Of a stretch of DNA of 64,000 nt, positions 1-64,000 are shown piece after piece. The notes beneath the pieces are model-generated. The model saw nothing but the letters and a program-made list of their open reading frames with translations. It searched no databases and was not told the origin of the DNA. The translations under genes were made by a program, and so were the position numbers. The DNA comes from Candidatus Avelusimicrobium aviculae (GTDB taxonomy: Bacteria > Elusimicrobiota > Elusimicrobia > Elusimicrobiales > Elusimicrobiaceae), in NCBI GenBank assembly GCA_944324655.1, contig CALUXF010000004.1, positions 1 through 64,000 on the forward strand, read 5' to 3'. Within the stretch, counting starts at the first letter, position 1. Each line of letters opens with the position of its first letter.

Positions 1-546
1 CGTTACTATTATGGCAAAGGGAACTGCTATTGGGACCAGTATTATGATGAAGACTGCTACTGCAGTTCTAGAGCGGGGGCACCAAAGAAACAATACAGCG
101 GGACCAGCACGAAGACGCGTTACTGCTCTAGTGAGAACAGCAAATGGACTGGAACAATAACGGATACGTATAATTACGATACGTGCAGCTGGTCTTACGG
201 GGATAACAGCGGTTGTAAATGCGCTAATATCCCGTCCAGCTTAACGAAGACGGAAAGCTGCCCTGCCGGATATACGGGTTCTAAAACGTATAAGTACAAT
301 ACCAGCTTAGATAAATGTGCCTGGGAGTTGACCTCGGATACTTGTAAAATTAGTTTGCACTGGACGGAAAGAGGCAGCCGAGAAACCGGTATTTGTACAA
401 GCGGATCTTTAGGCTCATATCCTGGGACGTGCCCTTCCGCTTCCTGCTCTGGAACGTGTTCTACTGAAGGGGCTACCTGTTTCTGGGAATCTTGTGCCTC
501 TGTAGGAGCTAACGTTATTAGACATGAATGTGTGTGTAAGTCTTAA
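1..546 (+). CDS. C-terminal part of a cysteine-rich protein (5' truncated)
   Basis: An open frame runs from the first base to a TAA at 544-546, giving 181 residues with the start outside the window. The fragment is rich in Cys, Ser, Thr, Tyr and Gly, with roughly 20 cysteines, often spaced like CPSASCSGTC and CKCANI, plus the motif CPAGYTGSKTY. This suggests an exported, disulphide-stabilised domain, but no catalytic motif is visible. A strong hairpin terminator follows at 608-645, so this is the last gene of its transcript. I do not recognise the family. It may be the tail of a large surface or pilin-like protein. Function unknown. Confidence 0.7.
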   Translation, partial: RYYYGKGNCYWDQYYDEDCYCSSRAGAPKKQYSGTSTKTRYCSSENSKWTGTITDTYNYDTCSWSYGDNSGCKCANIPSSLTKTESCPAGYTGSKTYKYNTSLDKCAWELTSDTCKISLHWTERGSRETGICTSGSLGSYPGTCPSASCSGTCSTEGATCFWESCASVGANVIRHECVCKS

Positions 547-607
547 GGAATAACAAGTCGTTTTACGTAGCTTTCGGTTTTTTCATGGCCGAGAGTTTAC
601 GCCCCAA

Positions 608-645
608 GGGAACCCGCACCTGCACAGTGCGGGTTCCCCTTTTTT
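608..645 (+). terminator. Rho-independent terminator of the cysteine-rich gene
   Basis: A perfect 12-bp GC-rich stem (608-619 with 627-638), a 7-nt loop and then a run of T residues. It lies 62 nt after the stop codon at 546. Confidence 0.9.
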
Positions 646-710
646 ATAAAAGGGCGTAAAAACATATTTAAAGAGGTATGGAAGCAAGGTTATGCAATGG
701 ATAGGGCAAA

Positions 711-733
711 TAAAACCCCGCCGGTTGGCGGGG
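711..733 (-). terminator. Rho-independent terminator downstream of tgt
   Basis: Stem CCCCGCC (716-722) pairs with GGCGGGG (727-733) around a 4-nt loop. On the minus strand it is followed by TTTTATTT, so it terminates the leftward transcript whose last gene is tgt. Confidence 0.85.
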
Positions 734-788
734 TAAGCTTTATAGAGTTTTTTGCAATAAACGCCAGGTTATTATAAGCAGAGGGCGT

Positions 789-2625
<1,837 letters not shown>

Positions 2626-2982
2626 TATGGCCTCCTGGATACCGGCAGCGGTTTTTGTTTCACTGTTTAGGAACGGCCATAAAAAACGGCCATTAAATTT
2701 GAGCTTCTTAACGTAACCCAAATAAAATAGCCGTGGTTTTCGTGCTTTATAAAAACACGAAAACACTTGACATAAAAAACCAGAGGGATCAGTTCCGATT
2801 TTCTATGTCTCAAACGACTATTTTTGGACGTTAAGAATGCCTTTAACCTAGTTAAAAGCTCACCAAACAAAGTTTGGTTCCAAAAATAGTGAAATTATAA
2901 AAATTGGCGTTGCTGCGCCGGGGTTTAATCCTCCGTAAAAGTAAATTAACTAGTATTTTAACAAATTTATTTTATTGAGAAA
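2626..2982. other. Gene-free stretch with several hairpins upstream of the yrbL remnant
   Basis: No credible gene is visible on either strand; a 67-codon leftward frame at 2667-2870 has no recognisable content. The stretch holds a 9-bp hairpin (2736-2744 with 2756-2764), a 9-bp direct repeat (2672-2680 and 2685-2693), and a nested inverted repeat at 2817-2890. It may be the remains of a small mobile element or of a lost gene. Confidence 0.5.
2817..2890. repeat. 12-bp perfect inverted repeat enclosing a second hairpin
   Basis: Bases 2817-2828 (ACTATTTTTGGA) are the exact reverse complement of 2879-2890. Inside lies a tight hairpin, ACCAAAC (2862-2868) with GTTTGGT (2872-2878). The ends could be those of a short transposon-like element, or the whole could fold as RNA. 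No target-site duplication is obvious. Confidence 0.5.
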
Positions 2983-4020
2983 CTACAAAATCATCATGCT
3001 GTCCCCAAAGGAGTAGAAACGGTATTTTTTTCCCACAGCTTGCAGGTAGGCTTCGTAAATAAAGTCTTCCCCGGCAAAGGCGGATGTCATGCACAAAGGA
3101 GTGGAGTCCGGGAAATGAAAATTAGTGATTAAGCAGTCTATGGCTTTAAATTTGTATCCGGGGTAAATAAACAAGTCTGTCCATTTTTTGCCGCTGTGGG
3201 TATGGCGGTTTTCGTCAGTAAAACTTTCCAGCGTGCGGGTGCTGGTTGTTCCTACGGAAAAAACCCGCTTGCCGTTGGCGTGTGTTTGGTTTACCAGCTC
3301 CGCCGTTTGGGAGGATATTTCGCCCAGTTCGGCCAGCATATGGTGTTCTTGCGGCTCGCCGCGCAGGGGTTTAAACGTTCCCCAGCCTACATGCAGGGTG
3401 ATGTAGGCGATGTTCACCCCTTTGTTTTGTATTTTTTGCAGCAGTTCCGGCGTAAAATGAAAACCCGCCGTAGGCGCGGCGATGGAGCCCTCGTACTTGG
3501 CGTATACGGTTTGATAGCGTTCTTTATCGGTGGCTATGCTGGGGGTAAGGCCGCTGTGCTTGCGGGCTTTTTCTATGTATTGGGGAAGCGGCATTAGCCC
3601 ATGGGCGTTGCAAAAGGGGAGGATGTCGTCGGTATTAAATTCCAGTACGGCTTCGTTATTTTCCGTTTTGCCCAAAACTTTGGCGCTCAGCCCGTCGGAA
3701 AAATCCAGCGTGATGCCTTCTTTATAGTCGCGCGTGAGCACCGCCCAGGTGCGGCTGTTTACCGTGGGGCGCACCAGCAGAATTTCCACCTTTCCGCCAG
3801 TGGGTTTATGCGCAAACAGTTTAGCCGGGAATACTTTGGTATTATTCATTACCAGGGTGTCGCCGGGGTTTAGGTATTCGTGTATATCCCTAAAAATGCG
3901 GTGTTCTATGGTGTGGGTGTCCCGGTGCAGCACCATTTGGCGGGAACTGTCTCGCGGGGTGGCCGGCTGTTTGGCGATAAGCGGGTCTAAATCTAATTTT
4001 TTGAAACGTTCAAATGCCAT
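2983..4020 (-). CDS. queA: S-adenosylmethionine:tRNA ribosyltransferase-isomerase
   Basis: QueA transfers and isomerises the ribosyl part of SAM onto preQ1-34 in tRNA, giving epoxyqueuosine; it acts directly after Tgt in the cytoplasm. The 345-residue length is normal. Family blocks are NNTKVFPAKLF near residue 60, AAPTAGFHFT near 180, ITLHVGWGTFKP near 210 and the C-terminal LITNFHFPDSTPL. The ATG at 4020 lies 2 nt after the stop of the upstream SpoIID-like gene, so the two are co-transcribed. The C-terminal SFGDSMMIL matches the usual QueA ending. Confidence 0.95.
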   Translation of the reverse strand: MAFERFKKLDLDPLIAKQPATPRDSSRQMVLHRDTHTIEHRIFRDIHEYLNPGDTLVMNNTKVFPAKLFAHKPTGGKVEILLVRPTVNSRTWAVLTRDYKEGITLDFSDGLSAKVLGKTENNEAVLEFNTDDILPFCNAHGLMPLPQYIEKARKHSGLTPSIATDKERYQTVYAKYEGSIAAPTAGFHFTPELLQKIQNKGVNIAYITLHVGWGTFKPLRGEPQEHHMLAELGEISSQTAELVNQTHANGKRVFSVGTTSTRTLESFTDENRHTHSGKKWTDLFIYPGYKFKAIDCLITNFHFPDSTPLCMTSAFAGEDFIYEAYLQAVGKKYRFYSFGDSMMIL

Positions 4021-4022
4021 AC

Positions 4023-5192
4023 TTATAAATCCTTTACCAGGGTAATTTTAGCCCCGGGATAATATTTTTTTAAAATGTCTTTGTAGTTTTTCCCGGCCTT
4101 AGCCATGCCGTTTGCGCCGTCTTGGCACATGCCCACCCCATGGCCGGAACCCCTGCCTTTGAACAAAACGTCTTTCTTGCGCAGGGAGAGTTTGGTGATT
4201 TTACAGCTTTTTAACCCAAAGGCGGAGCGGAAGTTTCCGCAAGCGACGGTTTTGCTCCCCTTCTGGGTGCGTACGGTAATGTTAGTAGCGCGCCCGGTTT
4301 TGGTTTTGCGGGCCACTTTGATGGATTTTAATTTGCCTTTTAACCCCAGCGAAGCGGCGTAACTTTCCGCCTTGGCGAGGGGGACGGTTTGCTGCCAGGA
4401 ATAATTTTTGGCGTGCTTGTCATAACCGCATTTGGCGCCGGAAAGGGGTTTAATGGCTTTGGCGCTGGGGCTCCAGCTGGTTACGCTGTCCGTAGCGCCG
4501 CCGCAGTTGCCGTGATAATAGGTATAAAATAATTTTCCCTCAAAGGTAAGAATTTGCCCGCGGGTTTTATCCACCGCGGTTTTTACGGAAGGATACACTT
4601 TGCCTGTTCCTTTATACACCTGGCTGCGTACGTCGTTATACAAATCAAAGTAACGTTTGCCGGTGGTTTCCATGCTTTTTAAGGTAAATGTGCGGGCGGC
4701 TACGGCTTGGGCTTTTAAAGCCTCGGCGGGCCAGGTGTAGCTCATTTCATACGGAAGCACGCCGTAAAGGTAAGTTTCCAAAGGCACGTATTCCACTATA
4801 TGAAAGTAGCTCCCGTCCGGCACTAAATACATTTTGCCCGCGTAGGCGTTTCCGTTAAACGTAATGGTTTTGCCGGGGGCGGGCTCCAATATAACAGGCT
4901 GGGCGCTTTGCAGGGTGCCGGCTTGTACTTTGCCGCCGCCCAGCGCACGGGCGGACAATGTGCCCGCGTTGGAAATTTTGTATCTTTTGGAACGGTCTTT
5001 GGTGTAAATATATAAAAGCCCGGAATGTTTAAAAGAGGCCGTTTTTTGTTTTTCAGCCAGCAGTACGCGCACGGTGGTTTCCGGCCGGGAGGGCGTTTGC
5101 CCGTCCGCCTTGCGCGCGGAAGGCGCCGCGCAGGCCGCCAATAACAGGCAGCCGCAAACAGCTGTTAACAAAAAAAGGCTTTTGGTTTTCAT
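4023..5192 (-). CDS. SpoIID/LytB-domain lipoprotein (putative peptidoglycan lytic enzyme)
   Basis: SpoIID-type proteins are lytic transglycosylases acting on peptidoglycan, best known in spore engulfment, but their domain also occurs in non-sporulating bacteria. The 389-residue product starts with a lipoprotein signal: a hydrophobic stretch and lipobox LAAC with Cys21. The SpoIID domain spans roughly residues 130-385, with LYGVLPYEMSYTWPAEALKA (including the usual E), AVAARTF, YHGNCGGATDSV and the C-terminal GSGHGVGMCQDGANGMA. Residues 45-115 are a less conserved N-terminal part. It sits 2 nt from both ruvB and queA in one operon. Its substrate in this organism cannot be told from sequence. 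Confidence 0.85.
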   Translation of the reverse strand: MKTKSLFLLTAVCGCLLLAACAAPSARKADGQTPSRPETTVRVLLAEKQKTASFKHSGLLYIYTKDRSKRYKISNAGTLSARALGGGKVQAGTLQSAQPVILEPAPGKTITFNGNAYAGKMYLVPDGSYFHIVEYVPLETYLYGVLPYEMSYTWPAEALKAQAVAARTFTLKSMETTGKRYFDLYNDVRSQVYKGTGKVYPSVKTAVDKTRGQILTFEGKLFYTYYHGNCGGATDSVTSWSPSAKAIKPLSGAKCGYDKHAKNYSWQQTVPLAKAESYAASLGLKGKLKSIKVARKTKTGRATNITVRTQKGSKTVACGNFRSAFGLKSCKITKLSLRKKDVLFKGRGSGHGVGMCQDGANGMAKAGKNYKDILKKYYPGAKITLVKDL

Positions 5193-5194
5193 GG

Positions 5195-6217
5195 TTAAAA
5201 TAATAAGTCCGTTGCCGGTTTGCGGTTTAAGTGTTTATACGCTTTGGGGGTGGCCACACGCCCGCGCGGGGTGCGCGCAATGAAACCGGCCTTAATGAGA
5301 TAGGGCTCTATGGCGTCCGTCAGCGTATCCACCGCTTCTGACACGGCGATAGCTAAATTTTCCACCCCTACCGGGCCGCCGTTAAAGCGGTCTATTAAAG
5401 CTTCTAAAATGCGTTTGTCCACGCTGTCTAAGCCTTCGTTGTCAATATCTAAAGAGTTCATGGCCAGGGTGGCGATTTCCTGCGTGATAACGCCCTGCCC
5501 TTTTACTTGGGCAAAATCCCGCGCGCGGCGCAGCAGGCGGTTAGCGATGCGCGGGGTACCGCGGGAGCGTTTGGCCAGTTCGGTCAGGCCCGCGCGGTCC
5601 GCCGCGATGTTTAACAGCCGGGCGGAACGGGCCAAAATATCCGTAATTTCAGAAATTTCATAAAAGCCCAAATTAAACACAATGCCAAAGCGGTCTCTTA
5701 GCGGGCCGGTAAGCAGGCCGGAGCGCGTGGTGGCGCCCACCAAGGTAAATTTGGGTACGGCCAGTTTTAACGTGGTGGAGCCCGGGCCTTTGCCGGTATT
5801 AATAAAGAAAGTAAAATCTTCCATGGCGGGGTAGAGGGCTTCTTCCACGGCGGGGTTTAGGCGGTGTATTTCGTCAATAAATAAAATATCCCCGTCGGCC
5901 AGTTCGGTGGTCAGCATGGCGGCCAAATCCCCGGGGCGGGCAAGCACCGGGCCGGAAGTAACTTTAATGTTTACGCCCATCTCTTTGGCTAGAATATTGG
6001 CCAAAGTGGTTTTACCTAAACCGGGCGGGGCGTAAAAAAGGCAATGGTCCAGCGCTTCTTGGCGGGCGCGGGCGGCCTCTATAAATACGCGCAGGTTGGA
6101 TTTTAAGTTATCCTGCCCCACAAATTCGTCCAGCGTGCCCGGGCGCAGGGCCGCTTCCATGCCGCCGGCTTCTTCGCTAAGTTGTTTAACGTCTAAAATA
6201 TCGTTTTGATTGCTCAT
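5195..6217 (-). CDS. ruvB: Holliday junction branch migration ATPase RuvB
   Basis: RuvB forms hexameric rings that, with RuvA, drive branch migration of Holliday junctions. Seen here are Walker A ([11 protein letters not shown], about residues 63-73), Walker B with DEIH ([12 protein letters not shown]), sensor/arginine-finger region [18 protein letters not shown] and the C-terminal winged helix ending in [10 protein letters not shown]. Length 340 is typical. The start overlaps the ruvA stop by 4 nt, indicating coupled translation. Confidence 0.97.
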
Positions 6218-6825
6218 TTTTTAAGTACCCGCAAAGCTTCTTTAATGATATTTTCTATTTTGTCATTTGGGTTAAGGCCCTGCGCGTATAATTTTTCTAT
6301 CGCGCGGCGCGCCTCTGCGGCGGAATACCCCAGCGCGCTTAACGCTTCCAGCACGGGGGTCATGTAGGGGGAGTCGTCCAGCACTTTTATTTTGCTTTCG
6401 CCCTGTACGGATACGGCGTCCATCTTGTCTTTTAAAGAGTTGATGAGCTTTTCCGCCGTTTTGGCCGTGAAGCCAAAAATGCCTGTTAAAATTTTAGGGT
6501 CTTTGGAAACAATGGCTTTGTGAAAGTCCGCCACGCTGCGCAAGGCTTTGTTTAACAGTTCCAGCGCTTTTTTTGCCCCTGTGTTGGGAATAGCGGTTTT
6601 AAAAAGCGTCCAAAGTTCTTTGTCTTCTTTGGTTAAGAAGCCGTACAGCACGGTGCCGTCGTAAGGGGAAATGGATTCGGCTATATAAAGGGATATTTCT
6701 TTTCCCGCCTCTAATTCCAGCACGCAGGAATGGGCCATGTTGATTTCATATCCCACGGCCCCGCATAACAGGAGAACGCCGTCCTCCCGCACTTCCAAAA
6801 CTTCCCCTCTTAAGTAGCCTATCAT
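6214..6825 (-). CDS. ruvA: Holliday junction DNA helicase subunit RuvA
   Basis: RuvA tetramers bind the four-way junction and load RuvB. The 203-residue product has the N-terminal OB-fold ([14 protein letters not shown]), helix-hairpin-helix segments (the usual GIGPKTA and GIGKKTA positions read [10 protein letters not shown] and [11 protein letters not shown], rather diverged), a flexible linker and the C-terminal RuvB-contacting domain ([19 protein letters not shown]). It starts with ATG at 6825, 6 nt after an extended -10 box. It leads the ruvA-ruvB-spoIID-queA transcript. Confidence 0.93.
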
Positions 6826-6831
6826 AATTTC

Positions 6832-6840
6832 ATTTTAGCA
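6832..6840 (-). promoter_or_regulatory. Extended -10 promoter element of ruvA (leaderless start)
   Basis: On the minus strand TGCTAAAAT ends 6 nt before the ruvA ATG at 6825, and there is no Shine-Dalgarno. The predicted transcript starts at or within a few bases of the ATG. Together with the hairpin at 6854-6891 it separates ruvA from the upstream yebC-ruvC unit. Confidence 0.5.
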
Positions 6841-6853
6841 TATTGATAAAAGG

Positions 6854-6891
6854 CCTGCCGTTTGTTCTTTCCTTAAAAAAGAAACGGCAGG
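6854..6891 (-). terminator. Probable terminator between ruvC and ruvA
   Basis: Ten-bp stem CCTGCCGTTT (6854-6863) with AAACGGCAGG (6882-6891) and an 18-nt loop; on the minus strand it is followed by CCTTTTAT. The T-run is short, so termination may be partial. Confidence 0.55.
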
Positions 6892-7007
6892 GTTGGTTAT
6901 TGATAGTTTCGTTTGAAATAGGAAAAAGAATTAACCGGGAGTTTGTGTTTATTTTGTGCAAGGAAAATGTTTCAAAAATTATTTTGCCGGAATTTTAAAG
7001 AGGAAAA

Positions 7008-7580
7008 TTATTTAACTGTTTTTTTGATTTGTTGTTCCCGGGCGGCTTTTAATTTTTCCAAGAAAGCCGTCTTTACGTTTAGCATATTATTAAGCGGAGA
7101 GGTTTTTAGGTGGCATATCCCAATGGCCACAGCGTCGGCCACGTCGTCTGGCTGGGGGGGCTTGTTTAAATTTAAGGTAAGCTGCACCATGCGCTGCACT
7201 TGTTTTTTGTCAGCCGCGCCGGTGCCGCATAACGTCATTTTAACGCGCTTGGGGGGATAAAAAGTAATTTGTTTTTGCGCCTGTTCGCACGCCAGCAAAA
7301 TTACCCCGCGCGTCATGACCGTGTTAGCCATGGTAACGGCGCGTTTTAAAAAGAAGTTTTGCTCCATGGCTACTTGCTGGGGGGCGTATGTTTGCAAAAT
7401 TTGCTGAAGCTGGCGGAAAATATAATCCAACCGGGCAGGCAGTTCTTGGCCGGCCTGAGTGTGTATCAGCCCGCAAGCCGTTAAAGACAAAACGGAACGG
7501 GCATCTCGTGTGAGAACTGCCCATCCCGTTCTGTCTAAACCAGGGTCTATACCTAAAACGGTGGTTATTTTAGTGGTCAA
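7008..7580 (-). CDS. ruvC: Holliday junction endonuclease RuvC
   Basis: RuvC resolves Holliday junctions by paired nicks. The catalytic acidic residues are visible in the usual places: GIDPGLDRTGWA (first Asp), VAMEQNFF (Glu) and the C-terminal PDDVADAVAIG (two Asp, with A where most have H or L). Length 190 is slightly above the usual 160-175 owing to a basic C-terminal tail. The start is TTG at 7580 with AAGAGG 4 nt upstream, 8 nt after the yebC stop, so it is the second gene of the yebC-ruvC unit. Confidence 0.93.
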   Translation of the reverse strand: MTTKITTVLGIDPGLDRTGWAVLTRDARSVLSLTACGLIHTQAGQELPARLDYIFRQLQQILQTYAPQQVAMEQNFFLKRAVTMANTVMTRGVILLACEQAQKQITFYPPKRVKMTLCGTGAADKKQVQRMVQLTLNLNKPPQPDDVADAVAIGICHLKTSPLNNMLNVKTAFLEKLKAAREQQIKKTVK

Positions 7581-7588
7581 GCGGCCTC

Positions 7589-8347
7589 TTATGCGTCCAA
7601 TTTGGCGGCTACCGCTTCGTCAATGCTGGAGTTGTCGTACACGTTTTTGGTGTCGTCGTGGTCGTCCAACGCTTCCAGCATTTTCATTAAGGTTTCGGCG
7701 GTGTGCTCGTCGGTGATATTTACTTCCGTATCGGGCAGCATGGATAAATCGGCCGATTCGGGCGTAATGCCTTTAGCTTCAATGGCTTTTTTAACAGCGT
7801 CCAAGGCGGCCATTTCCGGGGCGGTGATTACTTCATATACGTCCGCCGCGGTGCGCACGTCTTCGGCGCCGGCTTCCAGGGCTAAATCCATCAGTTCATC
7901 TTCGCCGATGTCTTCTTTCTTTACCACAATAAGCCCTTTGCTTTTAAACATATAGGATACGCATCCCGCCGTGCCGATAGAACCGCCGTGGCTGGTGAAA
8001 ATTTTGCGTATTTCAGAGAAAGTGCGGTTTTTATTGTCCGTGGTGCACTCCACAATAACCGCCACGGAACCGGGGCCGTATCCTTCATAAGTGATTTCTT
8101 CATAAGAAACACCCGGCAGCTGACCGGTACCTTTCATAATGGCGCGTTTTACGTTGTCAGAAGGCATATTGGCGGCGCGGGCGTCGTCAATGGCTTTGCG
8201 CAGGCGGGGGTTTTGGTCCGGGTTGCCGCCGCTCATCTTGGCGGCGATGGTGATTTCTCTTAAAATTTTGGTAAATACTTTACCTTTTTTAGCGTCTACG
8301 AGGGCCTTTTTATGTTTAATACCGGCCCAGTGTGAATGTCCACCCAT
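7589..8347 (-). CDS. yebC: YebC/PmpR family protein
   Basis: This widespread family was long annotated as a transcriptional regulator; some members are reported to assist ribosomes at difficult sequences. The 252-residue product opens with MGGHSHWAGIKHKK and carries the three typical domains, including NKNRTFSEIRKIF and GSIGTAGCVSYMF near the middle. The start at 8347 has AAGGAG 7 nt upstream. Genetic linkage with ruvC-ruvA-ruvB is common in bacteria and is kept here. Confidence 0.93.
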   Translation of the reverse strand: MGGHSHWAGIKHKKALVDAKKGKVFTKILREITIAAKMSGGNPDQNPRLRKAIDDARAANMPSDNVKRAIMKGTGQLPGVSYEEITYEGYGPGSVAVIVECTTDNKNRTFSEIRKIFTSHGGSIGTAGCVSYMFKSKGLIVVKKEDIGEDELMDLALEAGAEDVRTAADVYEVITAPEMAALDAVKKAIEAKGITPESADLSMLPDTEVNITDEHTAETLMKMLEALDDHDDTKNVYDNSSIDEAVAAKLDA

Positions 8348-8380
8348 AGGTATACTCCTTACAGCAATTAAGATAATCTT

Positions 8381-8389
8381 ATTCTACCA
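8381..8389 (-). promoter_or_regulatory. Extended -10 promoter element of yebC-ruvC
   Basis: On the minus strand TGGTAGAAT (TGn plus TAGAAT) lies 33 nt before the yebC ATG, leaving room for a short leader with the AAGGAG site at 8355-8360. No convincing -35 box. Confidence 0.5.
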
Positions 8390-8466
8390 AATTTTGTTTG
8401 CCTAGGAATAGGCCCGGTGTGAAACGCCTTTTTGTGTATATCCGCAAGGCGGACTGTTGACGGCTT

Positions 8467-8495
8467 TTGCATACCTGGCTAATTATTGATACAAT
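8467..8495 (+). promoter_or_regulatory. Promoter of tRNA-Arg
   Basis: TTGCAT (8467-8472), a 17-nt spacer and TACAAT (8490-8495). The predicted start near 8502 is only about 3 nt before the mature tRNA 5' end. Confidence 0.7.
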
Positions 8496-8504
8496 AACAA
8501 ACGG

Positions 8505-8577
8505 GCCCCGTTAGCTCAACTGGATAGAGTACCGGTCTTCGGAACCGGTGGTATGGGTTCAAATCCCATATGGGGCA
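8505..8577 (+). tRNA. tRNA-Arg (anticodon UCG)
   Basis: A full cloverleaf can be drawn: acceptor GCCCCGT (8505-8511) with ATGGGGC (8570-8576, one G-U pair), D-arm GCTC/GAGT, anticodon stem CCGGT/ACCGG with loop CTTCGGA giving anticodon TCG, and T-arm ATGGG-TTCAAAT-CCCAT. The discriminator base is A at 8577. CCA is not encoded, which agrees with the CCA-adding enzyme gene at 16001. It reads CGA and, by wobble, other CGN codons. Confidence 0.97.
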
Positions 8578-8587
8578 AATTTTCAGT

Positions 8588-8623
8588 ACCGGAGAAGCTC
8601 TGTAAGAGTTTGTCCGGTTTTTT
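8588..8623 (+). terminator. Terminator after tRNA-Arg
   Basis: ACCGGA (8588-8593) pairs with TCCGGT (8613-8618), with further pairing inside (GCTCT/AGAGTT), followed by six T residues. Confidence 0.8.
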
Positions 8624-8750
8624 GTCTAAAAATGAACCAGTGGGCCCAAGCGCGAAATAGGCCCTTTGGCCCTTGCGAAAAAAAAGGTTTTAATAGAAAA
8701 TTGAAAGTGAAGGAGCTTTCTATTTGATAATTTCTAAAAGGATTATATAT

Positions 8751-11700
8751 ATGAAAAACCAACCTGTATCTCTTGTAGAAGCATTCCGCCGTTTTATATC
8801 CCTAATTCTAGCAGTAGTAATGATTTTTAACCTAACCGGCCAAGCCGCCGCCCAAGCTGTTTCCACTTCCAAAGCAAAACTACCCATATCCGCCGATGAT
8901 TTAGAAAAATTATTAAAAGAAAGAGCCTATACCGCCCAAAATCCTTCCGGATTTTATACTCCTTCCAGACAAGAAAATATCAAACGTTTTTTTCAAGAGT
9001 TAGCTCAGAAAGACCCCGTTTTAAAACAATTAGAAGAAATCAGAACTTTTTTTAATCCTCTTTTCTCTTCCGCCACGCAAACAACGAAACAATCCTCTTT
9101 TGAAACCTTTAAAGAACAAGATGCGCAAGCCATTGAAAAAGAAGCGGCTGCCGTCCGGGCTTCCATTCAAGAACAGTATGATAAGACCTTAGCGCAATTT
9201 GAAGAAAAATTATCCTCCTTGCAAAATAAGCAAATAGAATCCAGCACTCCGTCCGAGCCGGAAACGGACAGCCAAAAAGAAGAACGCATCGCATATATAG
9301 AAAAAGATATGGAGGCCATAAGAAAAAAATTCCGGGAGCAATTATTCTTTTGGAAAAACGACTCTTTATCTCAGCTGGATAGAGAAACCAAAAGCGCCCT
9401 TTTGAGCGCTAAAGACCGCTATGCCTTTTACCAAAAAAACGCGGACGAACAGCGCGACAAAGTTGTTTTGCAAAAGAAGCAGCAGCTCTTTTCCTTATAT
9501 GCCTCCCACCCGGAAAAAGCCGTTTCTTATCTGGTGGGCATTACCCCGCGGCTTTTGTCTTACCGTACTGTTAAAGGGGAAAGCTTTTTTACTCAAAAAG
9601 AAAAAGATTTGTTGATGGATATCTTTATTAAAGATTTGTCCGTCAATGACGGTTGTTTAAACCCTAAATCCGCCTATTCCTGCGAGCGGGCTTTTTCCGC
9701 CTTGGCCGGGCTGGGGCAATTAGGGCAGGGAAGTTTTGAGGCCTCCATGGCCGTGAGCGAATTTGTGGAACGCCATTTAGACGTAAACGGAGCGGCCGGG
9801 CCGGTGTTGTTGGCCGGGGCTTCTGCCTTGCTGTCTATGGGGCAGGCAAAAACGGTGGGCGGTATTTTACATGCCGCTGTTCAGAGAGAACATAATACGG
9901 TATTTCCCTTGTCTTTTACGGAGTTGCATGATTTTGCCAAGTATGAATTAGGCGGAAACCAGCGCTATTTGGGGGATGTGTCTAAAAAGGCCCAGTTCCA
10001 AGGGGAAGACGGTTCCTATTCCAACGGTTGGGAAGAGCTGGCCTTAATGTTAGCGGCCGAGGGCAGCAAAGACAGCCTGCAGGTATTGCATAATTATGGC
10101 GTCGGGCGTTGTTTGGTTACCAAGCGCGGGGAAGGATTTTATATTAATTGCGACACCATATTGCCGTTTTTAGTCGGGGCGTTAATCAGCGGAAAAAGCG
10201 GTGCGGAAAAATATACTCCTTCCAACGTCATTACCCGTGCCGGCCAGTATTTTAGCAATGCCGGTGCCGGGAAAGGCGTCATTACCGTTTCCCAAGAAGA
10301 AGCCCAAAGAGGCGCCAATACCGTTTCGCAAAGCCGTCAGGCTTTAACCGCTTTAAGCCAAAATACAGGTTTGCCTGCCGCGGCGGTATTTTCCCGCTAT
10401 TTGTTTTTAAATACGATGGGTGATTTAAACGCCGACGAAGAACTGGCTTTGGACAACAAGCTGTACGGAGCCTTTGCCGCGGCGGTAAAGGGAAAACAGG
10501 TAAAAGATGGCTATCTGATTAAACCCTATGATAAAAAGAGTAATTTATATGTATTAAAAAGAAGTGCCTATACCCGTAATAAATGGTGGGGGGACGGCGC
10601 GGCCGTATGTGATGTGGTGCTGCTCTTGTGGTTTGGGGCGGATATCGTGCGCAACTCTCCTAAAGCCCTCCGCTGGATGAAGATGCTGGGTAACGGGGCT
10701 TTGGCTGGTGTTGGTAAGCTGGCCGGAGAAACCCGCATGTTAGGCAGTTTGAAAAATATAGGAAATGCCGAACCGTTAGTGGCCGCGTTAAAAGGACTGC
10801 GCCCTAACTGGACGCGCAACCTAAACGCCAAAATATCTTCCCGTTTAGAGGGGGTAATTCAAGCGCAGGCTCCGTTGTTTGCGTCTGTTGAGCTTGCTCC
10901 CAGCAAAGTGCGCATGTACGCGCGGGGATATGAGGCTGTGTCTCCCGCCCGTTTTGAAGCCGGGAAAATTGTGTTAGATAAAGAACTGTTTTCCACTCCG
11001 GCGCAGGCTACTGAGTTTAAGCAACTTTTAACCCAAACCTCTTCGCGCGTAAACGATCGGTTCATGAAAGAGGCGTTTTCTTTAAAAACCCGTTTGTTCG
11101 GAAAAAACAGTTTATACCGCCAATTATGGTTAGATGAGTTATACACCGCGGTACCGGCCGGTGAAACCGCCTTTGCCACCACCCCGTATCAGCGCGCCAT
11201 ATTTGAACTGGCGGGCTCTATTCGCGGCAATAAAGCTTTTAGTGTGCCGGAAGCGCTTACCAAAACCGTCTCTTTAATGCCTGAGGGGAAAGTAAGTTTA
11301 TCGGCGGTGTCGCATAATTTGGCTATGGCGGGTATAAAAGCCCCCGCAGCAGTAGAGGAAACGTCTAAAATTTTAGAAAATGCCGTAAAACTGGCGGACC
11401 AGTCTTATCAATACCGCAACCGCAAATGGCGCCAATTCCTCAGTTTTGTTCCTTTTGGCAATGACAGTTATCATGCTTGGCGCGGCAATGCCGTATACCG
11501 CCAAATTTTGGGTAAAAAAGTAGGGGTATTGGTAAATGAAAGCCCTATTTTTACCCCAGCGGAAAAATTAAAACTCACCGACGTGTTGGCCTGGAATTTG
11601 CGTAAAGATTATTCTATTACCGCTCCCAAGGCGGCGCGCAGTTTGTCTGGTTCTGTGGTGCGCAAGCCCTCTGTGGAATATGAAGCCCGTGCCGCCTTTG

Positions 11701-14093
11701 TGCGGGACGCAAAGGGCACGCATGCTTTGCCCTTAACGCTGCGTATGGACCCGCGGTTAAACGGCGTGTCTGACCGGTTTTACCAGCATGTAGATTTTAT
11801 ACCTGAAAAAACGGGCGAGTATACCCTTTCCATGATTAACGCCGCCGGCGCTCCTTTTAAGCTGGAGAACTTTAAAATCATTGCCCGGCCGGGTGAATTG
11901 CCTAAACTGGCCCAGGCTATGGTAGGCGCTCCTGAGCCGCTTGCGCTGACGATGTCCCCTTACGCCAAACAAGGTTTATTGGCGCGCGGGTGGAACGGGG
12001 CGCGCAACTGGCTGGAAGAATTTTCCTGGTTCCCTAAGAAATGGCACCGCGGCACGGAAGAAAAGACAATTTCCATGATGCTGAAAGACAACCGCCTGCT
12101 GGCCTCTCGCGTAGCTTTAACGGGAGATAAAGAAGAGCGCTTCTCTTCTATGTTGCAGGTATACCGCCAGTTGGCCAACGGTACTTTGCAGGAAGTGCCT
12201 ATGGTGGTAAAGGCGGACAAATTCTTTAATATGGGCGCTTTGGGCGTAGATAAATTGGTGGTGGATACAAAGGGAGGTTTCTCCTTTTTCAATAAGAGCA
12301 ACGAGATAGTTAATATCAAAAATCCGTACTTCTTTGGTATTCCCAAAGGGGAGGCCGGGCATTTGGTTACTGCGTTGCGCAGCAGTAAAATATCCACTCC
12401 TCTTTCTTTAGTGGTAGATGCCAAAAAAACCGGTTTGTGGCGCATGTATGTGGCTACGGGGCTGAGCTTAAGTTCCGCCTCCACCGGGTTGTTGTCTTCC
12501 TTGGAAGAATTTTATCCCAGCGATAAGCCTTACGGCGCAAGCGATACCGCTAAAATGATGATTACGCTGTTCTTGCCGTTTGTGCCTTCTTTCTTTGCTC
12601 CTATGTTTACCCCGTTTGTAAAACGCTATGGCGCTTTGGGCGTTACGAAAGCGGCGTTGGCTATATCCTCTACCGGTTTGGCCTTTCCGTTGGCAGCGGG
12701 GTTTGTTTGGAATACTCCCCAAAATAAAACTTCCAGTGAAAAGCCGGCCGGTTTGCCCAGCTATCTGTGGTTGTATCCTTCTGCGGCGGCCATTGGTTTA
12801 TCCTCTGCGTTATTGCGCGCCAGCTTGAACACGTTGATTGGTAAAGCCAGCGGCAGTACGGGCTTGGTAAAGAGCATGTTGGCCAAAAACATTGGTTCTG
12901 CCGCGTTGTTAGTTCCTCCGCTGGTGTTTGGCGGGCTGTATTCCTCAACCGGGGACGGTTTGGTTTCCAAACCGCCAACATTTGCTTCTTCTTTCCCGGT
13001 GTTGGAAGCGGGGTCTGTCGCGGCTTTGATGATTATGCATTCTTCCAGCATCAACCGCACCATCGGTATGGAAAAAGGCTTTAAGTTCCCTAAAGGGCAA
13101 GTATGGCAGACTTTGAAAAAGGAATCCTTAGAGGCATATAGGCTGGTGGCCAACCCCGCTATGCTGCCTATGATGGCCGGCGCGTTTATGCTTACGGGGT
13201 TTGAATCCGCCGCGTATAACAAAGCGACCAACCAAATGTTAAAACCGGCGGCGCAGCAGTGGGCTTCCGCGGATGTCTTTAACATTTCCGCCGGTCATTT
13301 GAATCAAGACCATCAAAAGAAAAATCTGACCGCTACTTTTACGGGCGGGGCGTTATTGGTGGCGCCGTTTATCGCGCGCTGGAAAGCAGGTCCTATTTTG
13401 AACCTGTTTGGTGCGGATGAAAAAGTACGCTATACCAAGATGTTGCAATATTCCTTGCTTTCTTCCGCTACGGGCGGCGGTTTGCTGCTGTCGGTAGATA
13501 AAGACGCCAACGGCAATATGGACGCTTGGAACTGGAGCAAACTGATTGCCGGCGGAACTTTACTGGGGTTGGGTACGGCTAACGTCTTCCAATCTTTACA
13601 GAATTTGGCCACCGCGCGGTATATGAGCTCAAAAGAAGTGGAAACCATTGTAAACGCCGCTAAAGACTTAAAAGAGCAAAAACGCTTAAAAGACGGGTAT
13701 AAAGCGGTTTCCCGCACGGTATTTTCAGCGGCTAACGTGGGGATGGCGCTTCCTCCGCTGGTAGTAAGTACGTCCATGGATATTATGACAGACGAAAACC
13801 GCCCCGGCGGCCCGATGATTGTGGACGAGCAGGTTCCTACCTATTCGTTGGGTATGTCTTATGCGTTCTTAGGCGCTGGCGCGGCTATTACCATGAAGAG
13901 TTTGGGAGTGTTGGCTCCCGGCCAGGTAAGAAATATAATCAGGCCGTTGTCTTGGCCGGTGGGGGCGGACTTCTTATACAACAGCTGGAAAAAGCCCGCA
14001 TTACAGCCGGTTAAACTGCAGCTGCCTAATGTGGGCACCTATGCCAAGCCGTTGCCGCCTATGCCGGCTATGCCTGCGGCTGTAAATAAATAA
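8751..14093 (+). CDS. Giant exported protein with MFS-like C-terminal membrane domain
   Basis: A 1780-residue product of no family I recognise. The start at 8751 is chosen because it gives a clean signal peptide (residues 1-35, hydrophobic SLILAVVMIFNLTG then AAAQA) and has AAGGA upstream; an upstream in-frame start at 8724 would add 9 residues. Residues about 80-220 are charged and predicted coiled coil. Residues about 240-480 are Ala/Leu-rich helices resembling HEAT/TPR-like repeats. A middle region of about 700 residues follows. From about 1230 to 1760 there are around ten to twelve hydrophobic segments with loops such as FVKRYGALG, arranged like a major-facilitator transporter. One loop near residue 1582 carries DKDANGNMD, which looks like an EF-hand or dockerin calcium loop, though the last ligand is N. 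It is monocistronic between two terminators. Function unknown. Confidence 0.85.
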   Translation: MKNQPVSLVEAFRRFISLILAVVMIFNLTGQAAAQAVSTSKAKLPISADDLEKLLKERAYTAQNPSGFYTPSRQENIKRFFQELAQKDPVLKQLEEIRTFFNPLFSSATQTTKQSSFETFKEQDAQAIEKEAAAVRASIQEQYDKTLAQFEEKLSSLQNKQIESSTPSEPETDSQKEERIAYIEKDMEAIRKKFREQLFFWKNDSLSQLDRETKSALLSAKDRYAFYQKNADEQRDKVVLQKKQQLFSLYASHPEKAVSYLVGITPRLLSYRTVKGESFFTQKEKDLLMDIFIKDLSVNDGCLNPKSAYSCERAFSALAGLGQLGQGSFEASMAVSEFVERHLDVNGAAGPVLLAGASALLSMGQAKTVGGILHAAVQREHNTVFPLSFTELHDFAKYELGGNQRYLGDVSKKAQFQGEDGSYSNGWEELALMLAAEGSKDSLQVLHNYGVGRCLVTKRGEGFYINCDTILPFLVGALISGKSGAEKYTPSNVITRAGQYFSNAGAGKGVITVSQEEAQRGANTVSQSRQALTALSQNTGLPAAAVFSRYLFLNTMGDLNADEELALDNKLYGAFAAAVKGKQVKDGYLIKPYDKKSNLYVLKRSAYTRNKWWGDGAAVCDVVLLLWFGADIVRNSPKALRWMKMLGNGALAGVGKLAGETRMLGSLKNIGNAEPLVAALKGLRPNWTRNLNAKISSRLEGVIQAQAPLFASVELAPSKVRMYARGYEAVSPARFEAGKIVLDKELFSTPAQATEFKQLLTQTSSRVNDRFMKEAFSLKTRLFGKNSLYRQLWLDELYTAVPAGETAFATTPYQRAIFELAGSIRGNKAFSVPEALTKTVSLMPEGKVSLSAVSHNLAMAGIKAPAAVEETSKILENAVKLADQSYQYRNRKWRQFLSFVPFGNDSYHAWRGNAVYRQILGKKVGVLVNESPIFTPAEKLKLTDVLAWNLRKDYSITAPKAARSLSGSVVRKPSVEYEARAAFVRDAKGTHALPLTLRMDPRLNGVSDRFYQHVDFIPEKTGEYTLSMINAAGAPFKLENFKIIARPGELPKLAQAMVGAPEPLALTMSPYAKQGLLARGWNGARNWLEEFSWFPKKWHRGTEEKTISMMLKDNRLLASRVALTGDKEERFSSMLQVYRQLANGTLQEVPMVVKADKFFNMGALGVDKLVVDTKGGFSFFNKSNEIVNIKNPYFFGIPKGEAGHLVTALRSSKISTPLSLVVDAKKTGLWRMYVATGLSLSSASTGLLSSLEEFYPSDKPYGASDTAKMMITLFLPFVPSFFAPMFTPFVKRYGALGVTKAALAISSTGLAFPLAAGFVWNTPQNKTSSEKPAGLPSYLWLYPSAAAIGLSSALLRASLNTLIGKASGSTGLVKSMLAKNIGSAALLVPPLVFGGLYSSTGDGLVSKPPTFASSFPVLEAGSVAALMIMHSSSINRTIGMEKGFKFPKGQVWQTLKKESLEAYRLVANPAMLPMMAGAFMLTGFESAAYNKATNQMLKPAAQQWASADVFNISAGHLNQDHQKKNLTATFTGGALLVAPFIARWKAGPILNLFGADEKVRYTKMLQYSLLSSATGGGLLLSVDKDANGNMDAWNWSKLIAGGTLLGLGTANVFQSLQNLATARYMSSKEVETIVNAAKDLKEQKRLKDGYKAVSRTVFSAANVGMALPPLVVSTSMDIMTDENRPGGPMIVDEQVPTYSLGMSYAFLGAGAAITMKSLGVLAPGQVRNIIRPLSWPVGADFLYNSWKKPALQPVKLQLPNVGTYAKPLPPMPAMPAAVNK

Positions 14094-14364
14094 GCGCTTG
14101 TCCGTTTTAGACGCCCCGGGTTTCCTTCCCGGGGCGTTTTTATTTATATAAAAGCCTGCCGGACGTTACTGGGGGAAAGGCTCTTTTTACCGCAAAAAAT
14201 CTTATTTTCTTAAATAATTTTTTAGAGGGGAAACAAGCCATTAAACAAAGCCAAGGGTTGCAAGAGGCTCTTGTCTAAATAAAAGCGTGTATGGGGAAAA
14301 ACGGGGCCAAATGCGTTGTTCGGGAAAGCAATAAAAGACCCCCGGTCTCAAGCCGGGTCTTTTA
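14094..14364. other. Intergenic stretch between convergent genes
   Basis: Apart from the two hairpin terminators annotated separately, no gene or recognisable element is seen in this 271-nt stretch. Confidence 0.6.
14111..14141 (+). terminator. Terminator of the giant exported protein gene
   Basis: Perfect 10-bp stem ACGCCCCGGG (14111-14120) with CCCGGGGCGT (14128-14137), 7-nt loop and a T-run. Confidence 0.92.
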
Positions 14365-14365
14365 T
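14331..14365 (-). terminator. Hairpin terminator at the end of the CDF gene
   Basis: AAAAGACCC and GGGTCTTTT form a stem bounded by A-runs and T-runs, so it may work in both directions. It touches the stop codon of the leftward cation-efflux gene. Confidence 0.8.
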
Positions 14366-15288
14366 TATATTGGTTTGGTTGAATTTCGTTTTAAAGAAAC
14401 CGGTTCCGGGTGAATGGTTACAAAGGTTTCCGGGCCGAAACGTTTTAAAAGCGGCTTTTCCATTTGTTCGGTAATGGCGTGGGCTTGGGCCAGGGTCAGC
14501 TCGTCCGCCAGGTACACATGCATTTCAATGGCGCAGCGGCTGCCTATTTTGCGTGTTTTAATATCATGTGCCCCTTGCACGCCGGGAATATTTTTGCAGA
14601 GCAGGGCAATTTCTTTTTCCGCTTGTTCTCCCAGACTTTGTTCTAATAATTCGCTGACGGCGTCTTTAAAAATCTGCCAGGCGGCCTGAAAAATAAAAAA
14701 GCTTACCACAATGGCGGCCAGCGGGTCCAGCACCGTCCATTTATTGCCTAAAAAATAAGCGCCGGAAATACCTAACAGCGTACCGATGGAGGACATCGCG
14801 TCCGAACGGTGGTGCCAAGCATTGGCTTCCAACAGGCGGCTGTCCGTTAGTTTGGCCGCGCGCAGGGTGCAGCGGTACAGCCACTCCTTTACAATAATGG
14901 AAATCCCCGCCATAATGAGCGCGATGGCGTGCGGACGGGCGATGGACACCCCTTCCGTTAAGCTCAGTATGGATAATAGCCCGTTATATAAAATCTTGGC
15001 CCCTACGGCGCCTAATGCCAAGGCGATAAGCAGGGTGGCCAAGGTTTCAAAACGGCCGTGCCCGTAGGCGTGGTCTTTATCGGCCGGGCGGCCCGAAAGG
15101 CGCACGCTGGCCAGCGCAACAATGTCTGTCAGTGAGTCTGATAGCGAGTGCACCGCGTCCGCCACCATGGCGGCGCTGCAGCCCACTATGCCGGCTAAAA
15201 ATTTGAATGCGCACAGCACGGTATTAATAATTAATCCTTGTATGGTTACCGCATTGGCTTTTTGAGTTCGTTGGGAAGCATGAGTCAT
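14365..15288 (-). CDS. Cation diffusion facilitator (FieF/CzcD-type metal exporter)
   Basis: CDF proteins export Zn2+, Fe2+, Mn2+ or similar ions in exchange for protons across the inner membrane. The 307-residue product has about six membrane segments in residues 15-215 and a soluble C-terminal dimer domain. The transport-site motifs are present: HSLSDSLTD in the second helix, KDHAYGHGRFE after it and HHRSDAMSS in the fifth. The cytoplasmic domain has IEMHVYLADELTLAQAH and VTIHPEP. Metal preference cannot be read reliably; HxxxD sites suggest Zn/Fe/Mn rather than strict Zn. The start at 15288 lacks a Shine-Dalgarno and is preceded by a close -10 box. It is divergent from the CpXC gene. Confidence 0.93.
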   Translation of the reverse strand: MTHASQRTQKANAVTIQGLIINTVLCAFKFLAGIVGCSAAMVADAVHSLSDSLTDIVALASVRLSGRPADKDHAYGHGRFETLATLLIALALGAVGAKILYNGLLSILSLTEGVSIARPHAIALIMAGISIIVKEWLYRCTLRAAKLTDSRLLEANAWHHRSDAMSSIGTLLGISGAYFLGNKWTVLDPLAAIVVSFFIFQAAWQIFKDAVSELLEQSLGEQAEKEIALLCKNIPGVQGAHDIKTRKIGSRCAIEMHVYLADELTLAQAHAITEQMEKPLLKRFGPETFVTIHPEPVSLKRNSTKPI

Positions 15289-15297
15289 AATATTTCT

Positions 15298-15306
15298 ATT
15301 CTATCA
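15298..15306 (-). promoter_or_regulatory. Extended -10 promoter element of the CDF gene (leaderless start)
   Basis: On the minus strand TGATAGAAT ends 9 nt before the ATG at 15288, with no ribosome-binding site between them. Confidence 0.55.
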
Positions 15307-15328
15307 TTTTGAAAGTAAACATTTTTTA

Positions 15329-15357
15329 TTACAAAGCGTGTTTATTTTTGCTATAAA
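15329..15357 (+). promoter_or_regulatory. Promoter of the CpXC-cca unit (leaderless start)
   Basis: TTACAA (15329-15334), 17-nt spacer, then TGCTATAAA with the -10 TATAAA at 15352-15357. The ATG follows after 8 nt, so transcription should start on or beside it. Confidence 0.65.
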
Positions 15358-15365
15358 GTATAAAT

Positions 15366-16004
15366 ATGAAATCTATTAAGGCAGAGGGGCGCGCCAAATG
15401 CCCCAACCATTGTGAAGAATTTGACGTGGAGTATTGGTCCCTTGTCCGGGCGGACCAAGACCCTGATTTAAAAACGGCGGCCCTGGGAGGGGAGCTGAAT
15501 TTAGTTTGCTGCCCGGAATGCAAGACTTTTTTTCATCATGACGGAAATTTAATTTATTTGGACGCTCCCAACGAGCTGATGATTTTTGTCTTTCCCCATA
15601 CGGATAAAGACAAAGAAGCCGCCTTGGCCGCCAAGATGAAAGAAGATTACCAAACCATTAAGCAGGCTCTTTCCAAAACCATGCATTTGGATTATCCGCC
15701 GTTTTACGTCTTTGGCTTGGACGGTTTAAAACAAGTGCTGGAGCAAGAAGAAAAAACGCTTTTTGAATCGGAAGTGGTGGCTGCCGCGGCCGCGGCGGCG
15801 GGTTGCAGTATTGTGCGCCTAAAACCCGGTTACGCGCGGAAAAAACGCTTTCCGTTATATGTACCGGCCCCTATGGAGGAAAGCGCCAACGGTTATGCTT
15901 TGGCCGCCCATAAAGTAATCAAACAAGGCCTGCAAAGCCTGTTGTTGCAAAACTTTTTAGACCAAATGAGCCAGGAGGGAGCTTCCCTGCCTGTTTTAGC
16001 ATGA
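15366..16004 (+). CDS. CpXC-domain protein
   Basis: CpXC proteins are a small family named for paired Cys-Pro-x-Cys-like motifs that probably bind a metal; their function is unknown. The 212-residue product shows CPNHCEEF near the N-terminus, then a Asp-Pro-Asp-Leu segment and GGELNLVCCPEC, the family pattern for residues 1-60. Residues 130-190 include an Ala-rich stretch and a basic segment KKRFPLYV. The stop overlaps the start of the CCA-adding enzyme gene by 4 nt, so the two are translationally coupled. Confidence 0.75.
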   Translation: MKSIKAEGRAKCPNHCEEFDVEYWSLVRADQDPDLKTAALGGELNLVCCPECKTFFHHDGNLIYLDAPNELMIFVFPHTDKDKEAALAAKMKEDYQTIKQALSKTMHLDYPPFYVFGLDGLKQVLEQEEKTLFESEVVAAAAAAAGCSIVRLKPGYARKKRFPLYVPAPMEESANGYALAAHKVIKQGLQSLLLQNFLDQMSQEGASLPVLA

Positions 16005-17131
16005 GTAAAGATACAGTGTCTATTCCCAGAAAGCACAAAGAGGTGTTGCTTGCCATTGGCGCTTATGCCCAAAAATTGGGCACAAAGGCGTGGCTGGTGG
16101 GCGGCGCCGTGCGGGATTTTTATTTAAAAAAAGAAACCTTGGATATAGACATTACTTTTGAGGGCAATGTGGAGCCGCTTGCCAATTTATGCCTGCGCCG
16201 CTGGGGTGGAACTAAACATAAATTTACCCAATTCGGTACTTATCGGGTAGAACTGGAAAGTGGGTTAAAGCTGGATTTGGTGCGTGCGCGCAAAGAAATT
16301 TATCCTCGCCCGGCCGCTCTGCCGGTGGTGGAGCCTTCTGTTATTAAGGACGATTTATTCCGCCGGGATTTTACCGTTAACGCCTGGGCTGTTAGTATTT
16401 GGCCACAGGATTTTGCCTCTTCTTTTGACCCTTTTTCCGCTAGGCAGGATATAGACGCCGGTTTGGTGCGCGTTTTGCATGACAAAAGTTTTTTGGATGA
16501 CCCCACCCGCCTTTTCCGCGCGCTTCGTTTTGCGGGGCGTTTTGGGTGGGAGTTGGCTCCCCAAACTAAAAAATTATTTAAAGAAGCCGTTAGCCAACAG
16601 TACCCGCTTTTGCTTACCCGGGAAAGAGTAAGCCGGGAGTTTATTAAAATTTTAGAAGAGCATAAGCCTCAGCCTATTTTTGCCTTGCTTAAACAATACG
16701 GTTTGCTGGACTTTATTTACCCCGGCCTGGCTTGGACGGACAAACTGCTGAAAGCCAAAACCATGCCGGAACGTTTAGGGGTTTTGGTATGTTCCATGGA
16801 TAAGAGCGGTGCGGCGTTTTTAAAATCCCTTCGTTTACCTAAAGAGTTAACGCAGCAATTGCAAACCCTGTTGGAAGTATTTGAGGCGCAGCGGGCTCCG
16901 TTGTCTGCGCTTACGCCGCTGCAAAAAAACGTTTTGCGCATTCTTTACCCGCAGCTGCCCCCGTTTGCGTTGGAAAGTTGTTTTGTTAGAGGAAATGATT
17001 TAAAGAACCGCGGTTTTTGCGGCAGTAAAATCTCTTCGGCCTTGGAATATTGCTGTTCTCTGCAGTGGCGGGGGGAAGTGTCCAGCGCGCAGGAAGCGCT
17101 GGATAAAGCCGAAAAATTGCCCAAAAAATAA
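16001..17131 (+). CDS. CCA-adding enzyme / tRNA nucleotidyltransferase family (class II)
   Basis: The enzyme adds or repairs the CCA end of tRNAs. Motif A is clear: WLVGGAVRDFYL followed by DIDITFEG with the two metal-binding Asp. RRDFTVNAWAV (motif B), DDPTRLFRALRFAGRFGWEL (motif C-E region) and RERVSREFIKIL follow, all in residues 20-215; the C-terminal helical part is less conserved. Length 376 fits CCA enzymes without an HD domain. The family also contains poly(A) polymerases and A- or CC-adding enzymes, which cannot be separated by eye. The tRNA at 8505 lacks an encoded CCA, so such an activity is needed. Confidence 0.88.
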   Translation: MSKDTVSIPRKHKEVLLAIGAYAQKLGTKAWLVGGAVRDFYLKKETLDIDITFEGNVEPLANLCLRRWGGTKHKFTQFGTYRVELESGLKLDLVRARKEIYPRPAALPVVEPSVIKDDLFRRDFTVNAWAVSIWPQDFASSFDPFSARQDIDAGLVRVLHDKSFLDDPTRLFRALRFAGRFGWELAPQTKKLFKEAVSQQYPLLLTRERVSREFIKILEEHKPQPIFALLKQYGLLDFIYPGLAWTDKLLKAKTMPERLGVLVCSMDKSGAAFLKSLRLPKELTQQLQTLLEVFEAQRAPLSALTPLQKNVLRILYPQLPPFALESCFVRGNDLKNRGFCGSKISSALEYCCSLQWRGEVSSAQEALDKAEKLPKK

Positions 17132-17155
17132 CGCCTTTTACCGTTTGCTTTAATA

Positions 17156-17190
17156 AAAAAGCCATAAACCGTTTTGGTTTATGGCTTTTT
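17156..17190. terminator. Bidirectional terminator
   Basis: A 15-bp perfect stem, 17156-17170 with 17176-17190, with a 5-nt loop, A-run on the left and T-run on the right. It ends both the cca transcript and the leftward gene at 17205-17513. Confidence 0.9.
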
Positions 17191-17204
17191 GGCATGGGGT
17201 CAAA

Positions 17205-17513
17205 TTATTCTGTTTCGTCTGATAAATGGCGGGATAAAAAACGGGCCAGCGTTTCTCTTTCAATGGCGGAAGAGCGGGGCATATATCCTACTGAAAATGT
17301 AATTCTGTTTCCACTGTGTATGCGCAAGGTTTGCAAGGAAGCATAAATTTCTAAACTGCGGCGTATATCGTCACTGGGTCGTACGGACAGCAAACGCTTG
17401 CTTTCCCCTTCCTGACACCAAAGCGCATATATGCCCGGCTGGCTAAGGGCCTGGCTGTAATGGGTAACAGGCTTTAATAGGCTATGAATTTCTGGTAACG
17501 TTTTTAGCGGCAT
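17205..17513 (-). CDS. Small protein with weak GIY-YIG nuclease-like pattern
   Basis: The 102-residue product from the ATG at 17513 contains PGIYALW near residue 27, a hydrophobic strand and DDIRRSLEIY, then RITFSVGYM and ERETLARFL. This order (GIY, then an Arg-rich helix, then a late Glu) recalls GIY-YIG domains, but the YIG tripeptide and other catalytic residues are not clear, so activity is doubtful. An in-frame TTG at 17582 is not the start because its bases form the -35 box of a good promoter. A G-rich stretch lies 11 nt before the ATG. Function unknown. Confidence 0.55.
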   Translation of the reverse strand: MPLKTLPEIHSLLKPVTHYSQALSQPGIYALWCQEGESKRLLSVRPSDDIRRSLEIYASLQTLRIHSGNRITFSVGYMPRSSAIERETLARFLSRHLSDETE

Positions 17514-17553
17514 ACTTTGGCATGCCCCCTTGTCCCACTGCGAATATTTAGTA

Positions 17554-17582
17554 AATATATTTAGTTTTTTAAACGAAGTCAA
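17554..17582 (-). promoter_or_regulatory. Promoter of the GIY-YIG-like gene
   Basis: Minus strand TTGACT (17582-17577), 17-nt spacer, TATATT (17559-17554). The leader to the ATG at 17513 would be about 34 nt. Confidence 0.7.
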
Positions 17583-17689
17583 GTGTTTTTTTGCTTTAGT
17601 TGAAACCGCGCATTAACAAGAGCCTTCTTTTAATCCCGCCAAAAGGCTTTTGTTGCCAAAACAGCCGTGCAAGAGGGGGTATAAATTAG

Positions 17690-17695
17690 TAGAAT
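17690..17695 (+). promoter_or_regulatory. -10 element of the M50 protease-trpS-scp operon
   Basis: TAGAAT ends 9 nt before the ATG at 17705, with no Shine-Dalgarno. A second AT-rich box, TATAAA, begins at 17680 and is an alternative. No clear -35. Confidence 0.4.
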
Positions 17696-17704
17696 TACCT
17701 ATAT

Positions 17705-18343
17705 ATGGAAATCATTTTATATATACCCATTTTATTCTTTTCCATTGTTCTGCATGAGTTTGCCCACGGCTTAGTGGCATACCGCATGGGGGATGACACC
17801 GCCTATCTTAGCGGCCGCCTTACTTTAAACCCCATTGCCCATGTGGATATAATAGGCACGCTGGCCGTACCTTTGTTTTGTTACATTTTTAGCATGCCGC
17901 TTTTTGGCTGGGCCAAGCCGGTGCCGGTTAATCCGCTGCGTCTGCCTTCGCCTAAACGGGATATGGGTAAAGTAGCCGCCGCCGGGCCGGCTGTTAATTT
18001 GTTGTTGGCTTTGGCGCTGGTAATCGTGATGAAGATTTTAGTTCTGTGGAGTGGGCAAACGCCAAAGGCCGGGGTGGAACAGGCTTTTGTGTTTTTGCAA
18101 TACGGGGTGATGATTAATGTGTTGCTGGCCGTATTTAATTTAATACCTATCCCGCCGTTGGACGGGGGCAATATTGTAACGGCCTTGCTTCCGCCGCGCG
18201 CCTCCATGCGTTACCAACTGTTTTTTGGGCGCTACGGTATGTATATTGTGCTGGCTTTAATTTTGACGGGAGGGGTAAAGTATTTCTTGCTTCCGCCCAC
18301 TTATTTTATTTTAAATTTATTTAATAAGTTCTTGGCTTTATAG
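17705..18343 (+). CDS. Site-2 protease family (M50) membrane metalloprotease
   Basis: M50 proteases cut substrates inside or next to membranes. The zinc motif HEFAH is at residues 17-21 in the first membrane helix, and the third ligand region NLIPIPPLDGGNIV is near residue 145. Four to five hydrophobic segments fill the 212 residues. There is no PDZ domain, so it belongs to the short, single-domain group whose substrates are mostly unknown, and not to the RseP class. It heads a plus-strand run into trpS and scpAB. Confidence 0.9.
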   Translation: MEIILYIPILFFSIVLHEFAHGLVAYRMGDDTAYLSGRLTLNPIAHVDIIGTLAVPLFCYIFSMPLFGWAKPVPVNPLRLPSPKRDMGKVAAAGPAVNLLLALALVIVMKILVLWSGQTPKAGVEQAFVFLQYGVMINVLLAVFNLIPIPPLDGGNIVTALLPPRASMRYQLFFGRYGMYIVLALILTGGVKYFLLPPTYFILNLFNKFLAL

Positions 18344-18357
18344 AGGTGTTTGGTGTT

Positions 18358-19419
18358 ATGACAAACAATAAAATCGTTGTTTCCGGTATGAGGCCTACAG
18401 GCCGGCTCCATTTAGGCAATTATCATGGGGCGTTAAAAAACTGGGTGGCGTTGCAAAAAGATTACCGCTGTTTTTTCTTCGTGGCGGACTTGCACGCCCT
18501 TACCACCGCCTATGACCATGCCCAAAGTTTGGCCCACAACGGCGAAGACATGCTGATAGACTGGCTGACCGCCGGCTTAGACCCCAAACAAGCCACTATT
18601 TTTATCCAGTCTGACGTGCCGGAAGTAAGCGAATTAAACACCCTACTAGGGATGATTACCCCTTTGGGCTGGCTGCTAAGAAACCCCACCTATAAAGACC
18701 AAATACAGGAACTGTTGGCGCGTAAATACGCCGGGCAGTTGGCCGGGGACGAAAACACCCCGCTGGCGGAACGCGTAAAGGGGCTTACGGACGAGGATAT
18801 ATCCTCCTTTGGCTTTTTAGGCTACCCGGTGTTGATGGCGGTGGATATTTTGATACACCGCGCGGAATTTGTGCCCGTAGGGCAGGACCAAACCGCCCAT
18901 TTGGAAATAGCGCGCGATATCGCCCGCCGCTTTAAAGACATTTACGGGGAAGAAGTTTTTGTGGAACCCAAGCCGTTGTTTACCTCGGTGGCTAAAGTGC
19001 CGGGGCTGGACGGGCATAAAATGTCCAAATCTTATCACAACACCATTGAACTGGGGGAAGATGTAGACAGCGTACGCAAAAAAGTAATGTCTATGTATAC
19101 GGACCCGAATAAGAAAAAAGCCAATGATCCCGCCAACCCGGACGGGTGCGTGGTATACGCTTTTCATAAAATATACAATCCCAACCACCAAACGCGCTGT
19201 GCGCAGTGCAAAGAGGGTGCCTTGGGCTGCGTGGCATGCAAGAAAGAATTGTTCGCGTTAATGGAGCCGGAACTTTCGGCCTTTAACGAACGGCGTAAAA
19301 TTTTTGAGGCGGACAAAGCCCAGCTGGCCCAAATTGTGGCCCAGGGGAAAGAAGCCGCCCGCGCCTCTGCCGCGCCGGTATTGTTGGCGGCTAAAAAAGC
19401 CATGCGGATTATAAAATGA
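18358..19419 (+). CDS. trpS: Tryptophanyl-tRNA synthetase
   Basis: Charges tRNA-Trp. The class I signatures are GRLHLGNYHG near residue 17 and KMSKS near 223. The start at 18358 is preferred over a GTG at 18346 because GAGGTG lies 9 nt before it. The product is 353 residues. An unusual cysteine group (C281, C284, C291, C294, with C264 nearby) matches the type of site known to hold an iron-sulphur cluster in Thermotoga TrpRS. The stop overlaps the scpA start (ATGA). Confidence 0.96.
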   Translation: MTNNKIVVSGMRPTGRLHLGNYHGALKNWVALQKDYRCFFFVADLHALTTAYDHAQSLAHNGEDMLIDWLTAGLDPKQATIFIQSDVPEVSELNTLLGMITPLGWLLRNPTYKDQIQELLARKYAGQLAGDENTPLAERVKGLTDEDISSFGFLGYPVLMAVDILIHRAEFVPVGQDQTAHLEIARDIARRFKDIYGEEVFVEPKPLFTSVAKVPGLDGHKMSKSYHNTIELGEDVDSVRKKVMSMYTDPNKKKANDPANPDGCVVYAFHKIYNPNHQTRCAQCKEGALGCVACKKELFALMEPELSAFNERRKIFEADKAQLAQIVAQGKEAARASAAPVLLAAKKAMRIIK

Positions 19420-20177
19420 TAAACCCGGCTCCTATCAACGTACACATTAATGTCTTTGAAGGCCCGATGGACCTGCTTTTGCATCTCATCAAAAAAGACA
19501 ATTTGGACGTGTGCGACGTAAACATTGCGGAAATAACCAAACAATATTTGGATTATTTAAACGTAATGAAGGAGCTTAATTTAGAAGTGGCTGGTGAGTT
19601 TTTGGTTATGGCCAGCACGCTGATGCAAATCAAAGCCAAAACGTTGCTTCCCAGCCAGGCCCCCACTACGGAGGACGAAGGCCCCAACCCGGCCAAAGAA
19701 TTAATCGCCAAGCTGGTGGAATACCAAAAGTATAAAGAAGCCAGCAAGTTTTTGGAACAAAAACATGAGGAATTAAAAGACCGGTTTTACCGTTCCGCCC
19801 CTATTTTTGACGATGGTGAAAAAATAATCAACTTGCAAATGTTTGATTTGCTTGCCGCCGTAAAACGCGCTTTTGACCGTTTGGACGAGCGCAAACGGGT
19901 GGAAATGCTGAAGATAGAGGAGTTTCCTATTGAAAGCAAAATGGAGAAGGTCATTTCCCTGCTTACCCGCCGGGAGTGGATACTGCTGGATGACATTTTT
20001 GTGGGTGAAACCAAAAAGCGGGGCATTATCACTTGTTTCATGGCGGTATTGGAACTGATGAAAATTAAAAAATTATTGGCCCGCCAAGACGCACGCGGCG
20101 GTGATATACGCATTTATTTAAATCCGGAAAATAAAGACAAAGATTTTAAAACCCTTATGCACGGGGAGGCTGCTTAA
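19416..20177 (+). CDS. scpA: Segregation and condensation protein A
   Basis: ScpA is the kleisin subunit that bridges SMC heads in the bacterial condensin. The N-terminus VFEGPMDLLLHLIKK and NIAEITKQYLDYL are typical, as is the SMC-binding C-terminal winged helix (TCFMAVLELMKIKKL). Length 253 is normal. The ATG overlaps the trpS stop by 4 nt and scpB follows after 2 nt. smc itself is not in the window. Confidence 0.94.
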   Translation: MINPAPINVHINVFEGPMDLLLHLIKKDNLDVCDVNIAEITKQYLDYLNVMKELNLEVAGEFLVMASTLMQIKAKTLLPSQAPTTEDEGPNPAKELIAKLVEYQKYKEASKFLEQKHEELKDRFYRSAPIFDDGEKIINLQMFDLLAAVKRAFDRLDERKRVEMLKIEEFPIESKMEKVISLLTRREWILLDDIFVGETKKRGIITCFMAVLELMKIKKLLARQDARGGDIRIYLNPENKDKDFKTLMHGEAA

Positions 20178-20179
20178 TT

Positions 20180-21157
20180 ATGCAAACGCAGGAAAGCCAA
20201 AACCAGACCCAGTTGGTGGAAACTACTGAGGACGCAAAAAAAATTATAGAAACCCTTTTGTTTATTACGGACAGGCCGGTAAAAGCGTCCCGCCTGGCGG
20301 ACGTGGTGGAAACGCTCTCCACGGCCCAAGTGCTTGATATTATTAAAGAACTTACCCAGGAATACGCCCAACAAGGCCGCGCCGTGCAAATCGTGGAGGC
20401 GGCCGGCGGCTATCAAATGGCAACCAAGCCGGAATATGGGCGCTGGGTGCGCAAGCTGTATAATGAAAAAATGACCACCAAACTTTCCAACGCGGCGTTG
20501 GAAACGCTGGCCATTATCGCCTATAAGCAGCCCATTACCCGCGCGGAAATGGAAGCCATACGCGGGGTGGACGTGGCTGGCCCGCTGGAACGCCTGCTGG
20601 AACGCGGTTTGGTACGCGTGGTGGGTAAAAAGGACACCGTGGGCCGCCCGATGGTATATGGAACCACAGATGAATTTTTAAGAATGTTTGGCTTAAACAA
20701 AGTGTCTGAACTGCCGGACCTGCAAGTTTTTGCCGCCAAGTCTTTGCATGAAAAACAGGCGGATTTGCCTTTTGAGGAAGCGCTTCCCCCGTTGGGTGAG
20801 CCGGCTGTTATCCCCTTGGAAGATTTGGACGATGCCGAAAAGTTGGAAGTGTTGGACGGCGGGGCGGACCCTTTCTTTACCCGCGCCTCTTATAACAAGA
20901 CGGACGTAAACCAAGCCGGGCTGCCCGGCATGGAAGCGCCTGCCGCCGAGCAGGAAGAAGCGGCTTCACAAATGCCGTCTGATTTACCGCAGCAGGCCCC
21001 GGTGCAAGAGCAGGCCGCTTTGCCGGTGGACGCCCCGGCGCAGGAAACGCTTAGCCAAAAAGAATTGGAACAACAGCTTACAGAACAGGCTTTAGAAATA
21101 GAAAACCGGCAGAAAGAACAAGCCGCCGTTCCCGGTGACGCAGAGGAGGATAACTAA
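20180..21157 (+). CDS. scpB: Segregation and condensation protein B with extended tail
   Basis: ScpB dimers bind ScpA in the SMC condensin. Residues 15-185 carry the two winged helices with KIIETLLFI, EAAGGYQMAT, LETLAIIAYKQPITRAEMEAIRGVD and GRPMVYGTTDEFL. ScpB is usually about 170-220 residues, but here the protein is 325 long. The extra 120-130 residues are acidic and rich in Ala, Gln and Pro, and are probably disordered. Confidence 0.93.
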   Translation: MQTQESQNQTQLVETTEDAKKIIETLLFITDRPVKASRLADVVETLSTAQVLDIIKELTQEYAQQGRAVQIVEAAGGYQMATKPEYGRWVRKLYNEKMTTKLSNAALETLAIIAYKQPITRAEMEAIRGVDVAGPLERLLERGLVRVVGKKDTVGRPMVYGTTDEFLRMFGLNKVSELPDLQVFAAKSLHEKQADLPFEEALPPLGEPAVIPLEDLDDAEKLEVLDGGADPFFTRASYNKTDVNQAGLPGMEAPAAEQEEAASQMPSDLPQQAPVQEQAALPVDAPAQETLSQKELEQQLTEQALEIENRQKEQAAVPGDAEEDN

Positions 21158-21160
21158 GTT

Positions 21161-22600
21161 ATGAATATTGTTATGGCCGCCAGCGAGGCGTTCCCGTTTT
21201 GCAAAACGGGAGGATTGGCAGATGTGGTGGGCGCGCTAAGCCAGCAGCTGGGTATGCGCAAAGGCAATAAAGTTATTTTATTTCTGCCCCATTACCGCAA
21301 TATTACGCGCGTGTCTTCTTTAAAAGTGGTGCCCGGGGTGTATTTAATCCCGATAGGGGACCGTATAGAACAAGTTACTTTGTCTTATATTAACTGGGGT
21401 TCCGTTATTGTGTTTTTTATCGGAAACCGCAAATATTTTGACCGTCCCGAGCTGTACAGAACCAAAAACGGGGAATATCCGGATAATGACGAACGTTTTA
21501 TTCTGTTCTGCCGCGCCGTGTTGGAAGGCTGCAAATTTGTGGGTTTCCGCCCGGATATTATCCATTGCCATGACTGGCAAACCGGCCTTATCCCGGCCTA
21601 TTTAAAAACGGTATATAAACTGGACGCTTTTTACACCCGCACCCGCAGTTTATTTACCATTCATAATATTGCTTACCAAGGGCATTATCCGTATTCCACG
21701 TATGAGAAAGCGGGTTTCCACCCGGTGGATTATACCCCTGAAAAATTTGAATATTACGGCGGCATGAGCTTTTTAAAAAGCGGGTTGGTGTTTGCCGATA
21801 ACATTAACACCGTCAGCCCGACCTATGCCAAAGAAGTGCAAAATGATCCTTCTAAGGGTTTTGGGCTGGAAGGCGTTCTGCGTCACCGCAGCAATCACTT
21901 TTGCGGTATTGTAAACGGCATTGATACCGAAATTTGGGACCCGGAAACTGACCCTATTTTGCCCGTAGGTTATGATTGTTTTGATTTCCCGCGCGGTAAA
22001 ACCGCCTGCAAAATGCTTTTATTGCAGGAATGCGGTTTGGAACAAAACCCGGATAAACCGGTAGTGGGTATCGTATCGCGTTTGGATTATCAAAAAGGGT
22101 TGGACACGGTGGTAAACGTGATAGAGCGCTACAAAGGCCGCGTATTGTTTACCGTACTGGGCGCGGGGGACCCCCGTTTGGAAAAAGCCTATCAAGCTTT
22201 GGCGCGCAATAATCCAACCAGTGTGGCTTACCGGGGAAAGCTGGATGAGGAACTGGCCCATAAAATTTATGCCGGGGCGGATTTATTTTTAATGCCGTCT
22301 CGTTTTGAGCCGTGCGGCTTAAGCCAGATGATTGCCATGAAATACGGCACGCTGCCCATGGTTACGCAAGTAGGCGGTTTGGCCGACACGGTAACCGGAT
22401 TTCCCGTTTCCAACGCTACCGGGTTTTTTATTAACACCTTGAGCGAGAACGGCATCGTTTCCACCTTGGAAACCGCTTTGCAGGTATATGCGGACAAACC
22501 GGCTTGGACCAAACTGGTTAAAAACGCCATGATGGCCGATAATTCTTGGGACAAATCCGCCCAGGAATACATAGATTTGTATAAAAGAACAGTAAATTAG
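21161..22600 (+). CDS. glgA: Glycogen synthase (ADP-glucose type)
   Basis: Transfers glucose from ADP-glucose to the growing alpha-1,4-glucan. The N-terminal KTGGLADVVGAL is the nucleotide-sugar loop, HCHDWQTGLIPAYL and FTIHNIAYQG are family blocks, and the C-terminal Rossmann domain has SRLDYQKGLD and PSRFEPCGLSQMIAMKYG (GT5 family). Length 479 is typical. It begins 3 nt after scpB. It implies glycogen storage; other glg genes are outside the window. Confidence 0.94.
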   Translation: MNIVMAASEAFPFCKTGGLADVVGALSQQLGMRKGNKVILFLPHYRNITRVSSLKVVPGVYLIPIGDRIEQVTLSYINWGSVIVFFIGNRKYFDRPELYRTKNGEYPDNDERFILFCRAVLEGCKFVGFRPDIIHCHDWQTGLIPAYLKTVYKLDAFYTRTRSLFTIHNIAYQGHYPYSTYEKAGFHPVDYTPEKFEYYGGMSFLKSGLVFADNINTVSPTYAKEVQNDPSKGFGLEGVLRHRSNHFCGIVNGIDTEIWDPETDPILPVGYDCFDFPRGKTACKMLLLQECGLEQNPDKPVVGIVSRLDYQKGLDTVVNVIERYKGRVLFTVLGAGDPRLEKAYQALARNNPTSVAYRGKLDEELAHKIYAGADLFLMPSRFEPCGLSQMIAMKYGTLPMVTQVGGLADTVTGFPVSNATGFFINTLSENGIVSTLETALQVYADKPAWTKLVKNAMMADNSWDKSAQEYIDLYKRTVN

Positions 22601-22613
22601 GAGAAATTCTTCT

Positions 22614-23999
22614 ATGAAAAAATGGGTATTAGTTTTATTTGTTTGTGTTTTTGCTTTTAGCGCACAGGCTAAAACAGCCAAGAATTTGATATGGGTAATC
22701 GGGGACGGGATGGGTCCGTCCGCCATGGGTTTTTTTATGGAGGCCATACGCAACAGCCATAACCCGGCTTACCCGGATAAACAATCCTATTTGGAAAAAT
22801 TTATCAACGCCTCAGACGTGGGTTTGTATTTTAACAACACGCACGTAAGCATTGTTACGGACTCGGCCGGCTCCGCCACGCAAATGGCCACGGGGCAGTT
22901 TTCCTTGCCGGATTACATCGGGCAGGATTATTCCGGCCTGGACGTAAAAAATATTATGGAAGAGGCGCAGGCGCGCGGTTTGTCCGTAGGCGTTATTTCC
23001 GACGCGTATGTAACGGACGCCACCCCCGCCGGCTTTTTATCCCACGTGCGCAGCCGCAAACAAAAGTATGATATCGCGCGGCAGATGATAGACTCCGGCG
23101 CGGACGTTATTTTGGGCGGCGGGCTTAAGTATTTTTCCAAGGGGGAAAATAAAAAGTTATTAAAAGAAGCCAAAAAGAAAGGCTACACCATTGTTAAAAA
23201 TAAAAAACAGCTGGCTAGCGCCAAAGGGAAAAAACTGTTAGGTTTATTTGCCGATGAGGCCATGCCTTTTTATATAGAAAAAGATTTAAACCCCAACGTG
23301 CCCACGTTAAAAGACATGGCCCAAGCCGCGCTGCGTGTTCTTTCCCAAAATGAAAAAGGCTTTGTGTTAATGGTGGAAGCCGGTAAAATTGATTGGGCCT
23401 TGCATGAAAACGACGGCGGCGCTTCTTATTATGAAATGCTGGGGTTGGATGAAACCCTTCCTGTTTTAACCGCGTTTGCCGATAAGAACGAAGACACCCT
23501 TATTTACTTAAACGCGGATCACGAAACCGGCGTTCCCGCGTTTTCCTACCGCCATTTGGATGAAGACCAAGTAAAGCATAAGAACGCCCAAGGGGAAATG
23601 CTTTACGGCGGAAATACGGATTATATTGATTATAAAGAATTTGATAATTTAGCCAAACAAAACCGTGTGTTGTTTTACGTGAATGAAGATTTTAAAAAGC
23701 TTCCTAAAGAAAAACAAACCCCGGCCGCCATGCAGGCTATGATGGACAAAGCCTTAGGGTATCATATAGATTTGTCTTCTTTACAAGACCCTACGGATTA
23801 CGAGGCCGTCAAACAGCGTATTAACCAGGCAAAAGGGCTTAGCTGGAATACGGGGGCCCACACTTCCGGTATGTTGATAGGAGTGGCGTACGGCGGGTAT
23901 GACGGGTTTACCGGCGTATATCACAATACCCAGCTGAAAGACAAAATGAGCCGGGCCTTAGGGTGGACGCAGCTCCCCTCCGAAGAAGATGAGGACTAA
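22614..23999 (+). CDS. Secreted alkaline phosphatase
   Basis: A periplasmic phosphomonoesterase of the PhoA family. Residues 1-20 are a signal peptide ending in AQA. The metal-site motif GDGMGPSAM lies just after it, the nucleophile Ser84 is in TDSAGSATQMATG, and DHETG and the late GAHTSGMLIGVAYG supply further metal ligands. Length 461 is normal. A Shine-Dalgarno TAGGAGA precedes the ATG. The upstream spacing to glgA is 13 nt. Confidence 0.92.
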   Translation: MKKWVLVLFVCVFAFSAQAKTAKNLIWVIGDGMGPSAMGFFMEAIRNSHNPAYPDKQSYLEKFINASDVGLYFNNTHVSIVTDSAGSATQMATGQFSLPDYIGQDYSGLDVKNIMEEAQARGLSVGVISDAYVTDATPAGFLSHVRSRKQKYDIARQMIDSGADVILGGGLKYFSKGENKKLLKEAKKKGYTIVKNKKQLASAKGKKLLGLFADEAMPFYIEKDLNPNVPTLKDMAQAALRVLSQNEKGFVLMVEAGKIDWALHENDGGASYYEMLGLDETLPVLTAFADKNEDTLIYLNADHETGVPAFSYRHLDEDQVKHKNAQGEMLYGGNTDYIDYKEFDNLAKQNRVLFYVNEDFKKLPKEKQTPAAMQAMMDKALGYHIDLSSLQDPTDYEAVKQRINQAKGLSWNTGAHTSGMLIGVAYGGYDGFTGVYHNTQLKDKMSRALGWTQLPSEEDED

Positions 24000-24002
24000 T
24001 CT

Positions 24003-24776
24003 ATGGATGATTTTTTAGAGCCCCAAAGACGCAAATCCAAACACGTTTTCCGTTTGTACCGCCGGGTGTTTACGCTTACCTTTGCGGTGGCGGTGCTGTT
24101 GCAGATTGTCAGCTTTACGCAGTTGCAGCTAAAGGATTATTTTACCCGCTTGGACGGCGAGTTTAAGGTTATTTTAACGGTGGACCCGGAAGTAAAAACC
24201 GAAGACCTGACCCAAATAGGGGAAAGCCTAAGCGCTAAGGAAGATATTTTGGAAGTAAAATTATTCTCCCCGGCGGATGCGTTGGCCGCTTTGCAAAAAA
24301 AGAATCCCCAGCTTACAGAAGCGCTTTTACTAATGGGCAGAAATAAAATGCCGGCCTATTTTGAGCTGAGGCTAAACTACAAAGCCGTTAACAATATCGG
24401 TCCGTTTGTGGATAACTTGGCGGCGGAATACCAAGGCTTGTCCCCCAAGTACAGCCCACAGCACGCGCGCACTATTTTTTTGGTGGGGCTTTGCCTGCGT
24501 ATTGTGAATATGGCTATGGTGTTTTCGCTTTTACTGTTGGTGTTTTTTATGTTTTTGGTGGAAGCGTATCCTTCCGTTTCGCGTCATATGGGGGCGGGGG
24601 TATTTTCCGGGTTGCTGGCGGCGGGGGCGTCTTTGGTGTTTATAGCGGCGTTGGTGTATCCGTCGGGGTATTTGCTGCCCGCGTTAAACGCGTTTACGTC
24701 CGTGGGTAGACAAGTCGCTTTATTTATTTTATGCGGTTTATTAGGCTGGACGTTGACTAAATGGCAAAAATTCTAA
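24003..24776 (+). CDS. ftsX: FtsX-like cell division membrane protein
   Basis: FtsX with the ATPase FtsE controls peptidoglycan hydrolases at the septum. The 257-residue product has the expected topology: one membrane segment near residues 24-44, an extracytoplasmic domain (TVDPEVKTEDL, SPADALAAL) and three C-terminal segments near 160-180, 195-218 and 230-250. Sequence similarity is modest but the downstream EnvC-like and CtpA genes are the usual company of ftsX. No ftsE is in the window, which is unusual because ftsE normally precedes ftsX directly. Confidence 0.75.
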   Translation: MDDFLEPQRRKSKHVFRLYRRVFTLTFAVAVLLQIVSFTQLQLKDYFTRLDGEFKVILTVDPEVKTEDLTQIGESLSAKEDILEVKLFSPADALAALQKKNPQLTEALLLMGRNKMPAYFELRLNYKAVNNIGPFVDNLAAEYQGLSPKYSPQHARTIFLVGLCLRIVNMAMVFSLLLLVFFMFLVEAYPSVSRHMGAGVFSGLLAAGASLVFIAALVYPSGYLLPALNAFTSVGRQVALFILCGLLGWTLTKWQKF

Positions 24777-25936
24777 CTCTTTTTATCTTTTTACTTTGGG
24801 CGCCTTGCTTGTTTTCCAATGAAGCGGAGGACAAGCGCAAGGAGCTTGAGCGTTTAAAAAGCCAGGCCGCCCAAAAAGAGAACGAGTTAAAAAAATACCG
24901 TGCGGAGGAACAAAAAATCGCGCGGGAAATTTTCGATTTAGATAAAAAACGCCGCGAGGCCGAACGCAAAAAAAACCAGGTGGAGGCGGATATTTCCTAT
25001 ATAGAACAAACGCTTCTTTCCACCGCGGACAAGCTGGCCGTTTTAGAAAAAAGCATGCCCATGTGGCAGCGTGCCGTATTGGATGAGCTGGACGAATACT
25101 ATTTTACCCCCCGTTGTTACGAATGCCCGGAAGGGTACAGCCTGGAAGAGGAAATTTTTGTGGACCGCATGATCACCCACAAAGCCGCTTTTACCACCGC
25201 CATGACGGAAGAACAAAAACAAACCGGCAAAAAGATTTCCACCTATGAGCAAAAAAACAAGCAGCTCCAAGCGCGCAGTTCCAAACTGGAAGAGGAGCGC
25301 GAAGTCATTTCCACCAATTTCCGCAAGAAAAAAACCGCGCTGGACGTTACCAAGCGCAAAGTGGAAGAAGTGCGCAAAGAAATTAACGAACTGAACCGTT
25401 CCGCCGAAGAACTGAATGATTTGCTTGCCCAGTTTGAACGTTCCCGCAAAGAGAAAGCCGCCAAGGAAACCGCCTCCCAGCAAAAAACCGGAGGAGCCAA
25501 AAAAGCGGCTTCCGGCGGACCCACGATAGACGTTCCTCCCAATTCTCTGCCGTGGCCGGTGGAGGGGAAAGTATTAAGTAAATTTGGCAAAGAATACCGG
25601 GCGGATTTGAATACATGGATTTTCCGCGAAGGGATTAAAGTAGCGGCCGCGCGCGGCCAGTCCGTCCGCGCGGCGGAAAGCGGCAGCGTCATTTATGCCG
25701 GGCCGTTCCGTTCTTATGGGAATGTGGTCATTTTAGACCATGGAAAAGGTTTCTTCTCTATTTACGGGTTTTTGCTGGAGATACAGGTATCCGTGGGGGA
25801 CAAACTGCCTCGCCAAGGGGTATTGGGCACGGCCGGGCCGGATACGCAAACCTCTTCCGGCACGGGCCGCTATGCGGTATATTTTGAAATCCGCCAAGGT
25901 ACGGAAGCAGTGGATCCTTTAAAATGGTTAAAATAA
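24761..25936 (+). CDS. EnvC-like murein hydrolase activator (degenerate LytM domain)
   Basis: EnvC-type proteins couple FtsX to amidases. The 391-residue product has a signal peptide (1-20), a long charged coiled coil (about 22-245), a low-complexity linker and a C-terminal M23/LytM fold (about 265-391). The zinc ligands are missing: the HxxxD position reads REGIKVA and the HxH position reads YAVYFEI, so it should be a catalytically inactive activator like E. coli EnvC. The start overlaps ftsX by 16 nt. Confidence 0.85.
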   Translation: MAKILTLFIFLLWAPCLFSNEAEDKRKELERLKSQAAQKENELKKYRAEEQKIAREIFDLDKKRREAERKKNQVEADISYIEQTLLSTADKLAVLEKSMPMWQRAVLDELDEYYFTPRCYECPEGYSLEEEIFVDRMITHKAAFTTAMTEEQKQTGKKISTYEQKNKQLQARSSKLEEEREVISTNFRKKKTALDVTKRKVEEVRKEINELNRSAEELNDLLAQFERSRKEKAAKETASQQKTGGAKKAASGGPTIDVPPNSLPWPVEGKVLSKFGKEYRADLNTWIFREGIKVAAARGQSVRAAESGSVIYAGPFRSYGNVVILDHGKGFFSIYGFLLEIQVSVGDKLPRQGVLGTAGPDTQTSSGTGRYAVYFEIRQGTEAVDPLKWLK

Positions 25937-25952
25937 ATTTAATGAGGTATTT

Positions 25953-27365
25953 ATGAGAAATAAAAAAGTCAGCGCGTGGGCGATAGCCGCCGCAACATTA
26001 TTTTTTATAGGGACGCTTTTCCCGTACGCTTATGCGGCGGCGGACGGCGGTTTGCGTAAAATACGCACGTTTGTGGACGTGTTGGAATACGTCAAAGAAA
26101 ATTATGTGGAAAATACGGATACGGATAAGCTGATTACCGGGGCCATAAAAGGGGTGATTGGCGAGTTGGACGACTTTTCCCAATATTTAGAACCCAAAGA
26201 TTACAAAGCGTTAAAGAACGATACCCGGGGCGATTTCGGCGGGGTAGGCATCCGCCTGCACATGGTGGACGGATATGTAACGGTTTCAAGCCCCATGCCG
26301 GGCACCCCCGCTTTTAAGGCGGGTATCATGCCGGGGGACCGTATCTTGTTTGTAGATGACAAAGACATTTCCGATATGCGTCTGGACGAAGCCGTGGATT
26401 TAATGCGCGGCGAAGTGGGCACTAAAGTAAAACTTACCATTTACCGCAAAGACTCCAAAACCGGCGAATATACCACTAAGCTGGACGTTACCTTAAAACG
26501 CCAAAAAATCGTGCCGGAAGTGGTTTACCACCGTATGCTGCCGGACCATATTGGCTATATATATGTAGTGGATTTTTCCGGCCACACCATGGAAGCGCTG
26601 AACGAAGCCCTGAAAGATTTGCAAAAACAGGGCATGAAGTCTTTGGTGTTGGATTTGCGCTTTAACCCCGGCGGTTTATTAAACGGGGCGGTGGATATGG
26701 CCAAACTGTTCATGGGGCAAGAACAAATGATTGTGTACACCAAAGGCCGCAAGCAGGAGTTCTACCAAGAATTTAAAACAGATAAGAAAGCCCCATATGC
26801 GGACATACCCATGGTGGTATTGGTAAACCAAGGTTCGGCCAGCGCCAGTGAAATCGTATCCGGCGCTTTGCAGGATAATAAACGCGCCGTTGTCGCGGGC
26901 CAGCGCACTTTTGGAAAAGCCAGCGTACAGCAGGTGTTGCCTCTTTCCGGCGGGGCGGGCTTGCGTTTGACTATTGCCAAATATTATACGCCGTCCGGGC
27001 GGCTCATCCAACGGGATTACCGGGATAAATCCAAAGAAAACGAAGGCGGCATTTTCCCGGATATTGAAGTGGTGGTGGAGCCGGAAGAAGAAATAAAAGT
27101 GTTTATGCAGTATAATAACGTAATATATACCCCCGGTAAAAAACCGGTTATGCCGGAATTTACGGAAAAAGACCCGGTGCTGGATAAGGCCGTAGCTTAT
27201 TTAAAAGGGGATCTTACCTTGGAGCAGGCCAAGCAAGAGGCCCAGGCCGCTAAAGAAAAAAAGGAAGCGGCAAAATCCTCCTCCGGTAAAACAGCCAAAA
27301 TAAAAAAAGAGACAGAAAAAACGGGGGATAAAGCGCCCGCACAAAAACAGACGGGCAAAAAATAA
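25953..27365 (+). CDS. ctpA: C-terminal processing protease (S41, PDZ)
   Basis: An exported serine protease that trims or degrades envelope proteins. It has a signal anchor (residues 8-30), the N-terminal cap, a PDZ domain (about 90-180, with GIRLHMVDGY and PGDRILFVD) and the S41 core with the Ser in NQGSASASEIVSGAL and the Lys in RTFGKASVQQV. The last 50 residues are Lys/Ala/Glu-rich and probably disordered. Placement after the EnvC-like gene is common and suggests a role in controlling peptidoglycan hydrolases. Confidence 0.93.
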   Translation: MRNKKVSAWAIAAATLFFIGTLFPYAYAAADGGLRKIRTFVDVLEYVKENYVENTDTDKLITGAIKGVIGELDDFSQYLEPKDYKALKNDTRGDFGGVGIRLHMVDGYVTVSSPMPGTPAFKAGIMPGDRILFVDDKDISDMRLDEAVDLMRGEVGTKVKLTIYRKDSKTGEYTTKLDVTLKRQKIVPEVVYHRMLPDHIGYIYVVDFSGHTMEALNEALKDLQKQGMKSLVLDLRFNPGGLLNGAVDMAKLFMGQEQMIVYTKGRKQEFYQEFKTDKKAPYADIPMVVLVNQGSASASEIVSGALQDNKRAVVAGQRTFGKASVQQVLPLSGGAGLRLTIAKYYTPSGRLIQRDYRDKSKENEGGIFPDIEVVVEPEEEIKVFMQYNNVIYTPGKKPVMPEFTEKDPVLDKAVAYLKGDLTLEQAKQEAQAAKEKKEAAKSSSGKTAKIKKETEKTGDKAPAQKQTGKK

Positions 27366-27412
27366 GAACAAGAAAAATCCGCCGGAAATAAAAGCAAATA
27401 AACAGGCTTGAG

Positions 27413-28432
27413 ATGAAAGACGATTTTACTATTTTAGGTATAGAATCCACGTGTGACGAAACCTCCGCCGCCGTATTGCGCGGGGGAAAGGAGTTGTTGT
27501 CCAACGTGGTGTATTCCCAAATTGGCGAGCATAAAAAATACCACGGCGTCGTACCGGAGCTGGCTAGCCGGGCGCACGCGGCCAAAATAGCGGCCGTTAT
27601 AGAAACGGCGTTGGGAAATTATAAAATAGACTGCGTGGCCTTTGCCAGCGGGCCGGGGCTACCCGGCGGGCTGATGGTGGGGCGTGTGGCGGCGGAAACG
27701 CTGGCCGCGTTTAAAGGAGTGCCGTTGATTGGGGTAAACCATTTGGAAGGGCACCTGTTTGCTTGTGAATTTGAGGAAAACCGCGTTTGCCGCCCGCTGG
27801 AGTTTCCGTTGGTGGCGTTGGTGGTGTCCGGCGGGAATACGGAACTTTTATATGTAAAAGATTACGGTGTATATAAAGAGCTTGGCCGCACGCGAGACGA
27901 TGCCGCCGGCGAAGCGTTTGACAAAGTGGCCAAACTGTTGGGGCTGCCCTATCCGGGCGGGCCGCAAGTTTCCAAACAGGCATTGACGGGTAATAAAGAC
28001 GCGGTGCATTTTCCGCGTCCGCTGCTGCCCGGCACGTGGGATTTTTCTTTCAGCGGGATAAAAACCGCCGTCAGCTATTATCTGCGGGACCATAAAAACG
28101 TAAGCGTGCCGGATGTGTGCGCCTCGTTTGAAACGGCGGTGGTGGAAACTTTAGTTACCAAAACCATTAAAGCTGCGCTAAAATATAAAGTAAAACAAAT
28201 TGCGGTAGGCGGCGGCGTGGCGGGCAATACGCTGCTTAGACAGATGATGGAAGAAAAGGGCAAAGAAGCCGGTTTAACGGTGCGTTTTGTGGAACGGAAA
28301 TTATCGTCGGACAATGCCGCCATGATAGCCCTTGCCGCCTATAAAAAGTTGGAGCGCACACAGTCCGCCGGCAAAGAGCCTGAGTGGAATATAAATATTA
28401 ATCCCAACATGAAAGTGCGCACCTGGAGATAA
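27413..28432 (+). CDS. tsaD: tRNA N6-adenosine threonylcarbamoyltransferase
   Basis: TsaD performs the last step of t6A-37 formation in ANN-decoding tRNAs. Seen are GIESTCDETSAAVL at the N-terminus, the metal-binding NHLEGHLFA, LVVSGGNTELL, DDAAGEAFDKVAK and the late SSDNAAMIALAA. Length 339 is normal. It is followed after 3 nt by the solute-binding-like gene. Confidence 0.96.
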   Translation: MKDDFTILGIESTCDETSAAVLRGGKELLSNVVYSQIGEHKKYHGVVPELASRAHAAKIAAVIETALGNYKIDCVAFASGPGLPGGLMVGRVAAETLAAFKGVPLIGVNHLEGHLFACEFEENRVCRPLEFPLVALVVSGGNTELLYVKDYGVYKELGRTRDDAAGEAFDKVAKLLGLPYPGGPQVSKQALTGNKDAVHFPRPLLPGTWDFSFSGIKTAVSYYLRDHKNVSVPDVCASFETAVVETLVTKTIKAALKYKVKQIAVGGGVAGNTLLRQMMEEKGKEAGLTVRFVERKLSSDNAAMIALAAYKKLERTQSAGKEPEWNININPNMKVRTWR

Positions 28433-28435
28433 TTT

Positions 28436-29641
28436 ATGATTATTTGGGTCATGCCGGATTCCGGCTCCCGTACCAAAGAAGATTATGCCCGTTTAAGCGC
28501 TTTGTTTCAAAAAGAATACCCGGGCGTGGATATTACCGTGCGCGTTTTTACGCGCAATATATTGTGGCGTAAAATTTTTACTATTAAAAACCCCACCCCT
28601 GAAGAGGAAATACCGGATGTAATCCAAATTCCGCATTATTGGACGGCTTTGTTAACCCGCGCCGGCGTGGCGGAAAATCTTTCCAAGCTGGACCCGGGGC
28701 TATCCTTAAACAATGCCTTGTTTCCGCTTAAGCCGCATTGTTATTTGCCGGGTACCAAAGATATTTATTCTTATCCTTGGTGGTTCGACATGAGCGCCCT
28801 GCATTACCGCGGGGACCATTTAAAACTTGTTTCCTCCAACCCGGAAGAAGATCTCTCCACTTGGGAGGGCCTGCTGCGTATTTGTGAAGCGTTAAAACAA
28901 ACTTTTAAAGATAACCCGGGGTATTACCCCATGCAAAACAGCGACTGGCGCGGCTCCCTTTCCGTGCGCAGCGCTTTATGCGCCATTTGGGACAGAGGGA
29001 CGGACTTAATCACCCCGGATTTTAAACAAAGTTTGGTACATACGGAACAGTTTAAAGCCGGTATAAAAGACTACGTAACCCTGGCTTTAAAAAATTATAT
29101 GCCTATTCTGCGTGAGCGCGGCAGCCTGGGTACCATGATTTCCGGCAAGGCAAGTATTTTGATGTCCCGCAAACAAGGGGTAGCCAGTTTTGACACTAAG
29201 CGCGGCGTACGCGTAAAAACGGTGCCGGTGCCCACTACGGGGAGTGTATATTATTCTTACTTGTCCGGCATGAATTTAATGATTAACGTGCTGTCTAAAG
29301 AAAAAGAGAACGCCTTGGCCTTTATCAAATGGTGCGCCCGGGCGGACAACCAAATCCGCTACGCGGGCATGATGGAAGTTTTTCCGGCGTTTGAGGATTC
29401 TTTTGAACAATTTATTTTTTCTTCCGCCCGCCGTTTGCAGACATACGGCAGTATTTTAGCGTCCGCCAAAACACTGCCTAACATAACGGTAACGGGTACG
29501 GTGATTGAAATTTTAAATAAAATTTTAGCCGTCAGCGCTACGCAAATAGTGGAAGAACGTTTCACCATGGCCAGTTTGGACCGGGAGCTGGATAACGCTT
29601 CCAAAGAAATTGATTATTTGCTTTCCTTATATGAGGGGTAA
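28436..29641 (+). CDS. Solute-binding-protein-like protein without signal peptide
   Basis: The 401-residue sequence has the fold pattern of family 1 sugar-binding proteins of ABC transporters: an opening strand MIIWVMPDSGS, helix DYARLSALFQKEYPGVD, DVIQIPHYWTALL, YSYPWWFDMSALHYR, and the helical C-terminus NALAFIKWCARADNQIRYAG. The protein begins right at the first strand, with no signal peptide, and tsaD ends only 3 nt upstream, so there is no room for one. It should therefore be cytoplasmic. No ABC permease is nearby; a GAF-GGDEF gene follows after 3 nt. It may be a ligand sensor feeding c-di-GMP signalling. Function is inferred only from context. Confidence 0.75.
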   Translation: MIIWVMPDSGSRTKEDYARLSALFQKEYPGVDITVRVFTRNILWRKIFTIKNPTPEEEIPDVIQIPHYWTALLTRAGVAENLSKLDPGLSLNNALFPLKPHCYLPGTKDIYSYPWWFDMSALHYRGDHLKLVSSNPEEDLSTWEGLLRICEALKQTFKDNPGYYPMQNSDWRGSLSVRSALCAIWDRGTDLITPDFKQSLVHTEQFKAGIKDYVTLALKNYMPILRERGSLGTMISGKASILMSRKQGVASFDTKRGVRVKTVPVPTTGSVYYSYLSGMNLMINVLSKEKENALAFIKWCARADNQIRYAGMMEVFPAFEDSFEQFIFSSARRLQTYGSILASAKTLPNITVTGTVIEILNKILAVSATQIVEERFTMASLDRELDNASKEIDYLLSLYEG

Positions 29642-29644
29642 CAT

Positions 29645-31141
29645 ATGTTTGACAAAGAATCTTATACCCTATATAAATTTCATAAACAGCTAAACCAGTC
29701 CTTCCAAAACAAAAGGGAGCTGCTGGAGTGCGCCCTTCCGGCTTTGCGCAATTTGTTTAAGCTGGACCGGGTGTACTTTTTTGATTGGCAGCAAGAAAGG
29801 GCCCTGTTATCGCTTAAAATGATGTGCAAGCAGGAATACTGTATGGATATGCAGGAAGACATATCCGTTATTAATGAGCCTATGTTTTTAAAGACCTTGC
29901 TGCGGGAAGGTTTTGTTATCAGTACGGATTTAAGCTACCCCGCCGCCTATGTGTTGGTGCGCTGGCAGCGCCCGGCGGTGTCTATCAGCGGGGAATCGTT
30001 CAAAACCTATATGGAAGAGCGGGTAGGGGTAATACGCATGGAACGTTTCCGAAAGAACCGTGTGTTTACCTCCCAAGAGGAAAAACTGATTAAAGCCTTG
30101 GCGGAAGAAATTTCCCACAATTTGCGCAATACGGAAATTGACCAGGCCAAAAACCAGCGGCTGGCGGTTTCTACGGCTTTAAACCAGTTGGCCACTATTT
30201 TTGCCTCTTCCTTACGCTTAAACGACGGCTTGGAGCTGATTTTAAAAGGGGTGCAAAAGTATTTCCGTTTTGACCGCGTGCGTCTGTATTTGACTAATTA
30301 CGACGGCACTAAAATAAAATCCATTTTGGGGGCGGATATTTCCGGCCAGGTAACCGTGCAGGATGAAACGGCTTTAAAAGAGGGGGAAAAGGAACTGCTG
30401 CGTGAAGTGTTTGATTCCCCAAACACTTATACTTCCCGCAGAAGCGTTATTTACATTCCGCTTAAAGTGCAGAGAAACAAAGTGGGTTTTTTGACGTTTG
30501 ATAATTTGCTTTCCCGCCGGAAAATCGGTTATTTGGATTTTATTTCTTTAAAACAGTTTTCCACGCAGATTGCTTTGTCTATTGATAACGCCATGCTGTT
30601 TGAACGCGTGCAGGAACTGTCCAATTACGACGAACTGACCAAACTTCCCGTGCGGCGTTTCTTTAATGAAAAATTTGCCGAAGAGCTTTACCGTTCCAAA
30701 CGTTTTGATTTAATTATGTCTTTAATCATCTTGGATATTGATTTATTCAAACAGATTAACGACGGCTACGGCCACCAAATAGGGGACTGGGCCTTAAAAG
30801 AAGTGGCGCGCGTAATACGCACCAGTTTAAGGCAGACGGACTTTCCTTGCCGCTTCGGCGGGGATGAAATGATTATTATGCTTCCGCGCACGAACGGCGA
30901 GGAAGCCAAAATCATTGCCAAACGTTTGCAGGAGCGCATCCGCGCCATTACCATTCCCAGCCGCTATACGGAGGGGAAAGAGGTGCATTTAAGCATCAGC
31001 CAAGGCATATCCGTTTTCCCTATGGACGGGAAGGACGAATCCTCTTTATTGGAAAAAGCGGATAAAGCTTTGTACGCCGTAAAACAAGCCGGGCGCGGCT
31101 CTTTTGCGCTATACCGCGATGTGGCGGGTGCGGAAGAATAA
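29645..31141 (+). CDS. GAF-GAF-GGDEF diguanylate cyclase
   Basis: Predicted to make c-di-GMP from two GTP. Residues 1-160 and about 175-325 are GAF-like sensor domains, separated by a helix. Residues 330-490 are the GGDEF domain: YDELTKLPVRRFF, DIDLFKQINDGYGHQIGD and the active loop GGDEM at 405-409. An inhibitory-site motif RQTD lies five residues before GGDEM, so feedback inhibition by c-di-GMP is likely. There is no membrane segment, so sensing is cytoplasmic. It is the last gene of the trpS-to-GGDEF run. Confidence 0.92.
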   Translation: MFDKESYTLYKFHKQLNQSFQNKRELLECALPALRNLFKLDRVYFFDWQQERALLSLKMMCKQEYCMDMQEDISVINEPMFLKTLLREGFVISTDLSYPAAYVLVRWQRPAVSISGESFKTYMEERVGVIRMERFRKNRVFTSQEEKLIKALAEEISHNLRNTEIDQAKNQRLAVSTALNQLATIFASSLRLNDGLELILKGVQKYFRFDRVRLYLTNYDGTKIKSILGADISGQVTVQDETALKEGEKELLREVFDSPNTYTSRRSVIYIPLKVQRNKVGFLTFDNLLSRRKIGYLDFISLKQFSTQIALSIDNAMLFERVQELSNYDELTKLPVRRFFNEKFAEELYRSKRFDLIMSLIILDIDLFKQINDGYGHQIGDWALKEVARVIRTSLRQTDFPCRFGGDEMIIMLPRTNGEEAKIIAKRLQERIRAITIPSRYTEGKEVHLSISQGISVFPMDGKDESSLLEKADKALYAVKQAGRGSFALYRDVAGAEE

Positions 31142-31169
31142 CCCCGCCCATTTGGGGAGTATAAAACAG

Positions 31170-31198
31170 TTGACAAGAGCTCCAAAAGTTGCAAAAAT
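31170..31198 (+). promoter_or_regulatory. Possible promoter of the FlgD-Ig/PorV unit
   Basis: TTGACA (31170-31175), 17-nt spacer, AAAAAT (31193-31198). The -35 is perfect, the -10 matches four of six bases. A very AT-rich box around 31225-31245 (TATATATAATATATTG) is an alternative -10. The leader to the coding start would be 100 nt or more. Confidence 0.45.
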
Positions 31199-31333
31199 TT
31201 ATAAGAGCAGGCACGACGCGTATTTTTATATATAATATATTGTATGCGTTGGGCCGGCACGTCGTATTTTATGTAGCAGTACACCGCAACAGATTTGGGA
31301 TATATTCAATTAAATAATAGCCGGTTTAAGGTT

Positions 31334-34300
31334 ATGGAAAATTGCACAATGAACACGATTATAAATAAAAATATGTGGAAATTTTTACTTGGTAAAGTGG
31401 CTTTTTGGGCGGCTTTGCCTTTGTTTTTTGTATTAACGGCCTCTCCCGTGTTTGGCCAAGCCCAGGCAGACGTAAAATTTGCCGGTGTGTTTTATCAAGA
31501 TGGGGCTACGGATACAACAGACCAATACTGCGGGTGGGATGCAAATACCTTTTCTGGCAATTTGCAGACGGATCCATCTAACCGCAGTTTTGTAAGCACA
31601 AATATTAACAATTCCAACGGCTCCACGTATGCCGACCCGTGGGAAAATTCCGCCTTAATTGAATATGACCAGCCTTATCCCAGCCCTACACAGCAAAATA
31701 ATTATCCTAACCAATGTTTAGGTTTGTGCATGACGGTATATTGCGCCAACAAACCGTTGGCCATGAGTACGTATTCCATTGCGTTTCCTTTGCAAACCAT
31801 TAAATTTGATATTGTTAAATACGAAAACGGCAAAAATATTGCCAGCTCCAGCGATACGCCGCCTATCCGCACATTAACCATGTACCCTGGCGCCGGTGAC
31901 AGCGGCACGGTGCAGGCGGAAGATTATATTTGCGGTTCTTACCATTGTTATGATGCTGCTAACGGTACCACTTGTCCGTCCGCTTTATATTATTGTAACG
32001 GACAGAGCTCAACCAGTTGGTGTGTGGCGGAGGGCGCTGCCAGCGGGCCTTCTCAATGCGGTACTGCGACAGCAGATCCTTCTTGTTTCCATTTCACCAC
32101 ACTAAACTGTGATAACAATAATCCACAAAATTGTTGTACTAAACAATATGGTGGTGTGACTGGAGCTACCAATTGTGTGATTTTTGATAATAACGGGAAA
32201 GAGTACGGCAGCCCGATGTCTTTCTGCGCCGGTTGGGACGGTTCTTTTGAAATCGGCGGTGAATTTGGCAAAATGAACGGCCAGTACGGTTTCCGCGCTA
32301 CGGTACAGAGTGATGTGCCCGGCGATAACATAACCGTAGACAAAATCACCATTGATTCTTCTATTCCTTACCCGGGTGAAAACCAAATCCCCATACAGGT
32401 GGACGTAACCAACGTGCACACCGTGCGCAGCACGCCTACCGTAGTGGGTGATATTACCTCCGTTTCCGCCCAGCCGTACACGTTAGCTTATCGGTTAAGT
32501 AAAGATTCTGACGTTCGCATAGCCATTTATGATGCGTCTACCTCTTCTGACAGTTCTTATACCGGCACGGCTAATCCGGGGAATTTAAATACCGCTAACT
32601 TGCGCCGTCTGTTGGTGAATTGGCAGCCCCGCTTGGGTGAGGGGATGAAGGGCCAGTCCACCGATAAAATGTTGGTTGAGTTTGACTCTTGGGACGGACG
32701 CGATGACAACGGCCAATTGCTGCCGGCTGGTAACTATATCGTATCCATCCAGGCTAAATCTCAAGATGAATGGCCGGGGATTGACTTCTCCCGCGCGGTA
32801 ACCCGCCAGCTGTCTTTGGACCCGTTAAAACTGACGGACGTGGTGGTTTCCGGCTTAAATAAACAGGCCACGGCTTATGCCACCATTAAATATGTACCTA
32901 CGGAAGCCTCTAAAGTATATTTCCAGGTGTACTCTCCCGGTACGGAGTTTTCTTCTACCGAAATTTCTCCCACGGGTACGGCCACCGGCCCCACCATTGA
33001 GGGCAACACAGGCTTCTTGTTGTACTCTTCTGTGGAAGAACGCGGTTCCCGCGCTACTTATACCACCAAGTGGGATGGTACTTGTACCAATACGGACGTG
33101 TGCCCTGTAAGCGGCACGCCTACCCCCATCCCGGCGTTGGACAATAAACAATTTTTCTATGGCGCCCCGCTGCCGGACGGCAACTATGTGTATGTGTTGT
33201 GGGCGGAAATTCCGTACCAGGCTTCTTACACCAATGCGGCCGGCGTTACGTTTGATGCCGTCAAGACCGCAACCTATACAATAGGTACCATGCCGGTGGA
33301 ACGCGGGCTGGTGGATATTACCATACAGCCGGTCAGCTATTCCACGGTAGGTTCCAGCCCCACGGCTTATGGGTTGGATCCGTTCGTGTTCAAATACATT
33401 TTATCGCGTGACGCAGTAGCCGTAGCCAGCGTGCAGAACTCTGCCGGCGTAACGGTTAAAATGCTCACGCCGGAAGAAGGCGCCTCTTCCGTATCTCAGC
33501 AGATTAATACCTTGAGTTGGGACGGGCGCGACGATGACGGCCGTATGGTGGGCCCGGGCACCTATGTGTTTGCGGTAACTTCTAAAGACGCTATGTTCCC
33601 GGAAGTACAAACCACGGCAACGGCGGTGTTCCCGGTAGATTTGTACCACGTAGTAGATGTGGGCACCACCGATGTATATGGTGACAGCGAAGCCAAAGCC
33701 ACCATCAGTTATTACCTGTCCAAAGCTATGAACGTTCAAGTGAACATTTATAATAAGGACGTGGTGATTCCTGTGGAAAATACTTTGGTGAACGGGGAAA
33801 CCTCTGCTACTACTGTAACCGGTCCTACCACATCATATGTGCCTTCCGCTACGGTGGGTACCACGTATGACACCAAAACGGATTTTGAAAACAACATTAC
33901 CACGGTAACCACTACGGAAAATGTAGTTGCCTTGGCCACGCAGGATGAATTAAATGCCCAGTGCCCCGGTATTACCGACCCGGACGAGCTGGCTACCTGC
34001 TATGCTGAAAACAAATATAAGGTACAAACTACCGTTACTACCACCCAAAGCGTAATGTCAAATTGGCCTCCGCGCGTGTGCGACCAGACCGATACGGACA
34101 TTATGACCAACGGGTATGTGGATCCCGCCAAAGTGGCTACGACCGGTAAAAAGTGTATTTATGTGAACGATACGTCGTTTACCAATTACCCGGCCAACCA
34201 AAACTATACGGCGTTGGATGTCCGTTTACAGCCTATTAAAACGTTTGATGCCAGCTCCACCCGCCCGGGTGAAGGGGCCCGCATTGTAGAAGAATGGGAT

Positions 34301-35899
34301 GCGCTGTACTTCTATAATCCGTCTTCTCAGCAGTGCCAAGGGGCTACGGATATTAAAACCTGCGCCTATGAAATGGTGCCGGACGGACAGTATCCGTTCT
34401 ATATATCTGCCCGCTCTAACGAGCCCGTATCCTTATACTATGCAGACCGGGCCTATACTACGGCGGCGGACGGTACGGAGTATGATTATGCCGTCAGCGC
34501 TCCGTTTATGACTAAGGCGGACGTGCAGCAGGTAGACTATATCTATTCTACGGAAAAACCAAATTCCCGCATCAACGTAACCCGCGGGCCGGTATTCTTC
34601 CTGGAAGGTTCCACTGCGGTGTATCCGAACCAGCCCCAGCTGTTCAACACCTCCAGCGGTACGGTATTTGTTCCTCCGTATGAAATCAACTTTGCGGTGT
34701 CCCGCGCGGCCACGGTGGACGTGCAGATTGTTGCGCTGAAACCCAATGTGTGCACCACTTCCGCCACGGACGGCGGCACCAAAAATAACGCGGTGGGTGA
34801 TGTTTGCAAACATTTAGCCACTACCACCATTATTAATACGGGTAATTTTGACGCCAATGCCATCCGCAAAGTGTATTGGGACGGTACGGACGATAACGGC
34901 TATTATGTGAAGTCTGACATTTATGAAGTGCGCTTAATCGCCAAAAACTATCCGGACGCCAATTTGTATCAGGAAACGGTCAAGAGTTTAACGCTCAACG
35001 CGGAACTGCTTAAAGTGTTTGACTTGGCCGAGGTAGACGGCTATGCCCAGTCCGTACGTAACCAGATTGTGCCGATTAGCTACCAGATTTCCGTGCCGAT
35101 GAAAGTGGCCATACAAATCTTTAAGCCCGGCACCACCATTTACGATTACCAAAAAGGTACTTTGCGCAACCCCACCACGGGTAAAGAAGTGCAGGATATC
35201 CGCGAAGTATTGGTACGCGCCATTGTGGGTATCCGCCCGTCCACCACGCTTATTACCGAAGAGTGGGACGGCCGCGATTATGCCCAGCAGGAAGTGCCGG
35301 ACGGCACCTATCCGTTCCGCTTCGTAACGGCCACCACTTCCGCCGATATTGACAGTATTACCGGTGAAATTTTACCGGGTGATGATACTTCTTTAGACGC
35401 GGCGGATTGGAAGGTAAATTACGTGGCGGACGCTTACCAGTATCAGATGTTGCATAAAGCCACCATTGCCGTAGGTGACGGGCGCTTTGTGTGCGAAGAT
35501 TGGGAGAAGACGGTGTTCTTCTATCCGAACCCGCTGCGCCAAGCCTATGGTACCTTGGAAGTTACCAAGATGCCGGTGCCTGGTACCATGTCTATCAAGT
35601 TGTATACCTTAGCGGGTACTCTGATACGTGACAGCGGCTATACCTGCGTGGACGCTAATAACTATACCACCACCATGGGGCAGACTTTATCGTTCCGCCC
35701 GGATAATAATATTAGTGGTACCGCCTTGGCGGATGACTCTATCCCCAATGTGCGTAACGCGGCATTGCGCTGCGTGTGGGATAAAACCAACCAACACGGC
35801 AAGCAAGTAGCCCACGGCGTGTACTTTGGCTTGGTGGACTTTAAAGCCCAAAACGGGCGTGAACATTGCCAAAAAGTGGTAAAGATTCTAATCCCGTAA
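31334..35899 (+). CDS. Large secreted protein with repeated FlgD-Ig-like modules
   Basis: A product of about 1521 residues; starts at 31349 and, with TTG, at 31295 are also possible because none has a clear ribosome-binding site. A signal peptide follows (FFVLTASPVFGQAQA). At least seven modules of the type WDGRDDNGQLLPAGNY, resembling the FlgD immunoglobulin-like fold, lie near residues 452, 579, 729, 987, 1182, 1310 and 1480. Residues about 197-282 form a cysteine-rich insertion with about 14 Cys. The C-terminus has FFYPNPL, a beta-rich stretch and GVYFGLVDF then KVVKILIP, which resembles a type IX secretion sorting domain. The next gene is PorV-like, a partner in such export. Probably a surface or extracellular structural protein; exact role unknown. 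Confidence 0.8.
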   Translation: MENCTMNTIINKNMWKFLLGKVAFWAALPLFFVLTASPVFGQAQADVKFAGVFYQDGATDTTDQYCGWDANTFSGNLQTDPSNRSFVSTNINNSNGSTYADPWENSALIEYDQPYPSPTQQNNYPNQCLGLCMTVYCANKPLAMSTYSIAFPLQTIKFDIVKYENGKNIASSSDTPPIRTLTMYPGAGDSGTVQAEDYICGSYHCYDAANGTTCPSALYYCNGQSSTSWCVAEGAASGPSQCGTATADPSCFHFTTLNCDNNNPQNCCTKQYGGVTGATNCVIFDNNGKEYGSPMSFCAGWDGSFEIGGEFGKMNGQYGFRATVQSDVPGDNITVDKITIDSSIPYPGENQIPIQVDVTNVHTVRSTPTVVGDITSVSAQPYTLAYRLSKDSDVRIAIYDASTSSDSSYTGTANPGNLNTANLRRLLVNWQPRLGEGMKGQSTDKMLVEFDSWDGRDDNGQLLPAGNYIVSIQAKSQDEWPGIDFSRAVTRQLSLDPLKLTDVVVSGLNKQATAYATIKYVPTEASKVYFQVYSPGTEFSSTEISPTGTATGPTIEGNTGFLLYSSVEERGSRATYTTKWDGTCTNTDVCPVSGTPTPIPALDNKQFFYGAPLPDGNYVYVLWAEIPYQASYTNAAGVTFDAVKTATYTIGTMPVERGLVDITIQPVSYSTVGSSPTAYGLDPFVFKYILSRDAVAVASVQNSAGVTVKMLTPEEGASSVSQQINTLSWDGRDDDGRMVGPGTYVFAVTSKDAMFPEVQTTATAVFPVDLYHVVDVGTTDVYGDSEAKATISYYLSKAMNVQVNIYNKDVVIPVENTLVNGETSATTVTGPTTSYVPSATVGTTYDTKTDFENNITTVTTTENVVALATQDELNAQCPGITDPDELATCYAENKYKVQTTVTTTQSVMSNWPPRVCDQTDTDIMTNGYVDPAKVATTGKKCIYVNDTSFTNYPANQNYTALDVRLQPIKTFDASSTRPGEGARIVEEWDALYFYNPSSQQCQGATDIKTCAYEMVPDGQYPFYISARSNEPVSLYYADRAYTTAADGTEYDYAVSAPFMTKADVQQVDYIYSTEKPNSRINVTRGPVFFLEGSTAVYPNQPQLFNTSSGTVFVPPYEINFAVSRAATVDVQIVALKPNVCTTSATDGGTKNNAVGDVCKHLATTTIINTGNFDANAIRKVYWDGTDDNGYYVKSDIYEVRLIAKNYPDANLYQETVKSLTLNAELLKVFDLAEVDGYAQSVRNQIVPISYQISVPMKVAIQIFKPGTTIYDYQKGTLRNPTTGKEVQDIREVLVRAIVGIRPSTTLITEEWDGRDYAQQEVPDGTYPFRFVTATTSADIDSITGEILPGDDTSLDAADWKVNYVADAYQYQMLHKATIAVGDGRFVCEDWEKTVFFYPNPLRQAYGTLEVTKMPVPGTMSIKLYTLAGTLIRDSGYTCVDANNYTTTMGQTLSFRPDNNISGTALADDSIPNVRNAALRCVWDKTNQHGKQVAHGVYFGLVDFKAQNGREHCQKVVKILIP

Positions 35900-35914
35900 A
35901 GGTAGAAAAGATTT

Positions 35915-36880
35915 ATGAATATAAAAATAAAACTTTTAGCAGCTTGTTTAATCGCCGGTTTGGCGCATGTTCCGGCTTATGCCATTAATGAATGGGCCGG
36001 TACCAGCGGAAGCCAGTTTTTAAAGATTGATGCCGGCTCCCCGCGGGCCCAGGCATTGGGTAATGCCTATGTATCCGTGGCGGACGGGCCTGAGGCTTTG
36101 TTTTGGAACCCGGCCGGTGCGGCGTCCGCCACTTCGCGTGAGCTGCAGTTTTCTTACTTGGCGTATTTACAGGGTTATAAAGCCCGCACATTGGCCTATT
36201 TGCAGCCCTTGGGAAAGACCATTTTAGGCGTTACGCTTAACTATATGGACATGGGCGGCTTTGATTACCGTGATATTCATGGAGAGCAACAATGGAATAG
36301 GGCTAACCCGGTGCAAAACTTTGTGGGAAGCGTGTCTTTGGCCCGTGGCTTCTTTGACCAAAAATTGCAAATTGGCGGTACGGCCAAGTACGTGAATGAA
36401 AAGCTGGACACTAACCGCTACACCAGCGTAGGGTTTGATGTAGGCGCTAAACTCCGTTTGGTAAACTGGCTGGGTTTAGGCGGCGCTTTGGTGAATATCG
36501 GCGATTGGGAAGACATGCCGCAAGGCTTACGCTTAGGGGCGGACATCAATACCCGTTATTTCACCATTTCCGGCGAGTGGATGGATTATGAAGACGATGA
36601 CTCCCGCTATGGTATTGGTTTAGAGGTGCACATACCGGAAGATTTGCTTTCCGTGGCCCGCTTTGATTTGCGTGTAGGCTATTATACGCGTGATAACACG
36701 GGTATTAGCGAGAATGGTGCACTGCAAAGTTTAGGACTGGATGAAACTTCTAAAGTTTCTTTTGGTTTTGGTATTTACAGTTCTGAGCTGTTTGGCTACG
36801 GGGCGTCTATTGATTACGCCGTTACGCCGTTTGGGGCGCTGGGTACCTCGCAGCAGATTGCTGTTGGCATACAATTTTAA
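35915..36880 (+). CDS. PorV/PorQ-family outer membrane protein
   Basis: PorV-like barrels act in type IX secretion, where they shuttle cargo, though homologues also occur in species without a full system. The 321-residue product has a signal peptide (1-23) and the family N-terminus: SQFLKIDAGSPRAQALGNAYVSVADGPEALFWNPAG. The rest is alternating hydrophobic beta strands ending in aromatic IAVGIQF, as expected for an outer membrane barrel. It lies 15 nt after the FlgD-Ig gene and just before the Tad locus. Confidence 0.82.
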   Translation: MNIKIKLLAACLIAGLAHVPAYAINEWAGTSGSQFLKIDAGSPRAQALGNAYVSVADGPEALFWNPAGAASATSRELQFSYLAYLQGYKARTLAYLQPLGKTILGVTLNYMDMGGFDYRDIHGEQQWNRANPVQNFVGSVSLARGFFDQKLQIGGTAKYVNEKLDTNRYTSVGFDVGAKLRLVNWLGLGGALVNIGDWEDMPQGLRLGADINTRYFTISGEWMDYEDDDSRYGIGLEVHIPEDLLSVARFDLRVGYYTRDNTGISENGALQSLGLDETSKVSFGFGIYSSELFGYGASIDYAVTPFGALGTSQQIAVGIQF

Positions 36881-36883
36881 TGT

Positions 36884-37069
36884 ATGAAAAAAGGAGAAAA
36901 AACGCATATACTGAAAAGTAAAAAAGGGCAAACCGCTATTGAATATGTAATTACGGCGGCGGCGTTATTTAGCGCTTTTTTGGCCTTTTATGCGTTTTAT
37001 TCTCACATTGTTCCACAGCAGTTTGAGCAGGGAGCAAAAGTAATTTTAGAAGTCTACGAAACAAATTAG
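36884..37069 (+). CDS. Small Flp/Tad-type pilin-like protein
   Basis: A 61-residue protein with a basic leader and class III (Flp-type) processing site: KKG then QTAIEY, with Glu at +5 and Tyr at +6, followed by about 20 hydrophobic residues. After cleavage by a prepilin peptidase the mature peptide would be about 47 residues. It is less hydrophobic at its end than the next pilin, so it may be a minor pilin. Starts 3 nt after the PorV gene stop. Confidence 0.75.
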   Translation: MKKGEKTHILKSKKGQTAIEYVITAAALFSAFLAFYAFYSHIVPQQFEQGAKVILEVYETN

Positions 37070-37096
37070 ATTGATTTGTAAAATCAGGAGGAGCAC

Positions 37097-37321
37097 ATGA
37101 AGTTTATTATTGCCTTGGAAAATAAGCTGGAAGCCGTAAAGAACGCAGCCTTGTCTTGCTTGAAAAAGAAAGAAGGCCAGAACACCATCGAATACATTTT
37201 GATGTTAGGTGTTGTGGTGGGTATTGCTCTTGCAGTAGGCGTAGCCGTTAAAAAAATGTTGCCGGACGTGTTTGAAAACGTCAAAGCCAAAATCTTGGGC
37301 GGCGTGAACAGCATTGAGTAG
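37097..37321 (+). CDS. flp: Flp-type pilin (probable major subunit)
   Basis: A 74-residue prepilin. The leader KKKEG is followed by QNTIEYILMLGVVVGIALAV, the Flp signature with Glu +5 and Tyr +6 and the hydrophobic helix. A strong ribosome-binding site (AGGAGGAG) precedes the ATG, in keeping with high expression. Cleavage and assembly require a prepilin peptidase that is not in the window. Confidence 0.85.
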   Translation: MKFIIALENKLEAVKNAALSCLKKKEGQNTIEYILMLGVVVGIALAVGVAVKKMLPDVFENVKAKILGGVNSIE

Positions 37322-37336
37322 TTTTAAGGTGTAAAA

Positions 37337-37825
37337 ATGAACCTTTTTCGTAGGAGGCGTGGTGGGCAGGTAACCGTGGAGTTGCTGTTAATATTGCCGG
37401 TATTTATGTTGATGATTTTTTTCATCTTGGAATACGGCAATATTGCATACCACACGCTGTTGGCAAATCACGCTTCCTATGAATTTGCCCGTATAGGGGC
37501 TATGGCGGCCGTTAAAGAGCCCAGCGGGCAGCCAAATAATTGGACGGTGCAGCAAAAAATATCCCAAGCCAAACGCCGCGTATTTGGGGCGGCGGGAGAC
37601 AGGATAAAAGTAACTGTAAAGATGGAAACAACGGGCCGGGATCCGTTGTATTCCCCTCACCGCCATCAGGACATTGTGGTGGAGTTAAAATATCCTGTAA
37701 AATTGATTTTTCCCGGGAGCAGTTTTATTTTAGCCAGTAAGCCCCGCAAAGAGGGGATACGTATGATAGAAACCGAGGCGCGCATGCCTGTGGAAAAGAT
37801 GTATTTAAGTACGGATAAACAATAG
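37337..37825 (+). CDS. TadE-like pseudopilin
   Basis: A 162-residue protein with a short basic leader, processing site RGG then QVTVELLLILPVF and one membrane helix, the TadE/TadF pattern. The C-terminal 120 residues would be extracytoplasmic. TadE-like proteins are minor pilin-like parts of the Tad apparatus. Confidence 0.82.
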   Translation: MNLFRRRRGGQVTVELLLILPVFMLMIFFILEYGNIAYHTLLANHASYEFARIGAMAAVKEPSGQPNNWTVQQKISQAKRRVFGAAGDRIKVTVKMETTGRDPLYSPHRHQDIVVELKYPVKLIFPGSSFILASKPRKEGIRMIETEARMPVEKMYLSTDKQ

Positions 37826-37860
37826 ATTTTTATTAATTAACAGCGTTTTAAGGAGAATTT

Positions 37861-38613
37861 ATGAAAAAAGGAGTATTCTTGCCGTTTATCGTGGCGCTTG
37901 GCGCGGCGTTGGTGTATTTGTTAATTGTTAACAGCGCGTCCAGCAAATTAGAAAATGACAAAGTCATTAAACGTGTTTTTGTGCCTATCCGGGACATAAA
38001 AGAACGGGAAGTGATTAAAAGAGATTCCATTAAATGGGTTCCCATACCGGCTAAATATGTACAAAAAGACGCGTTAACTTATTCTACCGATTCGGATTTT
38101 GCATCCATTGAAAACGCTGTTGCCCGTATTCAGATTCCCAAAGGGAACCAAATTTCAAAATATGCCATCACTTCGTTATCCCCGGAAGCGGGGCTTTCCA
38201 GTAAAATTCCGGCCAGAATGAGGGGTTTTATCATCCGGGTGGATTCTGCTTCCGCGGGGATGATTAAACCGGATGACAACGTGGATATTTTATTAACGTT
38301 TTCTGCCGTGATGAAGAACGGTTCTCCCCAAAAAGTAACGGTAACCCTTTTACAGAATATTAAAGTGTTGGGCGTCGGCGCGAACTTGGGCCAAGGTTTG
38401 GATGCCAAGAGTGCCGCCGGCTTGCAAAGCAAAGAGGAAGAAGCCGCCGCGTATACGGATAGCTCCACTTTGTCTTTGGCTCTTTCCCCGCGTGACGCGC
38501 AGTATTTGGCGTTGGCGCAGTCCGAAGGGGAAATTTCCGTCATCTTGCGTTCTCCCGGAGATGGGACCAACTACTTGATGGAAATTGCTACATTTGAAAA
38601 ATTATTTCAGTAA
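37861..38613 (+). CDS. cpaB: Pilus assembly protein CpaB/RcpC
   Basis: CpaB proteins sit in the periplasm and support the Tad secretin. The 250-residue product has an N-terminal membrane anchor (about 5-25), a SAF domain (VPIRDIKEREVIKRDSIKWV, residues about 42-110) and the RcpC domain with SAGMIKPDDNVDILLTF and a late LALSPRDAQYLALAQSEGEI. AAGGAG precedes the ATG. Confidence 0.9.
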   Translation: MKKGVFLPFIVALGAALVYLLIVNSASSKLENDKVIKRVFVPIRDIKEREVIKRDSIKWVPIPAKYVQKDALTYSTDSDFASIENAVARIQIPKGNQISKYAITSLSPEAGLSSKIPARMRGFIIRVDSASAGMIKPDDNVDILLTFSAVMKNGSPQKVTVTLLQNIKVLGVGANLGQGLDAKSAAGLQSKEEEAAAYTDSSTLSLALSPRDAQYLALAQSEGEISVILRSPGDGTNYLMEIATFEKLFQ

Positions 38614-38625
38614 ATAGGAACCATC

Positions 38626-39372
38626 ATGATAAAAACAAACTTTATTACTAAGATATCTGTAGCCGTGTTTTTAGTGGCCATGTTGGCCCCGTGCGTGCAC
38701 GCAAAAAAGACCCGTTTGGTATCTGTCAGCGCAGACGTGGTTGAAATTGCCGGCTCCATGAGCTCTGTTAAAGGTTTTGCATGGAACCAAATCTTTGACT
38801 TTGAGGAAGCCGCCATCCCGGGTATTTTTTCACTGGGCGATTTTGAACGTAAAACGGCGGTGGCTACCCGTCTTAGACTTATGGAAAACGAGGGCCGCGC
38901 GCAGATTTTATCCAACCCCAAAATTGTTACCAGTTCCGGCAACCAAGCCAACATTTCCGTGGGCGGACGTATTCCCTACCCGGTGGTGAACAGCCAGGGC
39001 GCCGTGGGTACGCAGATGGAAACCTATGGGGTATTATTAAACGTAACTCCCACCATTATTCCGGAACGCGGAAACATTATTGATTTACAGCTGGAATTAA
39101 AAGTGTCCCAGCCGGACTATTCCCGCGCTATTATGATTGGTACTTCCACCTCTTACTCTATTTTGGAACGTTTGGTGCAAACCCATGTAGAACTTAACAG
39201 CGGGGAAACCTTGGTTATTGGTGGTTTAAAAAGCAGCAGCCGCAACGTGTCGGAAGACCGCGTGCCGTTTTTAGGCCGTTTGCCTTTAATTGGTTTATTC
39301 TTTAAGAGCAAAGACGTAACGGAAGACCAGCGTTCTTTGTTCCTGTTTGTAACGGTAGAGGTAGTTGAATAG
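38626..39372 (+). CDS. Short Tad secretin (CpaC/RcpA-like, secretin core only)
   Basis: The outer membrane channel of the Tad system. The 248-residue product has a signal peptide and then almost only the C-terminal secretin domain: RAQILSNPKIVTSSGNQANI, GVLLNVTPTII, LNSGETLVIGGL and PFLGRLPLIGLFFKS. CpaC proteins are usually well over 400 residues with N-terminal BON/N domains, which are absent. The short form could rely on CpaB or on the large envelope proteins downstream for periplasmic contacts. Confidence 0.87.
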   Translation: MIKTNFITKISVAVFLVAMLAPCVHAKKTRLVSVSADVVEIAGSMSSVKGFAWNQIFDFEEAAIPGIFSLGDFERKTAVATRLRLMENEGRAQILSNPKIVTSSGNQANISVGGRIPYPVVNSQGAVGTQMETYGVLLNVTPTIIPERGNIIDLQLELKVSQPDYSRAIMIGTSTSYSILERLVQTHVELNSGETLVIGGLKSSSRNVSEDRVPFLGRLPLIGLFFKSKDVTEDQRSLFLFVTVEVVE

Positions 39373-39377
39373 AGTTT

Positions 39378-41684
39378 ATGGCTGAACAGGACCCTTCTTT
39401 AAAAACAGACGCTAAAATCATTACTTTCTCCGGCCCAAAAGAAGGGGCGGGGAAGACCACCCTTGTGCTTAACTTAGCGTTAGGTTGGGCGGGTATTCAG
39501 AAAAGGCCTGTTCTTATTGTTCCGCTGGATCCGCTGGCGCGCCAAGAACATAGTTTTTATTTAAATATTAAAAAACCCGTCAGCGTGGCGGATATTTTGC
39601 GTACGCTGGGCAACACGAATATTGCGGTAGTGGGGGGGCTTTTGCGCGGGAAAATATCCATGTCCCAATGGGGGGTGGGTGTTTTGCCTTTGGGCAACAG
39701 CCGTGCGCAAGTGGCCAGCATCAGCCCTAAAATTTTAATTCCTATTTTATCCCGTCTTTCCCAAACATTTGATATCTTTTTAGATGTGGACTCCAGTTTC
39801 CCCATGCAAGCGTTTGCTTTTGATATTTCTGATAAAATCTTTTGGGTTACGCATGCCACGCGTTCGCATTTAAATTCTACCATACAACTTTTTAACGATT
39901 ATAAAGAGCAGCGCTATCCGCTGGAACGCATTAACGTTATTTGCAATTCCTACGATACCCCCGGCTCTATTCCTTATGAAGAAATGGAACGGGTGTATAC
40001 CTCGCTTTTGGGGCGTAATATTGATGTGTTTTTGCCGTGGGACGAAGGCATTATGGCTTCGTCCAACCGCCGTGAAATAGAAATTATTGTCAATCCGCAA
40101 AGCGAGTGGATAAAAGGCCTGCGTTTGATTTTAGCCCAAATACGCGATTTGAAACCCGTCCCGAAAGACTGGGTGGCGCAGGTTTCTGATGAAGAATTTA
40201 CCCAAGCCGCCAAAGAAATTTGGAGCCCCGTCTTATTCCAAGGCGGTGAAACCAAGACGGAAAACTCCCACGTCGCGGTGGAAGAAGAATCCTCTTCTTC
40301 CGCTAAGACAAAAATGTCTTTTTGGGATGATTTAAAGCAAAAAATCCACAAAGAAGTGGTTCGTACGCTGGAAATTGAGCATATTGTGGTTAGCGAGGAG
40401 AGTTCCGCCAGTGAGCAGACCCGCAAGCGCGTGGCGGCCATTGTGGATGATATCTTGCAGAAACAACCTAATTTGCAATTTTCGCGTGATCAGCGCGTAC
40501 GTTTTAGTTCAGAACTGTTAGATGAAATTTTGGGTTTAGGGCCGCTTGAAAATTTAATGCGTGACCCCAGCGTTACCGAAATCATGGTGAACGCTTTTGA
40601 CAAGATTTTTATAGAACAGAAAGGTAAACTGACGCTTACCAAATATAAATTCCGCAATAATGACCAAGTGGTACAGGTGATTAAGCGTATTGTGTCTCCC
40701 TTGGGGCGCCGTATTGACGAGTCCGTTCCGCTGGTGGACGCGCGTTTAAAAGACGGTTCCCGTGTAAACGCCATTATAGCGCCGCTGGCGGTTTCCGGCC
40801 CTACGCTTACCATCCGCCGTTTCTCCCAAAAACCTTTTGGCCCGGAAGATTACTTCCGCTTTGGCACCATTAGCCGGGAATGTATGGATTTCTTGGAAAA
40901 ATGCGTGCGTATCCGCAAAAATATCATTGTCTGCGGTGGTACGGGTACCGGTAAAACTACATTTTTAAATGCTTTATCCGGTTATATCGCCAATGACGAA
41001 CGTATTATTACGGTGGAAGATACGGCCGAACTTCGTTTGCAGCAGCCGCACTGGGTGTCTTTGGAAAGCCGCCCGCCAAACGTGGAAGGAAAAGGTGCCA
41101 TTACTATTCAAGATTTGGTAAAGAACTGTTTGCGTATGCGTCCGGACCGCATTGTAGTAGGGGAGTGCCGCGGCGGCGAAGCGTTGGACATGTTACAAGC
41201 CATGAACACGGGTCACGAAGGGTCTTTAACCACTATTCACGCCAATACTCCCCGCGACGGGCTGTCCCGTTTGGAAGCCATGTGCATGCAAACCGGAGCG
41301 GACTTGCCTATTTTCGCTATTCGGGAGATGATTTCTTCTGCTGTTAACATGATTGTGCAGCTTTCCCGTTTTTCTGACGGGTCCAGAAAAGTAACGTATA
41401 TTACGGAGATGACCGGCCAGAAAAACAATGAAATCCAATCCGTAGATTTATTTCGTTATGTACAAACCGGCGTGGATGAAAATGGAAAAGTGCAGGGTTT
41501 CTTTGCTCCCACGGGAAATATCCCTTCTTTCTTTAATGATTTTAAAGCAAAAGGGGTGCCTCTGCCGGAAGATATTTTTACTAAAAACGCGGTTCCGTTT
41601 GATGAAAACGGCAAACCCATGATCACCCAGGCGCAGTCAGCGGGCGGCTCGGCGGTGCCTCCGCCTCCCCCAGCGGCAAAATGA
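39378..41684 (+). CDS. Fused CpaE-like ParA/MinD ATPase and CpaF/TadA pilus ATPase
   Basis: One 768-residue protein joins two usually separate Tad parts. Residues 1-285 are a MinD/ParA-type domain with a deviant Walker A (GPKEGAGKTTL) and LDVDSSF, as in CpaE/TadZ localisation proteins. A linker with a Glu/Ser run follows. Residues about 310-740 are the secretion ATPase: GPLENLMRDPSVTEIMVN, Walker A GGTGTGKTTFLNALSG, Asp box, VGECRGGEALDMLQAMNTGHEGS and the His box TIHANTPRD. No stop or restart is seen between them. The fusion should tie pole or site localisation to pilus extrusion. Confidence 0.93.
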   Translation: MAEQDPSLKTDAKIITFSGPKEGAGKTTLVLNLALGWAGIQKRPVLIVPLDPLARQEHSFYLNIKKPVSVADILRTLGNTNIAVVGGLLRGKISMSQWGVGVLPLGNSRAQVASISPKILIPILSRLSQTFDIFLDVDSSFPMQAFAFDISDKIFWVTHATRSHLNSTIQLFNDYKEQRYPLERINVICNSYDTPGSIPYEEMERVYTSLLGRNIDVFLPWDEGIMASSNRREIEIIVNPQSEWIKGLRLILAQIRDLKPVPKDWVAQVSDEEFTQAAKEIWSPVLFQGGETKTENSHVAVEEESSSSAKTKMSFWDDLKQKIHKEVVRTLEIEHIVVSEESSASEQTRKRVAAIVDDILQKQPNLQFSRDQRVRFSSELLDEILGLGPLENLMRDPSVTEIMVNAFDKIFIEQKGKLTLTKYKFRNNDQVVQVIKRIVSPLGRRIDESVPLVDARLKDGSRVNAIIAPLAVSGPTLTIRRFSQKPFGPEDYFRFGTISRECMDFLEKCVRIRKNIIVCGGTGTGKTTFLNALSGYIANDERIITVEDTAELRLQQPHWVSLESRPPNVEGKGAITIQDLVKNCLRMRPDRIVVGECRGGEALDMLQAMNTGHEGSLTTIHANTPRDGLSRLEAMCMQTGADLPIFAIREMISSAVNMIVQLSRFSDGSRKVTYITEMTGQKNNEIQSVDLFRYVQTGVDENGKVQGFFAPTGNIPSFFNDFKAKGVPLPEDIFTKNAVPFDENGKPMITQAQSAGGSAVPPPPPAAK

Positions 41685-41697
41685 CACGGAGTTTTAA

Positions 41698-43383
41698 ATG
41701 AGAAAGAACTTTTTATCTTTCATTTTGGTTACTGTTTTGGTCTTAGGCTTGTTTTTGGCCCCGGTGTCTGTATCGGCCCGCGGGCTGGGCAAAGCCGATA
41801 AAAACCGCATAGAATGCGCCAAAGAAAAAATGCGTATATTGGCGGAGATGTTTGATGTAAAATTACCCCTTGATAAAAAAACGCAGGAATTGCCGGCGCA
41901 GTGCTCTAATGCCGGAGCGGTGGTAAAGCCTCCCAAATGGTTTGTGGAAGGGCAAGATATTAAAACCAAAGACTCAAACGGCCAAATAGTTACCGTTCGT
42001 AAAGAGGCGGAACTGGACCGGATGGATAAAACAAAAGTGGTTTACATCCCCGGGGAAGGCACTTACAGCGAGGCGGATTTGTGGCGCCAGGCGTTTTCTA
42101 ACGTGTATTTGTATTTAGACCGGGCCGCCATGTCCATGGATCCTTCCCAGCCTATTTCGTTAGACCAGTTGGCGCGCGGTTATGTGGGGAACCGTATCAA
42201 TTTAGTGGCTACGTTAGACCGCTTAAATAAAGATTTGCTGTTTGGCTCCAAGCCTTTAATTATGAAAGACAGTATGGACGGACGCGGGCGCGCCATGCTG
42301 GCTACGTTGGAGCTGATTAATAATGAGTTTTTTAGTACGATAGAATCTTTCTCTGCTCCTTCCAAAGAGCGTGAAAACAAATACCGCCAAGCCGTTCAGG
42401 CGGTGGTGGTATTGTCCAACCAGTTGTATACGGAGTTTATGTCCAGCGCGGTGCCTATTTTCCCGCCGGACCCCAAAACCTTGCAAACTACCGCCGCGGA
42501 TAAAATGATGTTTTTTATCATGTTGATTATTGGCAGCGCGTTGGCGGGTTTGTCGGTATTTCTGTTTTTGGAAGTCAAACGCCAAAGTATTGAAATTATG
42601 GTGGAAGAGTATCATACAAAAAGCGTGGCTTGGGCGGAAGATTTTAACAGACAGTTTTTAACGATAGATATCCGTTATATTGTTTTTGGCACCATAGGTA
42701 TTTTTGCGTTGCTGGGGTTGTTTTTTGGCTTCAGCACGGGCGGTTTCAGCGGCGTGTTTGTGTTTTTGGTGTTTGTGGCTATTGGCGTGTTTGCCAGTAT
42801 ACGTATGCCGGAAGCCGTGTTGGACTCGCTTAAAAAAGCGCGCGGGCGCAAAATTAATGCCCAGCTGATGGACGCGTTGATTTTGCTTTCCAACTCGTTG
42901 CGTTCCGGTATGGATATTGTGCAAGGTTTTGAAAAAGTATCTTCGGAAATGCGCCCGCCTATTTCAGATGAATTTGGTTTGGTAATTAAGAACTACCAGC
43001 TGGGTACTCCTTTTGAAAAAGCTTTGGACGGGATGAATGACCGTATAGACAGCCGTATGTTAAGCTATATTATTAAAGCGATTGTCATTCAGAGGCAAGT
43101 CGGCGGTAACTTAACGGTTATTTTTGCCCGCTTGGTGGAAAACATCCGGGAAGAAAGCAAACTGGAAGAAAAATTGCAGGCTATGACGGCCCAGCAAAAA
43201 ATCCAGGCTATTGTGGTAGGTGTTATGCCGTTTTTAATGGTGGGCGTGATGTTCCTGTTCCGCCCGGATGAAATGATTTCTTTTTATGCCAGCCCGTTGG
43301 GAATGATTCTGTTTTTATTCTGTGTCGTGTGGATTGCCATTGGCATGAAGATTATTAAGAAAGTGGGCGAGGTGAAAGTATAA
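41698..43383 (+). CDS. tadB: TadB inner membrane platform protein with exported N-terminal domain
   Basis: Residues about 265-561 match TadB/GspF-like platform proteins: several membrane helices, LMDALILLSNSLRSGMDIVQGFE, GTPFEKALDGMNDRI and QRQVGGNLTVIF. TadB is normally about 300 residues; here 561. The extra N-terminus has a signal peptide (1-24) and about 240 polar residues that should lie in the periplasm, up to a membrane helix near 262-285. Overlaps tadC by one base. Confidence 0.88.
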   Translation: MRKNFLSFILVTVLVLGLFLAPVSVSARGLGKADKNRIECAKEKMRILAEMFDVKLPLDKKTQELPAQCSNAGAVVKPPKWFVEGQDIKTKDSNGQIVTVRKEAELDRMDKTKVVYIPGEGTYSEADLWRQAFSNVYLYLDRAAMSMDPSQPISLDQLARGYVGNRINLVATLDRLNKDLLFGSKPLIMKDSMDGRGRAMLATLELINNEFFSTIESFSAPSKERENKYRQAVQAVVVLSNQLYTEFMSSAVPIFPPDPKTLQTTAADKMMFFIMLIIGSALAGLSVFLFLEVKRQSIEIMVEEYHTKSVAWAEDFNRQFLTIDIRYIVFGTIGIFALLGLFFGFSTGGFSGVFVFLVFVAIGVFASIRMPEAVLDSLKKARGRKINAQLMDALILLSNSLRSGMDIVQGFEKVSSEMRPPISDEFGLVIKNYQLGTPFEKALDGMNDRIDSRMLSYIIKAIVIQRQVGGNLTVIFARLVENIREESKLEEKLQAMTAQQKIQAIVVGVMPFLMVGVMFLFRPDEMISFYASPLGMILFLFCVVWIAIGMKIIKKVGEVKV

Positions 43384-44276
43384 TGGAAGTGTCATTGGGG
43401 TTGCGTTTAATATTGGGTTGTTGTGCGATTATCGGCACCATTGCTTTGTTCATTGGGGTGTTGGCTTTGCTGTCTCCCAAAGAAGAAAAAGAAGCTTTGG
43501 TGGACGTTGCCGTGCGCCGTTTCAAGTCCACTTCCAGCTTTTCCAAATTAAATCCGGACAAATTTTTTGACCGCTTGGCTTTGTTTTTTCTGCACACTTT
43601 CCATTTAGAAAAATCGTTGGAGGAAATGCATCTCCAGCTGGGCAGCCCGGATACCCCGCAGCCGGTGGATATTTTATATCTCAAAGTAGGCTTGGCGATT
43701 GCGTTTCCGGTGGGGGCGTTGATTATTTTTCAAAGTTTTATCATGACGATTATCGCTTTTCCGGTAGGTTTTTATTTGCCGGACCTGATATTGAAAAGCA
43801 AAATTCAAAAACGTCAGGCTGAAATATTGGGAAATTTCTCCACCACGGTGGATTTGGCGGCTTTGATTATTGAGTCCGGTTTGGATTATTTAATCGCGTT
43901 TGAACGTATTATTAAAATTGCGAAGGAAAAAACCATTTTGGAAGAGGAATTGGAAAAAACCCTCAATGAAATTAAATTAGGCTATTCCCGGCGCGAAGCG
44001 ATGGACCGTCTGGCGGCCCGCACCGGGGTGCAGGAAGTTCGCTCCTTGGTAGGTCTTATTAAGCAATCGGATGAGTTGGGTACCAGTTTGGTAGATTTGC
44101 TGCGTAACTTCTCCACGGATTTGCGTTCCCGCCGTTTAAGTTTGGCGGAAAAATTAGCCGCGCAGGCATCTACCAAGATGTTATTCCCGTTGTTTATTTT
44201 CATTTTCCCAACGATTTTTATTTTAATTCTTGCCCCTATGGTCAAAGGTTTGTTTGCGGGCGGGCTTAGTTTTTAA
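43383..44276 (+). CDS. tadC: TadC inner membrane platform protein
   Basis: The second GspF-like platform subunit. 297 residues, with membrane segments at the N-terminus, near 100-140 and at the C-terminus, and the family blocks LGNFSTTVDLAALIIESGLDYL and LIKQSDELGTSLVDLLR. The usual length is about 300. Translationally coupled to tadB (stop and start overlap at TAATG). Confidence 0.9.
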   Translation: MEVSLGLRLILGCCAIIGTIALFIGVLALLSPKEEKEALVDVAVRRFKSTSSFSKLNPDKFFDRLALFFLHTFHLEKSLEEMHLQLGSPDTPQPVDILYLKVGLAIAFPVGALIIFQSFIMTIIAFPVGFYLPDLILKSKIQKRQAEILGNFSTTVDLAALIIESGLDYLIAFERIIKIAKEKTILEEELEKTLNEIKLGYSRREAMDRLAARTGVQEVRSLVGLIKQSDELGTSLVDLLRNFSTDLRSRRLSLAEKLAAQASTKMLFPLFIFIFPTIFILILAPMVKGLFAGGLSF

Positions 44277-44289
44277 AGAGGATTAACCT

Positions 44290-45654
44290 ATGAAAAAACA
44301 TTTCTTGTTTGTTCTATTCGCCTTAACGGCCCTTTCGTCTGTGGCCGCTCCCGTTTTGCGGGAAATTCCGGTTCGGCAGCACGGTAAAGAAGCCGGCATG
44401 CTCTTGGACTTAAGCAAAATTTCCTTAGGCACTTTAAACGATGTGGAAGAACGCAAACAATACCTTTCTACCGTTCAGCTGGAAAAGCAGCGTATTCAAA
44501 ACTATACCTTACGCATGGTGTATGAAAACGCCTACCAGTTGTATAAACAAGGGGATTACCAGCGCGCGCAAGAGCTGGCCCAAACCATTTTAAGTATTGA
44601 CCCTAATTTTACCCAAGCCCAAACTTTGGCGTTGCAGGCAAACCATATGGGTACTTATGGCACGGTGTCAGAATCTCAAGTGATAGAAGCCAAATTTCAG
44701 GAGGCGCTGCGCTTGTATGACAGCGGCCGCTTGGTAGAGGCGAATCAAAAACTGGATGAAATTTTAACCATTCGCCCCGGTAACAGCAAAGCCTTGTCTT
44801 GGAAGAAGAAAATCACCGCTGATATTGCGGCGGAATATGTGCGCCGCGGTGACAGAGCGTATGATTCCGGGGATTATCAAAAAGCGTTAGACAACTGGTA
44901 TAACGCCCTTATGATTCGCAAAGATGATGCCAGCTTGGTAACTAAAATTTCCCAGACGGAAAACGTGGTGCGTAAACAGCAGGTGCAGGAATATATGGAA
45001 AAAGCCATGGCCTACTATAACCAAGGCCAGTATGTGGAAGCGTATTCCGTATTTGAGCGCATTATTAAAATTCAACCGGGCGATCAGCGCGTACAAAAAT
45101 ACATGATGCAGCTGAAAGATGAAATTTATGACGGCTATGCCAATGCGGGCAGCAAAGCGTATGGGGTTGGCAAGTATGATTCCGCCATCGCGTATTGGAC
45201 GAAAGCCAAAAAGTGGGGTTCCAACACGGCGGAGATGGATTCTTGGATTAAAAAGGCCCGTAATGCTAAGGAAAATGCGTTGCGTATCGCCCAAGAAAAG
45301 AAATTCCGTTCTGTAAAACGCACCAAGGATGCGCAGGGCAATATTGTGGAAGAAATTATTGAGTCTACTACGGTTACAACCCAGCCGGAAGTGAAGCCGG
45401 AGCCGACGGAACCCTTGCCCGAAACGGTGGGCGTAAATGAGACGTTGCCGGAATTGGCGCCTACTACGGGCCGTGTGTCGGAGGAAGCGCGCGCCGCTTC
45501 CCGCCAAAAATACGTAGAAGGCTTGGACGCTTTCACCCAAGACGATTATGAACGTGCCCGCGCGGCGTGGGTGCAGGCGGTACAGTTAGATCCGGGTAAC
45601 TCGGACGCTGCCATCGGTTTACAGAAAGTGGAAGAATTAACCGGTATACGTTAA
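44290..45654 (+). CDS. TadD-like TPR protein
   Basis: A 454-residue exported protein: signal peptide (1-20), then several TPR-like repeats, e.g. AYQLYKQGDYQRAQELAQTI, ALRLYDSGRLVEANQKLDEI, AMAYYNQGQYVEAYSVFERI and a last one at about 410-445, each ending in a Asp-Pro or Gln-Pro-Gly turn. A Pro/Glu/Thr-rich linker (about 360-400) precedes the last repeat. TadD is the TPR lipoprotein of Tad systems; here no lipobox is seen, so the match is by position and architecture. Confidence 0.72.
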   Translation: MKKHFLFVLFALTALSSVAAPVLREIPVRQHGKEAGMLLDLSKISLGTLNDVEERKQYLSTVQLEKQRIQNYTLRMVYENAYQLYKQGDYQRAQELAQTILSIDPNFTQAQTLALQANHMGTYGTVSESQVIEAKFQEALRLYDSGRLVEANQKLDEILTIRPGNSKALSWKKKITADIAAEYVRRGDRAYDSGDYQKALDNWYNALMIRKDDASLVTKISQTENVVRKQQVQEYMEKAMAYYNQGQYVEAYSVFERIIKIQPGDQRVQKYMMQLKDEIYDGYANAGSKAYGVGKYDSAIAYWTKAKKWGSNTAEMDSWIKKARNAKENALRIAQEKKFRSVKRTKDAQGNIVEEIIESTTVTTQPEVKPEPTEPLPETVGVNETLPELAPTTGRVSEEARAASRQKYVEGLDAFTQDDYERARAAWVQAVQLDPGNSDAAIGLQKVEELTGIR

Positions 45655-45672
45655 TATAGAGGATTTGAGATT

Positions 45673-46779
45673 ATGAAATTGACTTCTAAGTGGATATTGT
45701 GGTTTGCACTGGTTTCGTTATATGCGGCCGTATTTGGCGGGCTGGTGTATTACAATATGTTCAAGTTCGTGTTTGACAAGAAGCTGCAAAACGAAATGGT
45801 GGAAATGGTTCGCTTCCGCGCGCCCAGGCTGGTAACGGCGTTGGCGTCCCGCCCTAAAGGACCGGTAACTTTTGTGGAAGCGGACATTATGAAATCTTGG
45901 AAGAATAATGATGACCGCATTAGAGACTTGATTTACTTTAATTATGACGGTTCTATCCGCTGGCATGAGAACACGCAATTTTTAGGCAAGTCTTATTCTG
46001 ACTATAATACTACGGTGGGGCTTCCTACCAGCGCGGTGGTTTACGCCATTAACGAGCGTGCCCCAAAAGCCATTATGTATGATGACGGTAACACCTATGA
46101 TATGGCAATCCCGTTACTGGCAAAAGATACTGTGGCGGGGGTGGTAAATGTGGCCGTTTCCCGCGCCAGCGCCAAGGAGTTGATTCATTCAGCCATGGTG
46201 CGTTATACCATTGGCGTATTTTTTATGATATTGCTTATTGGCGGCGTATTATACTTGTTTATGTTGCTAAAGATTTTGCGCCCGTTAGACGGCCTAAGAG
46301 ACGCGGTGGACGCGGTTTCCTTAAATACGCTTACGCTTTCTTATCCGTCCCGCGGGGATGAAATTGGCGACGTAGCCAAAGCGATAGACGGCCTGCTTTT
46401 AAAAATACGCGAAGACATAAAAAGTTTAGAGAATGTAGAAATTATGTCTTTGGAAAAAGAACGCAAATGGTGGAAAACCATTTTGGCTGTTACGGTGCCC
46501 AAAGGGTCCCGCGCTTTGGTGATTGATGAAAATAACAATATTTTATACACCAATTTTGAGTTAAATAGCAAGAAGACCGGCCCCGTGCATTTGTTGGATA
46601 TTTTTGACGGGCGGCAGCAGAATATTATTCAGGTGGTGGGGGAAGCGTTGGAAAATCCCACAAAAGTTTTGCGCGGCACAGTAATTAATAAAAATGTACA
46701 ATGTTTAGTGAAAGCCGTACAATTGCCGGATGATGCCGGTAAAAACCGCATGGTTTTGGTGTTGGAACCGGAGAAGTAG
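45673..46779 (+). CDS. Membrane sensor with HAMP and PAS-like domains but no output domain
   Basis: A 368-residue protein with an N-terminal membrane helix (about 8-29), an extracytoplasmic sensor domain of about 145 residues (CACHE-like), a second membrane helix (about 175-198), a HAMP domain (LRPLDGLRDAVDAV then SRGDEIGDVAKAIDGL) and a C-terminal PAS-like domain (ALVIDENNNILYTN, ending LVLEPEK). No kinase, GGDEF or methyl-accepting region follows. It may signal by direct contact with another protein, perhaps the kinases encoded 1.4 kb downstream. Confidence 0.75.
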   Translation: MKLTSKWILWFALVSLYAAVFGGLVYYNMFKFVFDKKLQNEMVEMVRFRAPRLVTALASRPKGPVTFVEADIMKSWKNNDDRIRDLIYFNYDGSIRWHENTQFLGKSYSDYNTTVGLPTSAVVYAINERAPKAIMYDDGNTYDMAIPLLAKDTVAGVVNVAVSRASAKELIHSAMVRYTIGVFFMILLIGGVLYLFMLLKILRPLDGLRDAVDAVSLNTLTLSYPSRGDEIGDVAKAIDGLLLKIREDIKSLENVEIMSLEKERKWWKTILAVTVPKGSRALVIDENNNILYTNFELNSKKTGPVHLLDIFDGRQQNIIQVVGEALENPTKVLRGTVINKNVQCLVKAVQLPDDAGKNRMVLVLEPEK

Positions 46780-46803
46780 CCGGTTCGTTTAACGGGAGAG
46801 TTT

Positions 46804-47073
46804 ATGAGAGTAGAAATTAAAAAGATAGCAATCGGCAATGTAATTTTTTCCGCTTTTCCGGTGGCGGTGTTTGCGGTAATGTTAATTACTGCTTTGTTGG
46901 AATTGTTTAATCCGGACGGGTCCGTCACGTTGGATTACATTATGACTTTGATTATGCGTTCTATTCAAGGAACTTTGCTTACGTTGGTAAGCGTGGTGTT
47001 CTTTTTATTGGCGTATAACATTTTGTGCGCTGTGGGAATTCGCGGCGTAAGGGTAGAATTAGAAGACAAATAA
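46804..47073 (+). CDS. Small two-helix membrane protein (DUF3566-like)
   Basis: 89 residues with two hydrophobic segments (about 12-35 and 52-75) and the ending LLAYNILCAVGIRGVRVELED. The YN..a..GG..v.L.. pattern after the second helix resembles DUF3566 proteins, a family of unknown function. It lies between the HAMP sensor and the thioredoxin-fold gene with short gaps. Confidence 0.6.
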   Translation: MRVEIKKIAIGNVIFSAFPVAVFAVMLITALLELFNPDGSVTLDYIMTLIMRSIQGTLLTLVSVVFFLLAYNILCAVGIRGVRVELEDK

Positions 47074-47090
47074 ATAGGAGATTACAAACG

Positions 47091-48038
47091 ATGAAAAAGA
47101 TATTAACAGTATTGCTGGCGTTTGCCGTGGCTGGCGTCGCTTTTGCTGCAACAGCTAAGACTGCCAAAACGGCTAAAGCCGATAAAAAACAAACGGTGGA
47201 GTTTATTATTATTGAATCGGAAGATTATGACGCCGGTAAAGAAGACACGCAGCTTACGCAAGGTATTTCCCAATTTTTGGGTATGGAACCGAAAGTAACC
47301 AAAGTAGCTGTTTCTGAGGCGAAAAAAGATCCTAAATTAGCAGAAATGGATTATTCTTTCCTGCCTTTGTATTTAGTCAAAAAGACGGATGCTATTAAAG
47401 AAAAATTGGCTCAGCACATTCAATATGGCGTAGCTATTGAAAAAGACGAATTCATCGCTTTGCCCAAGCAAACCCGCCAGGGCGTATTGCCTAACAAAGA
47501 AGCCAAACCGGGCGTGTTGGAACTTTTTGTAATGTCTCAATGCCCTTATGGCGCTATGGCTGAAAATAAAATTATTGAAGCTCAAAAAGCGGGCAAATTG
47601 CCGGAAGATAAAGACATTCGCGTGCGCTATATCGTAAATTACAGCGATAAAGACGGTTTTTCCAGCTTGCACGGTTCTGCGGAATGGGAAGAAAACATCC
47701 GCCAGCTGTTAATTGCCAAATACTATCCTAAAAAATTCTGGAAATATTTGGAAATCCGCAACAAAGACTATCGCTCCAGCCGCTGGGATAAAGCCATGGA
47801 AGAAGCGGGTATTAACAGCAAAAAAATCATGAAAAAATTTGATACCGAAGGGGTAGAACTCTTGAAAGAAGAAGCCAAATATACCCAAGAATATGGTGTG
47901 AACGCTTCTCCCTCTTTCTTGTGGGAAGGAAAGGTTGTTTTAGATTTTGGCGGCGTAGCTGAATTGGAAGGTTTTGAGTTTATGAATCCCAGCGCTCCTG
48001 CTGCCAACGGGCAAGCCGTTCCTGCCGGAAGCTGCTAA
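47091..48038 (+). CDS. Exported thioredoxin-fold protein with a single active-site cysteine
   Basis: The start at 47091 has TAGGAG upstream and gives a signal peptide (1-20, ending AFA then ATAK). Residues about 140-300 look like a DsbA/thioredoxin fold: LELFVMSQCPYGAMAEN with CPYG in place of CxxC, and the cis-proline loop NASPSFLWEG. The second cysteine of the motif is missing, and the C-terminus ends in GSC. It could be a monothiol reductase, an isomerase-like chaperone or a non-catalytic protein. A role in folding the cysteine-rich proteins encoded in this window is possible. A terminator follows. Confidence 0.78.
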   Translation: MKKILTVLLAFAVAGVAFAATAKTAKTAKADKKQTVEFIIIESEDYDAGKEDTQLTQGISQFLGMEPKVTKVAVSEAKKDPKLAEMDYSFLPLYLVKKTDAIKEKLAQHIQYGVAIEKDEFIALPKQTRQGVLPNKEAKPGVLELFVMSQCPYGAMAENKIIEAQKAGKLPEDKDIRVRYIVNYSDKDGFSSLHGSAEWEENIRQLLIAKYYPKKFWKYLEIRNKDYRSSRWDKAMEEAGINSKKIMKKFDTEGVELLKEEAKYTQEYGVNASPSFLWEGKVVLDFGGVAELEGFEFMNPSAPAANGQAVPAGSC

Positions 48039-48074
48039 AAAACGTGCAGAACTAATCATTTAGTTTCTATAATA

Positions 48075-48110
48075 AAAGCGGGGGCTGGTTTGCCAGTCCC
48101 CGCTTTCCCT
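48075..48110 (+). terminator. Terminator at the end of the Tad locus
   Basis: AAGCGGGGGCTGG pairs with CCAGTCCCCGCTT around TTTG, with one mismatched or wobble pair, followed by a broken T-run (TTTCCCTT). Confidence 0.75.
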
Positions 48111-48134
48111 TAAATATAAAACGGAAGGACGTTC

Positions 48135-50030
48135 ATGATTAAACACAAATTGGGCGGTTTGTTTCCAAAAGCGTTGCTGGTTTTAAGCATTGTATCCGTT
48201 GTGCCTGTTTTGATTATCGGATACCATGTATTGGGCATAAATAACCGTTTATTAAATAATGAACTGTTGGAAAAGCAGCAGGCGGTTGCCAGCCGCTTGG
48301 TTTCTATTTTGCGCAATAACGTAACGCGCCGGGCGAATGTTTTTTCCATCTTTACCGATTTGCATACCGATTTTGGCGGCCACCGTTTTATAGACCAAAC
48401 AGACATAGATTACCTGCGTGAACGCACCCCGGGCATTACCCACATTTCCGTTTTAAACAGCAACGGGCAGCAGTTATTTTATTCCAGCGAAGACAAAAGC
48501 CGCTTTAGCTACGCGGCGGAGTTGGATAACATTTTAACCACTTGCGTTATGAACGGGGAGGATTACGTCGGTTCCGTTAAACGGACGGACGGGAAGATGT
48601 ATGCCTTAATGGCTTTTCCAATTCGGGAACATTTGGGAGATAAAGACGTTACCGGCGTAATGGTGGTGGAATTGGATTTAAGCGATTTAGGGGAAAGCCT
48701 TGCTTCCGCTTATCCGCAAGATTTGCAAGTTTTAGTGTTTGCTTCGGATGGAACCATTATTTCTTATTCCGGCGCTCCGCATGGGTTAGCCCTAGAGGCG
48801 CAGCCTTCGTTGCGGGAAACCGCTTTATATATAGAGCGCCAGTTGGGGGCCAAGCGTTCGGGAGAAGTGGTAATGCCGGACGGGGAACATATATTGGTAG
48901 CTTCTGCGGAGGTGTCCCAAGCGCATTGGACGGTATTTGTCATGCAGCCGGCGGACCAGCCCACCGCTTTATTATTGGAAGACACCTTTAGCTCTTTAAT
49001 TGATTTATTGGTTATTATAGTAGGCATGATAGCTTTTGTGGTAATTGTCAGTTATTTGGTTATCATCCCAATTACCCGCCCGTTAGGCCGTTTGCAGGCG
49101 GCCGCTGTCCGCTTGCGGGAAGAGGATAATTACATCCCTACCAGAGCGGATGTTGATATTCCTCATAATGAAATTGGTGACTTGGCTACCGTATTTTTAG
49201 ATATGGCCGCTACATTAAGACAGCGCAAAGAGGAAGTTTTGAAGTCTCAGCAAGAATTGGCGCAAATGAACCGCACATTAGAGAAACGCGTGGAAGAACG
49301 TACGCGCGAGTTAAAAGAGGCTATGCGGGAATTGGTAAAAACCGAACGGCTGGCCGCCATTGGGCAGATGGCTTCTATTATCAGCCACGAAATACGCAAC
49401 CCGCTGGCGGTAATTAGTAACGCCACGCGTTTAATTAAAACCATTGTTTCCCCAAAAGAACCCAAGTTAATAAAGCAATTTGGAATTATTGATTCGGAAA
49501 TTAAACAGGCCAGCAGTATTATAAATGAAGTTTTGGGTTATGCCCGCAGCAGGGAACTTATTTTAACGGCAATAGACGTAAACAGTTATTTAAAAGAAAT
49601 TATCCTTTCTTTTCCTATCAGCGGGGGAATACGTATTAAAGAAGCATTGGACCCGGAGAGCGTGCGTATTAAAATAGATGCGGAAGAAATGAAACAGGCA
49701 ATTCGCAACCTGATTGTTAACGCGGCGGAAGCGATGCAGGATAAAGGCACTATCACGGTAGGAACCAAGGTGGGCAGAAGGGTCATGTGCATTTTTGTGG
49801 CGGATGAAGGGCCGGGTATTTCCCCAGAGATGAAGAACAAAATTTTTTCCCCGTTTTTTACTACCAAGGCCCGCGGTACGGGGTTGGGCTTAGCCGTAGT
49901 AGGCAAAGCAATGGCCCGCCATAAAGGGAAGATTTTTATTCACAGTCAGGAAGGAAAAGGAACGTGTTTTGAGCTTTATTTGAGAATTTATAAAAAACCA
50001 GGAGATACCAGTTATGGAGAAAGAAGCTAA
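48135..50030 (+). CDS. Membrane sensor histidine kinase (CACHE-HAMP-HisKA-HATPase)
   Basis: 631 residues: membrane helix about 11-32, a periplasmic double-CACHE-like sensor domain (about 35-275), second helix about 285-308, HAMP (ITRPLGRLQAAAVRLREE), a coiled coil ending in KRVEERTRELKEA, HisKA with the phospho-acceptor His418 in SHEIRNPLAV, and the ATPase domain with N box RNLIVNAAEAM, DEGPGIS and TGLGLAVV. Ribosome-binding site GGAAGGA precedes the ATG. The 3' end overlaps the next gene by 17 nt. Confidence 0.93.
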   Translation: MIKHKLGGLFPKALLVLSIVSVVPVLIIGYHVLGINNRLLNNELLEKQQAVASRLVSILRNNVTRRANVFSIFTDLHTDFGGHRFIDQTDIDYLRERTPGITHISVLNSNGQQLFYSSEDKSRFSYAAELDNILTTCVMNGEDYVGSVKRTDGKMYALMAFPIREHLGDKDVTGVMVVELDLSDLGESLASAYPQDLQVLVFASDGTIISYSGAPHGLALEAQPSLRETALYIERQLGAKRSGEVVMPDGEHILVASAEVSQAHWTVFVMQPADQPTALLLEDTFSSLIDLLVIIVGMIAFVVIVSYLVIIPITRPLGRLQAAAVRLREEDNYIPTRADVDIPHNEIGDLATVFLDMAATLRQRKEEVLKSQQELAQMNRTLEKRVEERTRELKEAMRELVKTERLAAIGQMASIISHEIRNPLAVISNATRLIKTIVSPKEPKLIKQFGIIDSEIKQASSIINEVLGYARSRELILTAIDVNSYLKEIILSFPISGGIRIKEALDPESVRIKIDAEEMKQAIRNLIVNAAEAMQDKGTITVGTKVGRRVMCIFVADEGPGISPEMKNKIFSPFFTTKARGTGLGLAVVGKAMARHKGKIFIHSQEGKGTCFELYLRIYKKPGDTSYGERS

Positions 50031-51138
50031 GATTTTAGTGGTAGACGATGACAACAATTTGCGCGAAACCATGGTGGATTTGCTGGAAATTGAGGGCTAT
50101 AAAGTTTATCAGGCCGGAAATGCCAAAGAATGTTTGGATATTTGTACCAATGAGTTTTTTAACGTTATTTTAATGGACTATAACCTGCCTGACGAAACCG
50201 GCCTGGAACTTATACGCAAGATCCGCGCTTTTAACCAGGATTCCCAAATTATTATGATTACCGCTTACGCTTCATTAAACGCCATTATGGAAGCCATGCA
50301 GGAATCCGTCTATGATTTTTTGGTCAAACCGGTGGATTTTGACTATTTAAAACGCACGATTTCCCGTGCTTTGGATAAGTACTTTTTGGAACAAAGCAAT
50401 AAAGAATTGCTGATCCAGCTCAAACAGCGTAATGAAGATCTTGATCGGTTGAATAACATGAAATCCAAATTCTTTTCTATTGTATCGCATGATTTGTCCA
50501 ACTCTCTTATGACGCTGAAAATGAGTTTTGATATGCTTAAAAAGAAATTGCAATCCCCTGATGCGGACCAAACCCGAAAAATGATGTTCATGGACGAAAG
50601 CATCAGCCAAATTGAACACTTAATTAAAGATTTGGTGGACTGGGCCGCTATTGAAAAAGGCAAGTTGCGTATAGAAAAAGCAAAATTTGAATTAACAGGC
50701 AGCCTTAAAAAGACGGCGGAAATTTTTAAAGCCAAAGCGGCAAAGCGTTTTATTGCGGTTACCTTTGAAAGTGAAGGGGAAATTGGCGTTTTTGCCGATG
50801 AGAAACGCATCCGCCAAGTAATATCTAATATTTTGGAAAACGCCGTCCGTCATACGCCCGACAATGGCAAGATTGCCATACAGGTTGGCAGAATGGACGA
50901 AAAAAATGCTAAAGTATCGGTTACAGACTCTGGGGACGGAATAGACCCGGTTCAGGCCCCTGATTTATTTACCAGTTTTACCCAGGTAGGGGATAAATCC
51001 CGCGTGGGCCGTTTAGGGCTGGGGTTATCCATTGCCAAGGATATTGTGGTAAATCATGGGGGGCGTATTTGGGCCCAGAGCGAAGGTTTAGGAAAAGGGG
51101 CCACGTTTACTTTTACGTTGCCTATTGTTACTTTATAG
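50014..51138 (+). CDS. Soluble receiver-histidine kinase hybrid
   Basis: 374 residues without membrane segments. Residues 1-120 are a receiver domain with the acidic pair VDDDNN and the phospho-acceptor Asp55 in LMDYNLPDETG. HisKA follows with His159 in VSHDLSNSLMTL, then the ATPase domain: NILENAVRHTPDNGKI, DSGDGIDP and GLGLSIAKDIV. This order (receiver first) suggests a relay step: it could take phosphate from the upstream membrane kinase and pass it to the downstream NarL-type regulator. Confidence 0.93.
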   Translation: MEKEAKILVVDDDNNLRETMVDLLEIEGYKVYQAGNAKECLDICTNEFFNVILMDYNLPDETGLELIRKIRAFNQDSQIIMITAYASLNAIMEAMQESVYDFLVKPVDFDYLKRTISRALDKYFLEQSNKELLIQLKQRNEDLDRLNNMKSKFFSIVSHDLSNSLMTLKMSFDMLKKKLQSPDADQTRKMMFMDESISQIEHLIKDLVDWAAIEKGKLRIEKAKFELTGSLKKTAEIFKAKAAKRFIAVTFESEGEIGVFADEKRIRQVISNILENAVRHTPDNGKIAIQVGRMDEKNAKVSVTDSGDGIDPVQAPDLFTSFTQVGDKSRVGRLGLGLSIAKDIVVNHGGRIWAQSEGLGKGATFTFTLPIVTL

Positions 51139-51165
51139 TTTTAACTTGGATATGGGAGCTAACAC

Positions 51166-51855
51166 ATGAATAAAAAGAAAAAAGTGTCCGTGTTAATTGC
51201 GGATGACCAAACGCTTTTCCGCGAAGGCATCAAAGATGTGCTGACCAACGAAAAGTGGATTGAAGTGGTAGGCGAAGCAGCCGACGGAGTAGAAGCCGTT
51301 GCTTTAGCTAAGAAACTTAAGCCGGACGTGGTATTAATGGATATTAAGCTGCCTAAAATGGACGGTATATCCGCTACCAAGCAAATTCGTTTGGCCGTTC
51401 CGGAAGTAAACGTGCTTATGCTGTCTAGCTTTGAGGATGAAGCCCATGTGTTGGATGCTATTCAAGCGGGCGCCAACGGGTATCTGTCTAAAATGCTGCC
51501 GGCGGCGGAGTTGGTAAATTCCATTAAAACATTTACCAGCGAAGGGCTGATGATTCCCCAACAGCTGATGGGCAAGTTATTGCACGGCTTACGCAAAATG
51601 GGGGACGGCTCTATGCCTTCTCAAGCTACTTTGACCAAAACGGAAATCAAGGTTATGGATCTGTTAGGCAAAGGCATGAGCAATAAAGAATTGGCCAAAG
51701 AACTGGATTGCAGCGTTAAAACCATTAAAAATCATTTAAACAGCGCGTTTCATAAGCTGGGTGTAAGCAGCCGTACGGAAGCCGTGGTAAAAGCAATAGA
51801 AAAGGGGCTTATATCCTCTGAAGGAACGCGTATTTCCGATGAATACGGAGAATAA
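51166..51855 (+). CDS. NarL/LuxR-family response regulator
   Basis: 229 residues. Receiver domain 1-125 with IADDQTLFREG and phospho-acceptor Asp59 in LMDIKLPKMDG; C-terminal LuxR-type helix-turn-helix (TKTEIKVMDLLGKGMSNKEL, then TIKNHLNSAFHKLGV). Likely DNA-binding output of the two-component set. Its stop lies inside the next pilin gene, so regulator and pilin are translationally linked; the pilin and envelope clusters downstream are plausible targets. Confidence 0.94.
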   Translation: MNKKKKVSVLIADDQTLFREGIKDVLTNEKWIEVVGEAADGVEAVALAKKLKPDVVLMDIKLPKMDGISATKQIRLAVPEVNVLMLSSFEDEAHVLDAIQAGANGYLSKMLPAAELVNSIKTFTSEGLMIPQQLMGKLLHGLRKMGDGSMPSQATLTKTEIKVMDLLGKGMSNKELAKELDCSVKTIKNHLNSAFHKLGVSSRTEAVVKAIEKGLISSEGTRISDEYGE

Positions 51856-52039
51856 ATCCGCCATGTTTTTAAAGCAAAAGCGCCAAAACAAACTGGCCGA
51901 TAACAGCGGGCAGGCTACTATAGAGTACGTCCTGATGTTAGGGACAGTAGTTACTTTGTTTTCCGCTTTTATTATGCTTTTTAATAAAGATATTGTGCGT
52001 ATTTTCTTTTCGTTTATCGGGATGTTAATGGGTTACTAA
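51839..52039 (+). CDS. Flp-type pilin, second locus
   Basis: 66 residues with a long basic leader, processing site NSG then QATIEYVLML (Glu +5, Tyr +6) and a hydrophobic helix, ending in IGMLMGY. The start overlaps the response regulator gene by 17 nt; an internal ATG at 51863 is an alternative. A separate subunit from that at 37097. Confidence 0.78.
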   Translation: MNTENKSAMFLKQKRQNKLADNSGQATIEYVLMLGTVVTLFSAFIMLFNKDIVRIFFSFIGMLMGY

Positions 52040-52041
52040 AT

Positions 52042-53154
52042 ATGATGGGCATTTTAGGGCGTATATGTAAACGAACCATAAGCAACAACCGGGCGCAGAT
52101 TTTGCTCCCGGCGGTGTTGCTGGCTCCCATTTTTATATTGGTTATTTACCTGCTGTTTGAAACCTCTAAAGTGTCTATGTATAAAATACGTAACCAGTTC
52201 GCGCTGGATAATGCGGCGTACAGCCAAATGTCTTCTTTATCGGTCTATTTAAATGCGCTTGCGTATACCAACGGAAATATGCCTTACAGGGTAATGAAAA
52301 GTTACAACGCGGATTATTTATCCCCTAAAGGGGCTGCCGGGACCAAGGGGAAATATACCGTATTTGACGTTTTTTACCAGGCGGGGGCTTTCCCCGCGTT
52401 AGGGCCTGATCACGCCGACAACGCCGGATATAACCCCAATCCAGCTCCCACTTCGGATGATTGGGATTATGCCTATTATCAAGACAAGCGTAAAAATTGG
52501 AACAAAGAACAGCCTTCCGATTCTCCCGATGAGGAAGGCCGTTACGTACTAACCAGTAAAAAAATAGCGGACGAAAACTTTTTTCCGTCCACCTCTATTG
52601 GCGTTCCCAGCTTACAGCAATACATCACAATCTATTTATTGCTGGGGCAGATTTACCAACTCCAAACTTTCTCTTACCAAGATACCACCCGCGACGCGCG
52701 CATGTTCCGGGAGGCGTACTATTTAAACTCGCCTTCCTGCCGCAACCAGCGGGATTGCGCCCGCCAAAGCGCGGCCATTATGGCCAATTATGTTAAAGTG
52801 CAGTCCAAACCGTTTGAGATTGATAAAGTGCGCGCTTATTTTTCGGAAGACATCGGAACCACTATGACCTCTGCTTATCCGGTGGATTTGGATATGTCTA
52901 CGGACGTGAAAAAGAAATTATTCCAATTTTCTTATTTAGATTCTTCCAGCTTGGATAAGCTTAAAAAATTGCGCAACGGCATTAAGCTGGAGCAAGGGTA
53001 CCAATTGCCCCTCAATAACTTTGATATCAACTTAACGGTTAAATATAAGCCTAAAGTTCGTACCCAAGTGGGCTTGCAGTGCCCCCGCAGCGGCAATAAT
53101 TGCGTGTGGCCCAACCCGCTTCCTAAATACAGCATAAGGATGCAGCCTTCATGA
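52042..53154 (+). CDS. TadE/TadG-like protein with one membrane helix
   Basis: 370 residues: basic N-terminus, then RAQILLPAVLLAPIFILVIY, a pilin-like helix that lacks the usual Glu at +5, and about 330 extracytoplasmic residues with no clear domain; cysteines occur in two pairs (SPSCRNQRDC and QCPRSGNNC). It fits TadG-like proteins by position and topology. It overlaps the next gene by 4 nt. Confidence 0.65.
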   Translation: MMGILGRICKRTISNNRAQILLPAVLLAPIFILVIYLLFETSKVSMYKIRNQFALDNAAYSQMSSLSVYLNALAYTNGNMPYRVMKSYNADYLSPKGAAGTKGKYTVFDVFYQAGAFPALGPDHADNAGYNPNPAPTSDDWDYAYYQDKRKNWNKEQPSDSPDEEGRYVLTSKKIADENFFPSTSIGVPSLQQYITIYLLLGQIYQLQTFSYQDTTRDARMFREAYYLNSPSCRNQRDCARQSAAIMANYVKVQSKPFEIDKVRAYFSEDIGTTMTSAYPVDLDMSTDVKKKLFQFSYLDSSSLDKLKKLRNGIKLEQGYQLPLNNFDINLTVKYKPKVRTQVGLQCPRSGNNCVWPNPLPKYSIRMQPS

Positions 53155-53684
53155 TAGATTTGTCTTTTTTACGCCAACGGAAAGGACAGGCCACTACGGA
53201 GGTGGTGCTGTTGTTTCCGTTGTTTGTTATTTTTGCGGTATTTATCATTAAAATATTCGGTTTGCTCGTTTTAAACCAAAAGATGGAAATTGCCGCTTTT
53301 TATGCCGCGCGGCGTTATCAGCTGCAGGGCGGGGTTCCGGATTCCATGCAAAACTGGAACAGGCAGTTTTTGGAAAAAGACATCAAAAAGAAAGTGGAAG
53401 ATTACCTAGGTTTTAATAATACGGGTATGAAAACTTTTTTAAGTTTGCGGCGTTTTACCCTGGAAGTGGATACCTCCGGTACGTGGACATTGGTTACACT
53501 AAAGGTTTTTACTAATCCGCCCCGTATTCGTTTTTTATGCAATTACGATAAATTTGAAGTGTGCAAAGGGGATAACCGCTGTTATAAAGGGTATGAATAT
53601 TTGTGTGATACCGGCGGTGAGATTGAGGTCAAAAAATTTGTAGGTAAAAATGACCGCGTAATGCCGTATGTACAGCCGGATTAA
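53151..53684 (+). CDS. TadE-like pseudopilin, second locus
   Basis: 177 residues, leader RQRKG then QATTEVVLLFPLFVIFAVF (Glu +5), one membrane helix and an extracytoplasmic domain with five cysteines in the last 60 residues (FLCNYDKFEVCKGDNRCY, YLCDTGGE). Last gene of the unit; a new promoter lies 34 nt downstream of the stop. Confidence 0.75.
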   Translation: MIDLSFLRQRKGQATTEVVLLFPLFVIFAVFIIKIFGLLVLNQKMEIAAFYAARRYQLQGGVPDSMQNWNRQFLEKDIKKKVEDYLGFNNTGMKTFLSLRRFTLEVDTSGTWTLVTLKVFTNPPRIRFLCNYDKFEVCKGDNRCYKGYEYLCDTGGEIEVKKFVGKNDRVMPYVQPD

Positions 53685-53702
53685 TCTTTTTGTATAAAAA
53701 GT

Positions 53703-53765
53703 AAGGGGAATTCTCCCTTGACAAGGCCCTTTTGGTTGCTTATACTAAAAGTACACCCTAAAGGG
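53703..53765 (+). promoter_or_regulatory. Near-consensus sigma-70 promoter with flanking inverted repeats
   Basis: TTGACA (53718-53723), 17-nt spacer, TATACT (53741-53746): the strongest promoter seen in the window. AAGGG (53703-53707) and CCCTT (53715-53719) form an inverted repeat overlapping the -35, and CCCTAAAGGG (53756-53765) lies just after the expected start at about 53753. The same half-sites on both sides suggest a repressor or activator operator. Confidence 0.75.
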
Positions 53766-53773
53766 AAATTTAT

Positions 53774-53845
53774 ATGAAACTCTGTGTTTGGGCGTATGTA
53801 TGTGTTGACGTACGGGCCGACAGGAGTAATTTTTATATCATGTAA
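53774..53845 (+). CDS. Possible 23-residue leader peptide
   Basis: ATG at 53774, with AAAGGGA about 6-12 nt upstream, opens a 23-codon frame (MKLCVWAYVCVDVR...) ending in TAA at 53845, 13 nt before the next gene start. It lies wholly inside the mRNA leader. It could be chance; there is no repeated-codon attenuator pattern or clear hairpin. Confidence 0.3.
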   Translation: MKLCVWAYVCVDVRADRSNFYIM

Positions 53846-53858
53846 AAAGGGACAGTTT

Positions 53859-55166
53859 ATGTTTAATTTTAAATCGCCGTTGGCCGGCAAAGTATTTAAA
53901 AAACTAAACCATATGGATAAAAAACAAGCCTATACATATGGTGGTATTGCTATTGTGGTACTGGTGGCGCTGCTCACATTGGCGGCAGCTTCCGGAAGCG
54001 GGCCGGATGATTCTTTTGAAGATTTGCAGGGCCGCGGTTACGATTTGGCCCAAATGCCTTTTGTTAACGATGAGGCGGAACAGTTTTTATTAGCTTCTAA
54101 ATACCCGGATATGCGCAACAATAACGTAAACGCTATCTATTCTAAAGAAGAAAAAGAGGCCCGCCAAGCGGAAGATGCCCAGGAAGAAGGCCAACAAGAG
54201 GATAATTCTTCATCGGAAGAGTCTTCTGCTTCTTCGGGCGCATACACCGGCTACCGCGGGGGCGGGGGGAGCGGCTCTGCCCGCACTCCTACGCAAATAG
54301 GTTCTTTTACACCCAGCGGGTCCATGGCGTCAGCCAGCGGTGGAAACACGACTGCCACTTTTGGCGGTACTGTAAAGGGGGATTTTTCTCCTTTTCAACG
54401 TGAAGATAAAGGAAAGGAAGCCCCTTTTGTAGACCCGAATAACGCCCGCCAGGCGTTAGCCCGTTTTAATTCCGCCAGCCGTGCGGCGGCGCGCGGCGCC
54501 AATAAGGCGCGGGATTCCCAAAAAGCGTTGTTTGGTTCTCATGTATCGGGAACCGGCGGCTTTGATTCAAACGGGGTTCCGTTATCCGGTACCGGTGACG
54601 GCATCAACTATTCCGATGCCGATACCCCGGATTTAAGCAATCTGGAAAAAACCATGCAAGACCGCGCAGCCGATGCCCGTGAAAAAGCGCAAGAGCAGCA
54701 ACTGCAGGAAGAAGAAAGTTTAGGGCGTATGTTCTTGGAAGGATTAATGCAAATTGGTTTAGACCTTGCAAAGCAGTTTCTTGGCAATGCCCTTAATAAG
54801 TGGAGCGCTTCTGCCCAAAATAACAGCTATGCCAAGAGTGTATATGGCACGAATTTATCCGGTTTATCTGCAGGAAGCGATGTTCCTGCTTCTTGGAGCT
54901 CAGATACTATCAACAGATATGCAGATTTAGGTTATATAAGTAAAGGGAGCAACAACACCTATACCATTACGCCCGAAGGGTCTTCATTTTTTATCAATAA
55001 CGTTCGTTCCTCTAGCGGTGGCGGCGGAAATATTTTTGGAAATGGTCTTTTAGATACGCCTACTATGGAAGGATATGGCAGAACAACGAATAGAGACCCG
55101 GTAAAACCTGGAAATAATCAGACGGATACCCCGAAACCAAAAGATCCGTATACGCGTACGATATAG
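53859..55166 (+). CDS. Membrane-anchored protein of unknown family (envelope cluster gene 1)
   Basis: The start at 53859 is chosen over one at 53784 because AAAGGGA precedes it. The 435-residue product has a basic N-terminus (KSPLAGKVFKKL), a membrane helix (about 27-46), a Glu/Gln/Ser-rich stretch (about 105-130), a Gly/Ser-rich stretch (about 130-180), and an Ala/Arg-rich helix ARFNSASRAAARGANKARDS (about 200-220) that faintly recalls the repeat in genes 2 and 4 of this cluster. No enzyme motif. It is the first gene after the strong promoter. I do not recognise it; probably a structural envelope protein. Confidence 0.8.
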   Translation: MFNFKSPLAGKVFKKLNHMDKKQAYTYGGIAIVVLVALLTLAAASGSGPDDSFEDLQGRGYDLAQMPFVNDEAEQFLLASKYPDMRNNNVNAIYSKEEKEARQAEDAQEEGQQEDNSSSEESSASSGAYTGYRGGGGSGSARTPTQIGSFTPSGSMASASGGNTTATFGGTVKGDFSPFQREDKGKEAPFVDPNNARQALARFNSASRAAARGANKARDSQKALFGSHVSGTGGFDSNGVPLSGTGDGINYSDADTPDLSNLEKTMQDRAADAREKAQEQQLQEEESLGRMFLEGLMQIGLDLAKQFLGNALNKWSASAQNNSYAKSVYGTNLSGLSAGSDVPASWSSDTINRYADLGYISKGSNNTYTITPEGSSFFINNVRSSSGGGGNIFGNGLLDTPTMEGYGRTTNRDPVKPGNNQTDTPKPKDPYTRTI

Positions 55167-55213
55167 GAACGGGTGTTTTATTTACGGTCCCAATAGCAGT
55201 TTTGGAGGTTTAT

Positions 55214-56770
55214 ATGAGATTCTTATTTAAATTTTTTCAAAGCAAGGCGGGGAAAGCGATGCTTTCCGGCACCCAGGCGCTTGCCGCTTCAGCAGCGGTT
55301 GGGTTGGGCTGTGTTGCCGCTTGGCAGATTTTAGGGTCTGATTCCAATTCAGACAATGCCTTCAACTCGTTAGGATACCAACCACAAGAAGAGGTGGTCT
55401 ATGTATCCGGCGCGGCCACCGGCCAGTATGGTCTTGAGGATCATACAGAAAGTGCTTTCCGGGCGGCTCCTTCCAAAGCGATTGAAATGCAGCAGCGGGA
55501 AGCGGAATACTTGCGCCAGCAAGAGTTGGAGCGGGAGGCCGCTGAGCGGGCCGCTTATGAAGCGCAAACTTCAGCTCCGGCGGTAGATGCTAACCCGATA
55601 GGGGGGATAAACGAAGGGTTAGGCAATAAAAAGATGGAAGCGTTTTCTCCGGAGCAAATTAAAGCCATGCAAGCCCAAGCGCTGCAACAAGCACAGGCGG
55701 CCGCTTCAGCGGGAAAGGCGCAGGCGGATGCCATTGCCGCGGCGGCGGCCAGCGGTGTGAGCGGGGCGGCCACGCGCAGCGGCGCATTAGGGGCTGCTTA
55801 TGGCGGTGGTACTATGGCAGGCAGCGGTTTGTCGGCCGGGGCTGGCGGTTCCGCCCAATATGTGGGGATGCCCGGGACGGTCGATTCTGGTAAAAATTTA
55901 AACGGCTCTGATGGTATTACCACAGGTACAGACGCTGTGTATTTGCCGGAACAAGAAGGGGCCCGTATTCCCAATGCCCGCAACCAGCGTGCCAAACCCA
56001 GTTTTGGAGCGGATGTTAAACCAAGAGAAAACTCCAAAGATTTTAACAGTTTGGAATTAATGGCCAAACGTTCTGCGGAAATTGCCGGGAACGAAACCCG
56101 TTCCGCTAACGAAGCCGGGCGCGCCTTTATGGCCAGCACAAAAAATTCCGGCGGTATTCGTTTAGACGGTGTAGGAGAGGTTTCTGTAGGACAGGGCGCC
56201 AGTTCAGATGACTTTGGCGACGCTTCTTTATCCGGCATTAATGGGGCGGTAGGTTCCGCTATGGACGAAATAATGACCGAAGAGGAGCAGTTTCGCCAAG
56301 AACGCAAAGATTTGCGTAAGAAATTAAGAAAACTGATAGGCTATACGTTTATTGCCTTTGCGTGTGCCTTTCCTTTCTTAGGCTGGTTAGCTGTACGCGG
56401 CAAATTTAACGAGTACTATGCCGCCGCCGAGGAATATGATAAAGAATATGGAGACCGCAGCAAAGAAGCCAAAGCCGGTAAGAAAATTGCCAATAAACTT
56501 AAAATCTGCGCCAAGGCCGGCGGTTTTGGTTTAGTATTATTTGGGGCAATGATCCCTTGGATGTTAGCGGATGCTTTTGGTTGGACGACTTCTGTAGACA
56601 AGCTAAAAGCAGAGGACGATTCTGCCGAACAAGGCCGTGTGGGTTCTGTGCGTGGCAGTTCCAGCGGCAATGAGCCAGGCTCTACTTTGGATGTAACAGA
56701 AGGTAGCTCGGCCAGTGATGCCAGTTCCCGGCGCGCCCAAGAATATATGTCGCGTACGGACGGACGCTAA
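55214..56770 (+). CDS. Membrane protein of unknown family (envelope cluster gene 2, paralogue of gene 4)
   Basis: 518 residues from the ATG at 55214, which has GGAGG upstream. The N-terminus (FKFFQSKAGK, then a hydrophobic segment) matches that of the gene at 57072. Residues about 85-125 are a charged helix, about 145-190 are Ala/Gln-rich. A block at about 284-315 (KRSAEIAGNETRSANEAGRAF, then MAS..NSGGI) is shared with the gene at 57072. Two more membrane segments lie at about 373-393 and 435-455, and the tail is Ser-rich. Function unknown. Confidence 0.82.
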   Translation: MRFLFKFFQSKAGKAMLSGTQALAASAAVGLGCVAAWQILGSDSNSDNAFNSLGYQPQEEVVYVSGAATGQYGLEDHTESAFRAAPSKAIEMQQREAEYLRQQELEREAAERAAYEAQTSAPAVDANPIGGINEGLGNKKMEAFSPEQIKAMQAQALQQAQAAASAGKAQADAIAAAAASGVSGAATRSGALGAAYGGGTMAGSGLSAGAGGSAQYVGMPGTVDSGKNLNGSDGITTGTDAVYLPEQEGARIPNARNQRAKPSFGADVKPRENSKDFNSLELMAKRSAEIAGNETRSANEAGRAFMASTKNSGGIRLDGVGEVSVGQGASSDDFGDASLSGINGAVGSAMDEIMTEEEQFRQERKDLRKKLRKLIGYTFIAFACAFPFLGWLAVRGKFNEYYAAAEEYDKEYGDRSKEAKAGKKIANKLKICAKAGGFGLVLFGAMIPWMLADAFGWTTSVDKLKAEDDSAEQGRVGSVRGSSSGNEPGSTLDVTEGSSASDASSRRAQEYMSRTDGR

Positions 56771-56779
56771 GGGGGGCTT

Positions 56780-57049
56780 ATGGCGGAAAAATTAATTTTA
56801 ACAGACAAAGAAGTAAAATTTTTTAAACGGGCCGGCTGGGTATATGGAATATTAACTTTAGTATGGCTTGTATGGATGGTAGTTGGATGGACTGGATATT
56901 TTCATAATAAAGCTATTTTAGACAAGCAGGAAGCGGAGTATGAATTAAAGCAGGAAGAAATGCGCCGCATACAAAGTTTTATGCGTGCGACGCAACTTAA
57001 TTCTTCCGCCGCTGTAAATCAAAGTCTAAACGCCGTAACGGGAGAATAA
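56780..57049 (+). CDS. Tiny membrane protein (envelope cluster gene 3)
   Basis: 89 residues: a membrane helix (about 17-38, Trp-rich) and then a charged coiled-coil-like segment (KQEAEYELKQEEMRRIQ). It sits between two paralogous large genes, with ribosome-binding site AAGGGGGG. Similar in layout to the 70-residue gene at 58545, so these may be dedicated partners of the large proteins. Confidence 0.72.
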   Translation: MAEKLILTDKEVKFFKRAGWVYGILTLVWLVWMVVGWTGYFHNKAILDKQEAEYELKQEEMRRIQSFMRATQLNSSAAVNQSLNAVTGE

Positions 57050-57071
57050 AAATAGTTTACCGGAGGATTTT

Positions 57072-58535
57072 ATGAACCTGTTTCATTTTTTAAAAAGCAA
57101 AGCGGGCAAATTTGTACTAGGCCTGCCGCAGAAGGTAATTTTAACAACCGGGTTGGGCGCGGCGGTAGTTGGAGCCATGGTTTTAACCAGCGACAGACAG
57201 CCCGCTTCCCAAGATGAAGCCCGTGTGCGCAGCTCCGTCATCAGCACCTATGGCCGTAATGAAGTAAATCCGGCGGAGTCTATGGGTGAAACGGTTCAAA
57301 TCGCGGGTGCGCAGGGTATTACTTCCGCCAATGATACTTTGGCTTCCGCCGGGTATGACTGGGCCGGAGATGATGCCAGCCTGGCGGCAGTGGGCCAGTT
57401 AGGCAATAACATGGGCGGCGGCAAAACCCCTGCCACACGCGCAATGGGCGGCCGCAGCGAAGGCTTGGGCGGAAATAATGATATTGTGGTGGTGGACCAA
57501 AAGCCTGATTCTAACGGCGGGGACGCGTTAGCCGCGGCGGGAGCCGCCGGCGGAGCGCGTGCGGCGGCTATGGCCCAGCGCGGCATAATGGCAACGGCTT
57601 CCGGCGGGGTGTCTGGGGTTACTTATGGGGGGGCTTCCTCCCGCTCCGGTAAGGACGGCGCCGGCGGAACAGTAAATAGAAGCGGTAATTCCTTGGGCCT
57701 TGTGGGAGGGGAAGCGTACCGCTTGTCCGGTTCCATGCCGGAAGGTTCCACTTTATTGGCCAGCACTAAATTTCAAGATGTAGATTCTTCTTTTGGCGCT
57801 TCCCGTAATGCGCGCGCGGGCCGCGGTATGGAGTCTGGCGAAGGGCGCACCTTGGAACAGGTTAGAAAACGCTCCGCGGATATCGCTAAAAACAAATACC
57901 GTGCCGCCAACGAAGCGGGCCGCGCTTTTATGGCCAGCTCCCAAAATTCCGGCGGGATACAGGTTGAAGACGCGCAGCTGTCTGAAGGGGCCGTTATGTC
58001 TGATGATTTTGAACAGGCCACCATTAACGCCCGCAAAAATTTAGATCAGGCAACAGACGATTTAATGGAAAAAGAATTGGAACGCCAGCAAGACCGTACC
58101 CGTTTGAAACGTGCCTTAGTGGCGTTGGTTTTCTTAACCATTCCCGCCATGTTTGCCATTACCGCTTTGTTTAAAGCTTCTCCGTGGGGAACTATCGCGG
58201 CCCTTGCTATCGGCGCGGCGATGATGTTGGCCATCACGCTGTTCTTGGTAGACGCTGTCCAATGTATGAAAAAATGGGGCGGCAGCGGTTTGACGACGGC
58301 TTGTATGATTGTTGGGCCTATCTTAATGGCTTTAATAGGTATTTCTTATATTCAAGCGGTGGCACAGTTAGTTCAAAAATTTGCTGGTTGGTTGAATAAT
58401 CTCTTCGGGGCTCCTATTGTAGGCGGCGTTTCGGGTGTGGGCGCGTTGACTGGGGCGGGAAGCCAGGTTATTAATTCCAGCAAAGCCATTTCAAACAACA
58501 AAAAAGATCTTGCTGACCAAGACATGAACGGATAA
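57072..58535 (+). CDS. Membrane protein of unknown family (envelope cluster gene 4, paralogue of gene 2)
   Basis: 487 residues. N-terminus FHFLKSKAGKFVLGLPQ and a hydrophobic segment, as in the gene at 55214. A Gly/Ala/Ser-rich middle part (about 110-240) is followed by the shared block KRSADIAKNKYRAANEAGRAF and MAS..NSGGI (about 265-297). Three membrane segments lie at about 343-365, 370-397 and 408-430, with a Gly/Val-rich end. CGGAGGA precedes the ATG. Function unknown. Confidence 0.82.
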   Translation: MNLFHFLKSKAGKFVLGLPQKVILTTGLGAAVVGAMVLTSDRQPASQDEARVRSSVISTYGRNEVNPAESMGETVQIAGAQGITSANDTLASAGYDWAGDDASLAAVGQLGNNMGGGKTPATRAMGGRSEGLGGNNDIVVVDQKPDSNGGDALAAAGAAGGARAAAMAQRGIMATASGGVSGVTYGGASSRSGKDGAGGTVNRSGNSLGLVGGEAYRLSGSMPEGSTLLASTKFQDVDSSFGASRNARAGRGMESGEGRTLEQVRKRSADIAKNKYRAANEAGRAFMASSQNSGGIQVEDAQLSEGAVMSDDFEQATINARKNLDQATDDLMEKELERQQDRTRLKRALVALVFLTIPAMFAITALFKASPWGTIAALAIGAAMMLAITLFLVDAVQCMKKWGGSGLTTACMIVGPILMALIGISYIQAVAQLVQKFAGWLNNLFGAPIVGGVSGVGALTGAGSQVINSSKAISNNKKDLADQDMNG

Positions 58536-58544
58536 GGGTGTGTT

Positions 58545-58757
58545 ATGGCAAATATAGACATCAAATTAAGGCGTTTTATAGGCATAGCTTTGCTGGTAGT
58601 AATAGTGCTTACGTGTTTTGGCGTTTGGTTGTATTTTGACTTCCAGTATAAAGACGCTACGCGCGAGTTAAACGAATACCGTGCCCAAAAGGCGGAAAGG
58701 CAGAGCCGCCAGGAACAATTTTTAAAGTTCCAGCACAAATATGGCACCCGTCCATAG
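58545..58757 (+). CDS. Tiny membrane protein (envelope cluster gene 5)
   Basis: 70 residues with one membrane helix (about 11-31) and a charged coiled-coil-like C-terminus (TRELNEYRAQKAERQSRQE). Ribosome-binding site AAGGGTG. Same layout as the gene at 56780. Confidence 0.7.
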   Translation: MANIDIKLRRFIGIALLVVIVLTCFGVWLYFDFQYKDATRELNEYRAQKAERQSRQEQFLKFQHKYGTRP

Positions 58758-58772
58758 TCAAAAGAGGGTTTT

Positions 58773-60380
58773 ATGGTAGACCAGCTTCCTCCGGATTATC
58801 CTTCTTCCGCACCGGCTCAAAATGAGCCGGTGCGGAAACAGGCATCCCCAGTAAATCAGGATTCTTTGTCTTCACAAGAAACTTTGCATGTAAAAGAGGA
58901 AAGTATCCCTTCCAATAAACGGTTTTTTCAGAAAAAGTGGTTTTCTAAAAAATATTTAGCACTCGCGCTATTATTATTGTTGTTTGGGGGAGTGGGTGGC
59001 TTTGTGCCCGTTAGCCATATTCCTGTTTTGTCGTCCTTGGCCCGTGCTATGGGATATAGTGAAGAGCAAATGCAGCAAATGTCTTTCTTAAAGACATTAC
59101 TGTTTTGGGCGGATGACGAACGCGGGCCGGCGGCCCGTTTGGCTGCCAATTCATATTCTGTTTTTTCTACCCAGCCGGGTCGTTTTGATGCCATTAACCG
59201 CGGGGCTTCCGCTTATGGCGCGGTGGGGGAAGAGTCTTCTACATTAATTGATTTTCAGGCATTAAATGATTCCTTGCGCCGCCAGGGAAAGCCGGTGGAT
59301 GCCATTTCCGGGGTGGCCCTCAATACGGGGGATGATTCCGGACAGGGGCAAATTCGCTTTAACAGAGGCATTAACCAGCTTAGTAAAGACGCCAGCGCTT
59401 CCGCCCAAGCCAAAACAGAGATGTATTATGGGGAAGACACTTCTTTAATCGCGCGTAATCCGGCGGACGGATATGATGCTTCGTTAGGGTTAAAAAAGTT
59501 GAAAGTGGGGGTAGTGGGTTCTTCTCAGAGTGATTGGAAAAATGAAATTTTTCAAAAAGCTATTTTAGAGCAGACTTCCGGCTTAGACAAAAAATTAGGG
59601 GGAACAAATTCTGCCATGATGATGCTGCAAAACGCCGGGAAGTCTTTAACGGATTTTCGTTATATTTGGCTTACCAGCCAGGCCTCTAACCGGGCTAAGC
59701 AGATTCCGCTTAAAAAAACATTGGCGGCAGCCGGTTTTTTTGCGGAAGAAATGCCCCAAAAAGTGTTTAGTGCCACCGGGGGCATAGCCATAGCCGGGTT
59801 GGAGGAAGATGATGTTGTGGCGGATATTGAAACGGCCCAAGAACAGCAGCAGCGCCAACAGGAATGTGATGAGGCTTCCCGCACGCTGGGCCCGCAGATA
59901 ACCAGTCTTACCCGCAGCGTAATTAATACCATTAATGCTTTGCAGGGAACGTTCCCCGCTTTTCCTGCGGATTGCGGCAATTCCGCCAAAGTAAATAGTT
60001 GGCGTTCCGCTTTGGCTCAGGCGCGCAGCGCTTGTTCCCAAGTGAAGCGGGATTATAATACGTTGGGAGAAAAATGTTTTGTACAGTTGAAATACAGCCG
60101 TTCCGGTGAATGCAGCACCAATAATTTAGACGATAAATTAAATGAATATGAACGGATGTGTACGGAATATTTAAAAGATCAGTCAGAGGCGGCAGAGGGT
60201 GAAGAGGTAGATTTATCTATTTATAACCCGGAACAATTTTCCAACCAACAAGTGACGGAAAGCGTGCACGGTACATTTAACGTGCCGGTGTGGGGCGGCT
60301 CTTCCGGGTCCTCCACTCCAAATGATTTCTTTCCGGAAACGGATCTTTCCGGTTCCCAAGGGTGGAGTTATATAGACTAA
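58773..60380 (+). CDS. Single-pass membrane protein of unknown family (envelope cluster gene 6)
   Basis: 535 residues: a polar Pro/Ser/Gln-rich cytoplasmic part (1-60), one membrane helix (about 63-83) and about 450 extracytoplasmic residues. A segment with six cysteines spans about 365-465 (QQECDEAS, PADCGNSA, ARSACSQVKRD, EKCFVQ, GECSTNN, RMCTEYL) and is predicted helical, so disulphides are likely. The end is acidic and Ser/Gly-rich. Ribosome-binding site AGAGGG. No known domain recognised. Confidence 0.78.
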   Translation: MVDQLPPDYPSSAPAQNEPVRKQASPVNQDSLSSQETLHVKEESIPSNKRFFQKKWFSKKYLALALLLLLFGGVGGFVPVSHIPVLSSLARAMGYSEEQMQQMSFLKTLLFWADDERGPAARLAANSYSVFSTQPGRFDAINRGASAYGAVGEESSTLIDFQALNDSLRRQGKPVDAISGVALNTGDDSGQGQIRFNRGINQLSKDASASAQAKTEMYYGEDTSLIARNPADGYDASLGLKKLKVGVVGSSQSDWKNEIFQKAILEQTSGLDKKLGGTNSAMMMLQNAGKSLTDFRYIWLTSQASNRAKQIPLKKTLAAAGFFAEEMPQKVFSATGGIAIAGLEEDDVVADIETAQEQQQRQQECDEASRTLGPQITSLTRSVINTINALQGTFPAFPADCGNSAKVNSWRSALAQARSACSQVKRDYNTLGEKCFVQLKYSRSGECSTNNLDDKLNEYERMCTEYLKDQSEAAEGEEVDLSIYNPEQFSNQQVTESVHGTFNVPVWGGSSGSSTPNDFFPETDLSGSQGWSYID

Positions 60381-60392
60381 GCAAATTAGGTC

Positions 60393-60421
60393 TTGATAAT
60401 TTTAGTTTCAGTTGCTAAGAT
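60393..60421 (+). promoter_or_regulatory. Possible promoter of the last gene in the window
   Basis: TTGATA (60393-60398), 17-nt spacer, TAAGAT (60416-60421). Five of six and four of six matches. It would give a leader of about 145 nt before the ATG at 60575. Confidence 0.45.
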
Positions 60422-60448
60422 AATAGTATAAGCAGTTTTGAAGTGCCC

Positions 60449-60474
60449 TGTTGTATGGGGAAAGCAGTACAACA
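60449..60474 (+). other. Hairpin in the leader of the 60575 gene
   Basis: TGTTGTA (60449-60455) pairs with TACAACA (60468-60474) around a 12-nt loop. There is no T-run, so it is not a terminator; it may be a regulatory or stabilising RNA element. Confidence 0.4.
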
Positions 60475-60574
60475 ATTTGTAAATGAAAAGGTTGTGTAAT
60501 TGGGGATTTTAAAAATCCGGCAATTCCAGCCTGGTTTATATTTATAGTTAAATTTATTTTTATAGGAGGCACTT

Positions 60575-63500
60575 ATGCCAGAGGAAAAAAAGGAAAGTTT
60601 TACCTTTAGCGATAAGATCAAGAACAGCAAATCCGCCGCTCCTGCATCTTTTGCTAATCGTATTTCCTCCAAGATAGGGAGTAATGGCCGCCCAAAGAAA
60701 ACGCTTTTTGAGCGTACCAAACGGGACGCGCCGTTCTTTATTGCGGCGTTGGTAGCCCTTTTGTTATTGCCGTTTTTGTATAAATACAGCGGCCAAGTGA
60801 ACGAAGAGGCTATTATTGCTCCTTCCAGCGAGGACACTATTTTTGATCCGGAACGCTATGGTTTTGATACGGCCATTACGGATCCTGACGGTGAAATTGC
60901 TCAGCTTTCAGGGCGTGATCCGTTGAGCCTTATTAAAGGCTGGGGCAGTGATGAAGATTCTGCGGAAACTTCCTACGACTATGACCGCAGCGGTTTAGAG
61001 GACAGCAGCTCTTCTTATACGTCTTCTCCCACCACGGAGACCACGACGAATATTTACAGAAGAACCGCCGCCCCGGCTACCCGTGCGGCCGTTCGCCGTT
61101 CTACCACTAAAATTAAAGAAATGGGCCGCGCCGCCATGGCTTCTGCCGGCGGGGGGTTAAATATTACTCCTTGGGGTGGCAGTTTAAAAGGCGCTGCCAA
61201 AAAAGTAGGGGCGCCCACTCCTGTAACGCCTCCCAAACCGGTGTCATTGCAGCCTTTGCAGGCCGCAGGCCGCCCGCAGCGCGGGTATTTTGGCATGGGT
61301 GCCGGAGAGCAAGCCCGCCGTTCAGCGCAAGCTTTAACCAAAGGAGATGCCATGCAAGCGCTGCGCGACGCGCAATACGCGCCGATTAAGCCCGGCCGCG
61401 TGGGCGGTTTAGCTGCCGGCGAGTCCCGCATTGGCGGCGGTCCCAGCGATTTAAAACACGGCTTTGGCTACAAAGGCATTCTCCCTTGGTGGTGGGATTT
61501 AATGAAAACCCGCTCTCAAATGGAATGGGAAAAACGCTTTAACCGCAAGTGGGACTGGATTGGCTGGGCAGACAAATTGGCTCAAAATATTTTGGGCGGT
61601 TTAATTAATTGTTTGATTACCGGCGAAGACGACGGCGCCATGGGCGAGATGTTTGGCGCCAGCGGGGAAGGTGCCCAGCAGGAAGGCTGCAAATGCGGCA
61701 AATCCATGATTGGGTCCGTTCCGGCCAGCGCACCGGCGGGGCTGTCTTTGAAAGATTGGTGTAAATCCAAAGAAGCCAAAGAACAATATGGTTGCGAATG
61801 GCAAGGCGCCAAAGCAACTGGCGGCGGCTTCTGGAAAACCCGTGCCGATTGTATAGGTTTCAACTTGTTTGGCTTGGCTGACAAAGGCAAGGCAAGCCGC
61901 CGATTAGTGGAAGCCAGCGGTTGCTATGATTTTGCGTCTACGGACGTTTACACCGCTTCGTTCATAAGCAACCGCAAAGGCGATTGGAACATCTACCACT
62001 ATGTGGTGGGTGTAAAAGCTGCGGACATTGCCCGTTATTATAAAGCTACGGAAAATGCACGCGCGGATATGTTGGAAGTATTTTATATGGATGAAGGCCC
62101 TGTTTTCCGCACGAAAGCGCAAGTATATGCGGACAAAACAGGTTATGTGCCGTTGTTTATTGAAAGCGTAGCTTTTGAAAAAGACTTAAAGTCTGAAGTG
62201 AATGCGGACGGGACCCGCTCTTTGGACGTAACTGTTAAGACTAAAAATGAAGAAGGGGAAACCGTCAGAGAAAGCCGCTCTTTACCTTTGAAATATAACG
62301 AGTTTATCGGCTTATTGGCCAGCGGACGCAATGTTTCCTATGCCACCAAGAGCGCTGTTGTAAAATCGGAAGGCATGTACCCGGTAACCAAGGCGGCTAT
62401 GCGCACGAAACCCGGCAAATTGGGGCGTGACTGGCTGATTGGCGCGCGCTGTGAATTCCCGTTAGCGCGTATTACTTGCGAAGATAACGCCATGTTGAAA
62501 AAAGACGGGAACCAAATTCCTTATGCGCGTGTAACGCTTCTTAACGCGTCGGGAGACAAGGTAACTTATAACGAAATTAAAGATAAGTTCACCATTATGT
62601 ATTCCGTGTGGGATTCTGCCAAGGCGCAGTTCTCTAAAACGTTTGAAGGGGTTACTTCCGTTCGCCATTACGAACCGGCGGATTATACGGTGGAACGTGA
62701 CACGGTAAAAGCCAAAACCACGGCCGCGCGCGTAGGCGCAGAAACCCGCGGAATGGAGCTGGATGTACTGGCTACCAATATCCCGAAAGGGCAGCAGCCG
62801 CTTCGCATTCGTTGGTTTATCCGCCAGGTAGAGGGTATCAATGAAGGGAAATATGCACCTGGGGAATCCTTGGAGTTGCATGTTTCCGCCAACGCGGAAC
62901 AAACCCGTACGGAAATTGGCCCCGGTCTGCCGGGTACGGAAGTAAGCATTGCGGAATGTTCTTATTATGATGAAGTGAGTATCAACCCGCCCGTGCCTCC
63001 TACTCCGGAAGAAGAGCCGGACCCGGAACCGAAGCCGACCGGTGGTTCCAAAACGGCGCGCATAGAATTAGGGTTTTTAATTAAAGCCTATGCCAATGAG
63101 TTTAAATGCGGCGGCGCCAAAGCTCCTGAAGGGGCTAACGTAAAGTACCGTATGTCTACGGATGGCATCAATGCCAATATAGAAGCGGCCACTATGAGAC
63201 AGCTGTTTGTAAAATATGCGTTCTCTTGTATGGAATGCGTGGAAAGCTATACCCAAATTCTTACAAACCAGCTGCTTAAAAAAGCCCAGCAAATGCACGA
63301 GCAAGACCCCACTATCATTGTGCCTACCCAACAAGAGGTGCAGGAATATATTAAGCAGCACAGCGGTGAAATTCCGGTAGCGGTGTTCTTGCAGGCTTTA
63401 CTGTTGGATGAAAATCCGAACTTCACCATCCGGGGTGACTCTGTGTGTTATTTGGCGCATCAAGTGGCTTCCTGGTCTGTGGATCCGGACGTGAATGACA

Positions 63501-64000
63501 GCCGGTTTGAAAATACGTTTGGTACGTATGCGGTGTACGTCAGCCCGACGGCCGCGGCGTTCTATCCCGGCCGCTCCATTGATGAAAATTATACGGCCAA
63601 CCCGCGTTTTAATAAACCGGGCTGGAACCGCGGCAATGACGTGTATCCGTCGGATATTCCGTATAATAATTCCTTGGAAGCGCGCAAACGCAAATACAGT
63701 GCGTATCCGTATTCCACCAATCCGGAGATTGTAAACAGAAATAGAGGCCACGGCGGGTACCCGTTACGGGCGTTAGCCAACGGCAAGGATTCTTTCCCCT
63801 TAGGGAACAGCGCCGCCCCCGCTATGTACAGAGGCAAATATAAAACGCAGTATATGCCCATGTTCTCCGGGCAGTGCCAGAGTTTGAGTTCTGTACAAGT
63901 AGCCAAGAAGGATTTGCAGCAATATGTTAACTTGGTATGTACAAACGGCTTGCAGTATAAGCCGGATGCAAATCCCGCTAAGAAGTTTTATAATGCTGGA
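60575..64000 (+). CDS. Very large membrane-anchored protein of unknown family (3' truncated)
   Basis: An open frame of 1142 codons runs from the ATG at 60575, which has AGGAGG upstream, to the end of the window without a stop. The product has a basic N-terminus, one membrane helix (about 53-71), an acidic and Ser/Thr-rich stretch (about 85-160), and an Ala/Gly/Pro-rich stretch (about 160-290). Then comes a region with WWWDLMKT and several cysteines (CKCGKS, WCKSK, CEWQG), a long domain predicted rich in beta strands (about 450-800), a Pro/Glu linker (PPVPPTPEEEPDPEPKP, about 810) and a further domain with CMEC. Probably inserted in the inner membrane with most of the chain outside. No known family recognised. 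Confidence 0.85.
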   Translation, partial: MPEEKKESFTFSDKIKNSKSAAPASFANRISSKIGSNGRPKKTLFERTKRDAPFFIAALVALLLLPFLYKYSGQVNEEAIIAPSSEDTIFDPERYGFDTAITDPDGEIAQLSGRDPLSLIKGWGSDEDSAETSYDYDRSGLEDSSSSYTSSPTTETTTNIYRRTAAPATRAAVRRSTTKIKEMGRAAMASAGGGLNITPWGGSLKGAAKKVGAPTPVTPPKPVSLQPLQAAGRPQRGYFGMGAGEQARRSAQALTKGDAMQALRDAQYAPIKPGRVGGLAAGESRIGGGPSDLKHGFGYKGILPWWWDLMKTRSQMEWEKRFNRKWDWIGWADKLAQNILGGLINCLITGEDDGAMGEMFGASGEGAQQEGCKCGKSMIGSVPASAPAGLSLKDWCKSKEAKEQYGCEWQGAKATGGGFWKTRADCIGFNLFGLADKGKASRRLVEASGCYDFASTDVYTASFISNRKGDWNIYHYVVGVKAADIARYYKATENARADMLEVFYMDEGPVFRTKAQVYADKTGYVPLFIESVAFEKDLKSEVNADGTRSLDVTVKTKNEEGETVRESRSLPLKYNEFIGLLASGRNVSYATKSAVVKSEGMYPVTKAAMRTKPGKLGRDWLIGARCEFPLARITCEDNAMLKKDGNQIPYARVTLLNASGDKVTYNEIKDKFTIMYSVWDSAKAQFSKTFEGVTSVRHYEPADYTVERDTVKAKTTAARVGAETRGMELDVLATNIPKGQQPLRIRWFIRQVEGINEGKYAPGESLELHVSANAEQTRTEIGPGLPGTEVSIAECSYYDEVSINPPVPPTPEEEPDPEPKPTGGSKTARIELGFLIKAYANEFKCGGAKAPEGANVKYRMSTDGINANIEAATMRQLFVKYAFSCMECVESYTQILTNQLLKKAQQMHEQDPTIIVPTQQEVQEYIKQHSGEIPVAVFLQALLLDENPNFTIRGDSVCYLAHQVASWSVDPDVNDSRFENTFGTYAVYVSPTAAAFYPGRSIDENYTANPRFNKPGWNRGNDVYPSDIPYNNSLEARKRKYSAYPYSTNPEIVNRNRGHGGYPLRALANGKDSFPLGNSAAPAMYRGKYKTQYMPMFSGQCQSLSSVQVAKKDLQQYVNLVCTNGLQYKPDANPAKKFYNAG

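What the first reader, a model, noticed from the sequence alone, without database searches (positions are those of the whole stretch)
53703..64000. Unknown envelope gene cluster beside a Tad pilus locus: best candidate for an undescribed system
Six or more genes in one direction encode only membrane-anchored, exported-looking proteins with no recognisable enzyme domain. Large and tiny members alternate, and the cluster starts from the strongest promoter of the window directly after pilin-like genes. All large proteins have a basic N-terminus followed by a membrane helix and long Gly/Ser/Ala-rich or cysteine-bearing regions. The Tad locus upstream lacks the periplasmic part of its secretin, so these proteins could form the missing envelope scaffold. 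The link to Tad is inference from position.
Basis: partly seen in the sequence, partly recalled or inferred. Interest (0 to 1): 0.8.

Follow-up and report, generated by a model that had tools for sequence, protein, structure and literature searches.

The report
Unknown envelope module of Tad pili
Next to their adhesive Tad pilus genes, Elusimicrobia carry a conserved set of membrane-anchored proteins of no known family, one with a readily exchanged outer half; this looks like an undescribed add-on to a known pilus machine that may replace its missing cross-periplasm connection.

Summary
Genes a-g (53,859-64,072; g runs 72 bases past the window) encode N-in, membrane-anchored, low-complexity exported proteins with no significant Pfam, NCBIfam, PHROGs, PADLOC or PDB match. 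Order TadG-TadF-a-b-(c)-d-(e)-f-g is conserved in 29 of 36 informative family loci. It recurs, with barely recognisable sequence, downstream of TadF in other families of class Elusimicrobia. Class families without Tad also lack g. Against a near relative (G131), Tad plus a-f differs as one allelic block. A near-consensus promoter starts the module in 29/30 loci and moves with it. The local secretin lacks RcpA's N-domain and CpaB lacks RcpC's C-terminal hairpin, the two halves of the known inner-outer membrane joint. Protein g pairs a conserved anchor with an exchangeable ~700-aa head. Best reading: a class-specific Tad envelope scaffold displaying a variable head. The joint function is well supported; the mechanism is inferred. 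Sister family f2 keeps the module but not beside Tad.

The parts
53718..53746 (+). Promoter-like site TTGACA-17-TATACT at the head of the module
   Evidence: 11/12 match; present in 29/30 TadF-a gaps; also before relocated modules and before the solitary g of G034; exact pattern once in the genome
53859..55166 (+). a: 435-aa N-in signal-anchor protein, conserved DLAxMPF..AExxLLASKYPDM motif after the TM
   Evidence: homologues in f2 and basal f1 and in f7
55214..56770 (+). b: 518-aa protein, N-terminal TM, Gly/Ser/Ala-rich middle, C-terminal TM segments; paralogue of d
   Evidence: 92-nt repeat shared with d at 78%
56780..57049 (+). c: 89-aa TM protein with charged helical tail
57072..58535 (+). 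d: 487-aa paralogue of b with C-terminal TM segments
   Evidence: hhalign to f2/f7 proteins E=1.9e-7
58545..58757 (+). e: 70-aa TM protein resembling c
58773..60380 (+). f: 535-aa signal-anchor protein with helical, cysteine-bearing C-terminal domain
   Evidence: five invariant Cys in 34 relatives; helical model, mean pLDDT 58; hhalign to f2/f7 E=4.8e-12
60575..64000 (+). g: 1165-aa signal-anchor protein (true end 64072): conserved anchor to about residue 420, then an exchangeable head of about 700 aa
   Evidence: hhalign to f2 E=1.7e-17
51839..53684 (+). Flp pilin and Tad minor-pilin genes (TadG-like 52042-53154, TadE/F-like 53151-53684) directly upstream of the module
   Evidence: TadE Pfam hit at E=1.5e-4, 22.3 bits, just under the 22.9 cut-off; order conserved to f7 and f8
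37861..38613 (+). CpaB/RcpC, 250 aa, lacking the C-terminal linker and hairpin of RcpC
   Evidence: PF16976 E=3e-20; alignment to RcpC 9gzr
38626..39372 (+). Secretin, 248 aa, core only: no N-domain and no C-terminal S-domain
   Evidence: PF00263 E=3e-41; alignment to RcpA 8odn

Best explanation
a-g is a class-specific accessory module of the Elusimicrobia Tad (type IVc) pilus machine. Shown from sequence: the proteins have an N-terminal membrane anchor with a positive cytoplasmic end (so their bulk is predicted beyond the inner membrane); the module shares its neighbourhood, presence and replacement history with Tad; g has a fixed anchor and an exchangeable head. Inferred: a, b, d and f, with the small c/e proteins, form an abundant scaffold around the Tad base that links inner and outer membrane complexes, standing in for the secretin N-domain and the RcpC hairpin that are missing here. 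The scaffold would also carry g, whose long flexible linker could place the variable head at or beyond the outer membrane for contact with host, prey or phage.
For: Conserved order downstream of TadF in 29/36 informative loci and in families f7, f8 and basal f1. Homology across families. Class families without Tad (f3, f4, f9) lack g. One allelic block from CpaB to f against G131. All module families retained although split over three sites in G034. Near-consensus promoter moving with the module, pointing to strong expression. Truncated secretin and CpaB throughout the class members examined. Head exchange in g. PMC13170226 states that Tad systems differ in how they connect outer and inner membrane complexes.
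Against: Sister family f2 has the module in 38/38 good genomes but not beside Tad in the loci examined, and f2 genome G215 has g but no Tad found (95). About a fifth of Tad-bearing class genomes outside the order show no g by this profile. Class of G006 (f16/f18) has short CpaB without the module, so truncation and module are not strictly coupled. Low-confidence models, no interaction data, no localisation data. The allelic block is one genome pair.
Confidence: 0.5

Rival explanations
1. A separate surface display or contact system that only shares location and regulation with Tad: a-f form its own export and display platform, g is a polymorphic adhesin or effector carrier, and Tad pili bring cells into contact (compare Kil pili working with the T3SS* in Myxococcus, PMC12075869).
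For: Head exchange in g; own promoter; module intact away from Tad in f2 and in several f1 genomes; g present without detected Tad in G215.
Against: Class-wide synteny and absence together with Tad; shared replacement block with the Tad core; no recognisable transport engine within the module.
Confidence: 0.3
2. a-g are substrates or minor filament subunits moved by the Tad machine, forming part of the pilus or its tip.
For: Position directly after the minor pilins; variable head like the variable tip domains reported for Tad minor pilins (PMC12075869).
Against: No prepilin-type motif: none of the N-terminal TM segments of a-g carries the glutamate and preceding glycine seen in TadE/F (sequence); b and d have C-terminal TM segments; lengths and composition unlike pilins.
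Confidence: 0.1
3. Mobile or phage-derived gene set (lysis, structural or conjugation proteins) lodged beside Tad.
For: Only weak spanin-like hits for c and e (E 0.003-0.1), expected for any short TM plus coiled coil.
Against: No relatives on viral contigs, no significant PHROGs or PADLOC hits, conservation through a whole class.
Confidence: 0.02

Closest known systems
Tad pilus alignment complex: RcpC dodecamer bound to the RcpA N-domain (P. aeruginosa, PMC12307814)
   Same: Inner-membrane-anchored proteins encoded in a Tad locus with large periplasmic parts; the proposed role is the same, joining inner and outer membrane complexes
   Different: a-g share no sequence with RcpC or RcpA; CpaB and secretin are both present here but lack the interacting ends
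CpaI and CpaD of Caulobacter crescentus Tad (PMC13170226)
   Same: Lineage-specific accessory periplasmic or outer-membrane parts; CpaI is proposed to bridge secretin and CpaB
   Different: CpaI is one small periplasmic protein with a folded domain; here seven membrane-anchored, largely disordered proteins. Direct sequence comparison with CpaI or CpaD was not made
Kil tip complexes KilL/M/N of Myxococcus (PMC12075869)
   Same: Tad-linked proteins with variable exposed domains of unknown fold
   Different: Kil tips are minor pilins; g has no prepilin motif and is a signal-anchor protein
TonB/TolA-type periplasm-spanning anchored proteins (from general knowledge)
   Same: Short cytoplasmic N-terminus, one TM, long flexible linker, C-terminal folded part
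   Different: No Pfam hit to those families; head of about 700 aa, hypervariable

Membership tests
Tad (type IVc) pilus locus, for 37337-53684 | CpaB/RcpC, secretin, CpaF-type ATPase, TadB/TadC, Flp pilin, TadE/F minor pilins | tested here: met
   PF16976, PF00263, PF00437, TadE hits; two T2SSF domains in TadB/C. The Flp pilin at 51839 has no Pfam hit at cut-off and is called by position and length
Tad (type IVc) pilus locus, for 37337-53684 | Secretin with N-domain joined to the RcpC hairpin | tested here: not met
   Secretin starts within the core; CpaB ends about 57 residues short of RcpC
Accessory part of the Tad machine, for a-g | Conserved neighbourhood with Tad genes across families | tested here: met
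   f1, f7, f8; not f2
Accessory part of the Tad machine, for a-g | Physical association with, or requirement for, the Tad machine | not testable with these tools
   Needs complex prediction or experiment
Accessory part of the Tad machine, for a-g | Sequence or fold similarity to a solved Tad component | tested here: inconclusive
   No significant PDB sequence hits or Foldseek hits, but the models had low confidence
Type IV or Tad minor pilins | Prepilin cleavage site with glutamate 5 in the N-terminal helix | tested here: not met
   None of the N-terminal TM segments of a-g has it (sequence)
Phage structural or lysis proteins | Match to a virus protein family or presence on viral contigs | tested here: not met
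Anti-phage defence systems | Match to a PADLOC model | tested here: not met
   Only one hit, E=0.04

The most novel reading that the evidence does not exclude
A new kind of trans-envelope display machine: signal-anchored low-complexity proteins replace the canonical secretin-RcpC joint of Tad pili in a whole bacterial class and hold an exchangeable ~700-aa head at the cell surface.
Probability: 0.3. Interest if true: 0.8.

Novelty: new variant of a known kind. Interest (0 to 1): 0.6.

Why it matters
How Tad machines join their inner and outer membrane parts is an open question, and species appear to differ (PMC13170226). Here a whole class lacks both halves of the one solved joint, and most of its families carry a conserved module of unknown protein families directly after the minor pilins. 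That gives named candidates for a different joint, in bacteria common in animal guts. The exchangeable head of g marks a likely surface contact point with host, microbe or phage.

Tried and rejected
Family libraries (Pfam, NCBIfam, PHROGs, PADLOC) gave only chance hits for a-g, and Pfam on 36 g relatives gave 4 scattered weak hits. AF2 of f and g gave low confidence, so their fold searches are uninformative; the Ig-like top hits for g (E about 0.02) are not claimed. A phage origin was rejected. Single-sequence BLAST suggested that the module was restricted to one family; profiles overturned that. Apparent losses of g in G010, G141, G248 and G289 were not losses of the whole module, since each keeps gene a. 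A unique regulatory site was considered and rejected: the relaxed promoter pattern occurs in every genome tested, including genomes without the module, so it is an ordinary strong promoter. Literature searches found one remark on Tad in Elusimicrobia and nothing on these genes.

Full report
What is there. The window is part of a 92-kb contig of a 1.62-Mb genome. Relatives are Elusimicrobiaceae MAGs, mostly from animal guts, and one genome of the same genus is named Candidatus Avelusimicrobium. The Tad locus (37.3-53.7 kb) is followed by seven same-strand genes a-g, then a TPR gene and ksgA. All a-g proteins have a positive N-terminus and an early TM; b and d are paralogues with further C-terminal TM segments; f has invariant cysteines; g is 1165 aa. 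None has a significant match to a known family or solved structure.

Neighbourhood. In 40 relatives' loci, 4 were cut by contig ends. Of the other 36, 29 show TadG-TadF-a-...-f-g in the same order and 7 show the module or its parts elsewhere. In G103 the module sits just upstream of Tad; in G019 it lies about 200 kb away. In G034, a single 1,643,562-bp contig whose size matches E. minutum Pei191 from memory (name not confirmed), the module is in three places: a, a b/d and a c/e gene near 711 kb, f-h near 773 kb, g at 646 kb; Tad is near 1.3 Mb.

Depth. BLAST found g only in family f1. A profile reached basal f1 genera and, weakly, sister family f2. A profile built from those reached f7, f8, f12, f13 and f14 of the same class (f5 weakly) and, in reverse, the window's own g at E=6e-4. 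f2 has g in 55 of 59 genomes, 38 of 38 good ones. hhalign supports g (1.7e-17), f (4.8e-12) and b/d (1.9e-7) between f1 and the other families. In f7 genome G163 the order is FlgD-Ig, OMP, CpaB, secretin, CpaF, TadB, TPR, HAMP, HK, HK-RR, RR, TadG, TadF, an FtsH-like protease, a, three b/d-type genes, f, g. So the layout of the window is probably ancestral in the class. In f2 the module keeps its internal order but lies before an outer-membrane protein gene and dnaX in the loci examined, away from Tad.

Co-occurrence. CpaB is found in 238 of 295 phylum genomes, so Tad is far wider than the module. Within the class but outside the order the counts are 41 Tad+/g+, 11 Tad+/g-, 0 Tad-/g+ and 12 Tad-/g- (my tally; Fisher p=4e-7, inflated by kinship: at family level only p=0.09). 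TadC searches agree that f3, f4 and f9 lack Tad, and show that G293 and G081 have it despite the missed CpaB, which moves G293 to Tad+/g-. G215 is the one module-bearing genome with no Tad found.

One unit. Against G131, synonymous divergence is 0.05-0.42 in nearly all flanking genes (one 1789-aa gene is 0.53) but 0.45-1.35 in every gene measured from CpaB to f, and drops again in g (0.23). At DNA level the boundaries lie near 37 kb and 61.3 kb, the latter inside g. The simplest reading is one allelic replacement of Tad plus a-f plus the g anchor. It is one pair; G071 shows no such contrast because its whole backbone is that divergent.

Head of g. Residues 1 to about 420 are conserved and the rest is exchanged: many pairs at 0.7-0.9 identity in the anchor have only 0.20-0.25 in the head, while other pairs keep both. 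Against G071 identity falls from 0.87-0.93 to 0.16-0.36 past residue 400. Such exchange is typical of exposed parts (inference).

Missing joint. In P. aeruginosa, RcpC spans the periplasm and binds the RcpA N-domain by its C-terminal linker and hairpin (PMC12307814); RcpA has N-domain 28-112, core from 131 and an S-domain at the C-terminus (PMC10499894). The window secretin aligns 84-247 to RcpA 208-370, so after its signal peptide it begins inside the core. The window CpaB stops about 57 residues short of the RcpC chain. The same short forms occur in f2 and f7. Tad loci of other classes mostly have CpaB of about 280-305 aa, but f16 has a short CpaB without the module, so the coupling is not strict.

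Promoter. TTGACA-17-TATACT, or a one-base variant of its second hexamer in genus g2, lies before a in 29 of 30 loci and also before the relocated module and the solitary g in G034. It is a strong ordinary promoter, not a unique signal.

Verdict. The module is real, old and tied to Tad. That it works with the Tad machine is likely (about 0.75, my estimate). Scaffold plus displayed head is the best mechanism but is inferred (0.5). The protein families are new; the kind of system, a Tad pilus with lineage-specific envelope parts, is known.

Noticed in passing
L077:8720-10517, L082:11834-13623, L083:11500-13289: A phage portal (PF04860, E=1e-74) and a prohead protease (PF04586, E=1e-8) gene pair lies beside gene f in G034; look-alike pairs sit at the same place in two more genomes of that genus. 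It may be a gene transfer agent or prophage remnant.
   Followed up: partly
L168:14264-15973: An FtsH-like AAA+ protease (PF00004, PF01434) sits between TadF and a in f7 genome G163; a similar gene lies at that place in L183, and an AAA-like fragment lies before a in L184.
   Followed up: partly
window 39378-41684: The Tad ATPase CpaF is fused to an N-terminal MinD/TadZ-like domain (CbiA hit, E=1e-8), so the two usual Tad proteins are one here.
   Followed up: no
window 31295-36880: A 1534-aa protein with FlgD Ig-like domains and an outer-membrane-like protein precede the Tad genes; the pair is also found there in f7 (L169, L170, L177).
   Followed up: partly
window 8724-14090: A 1789-aa gene is a second locus of raised divergence against G131 (dS 0.53 against about 0.2 around it).
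   Followed up: no
L179:14143-16479: Genome G210 (f8) has a second, diverged g copy about 48 kb from the first, with a b/d-like gene nearby.
   Followed up: no
window 51166-51855: The response regulator of the Tad locus is 99-100% identical between relatives whose synonymous sites are saturated (dS above 1), which suggests very strong constraint.
   Followed up: no
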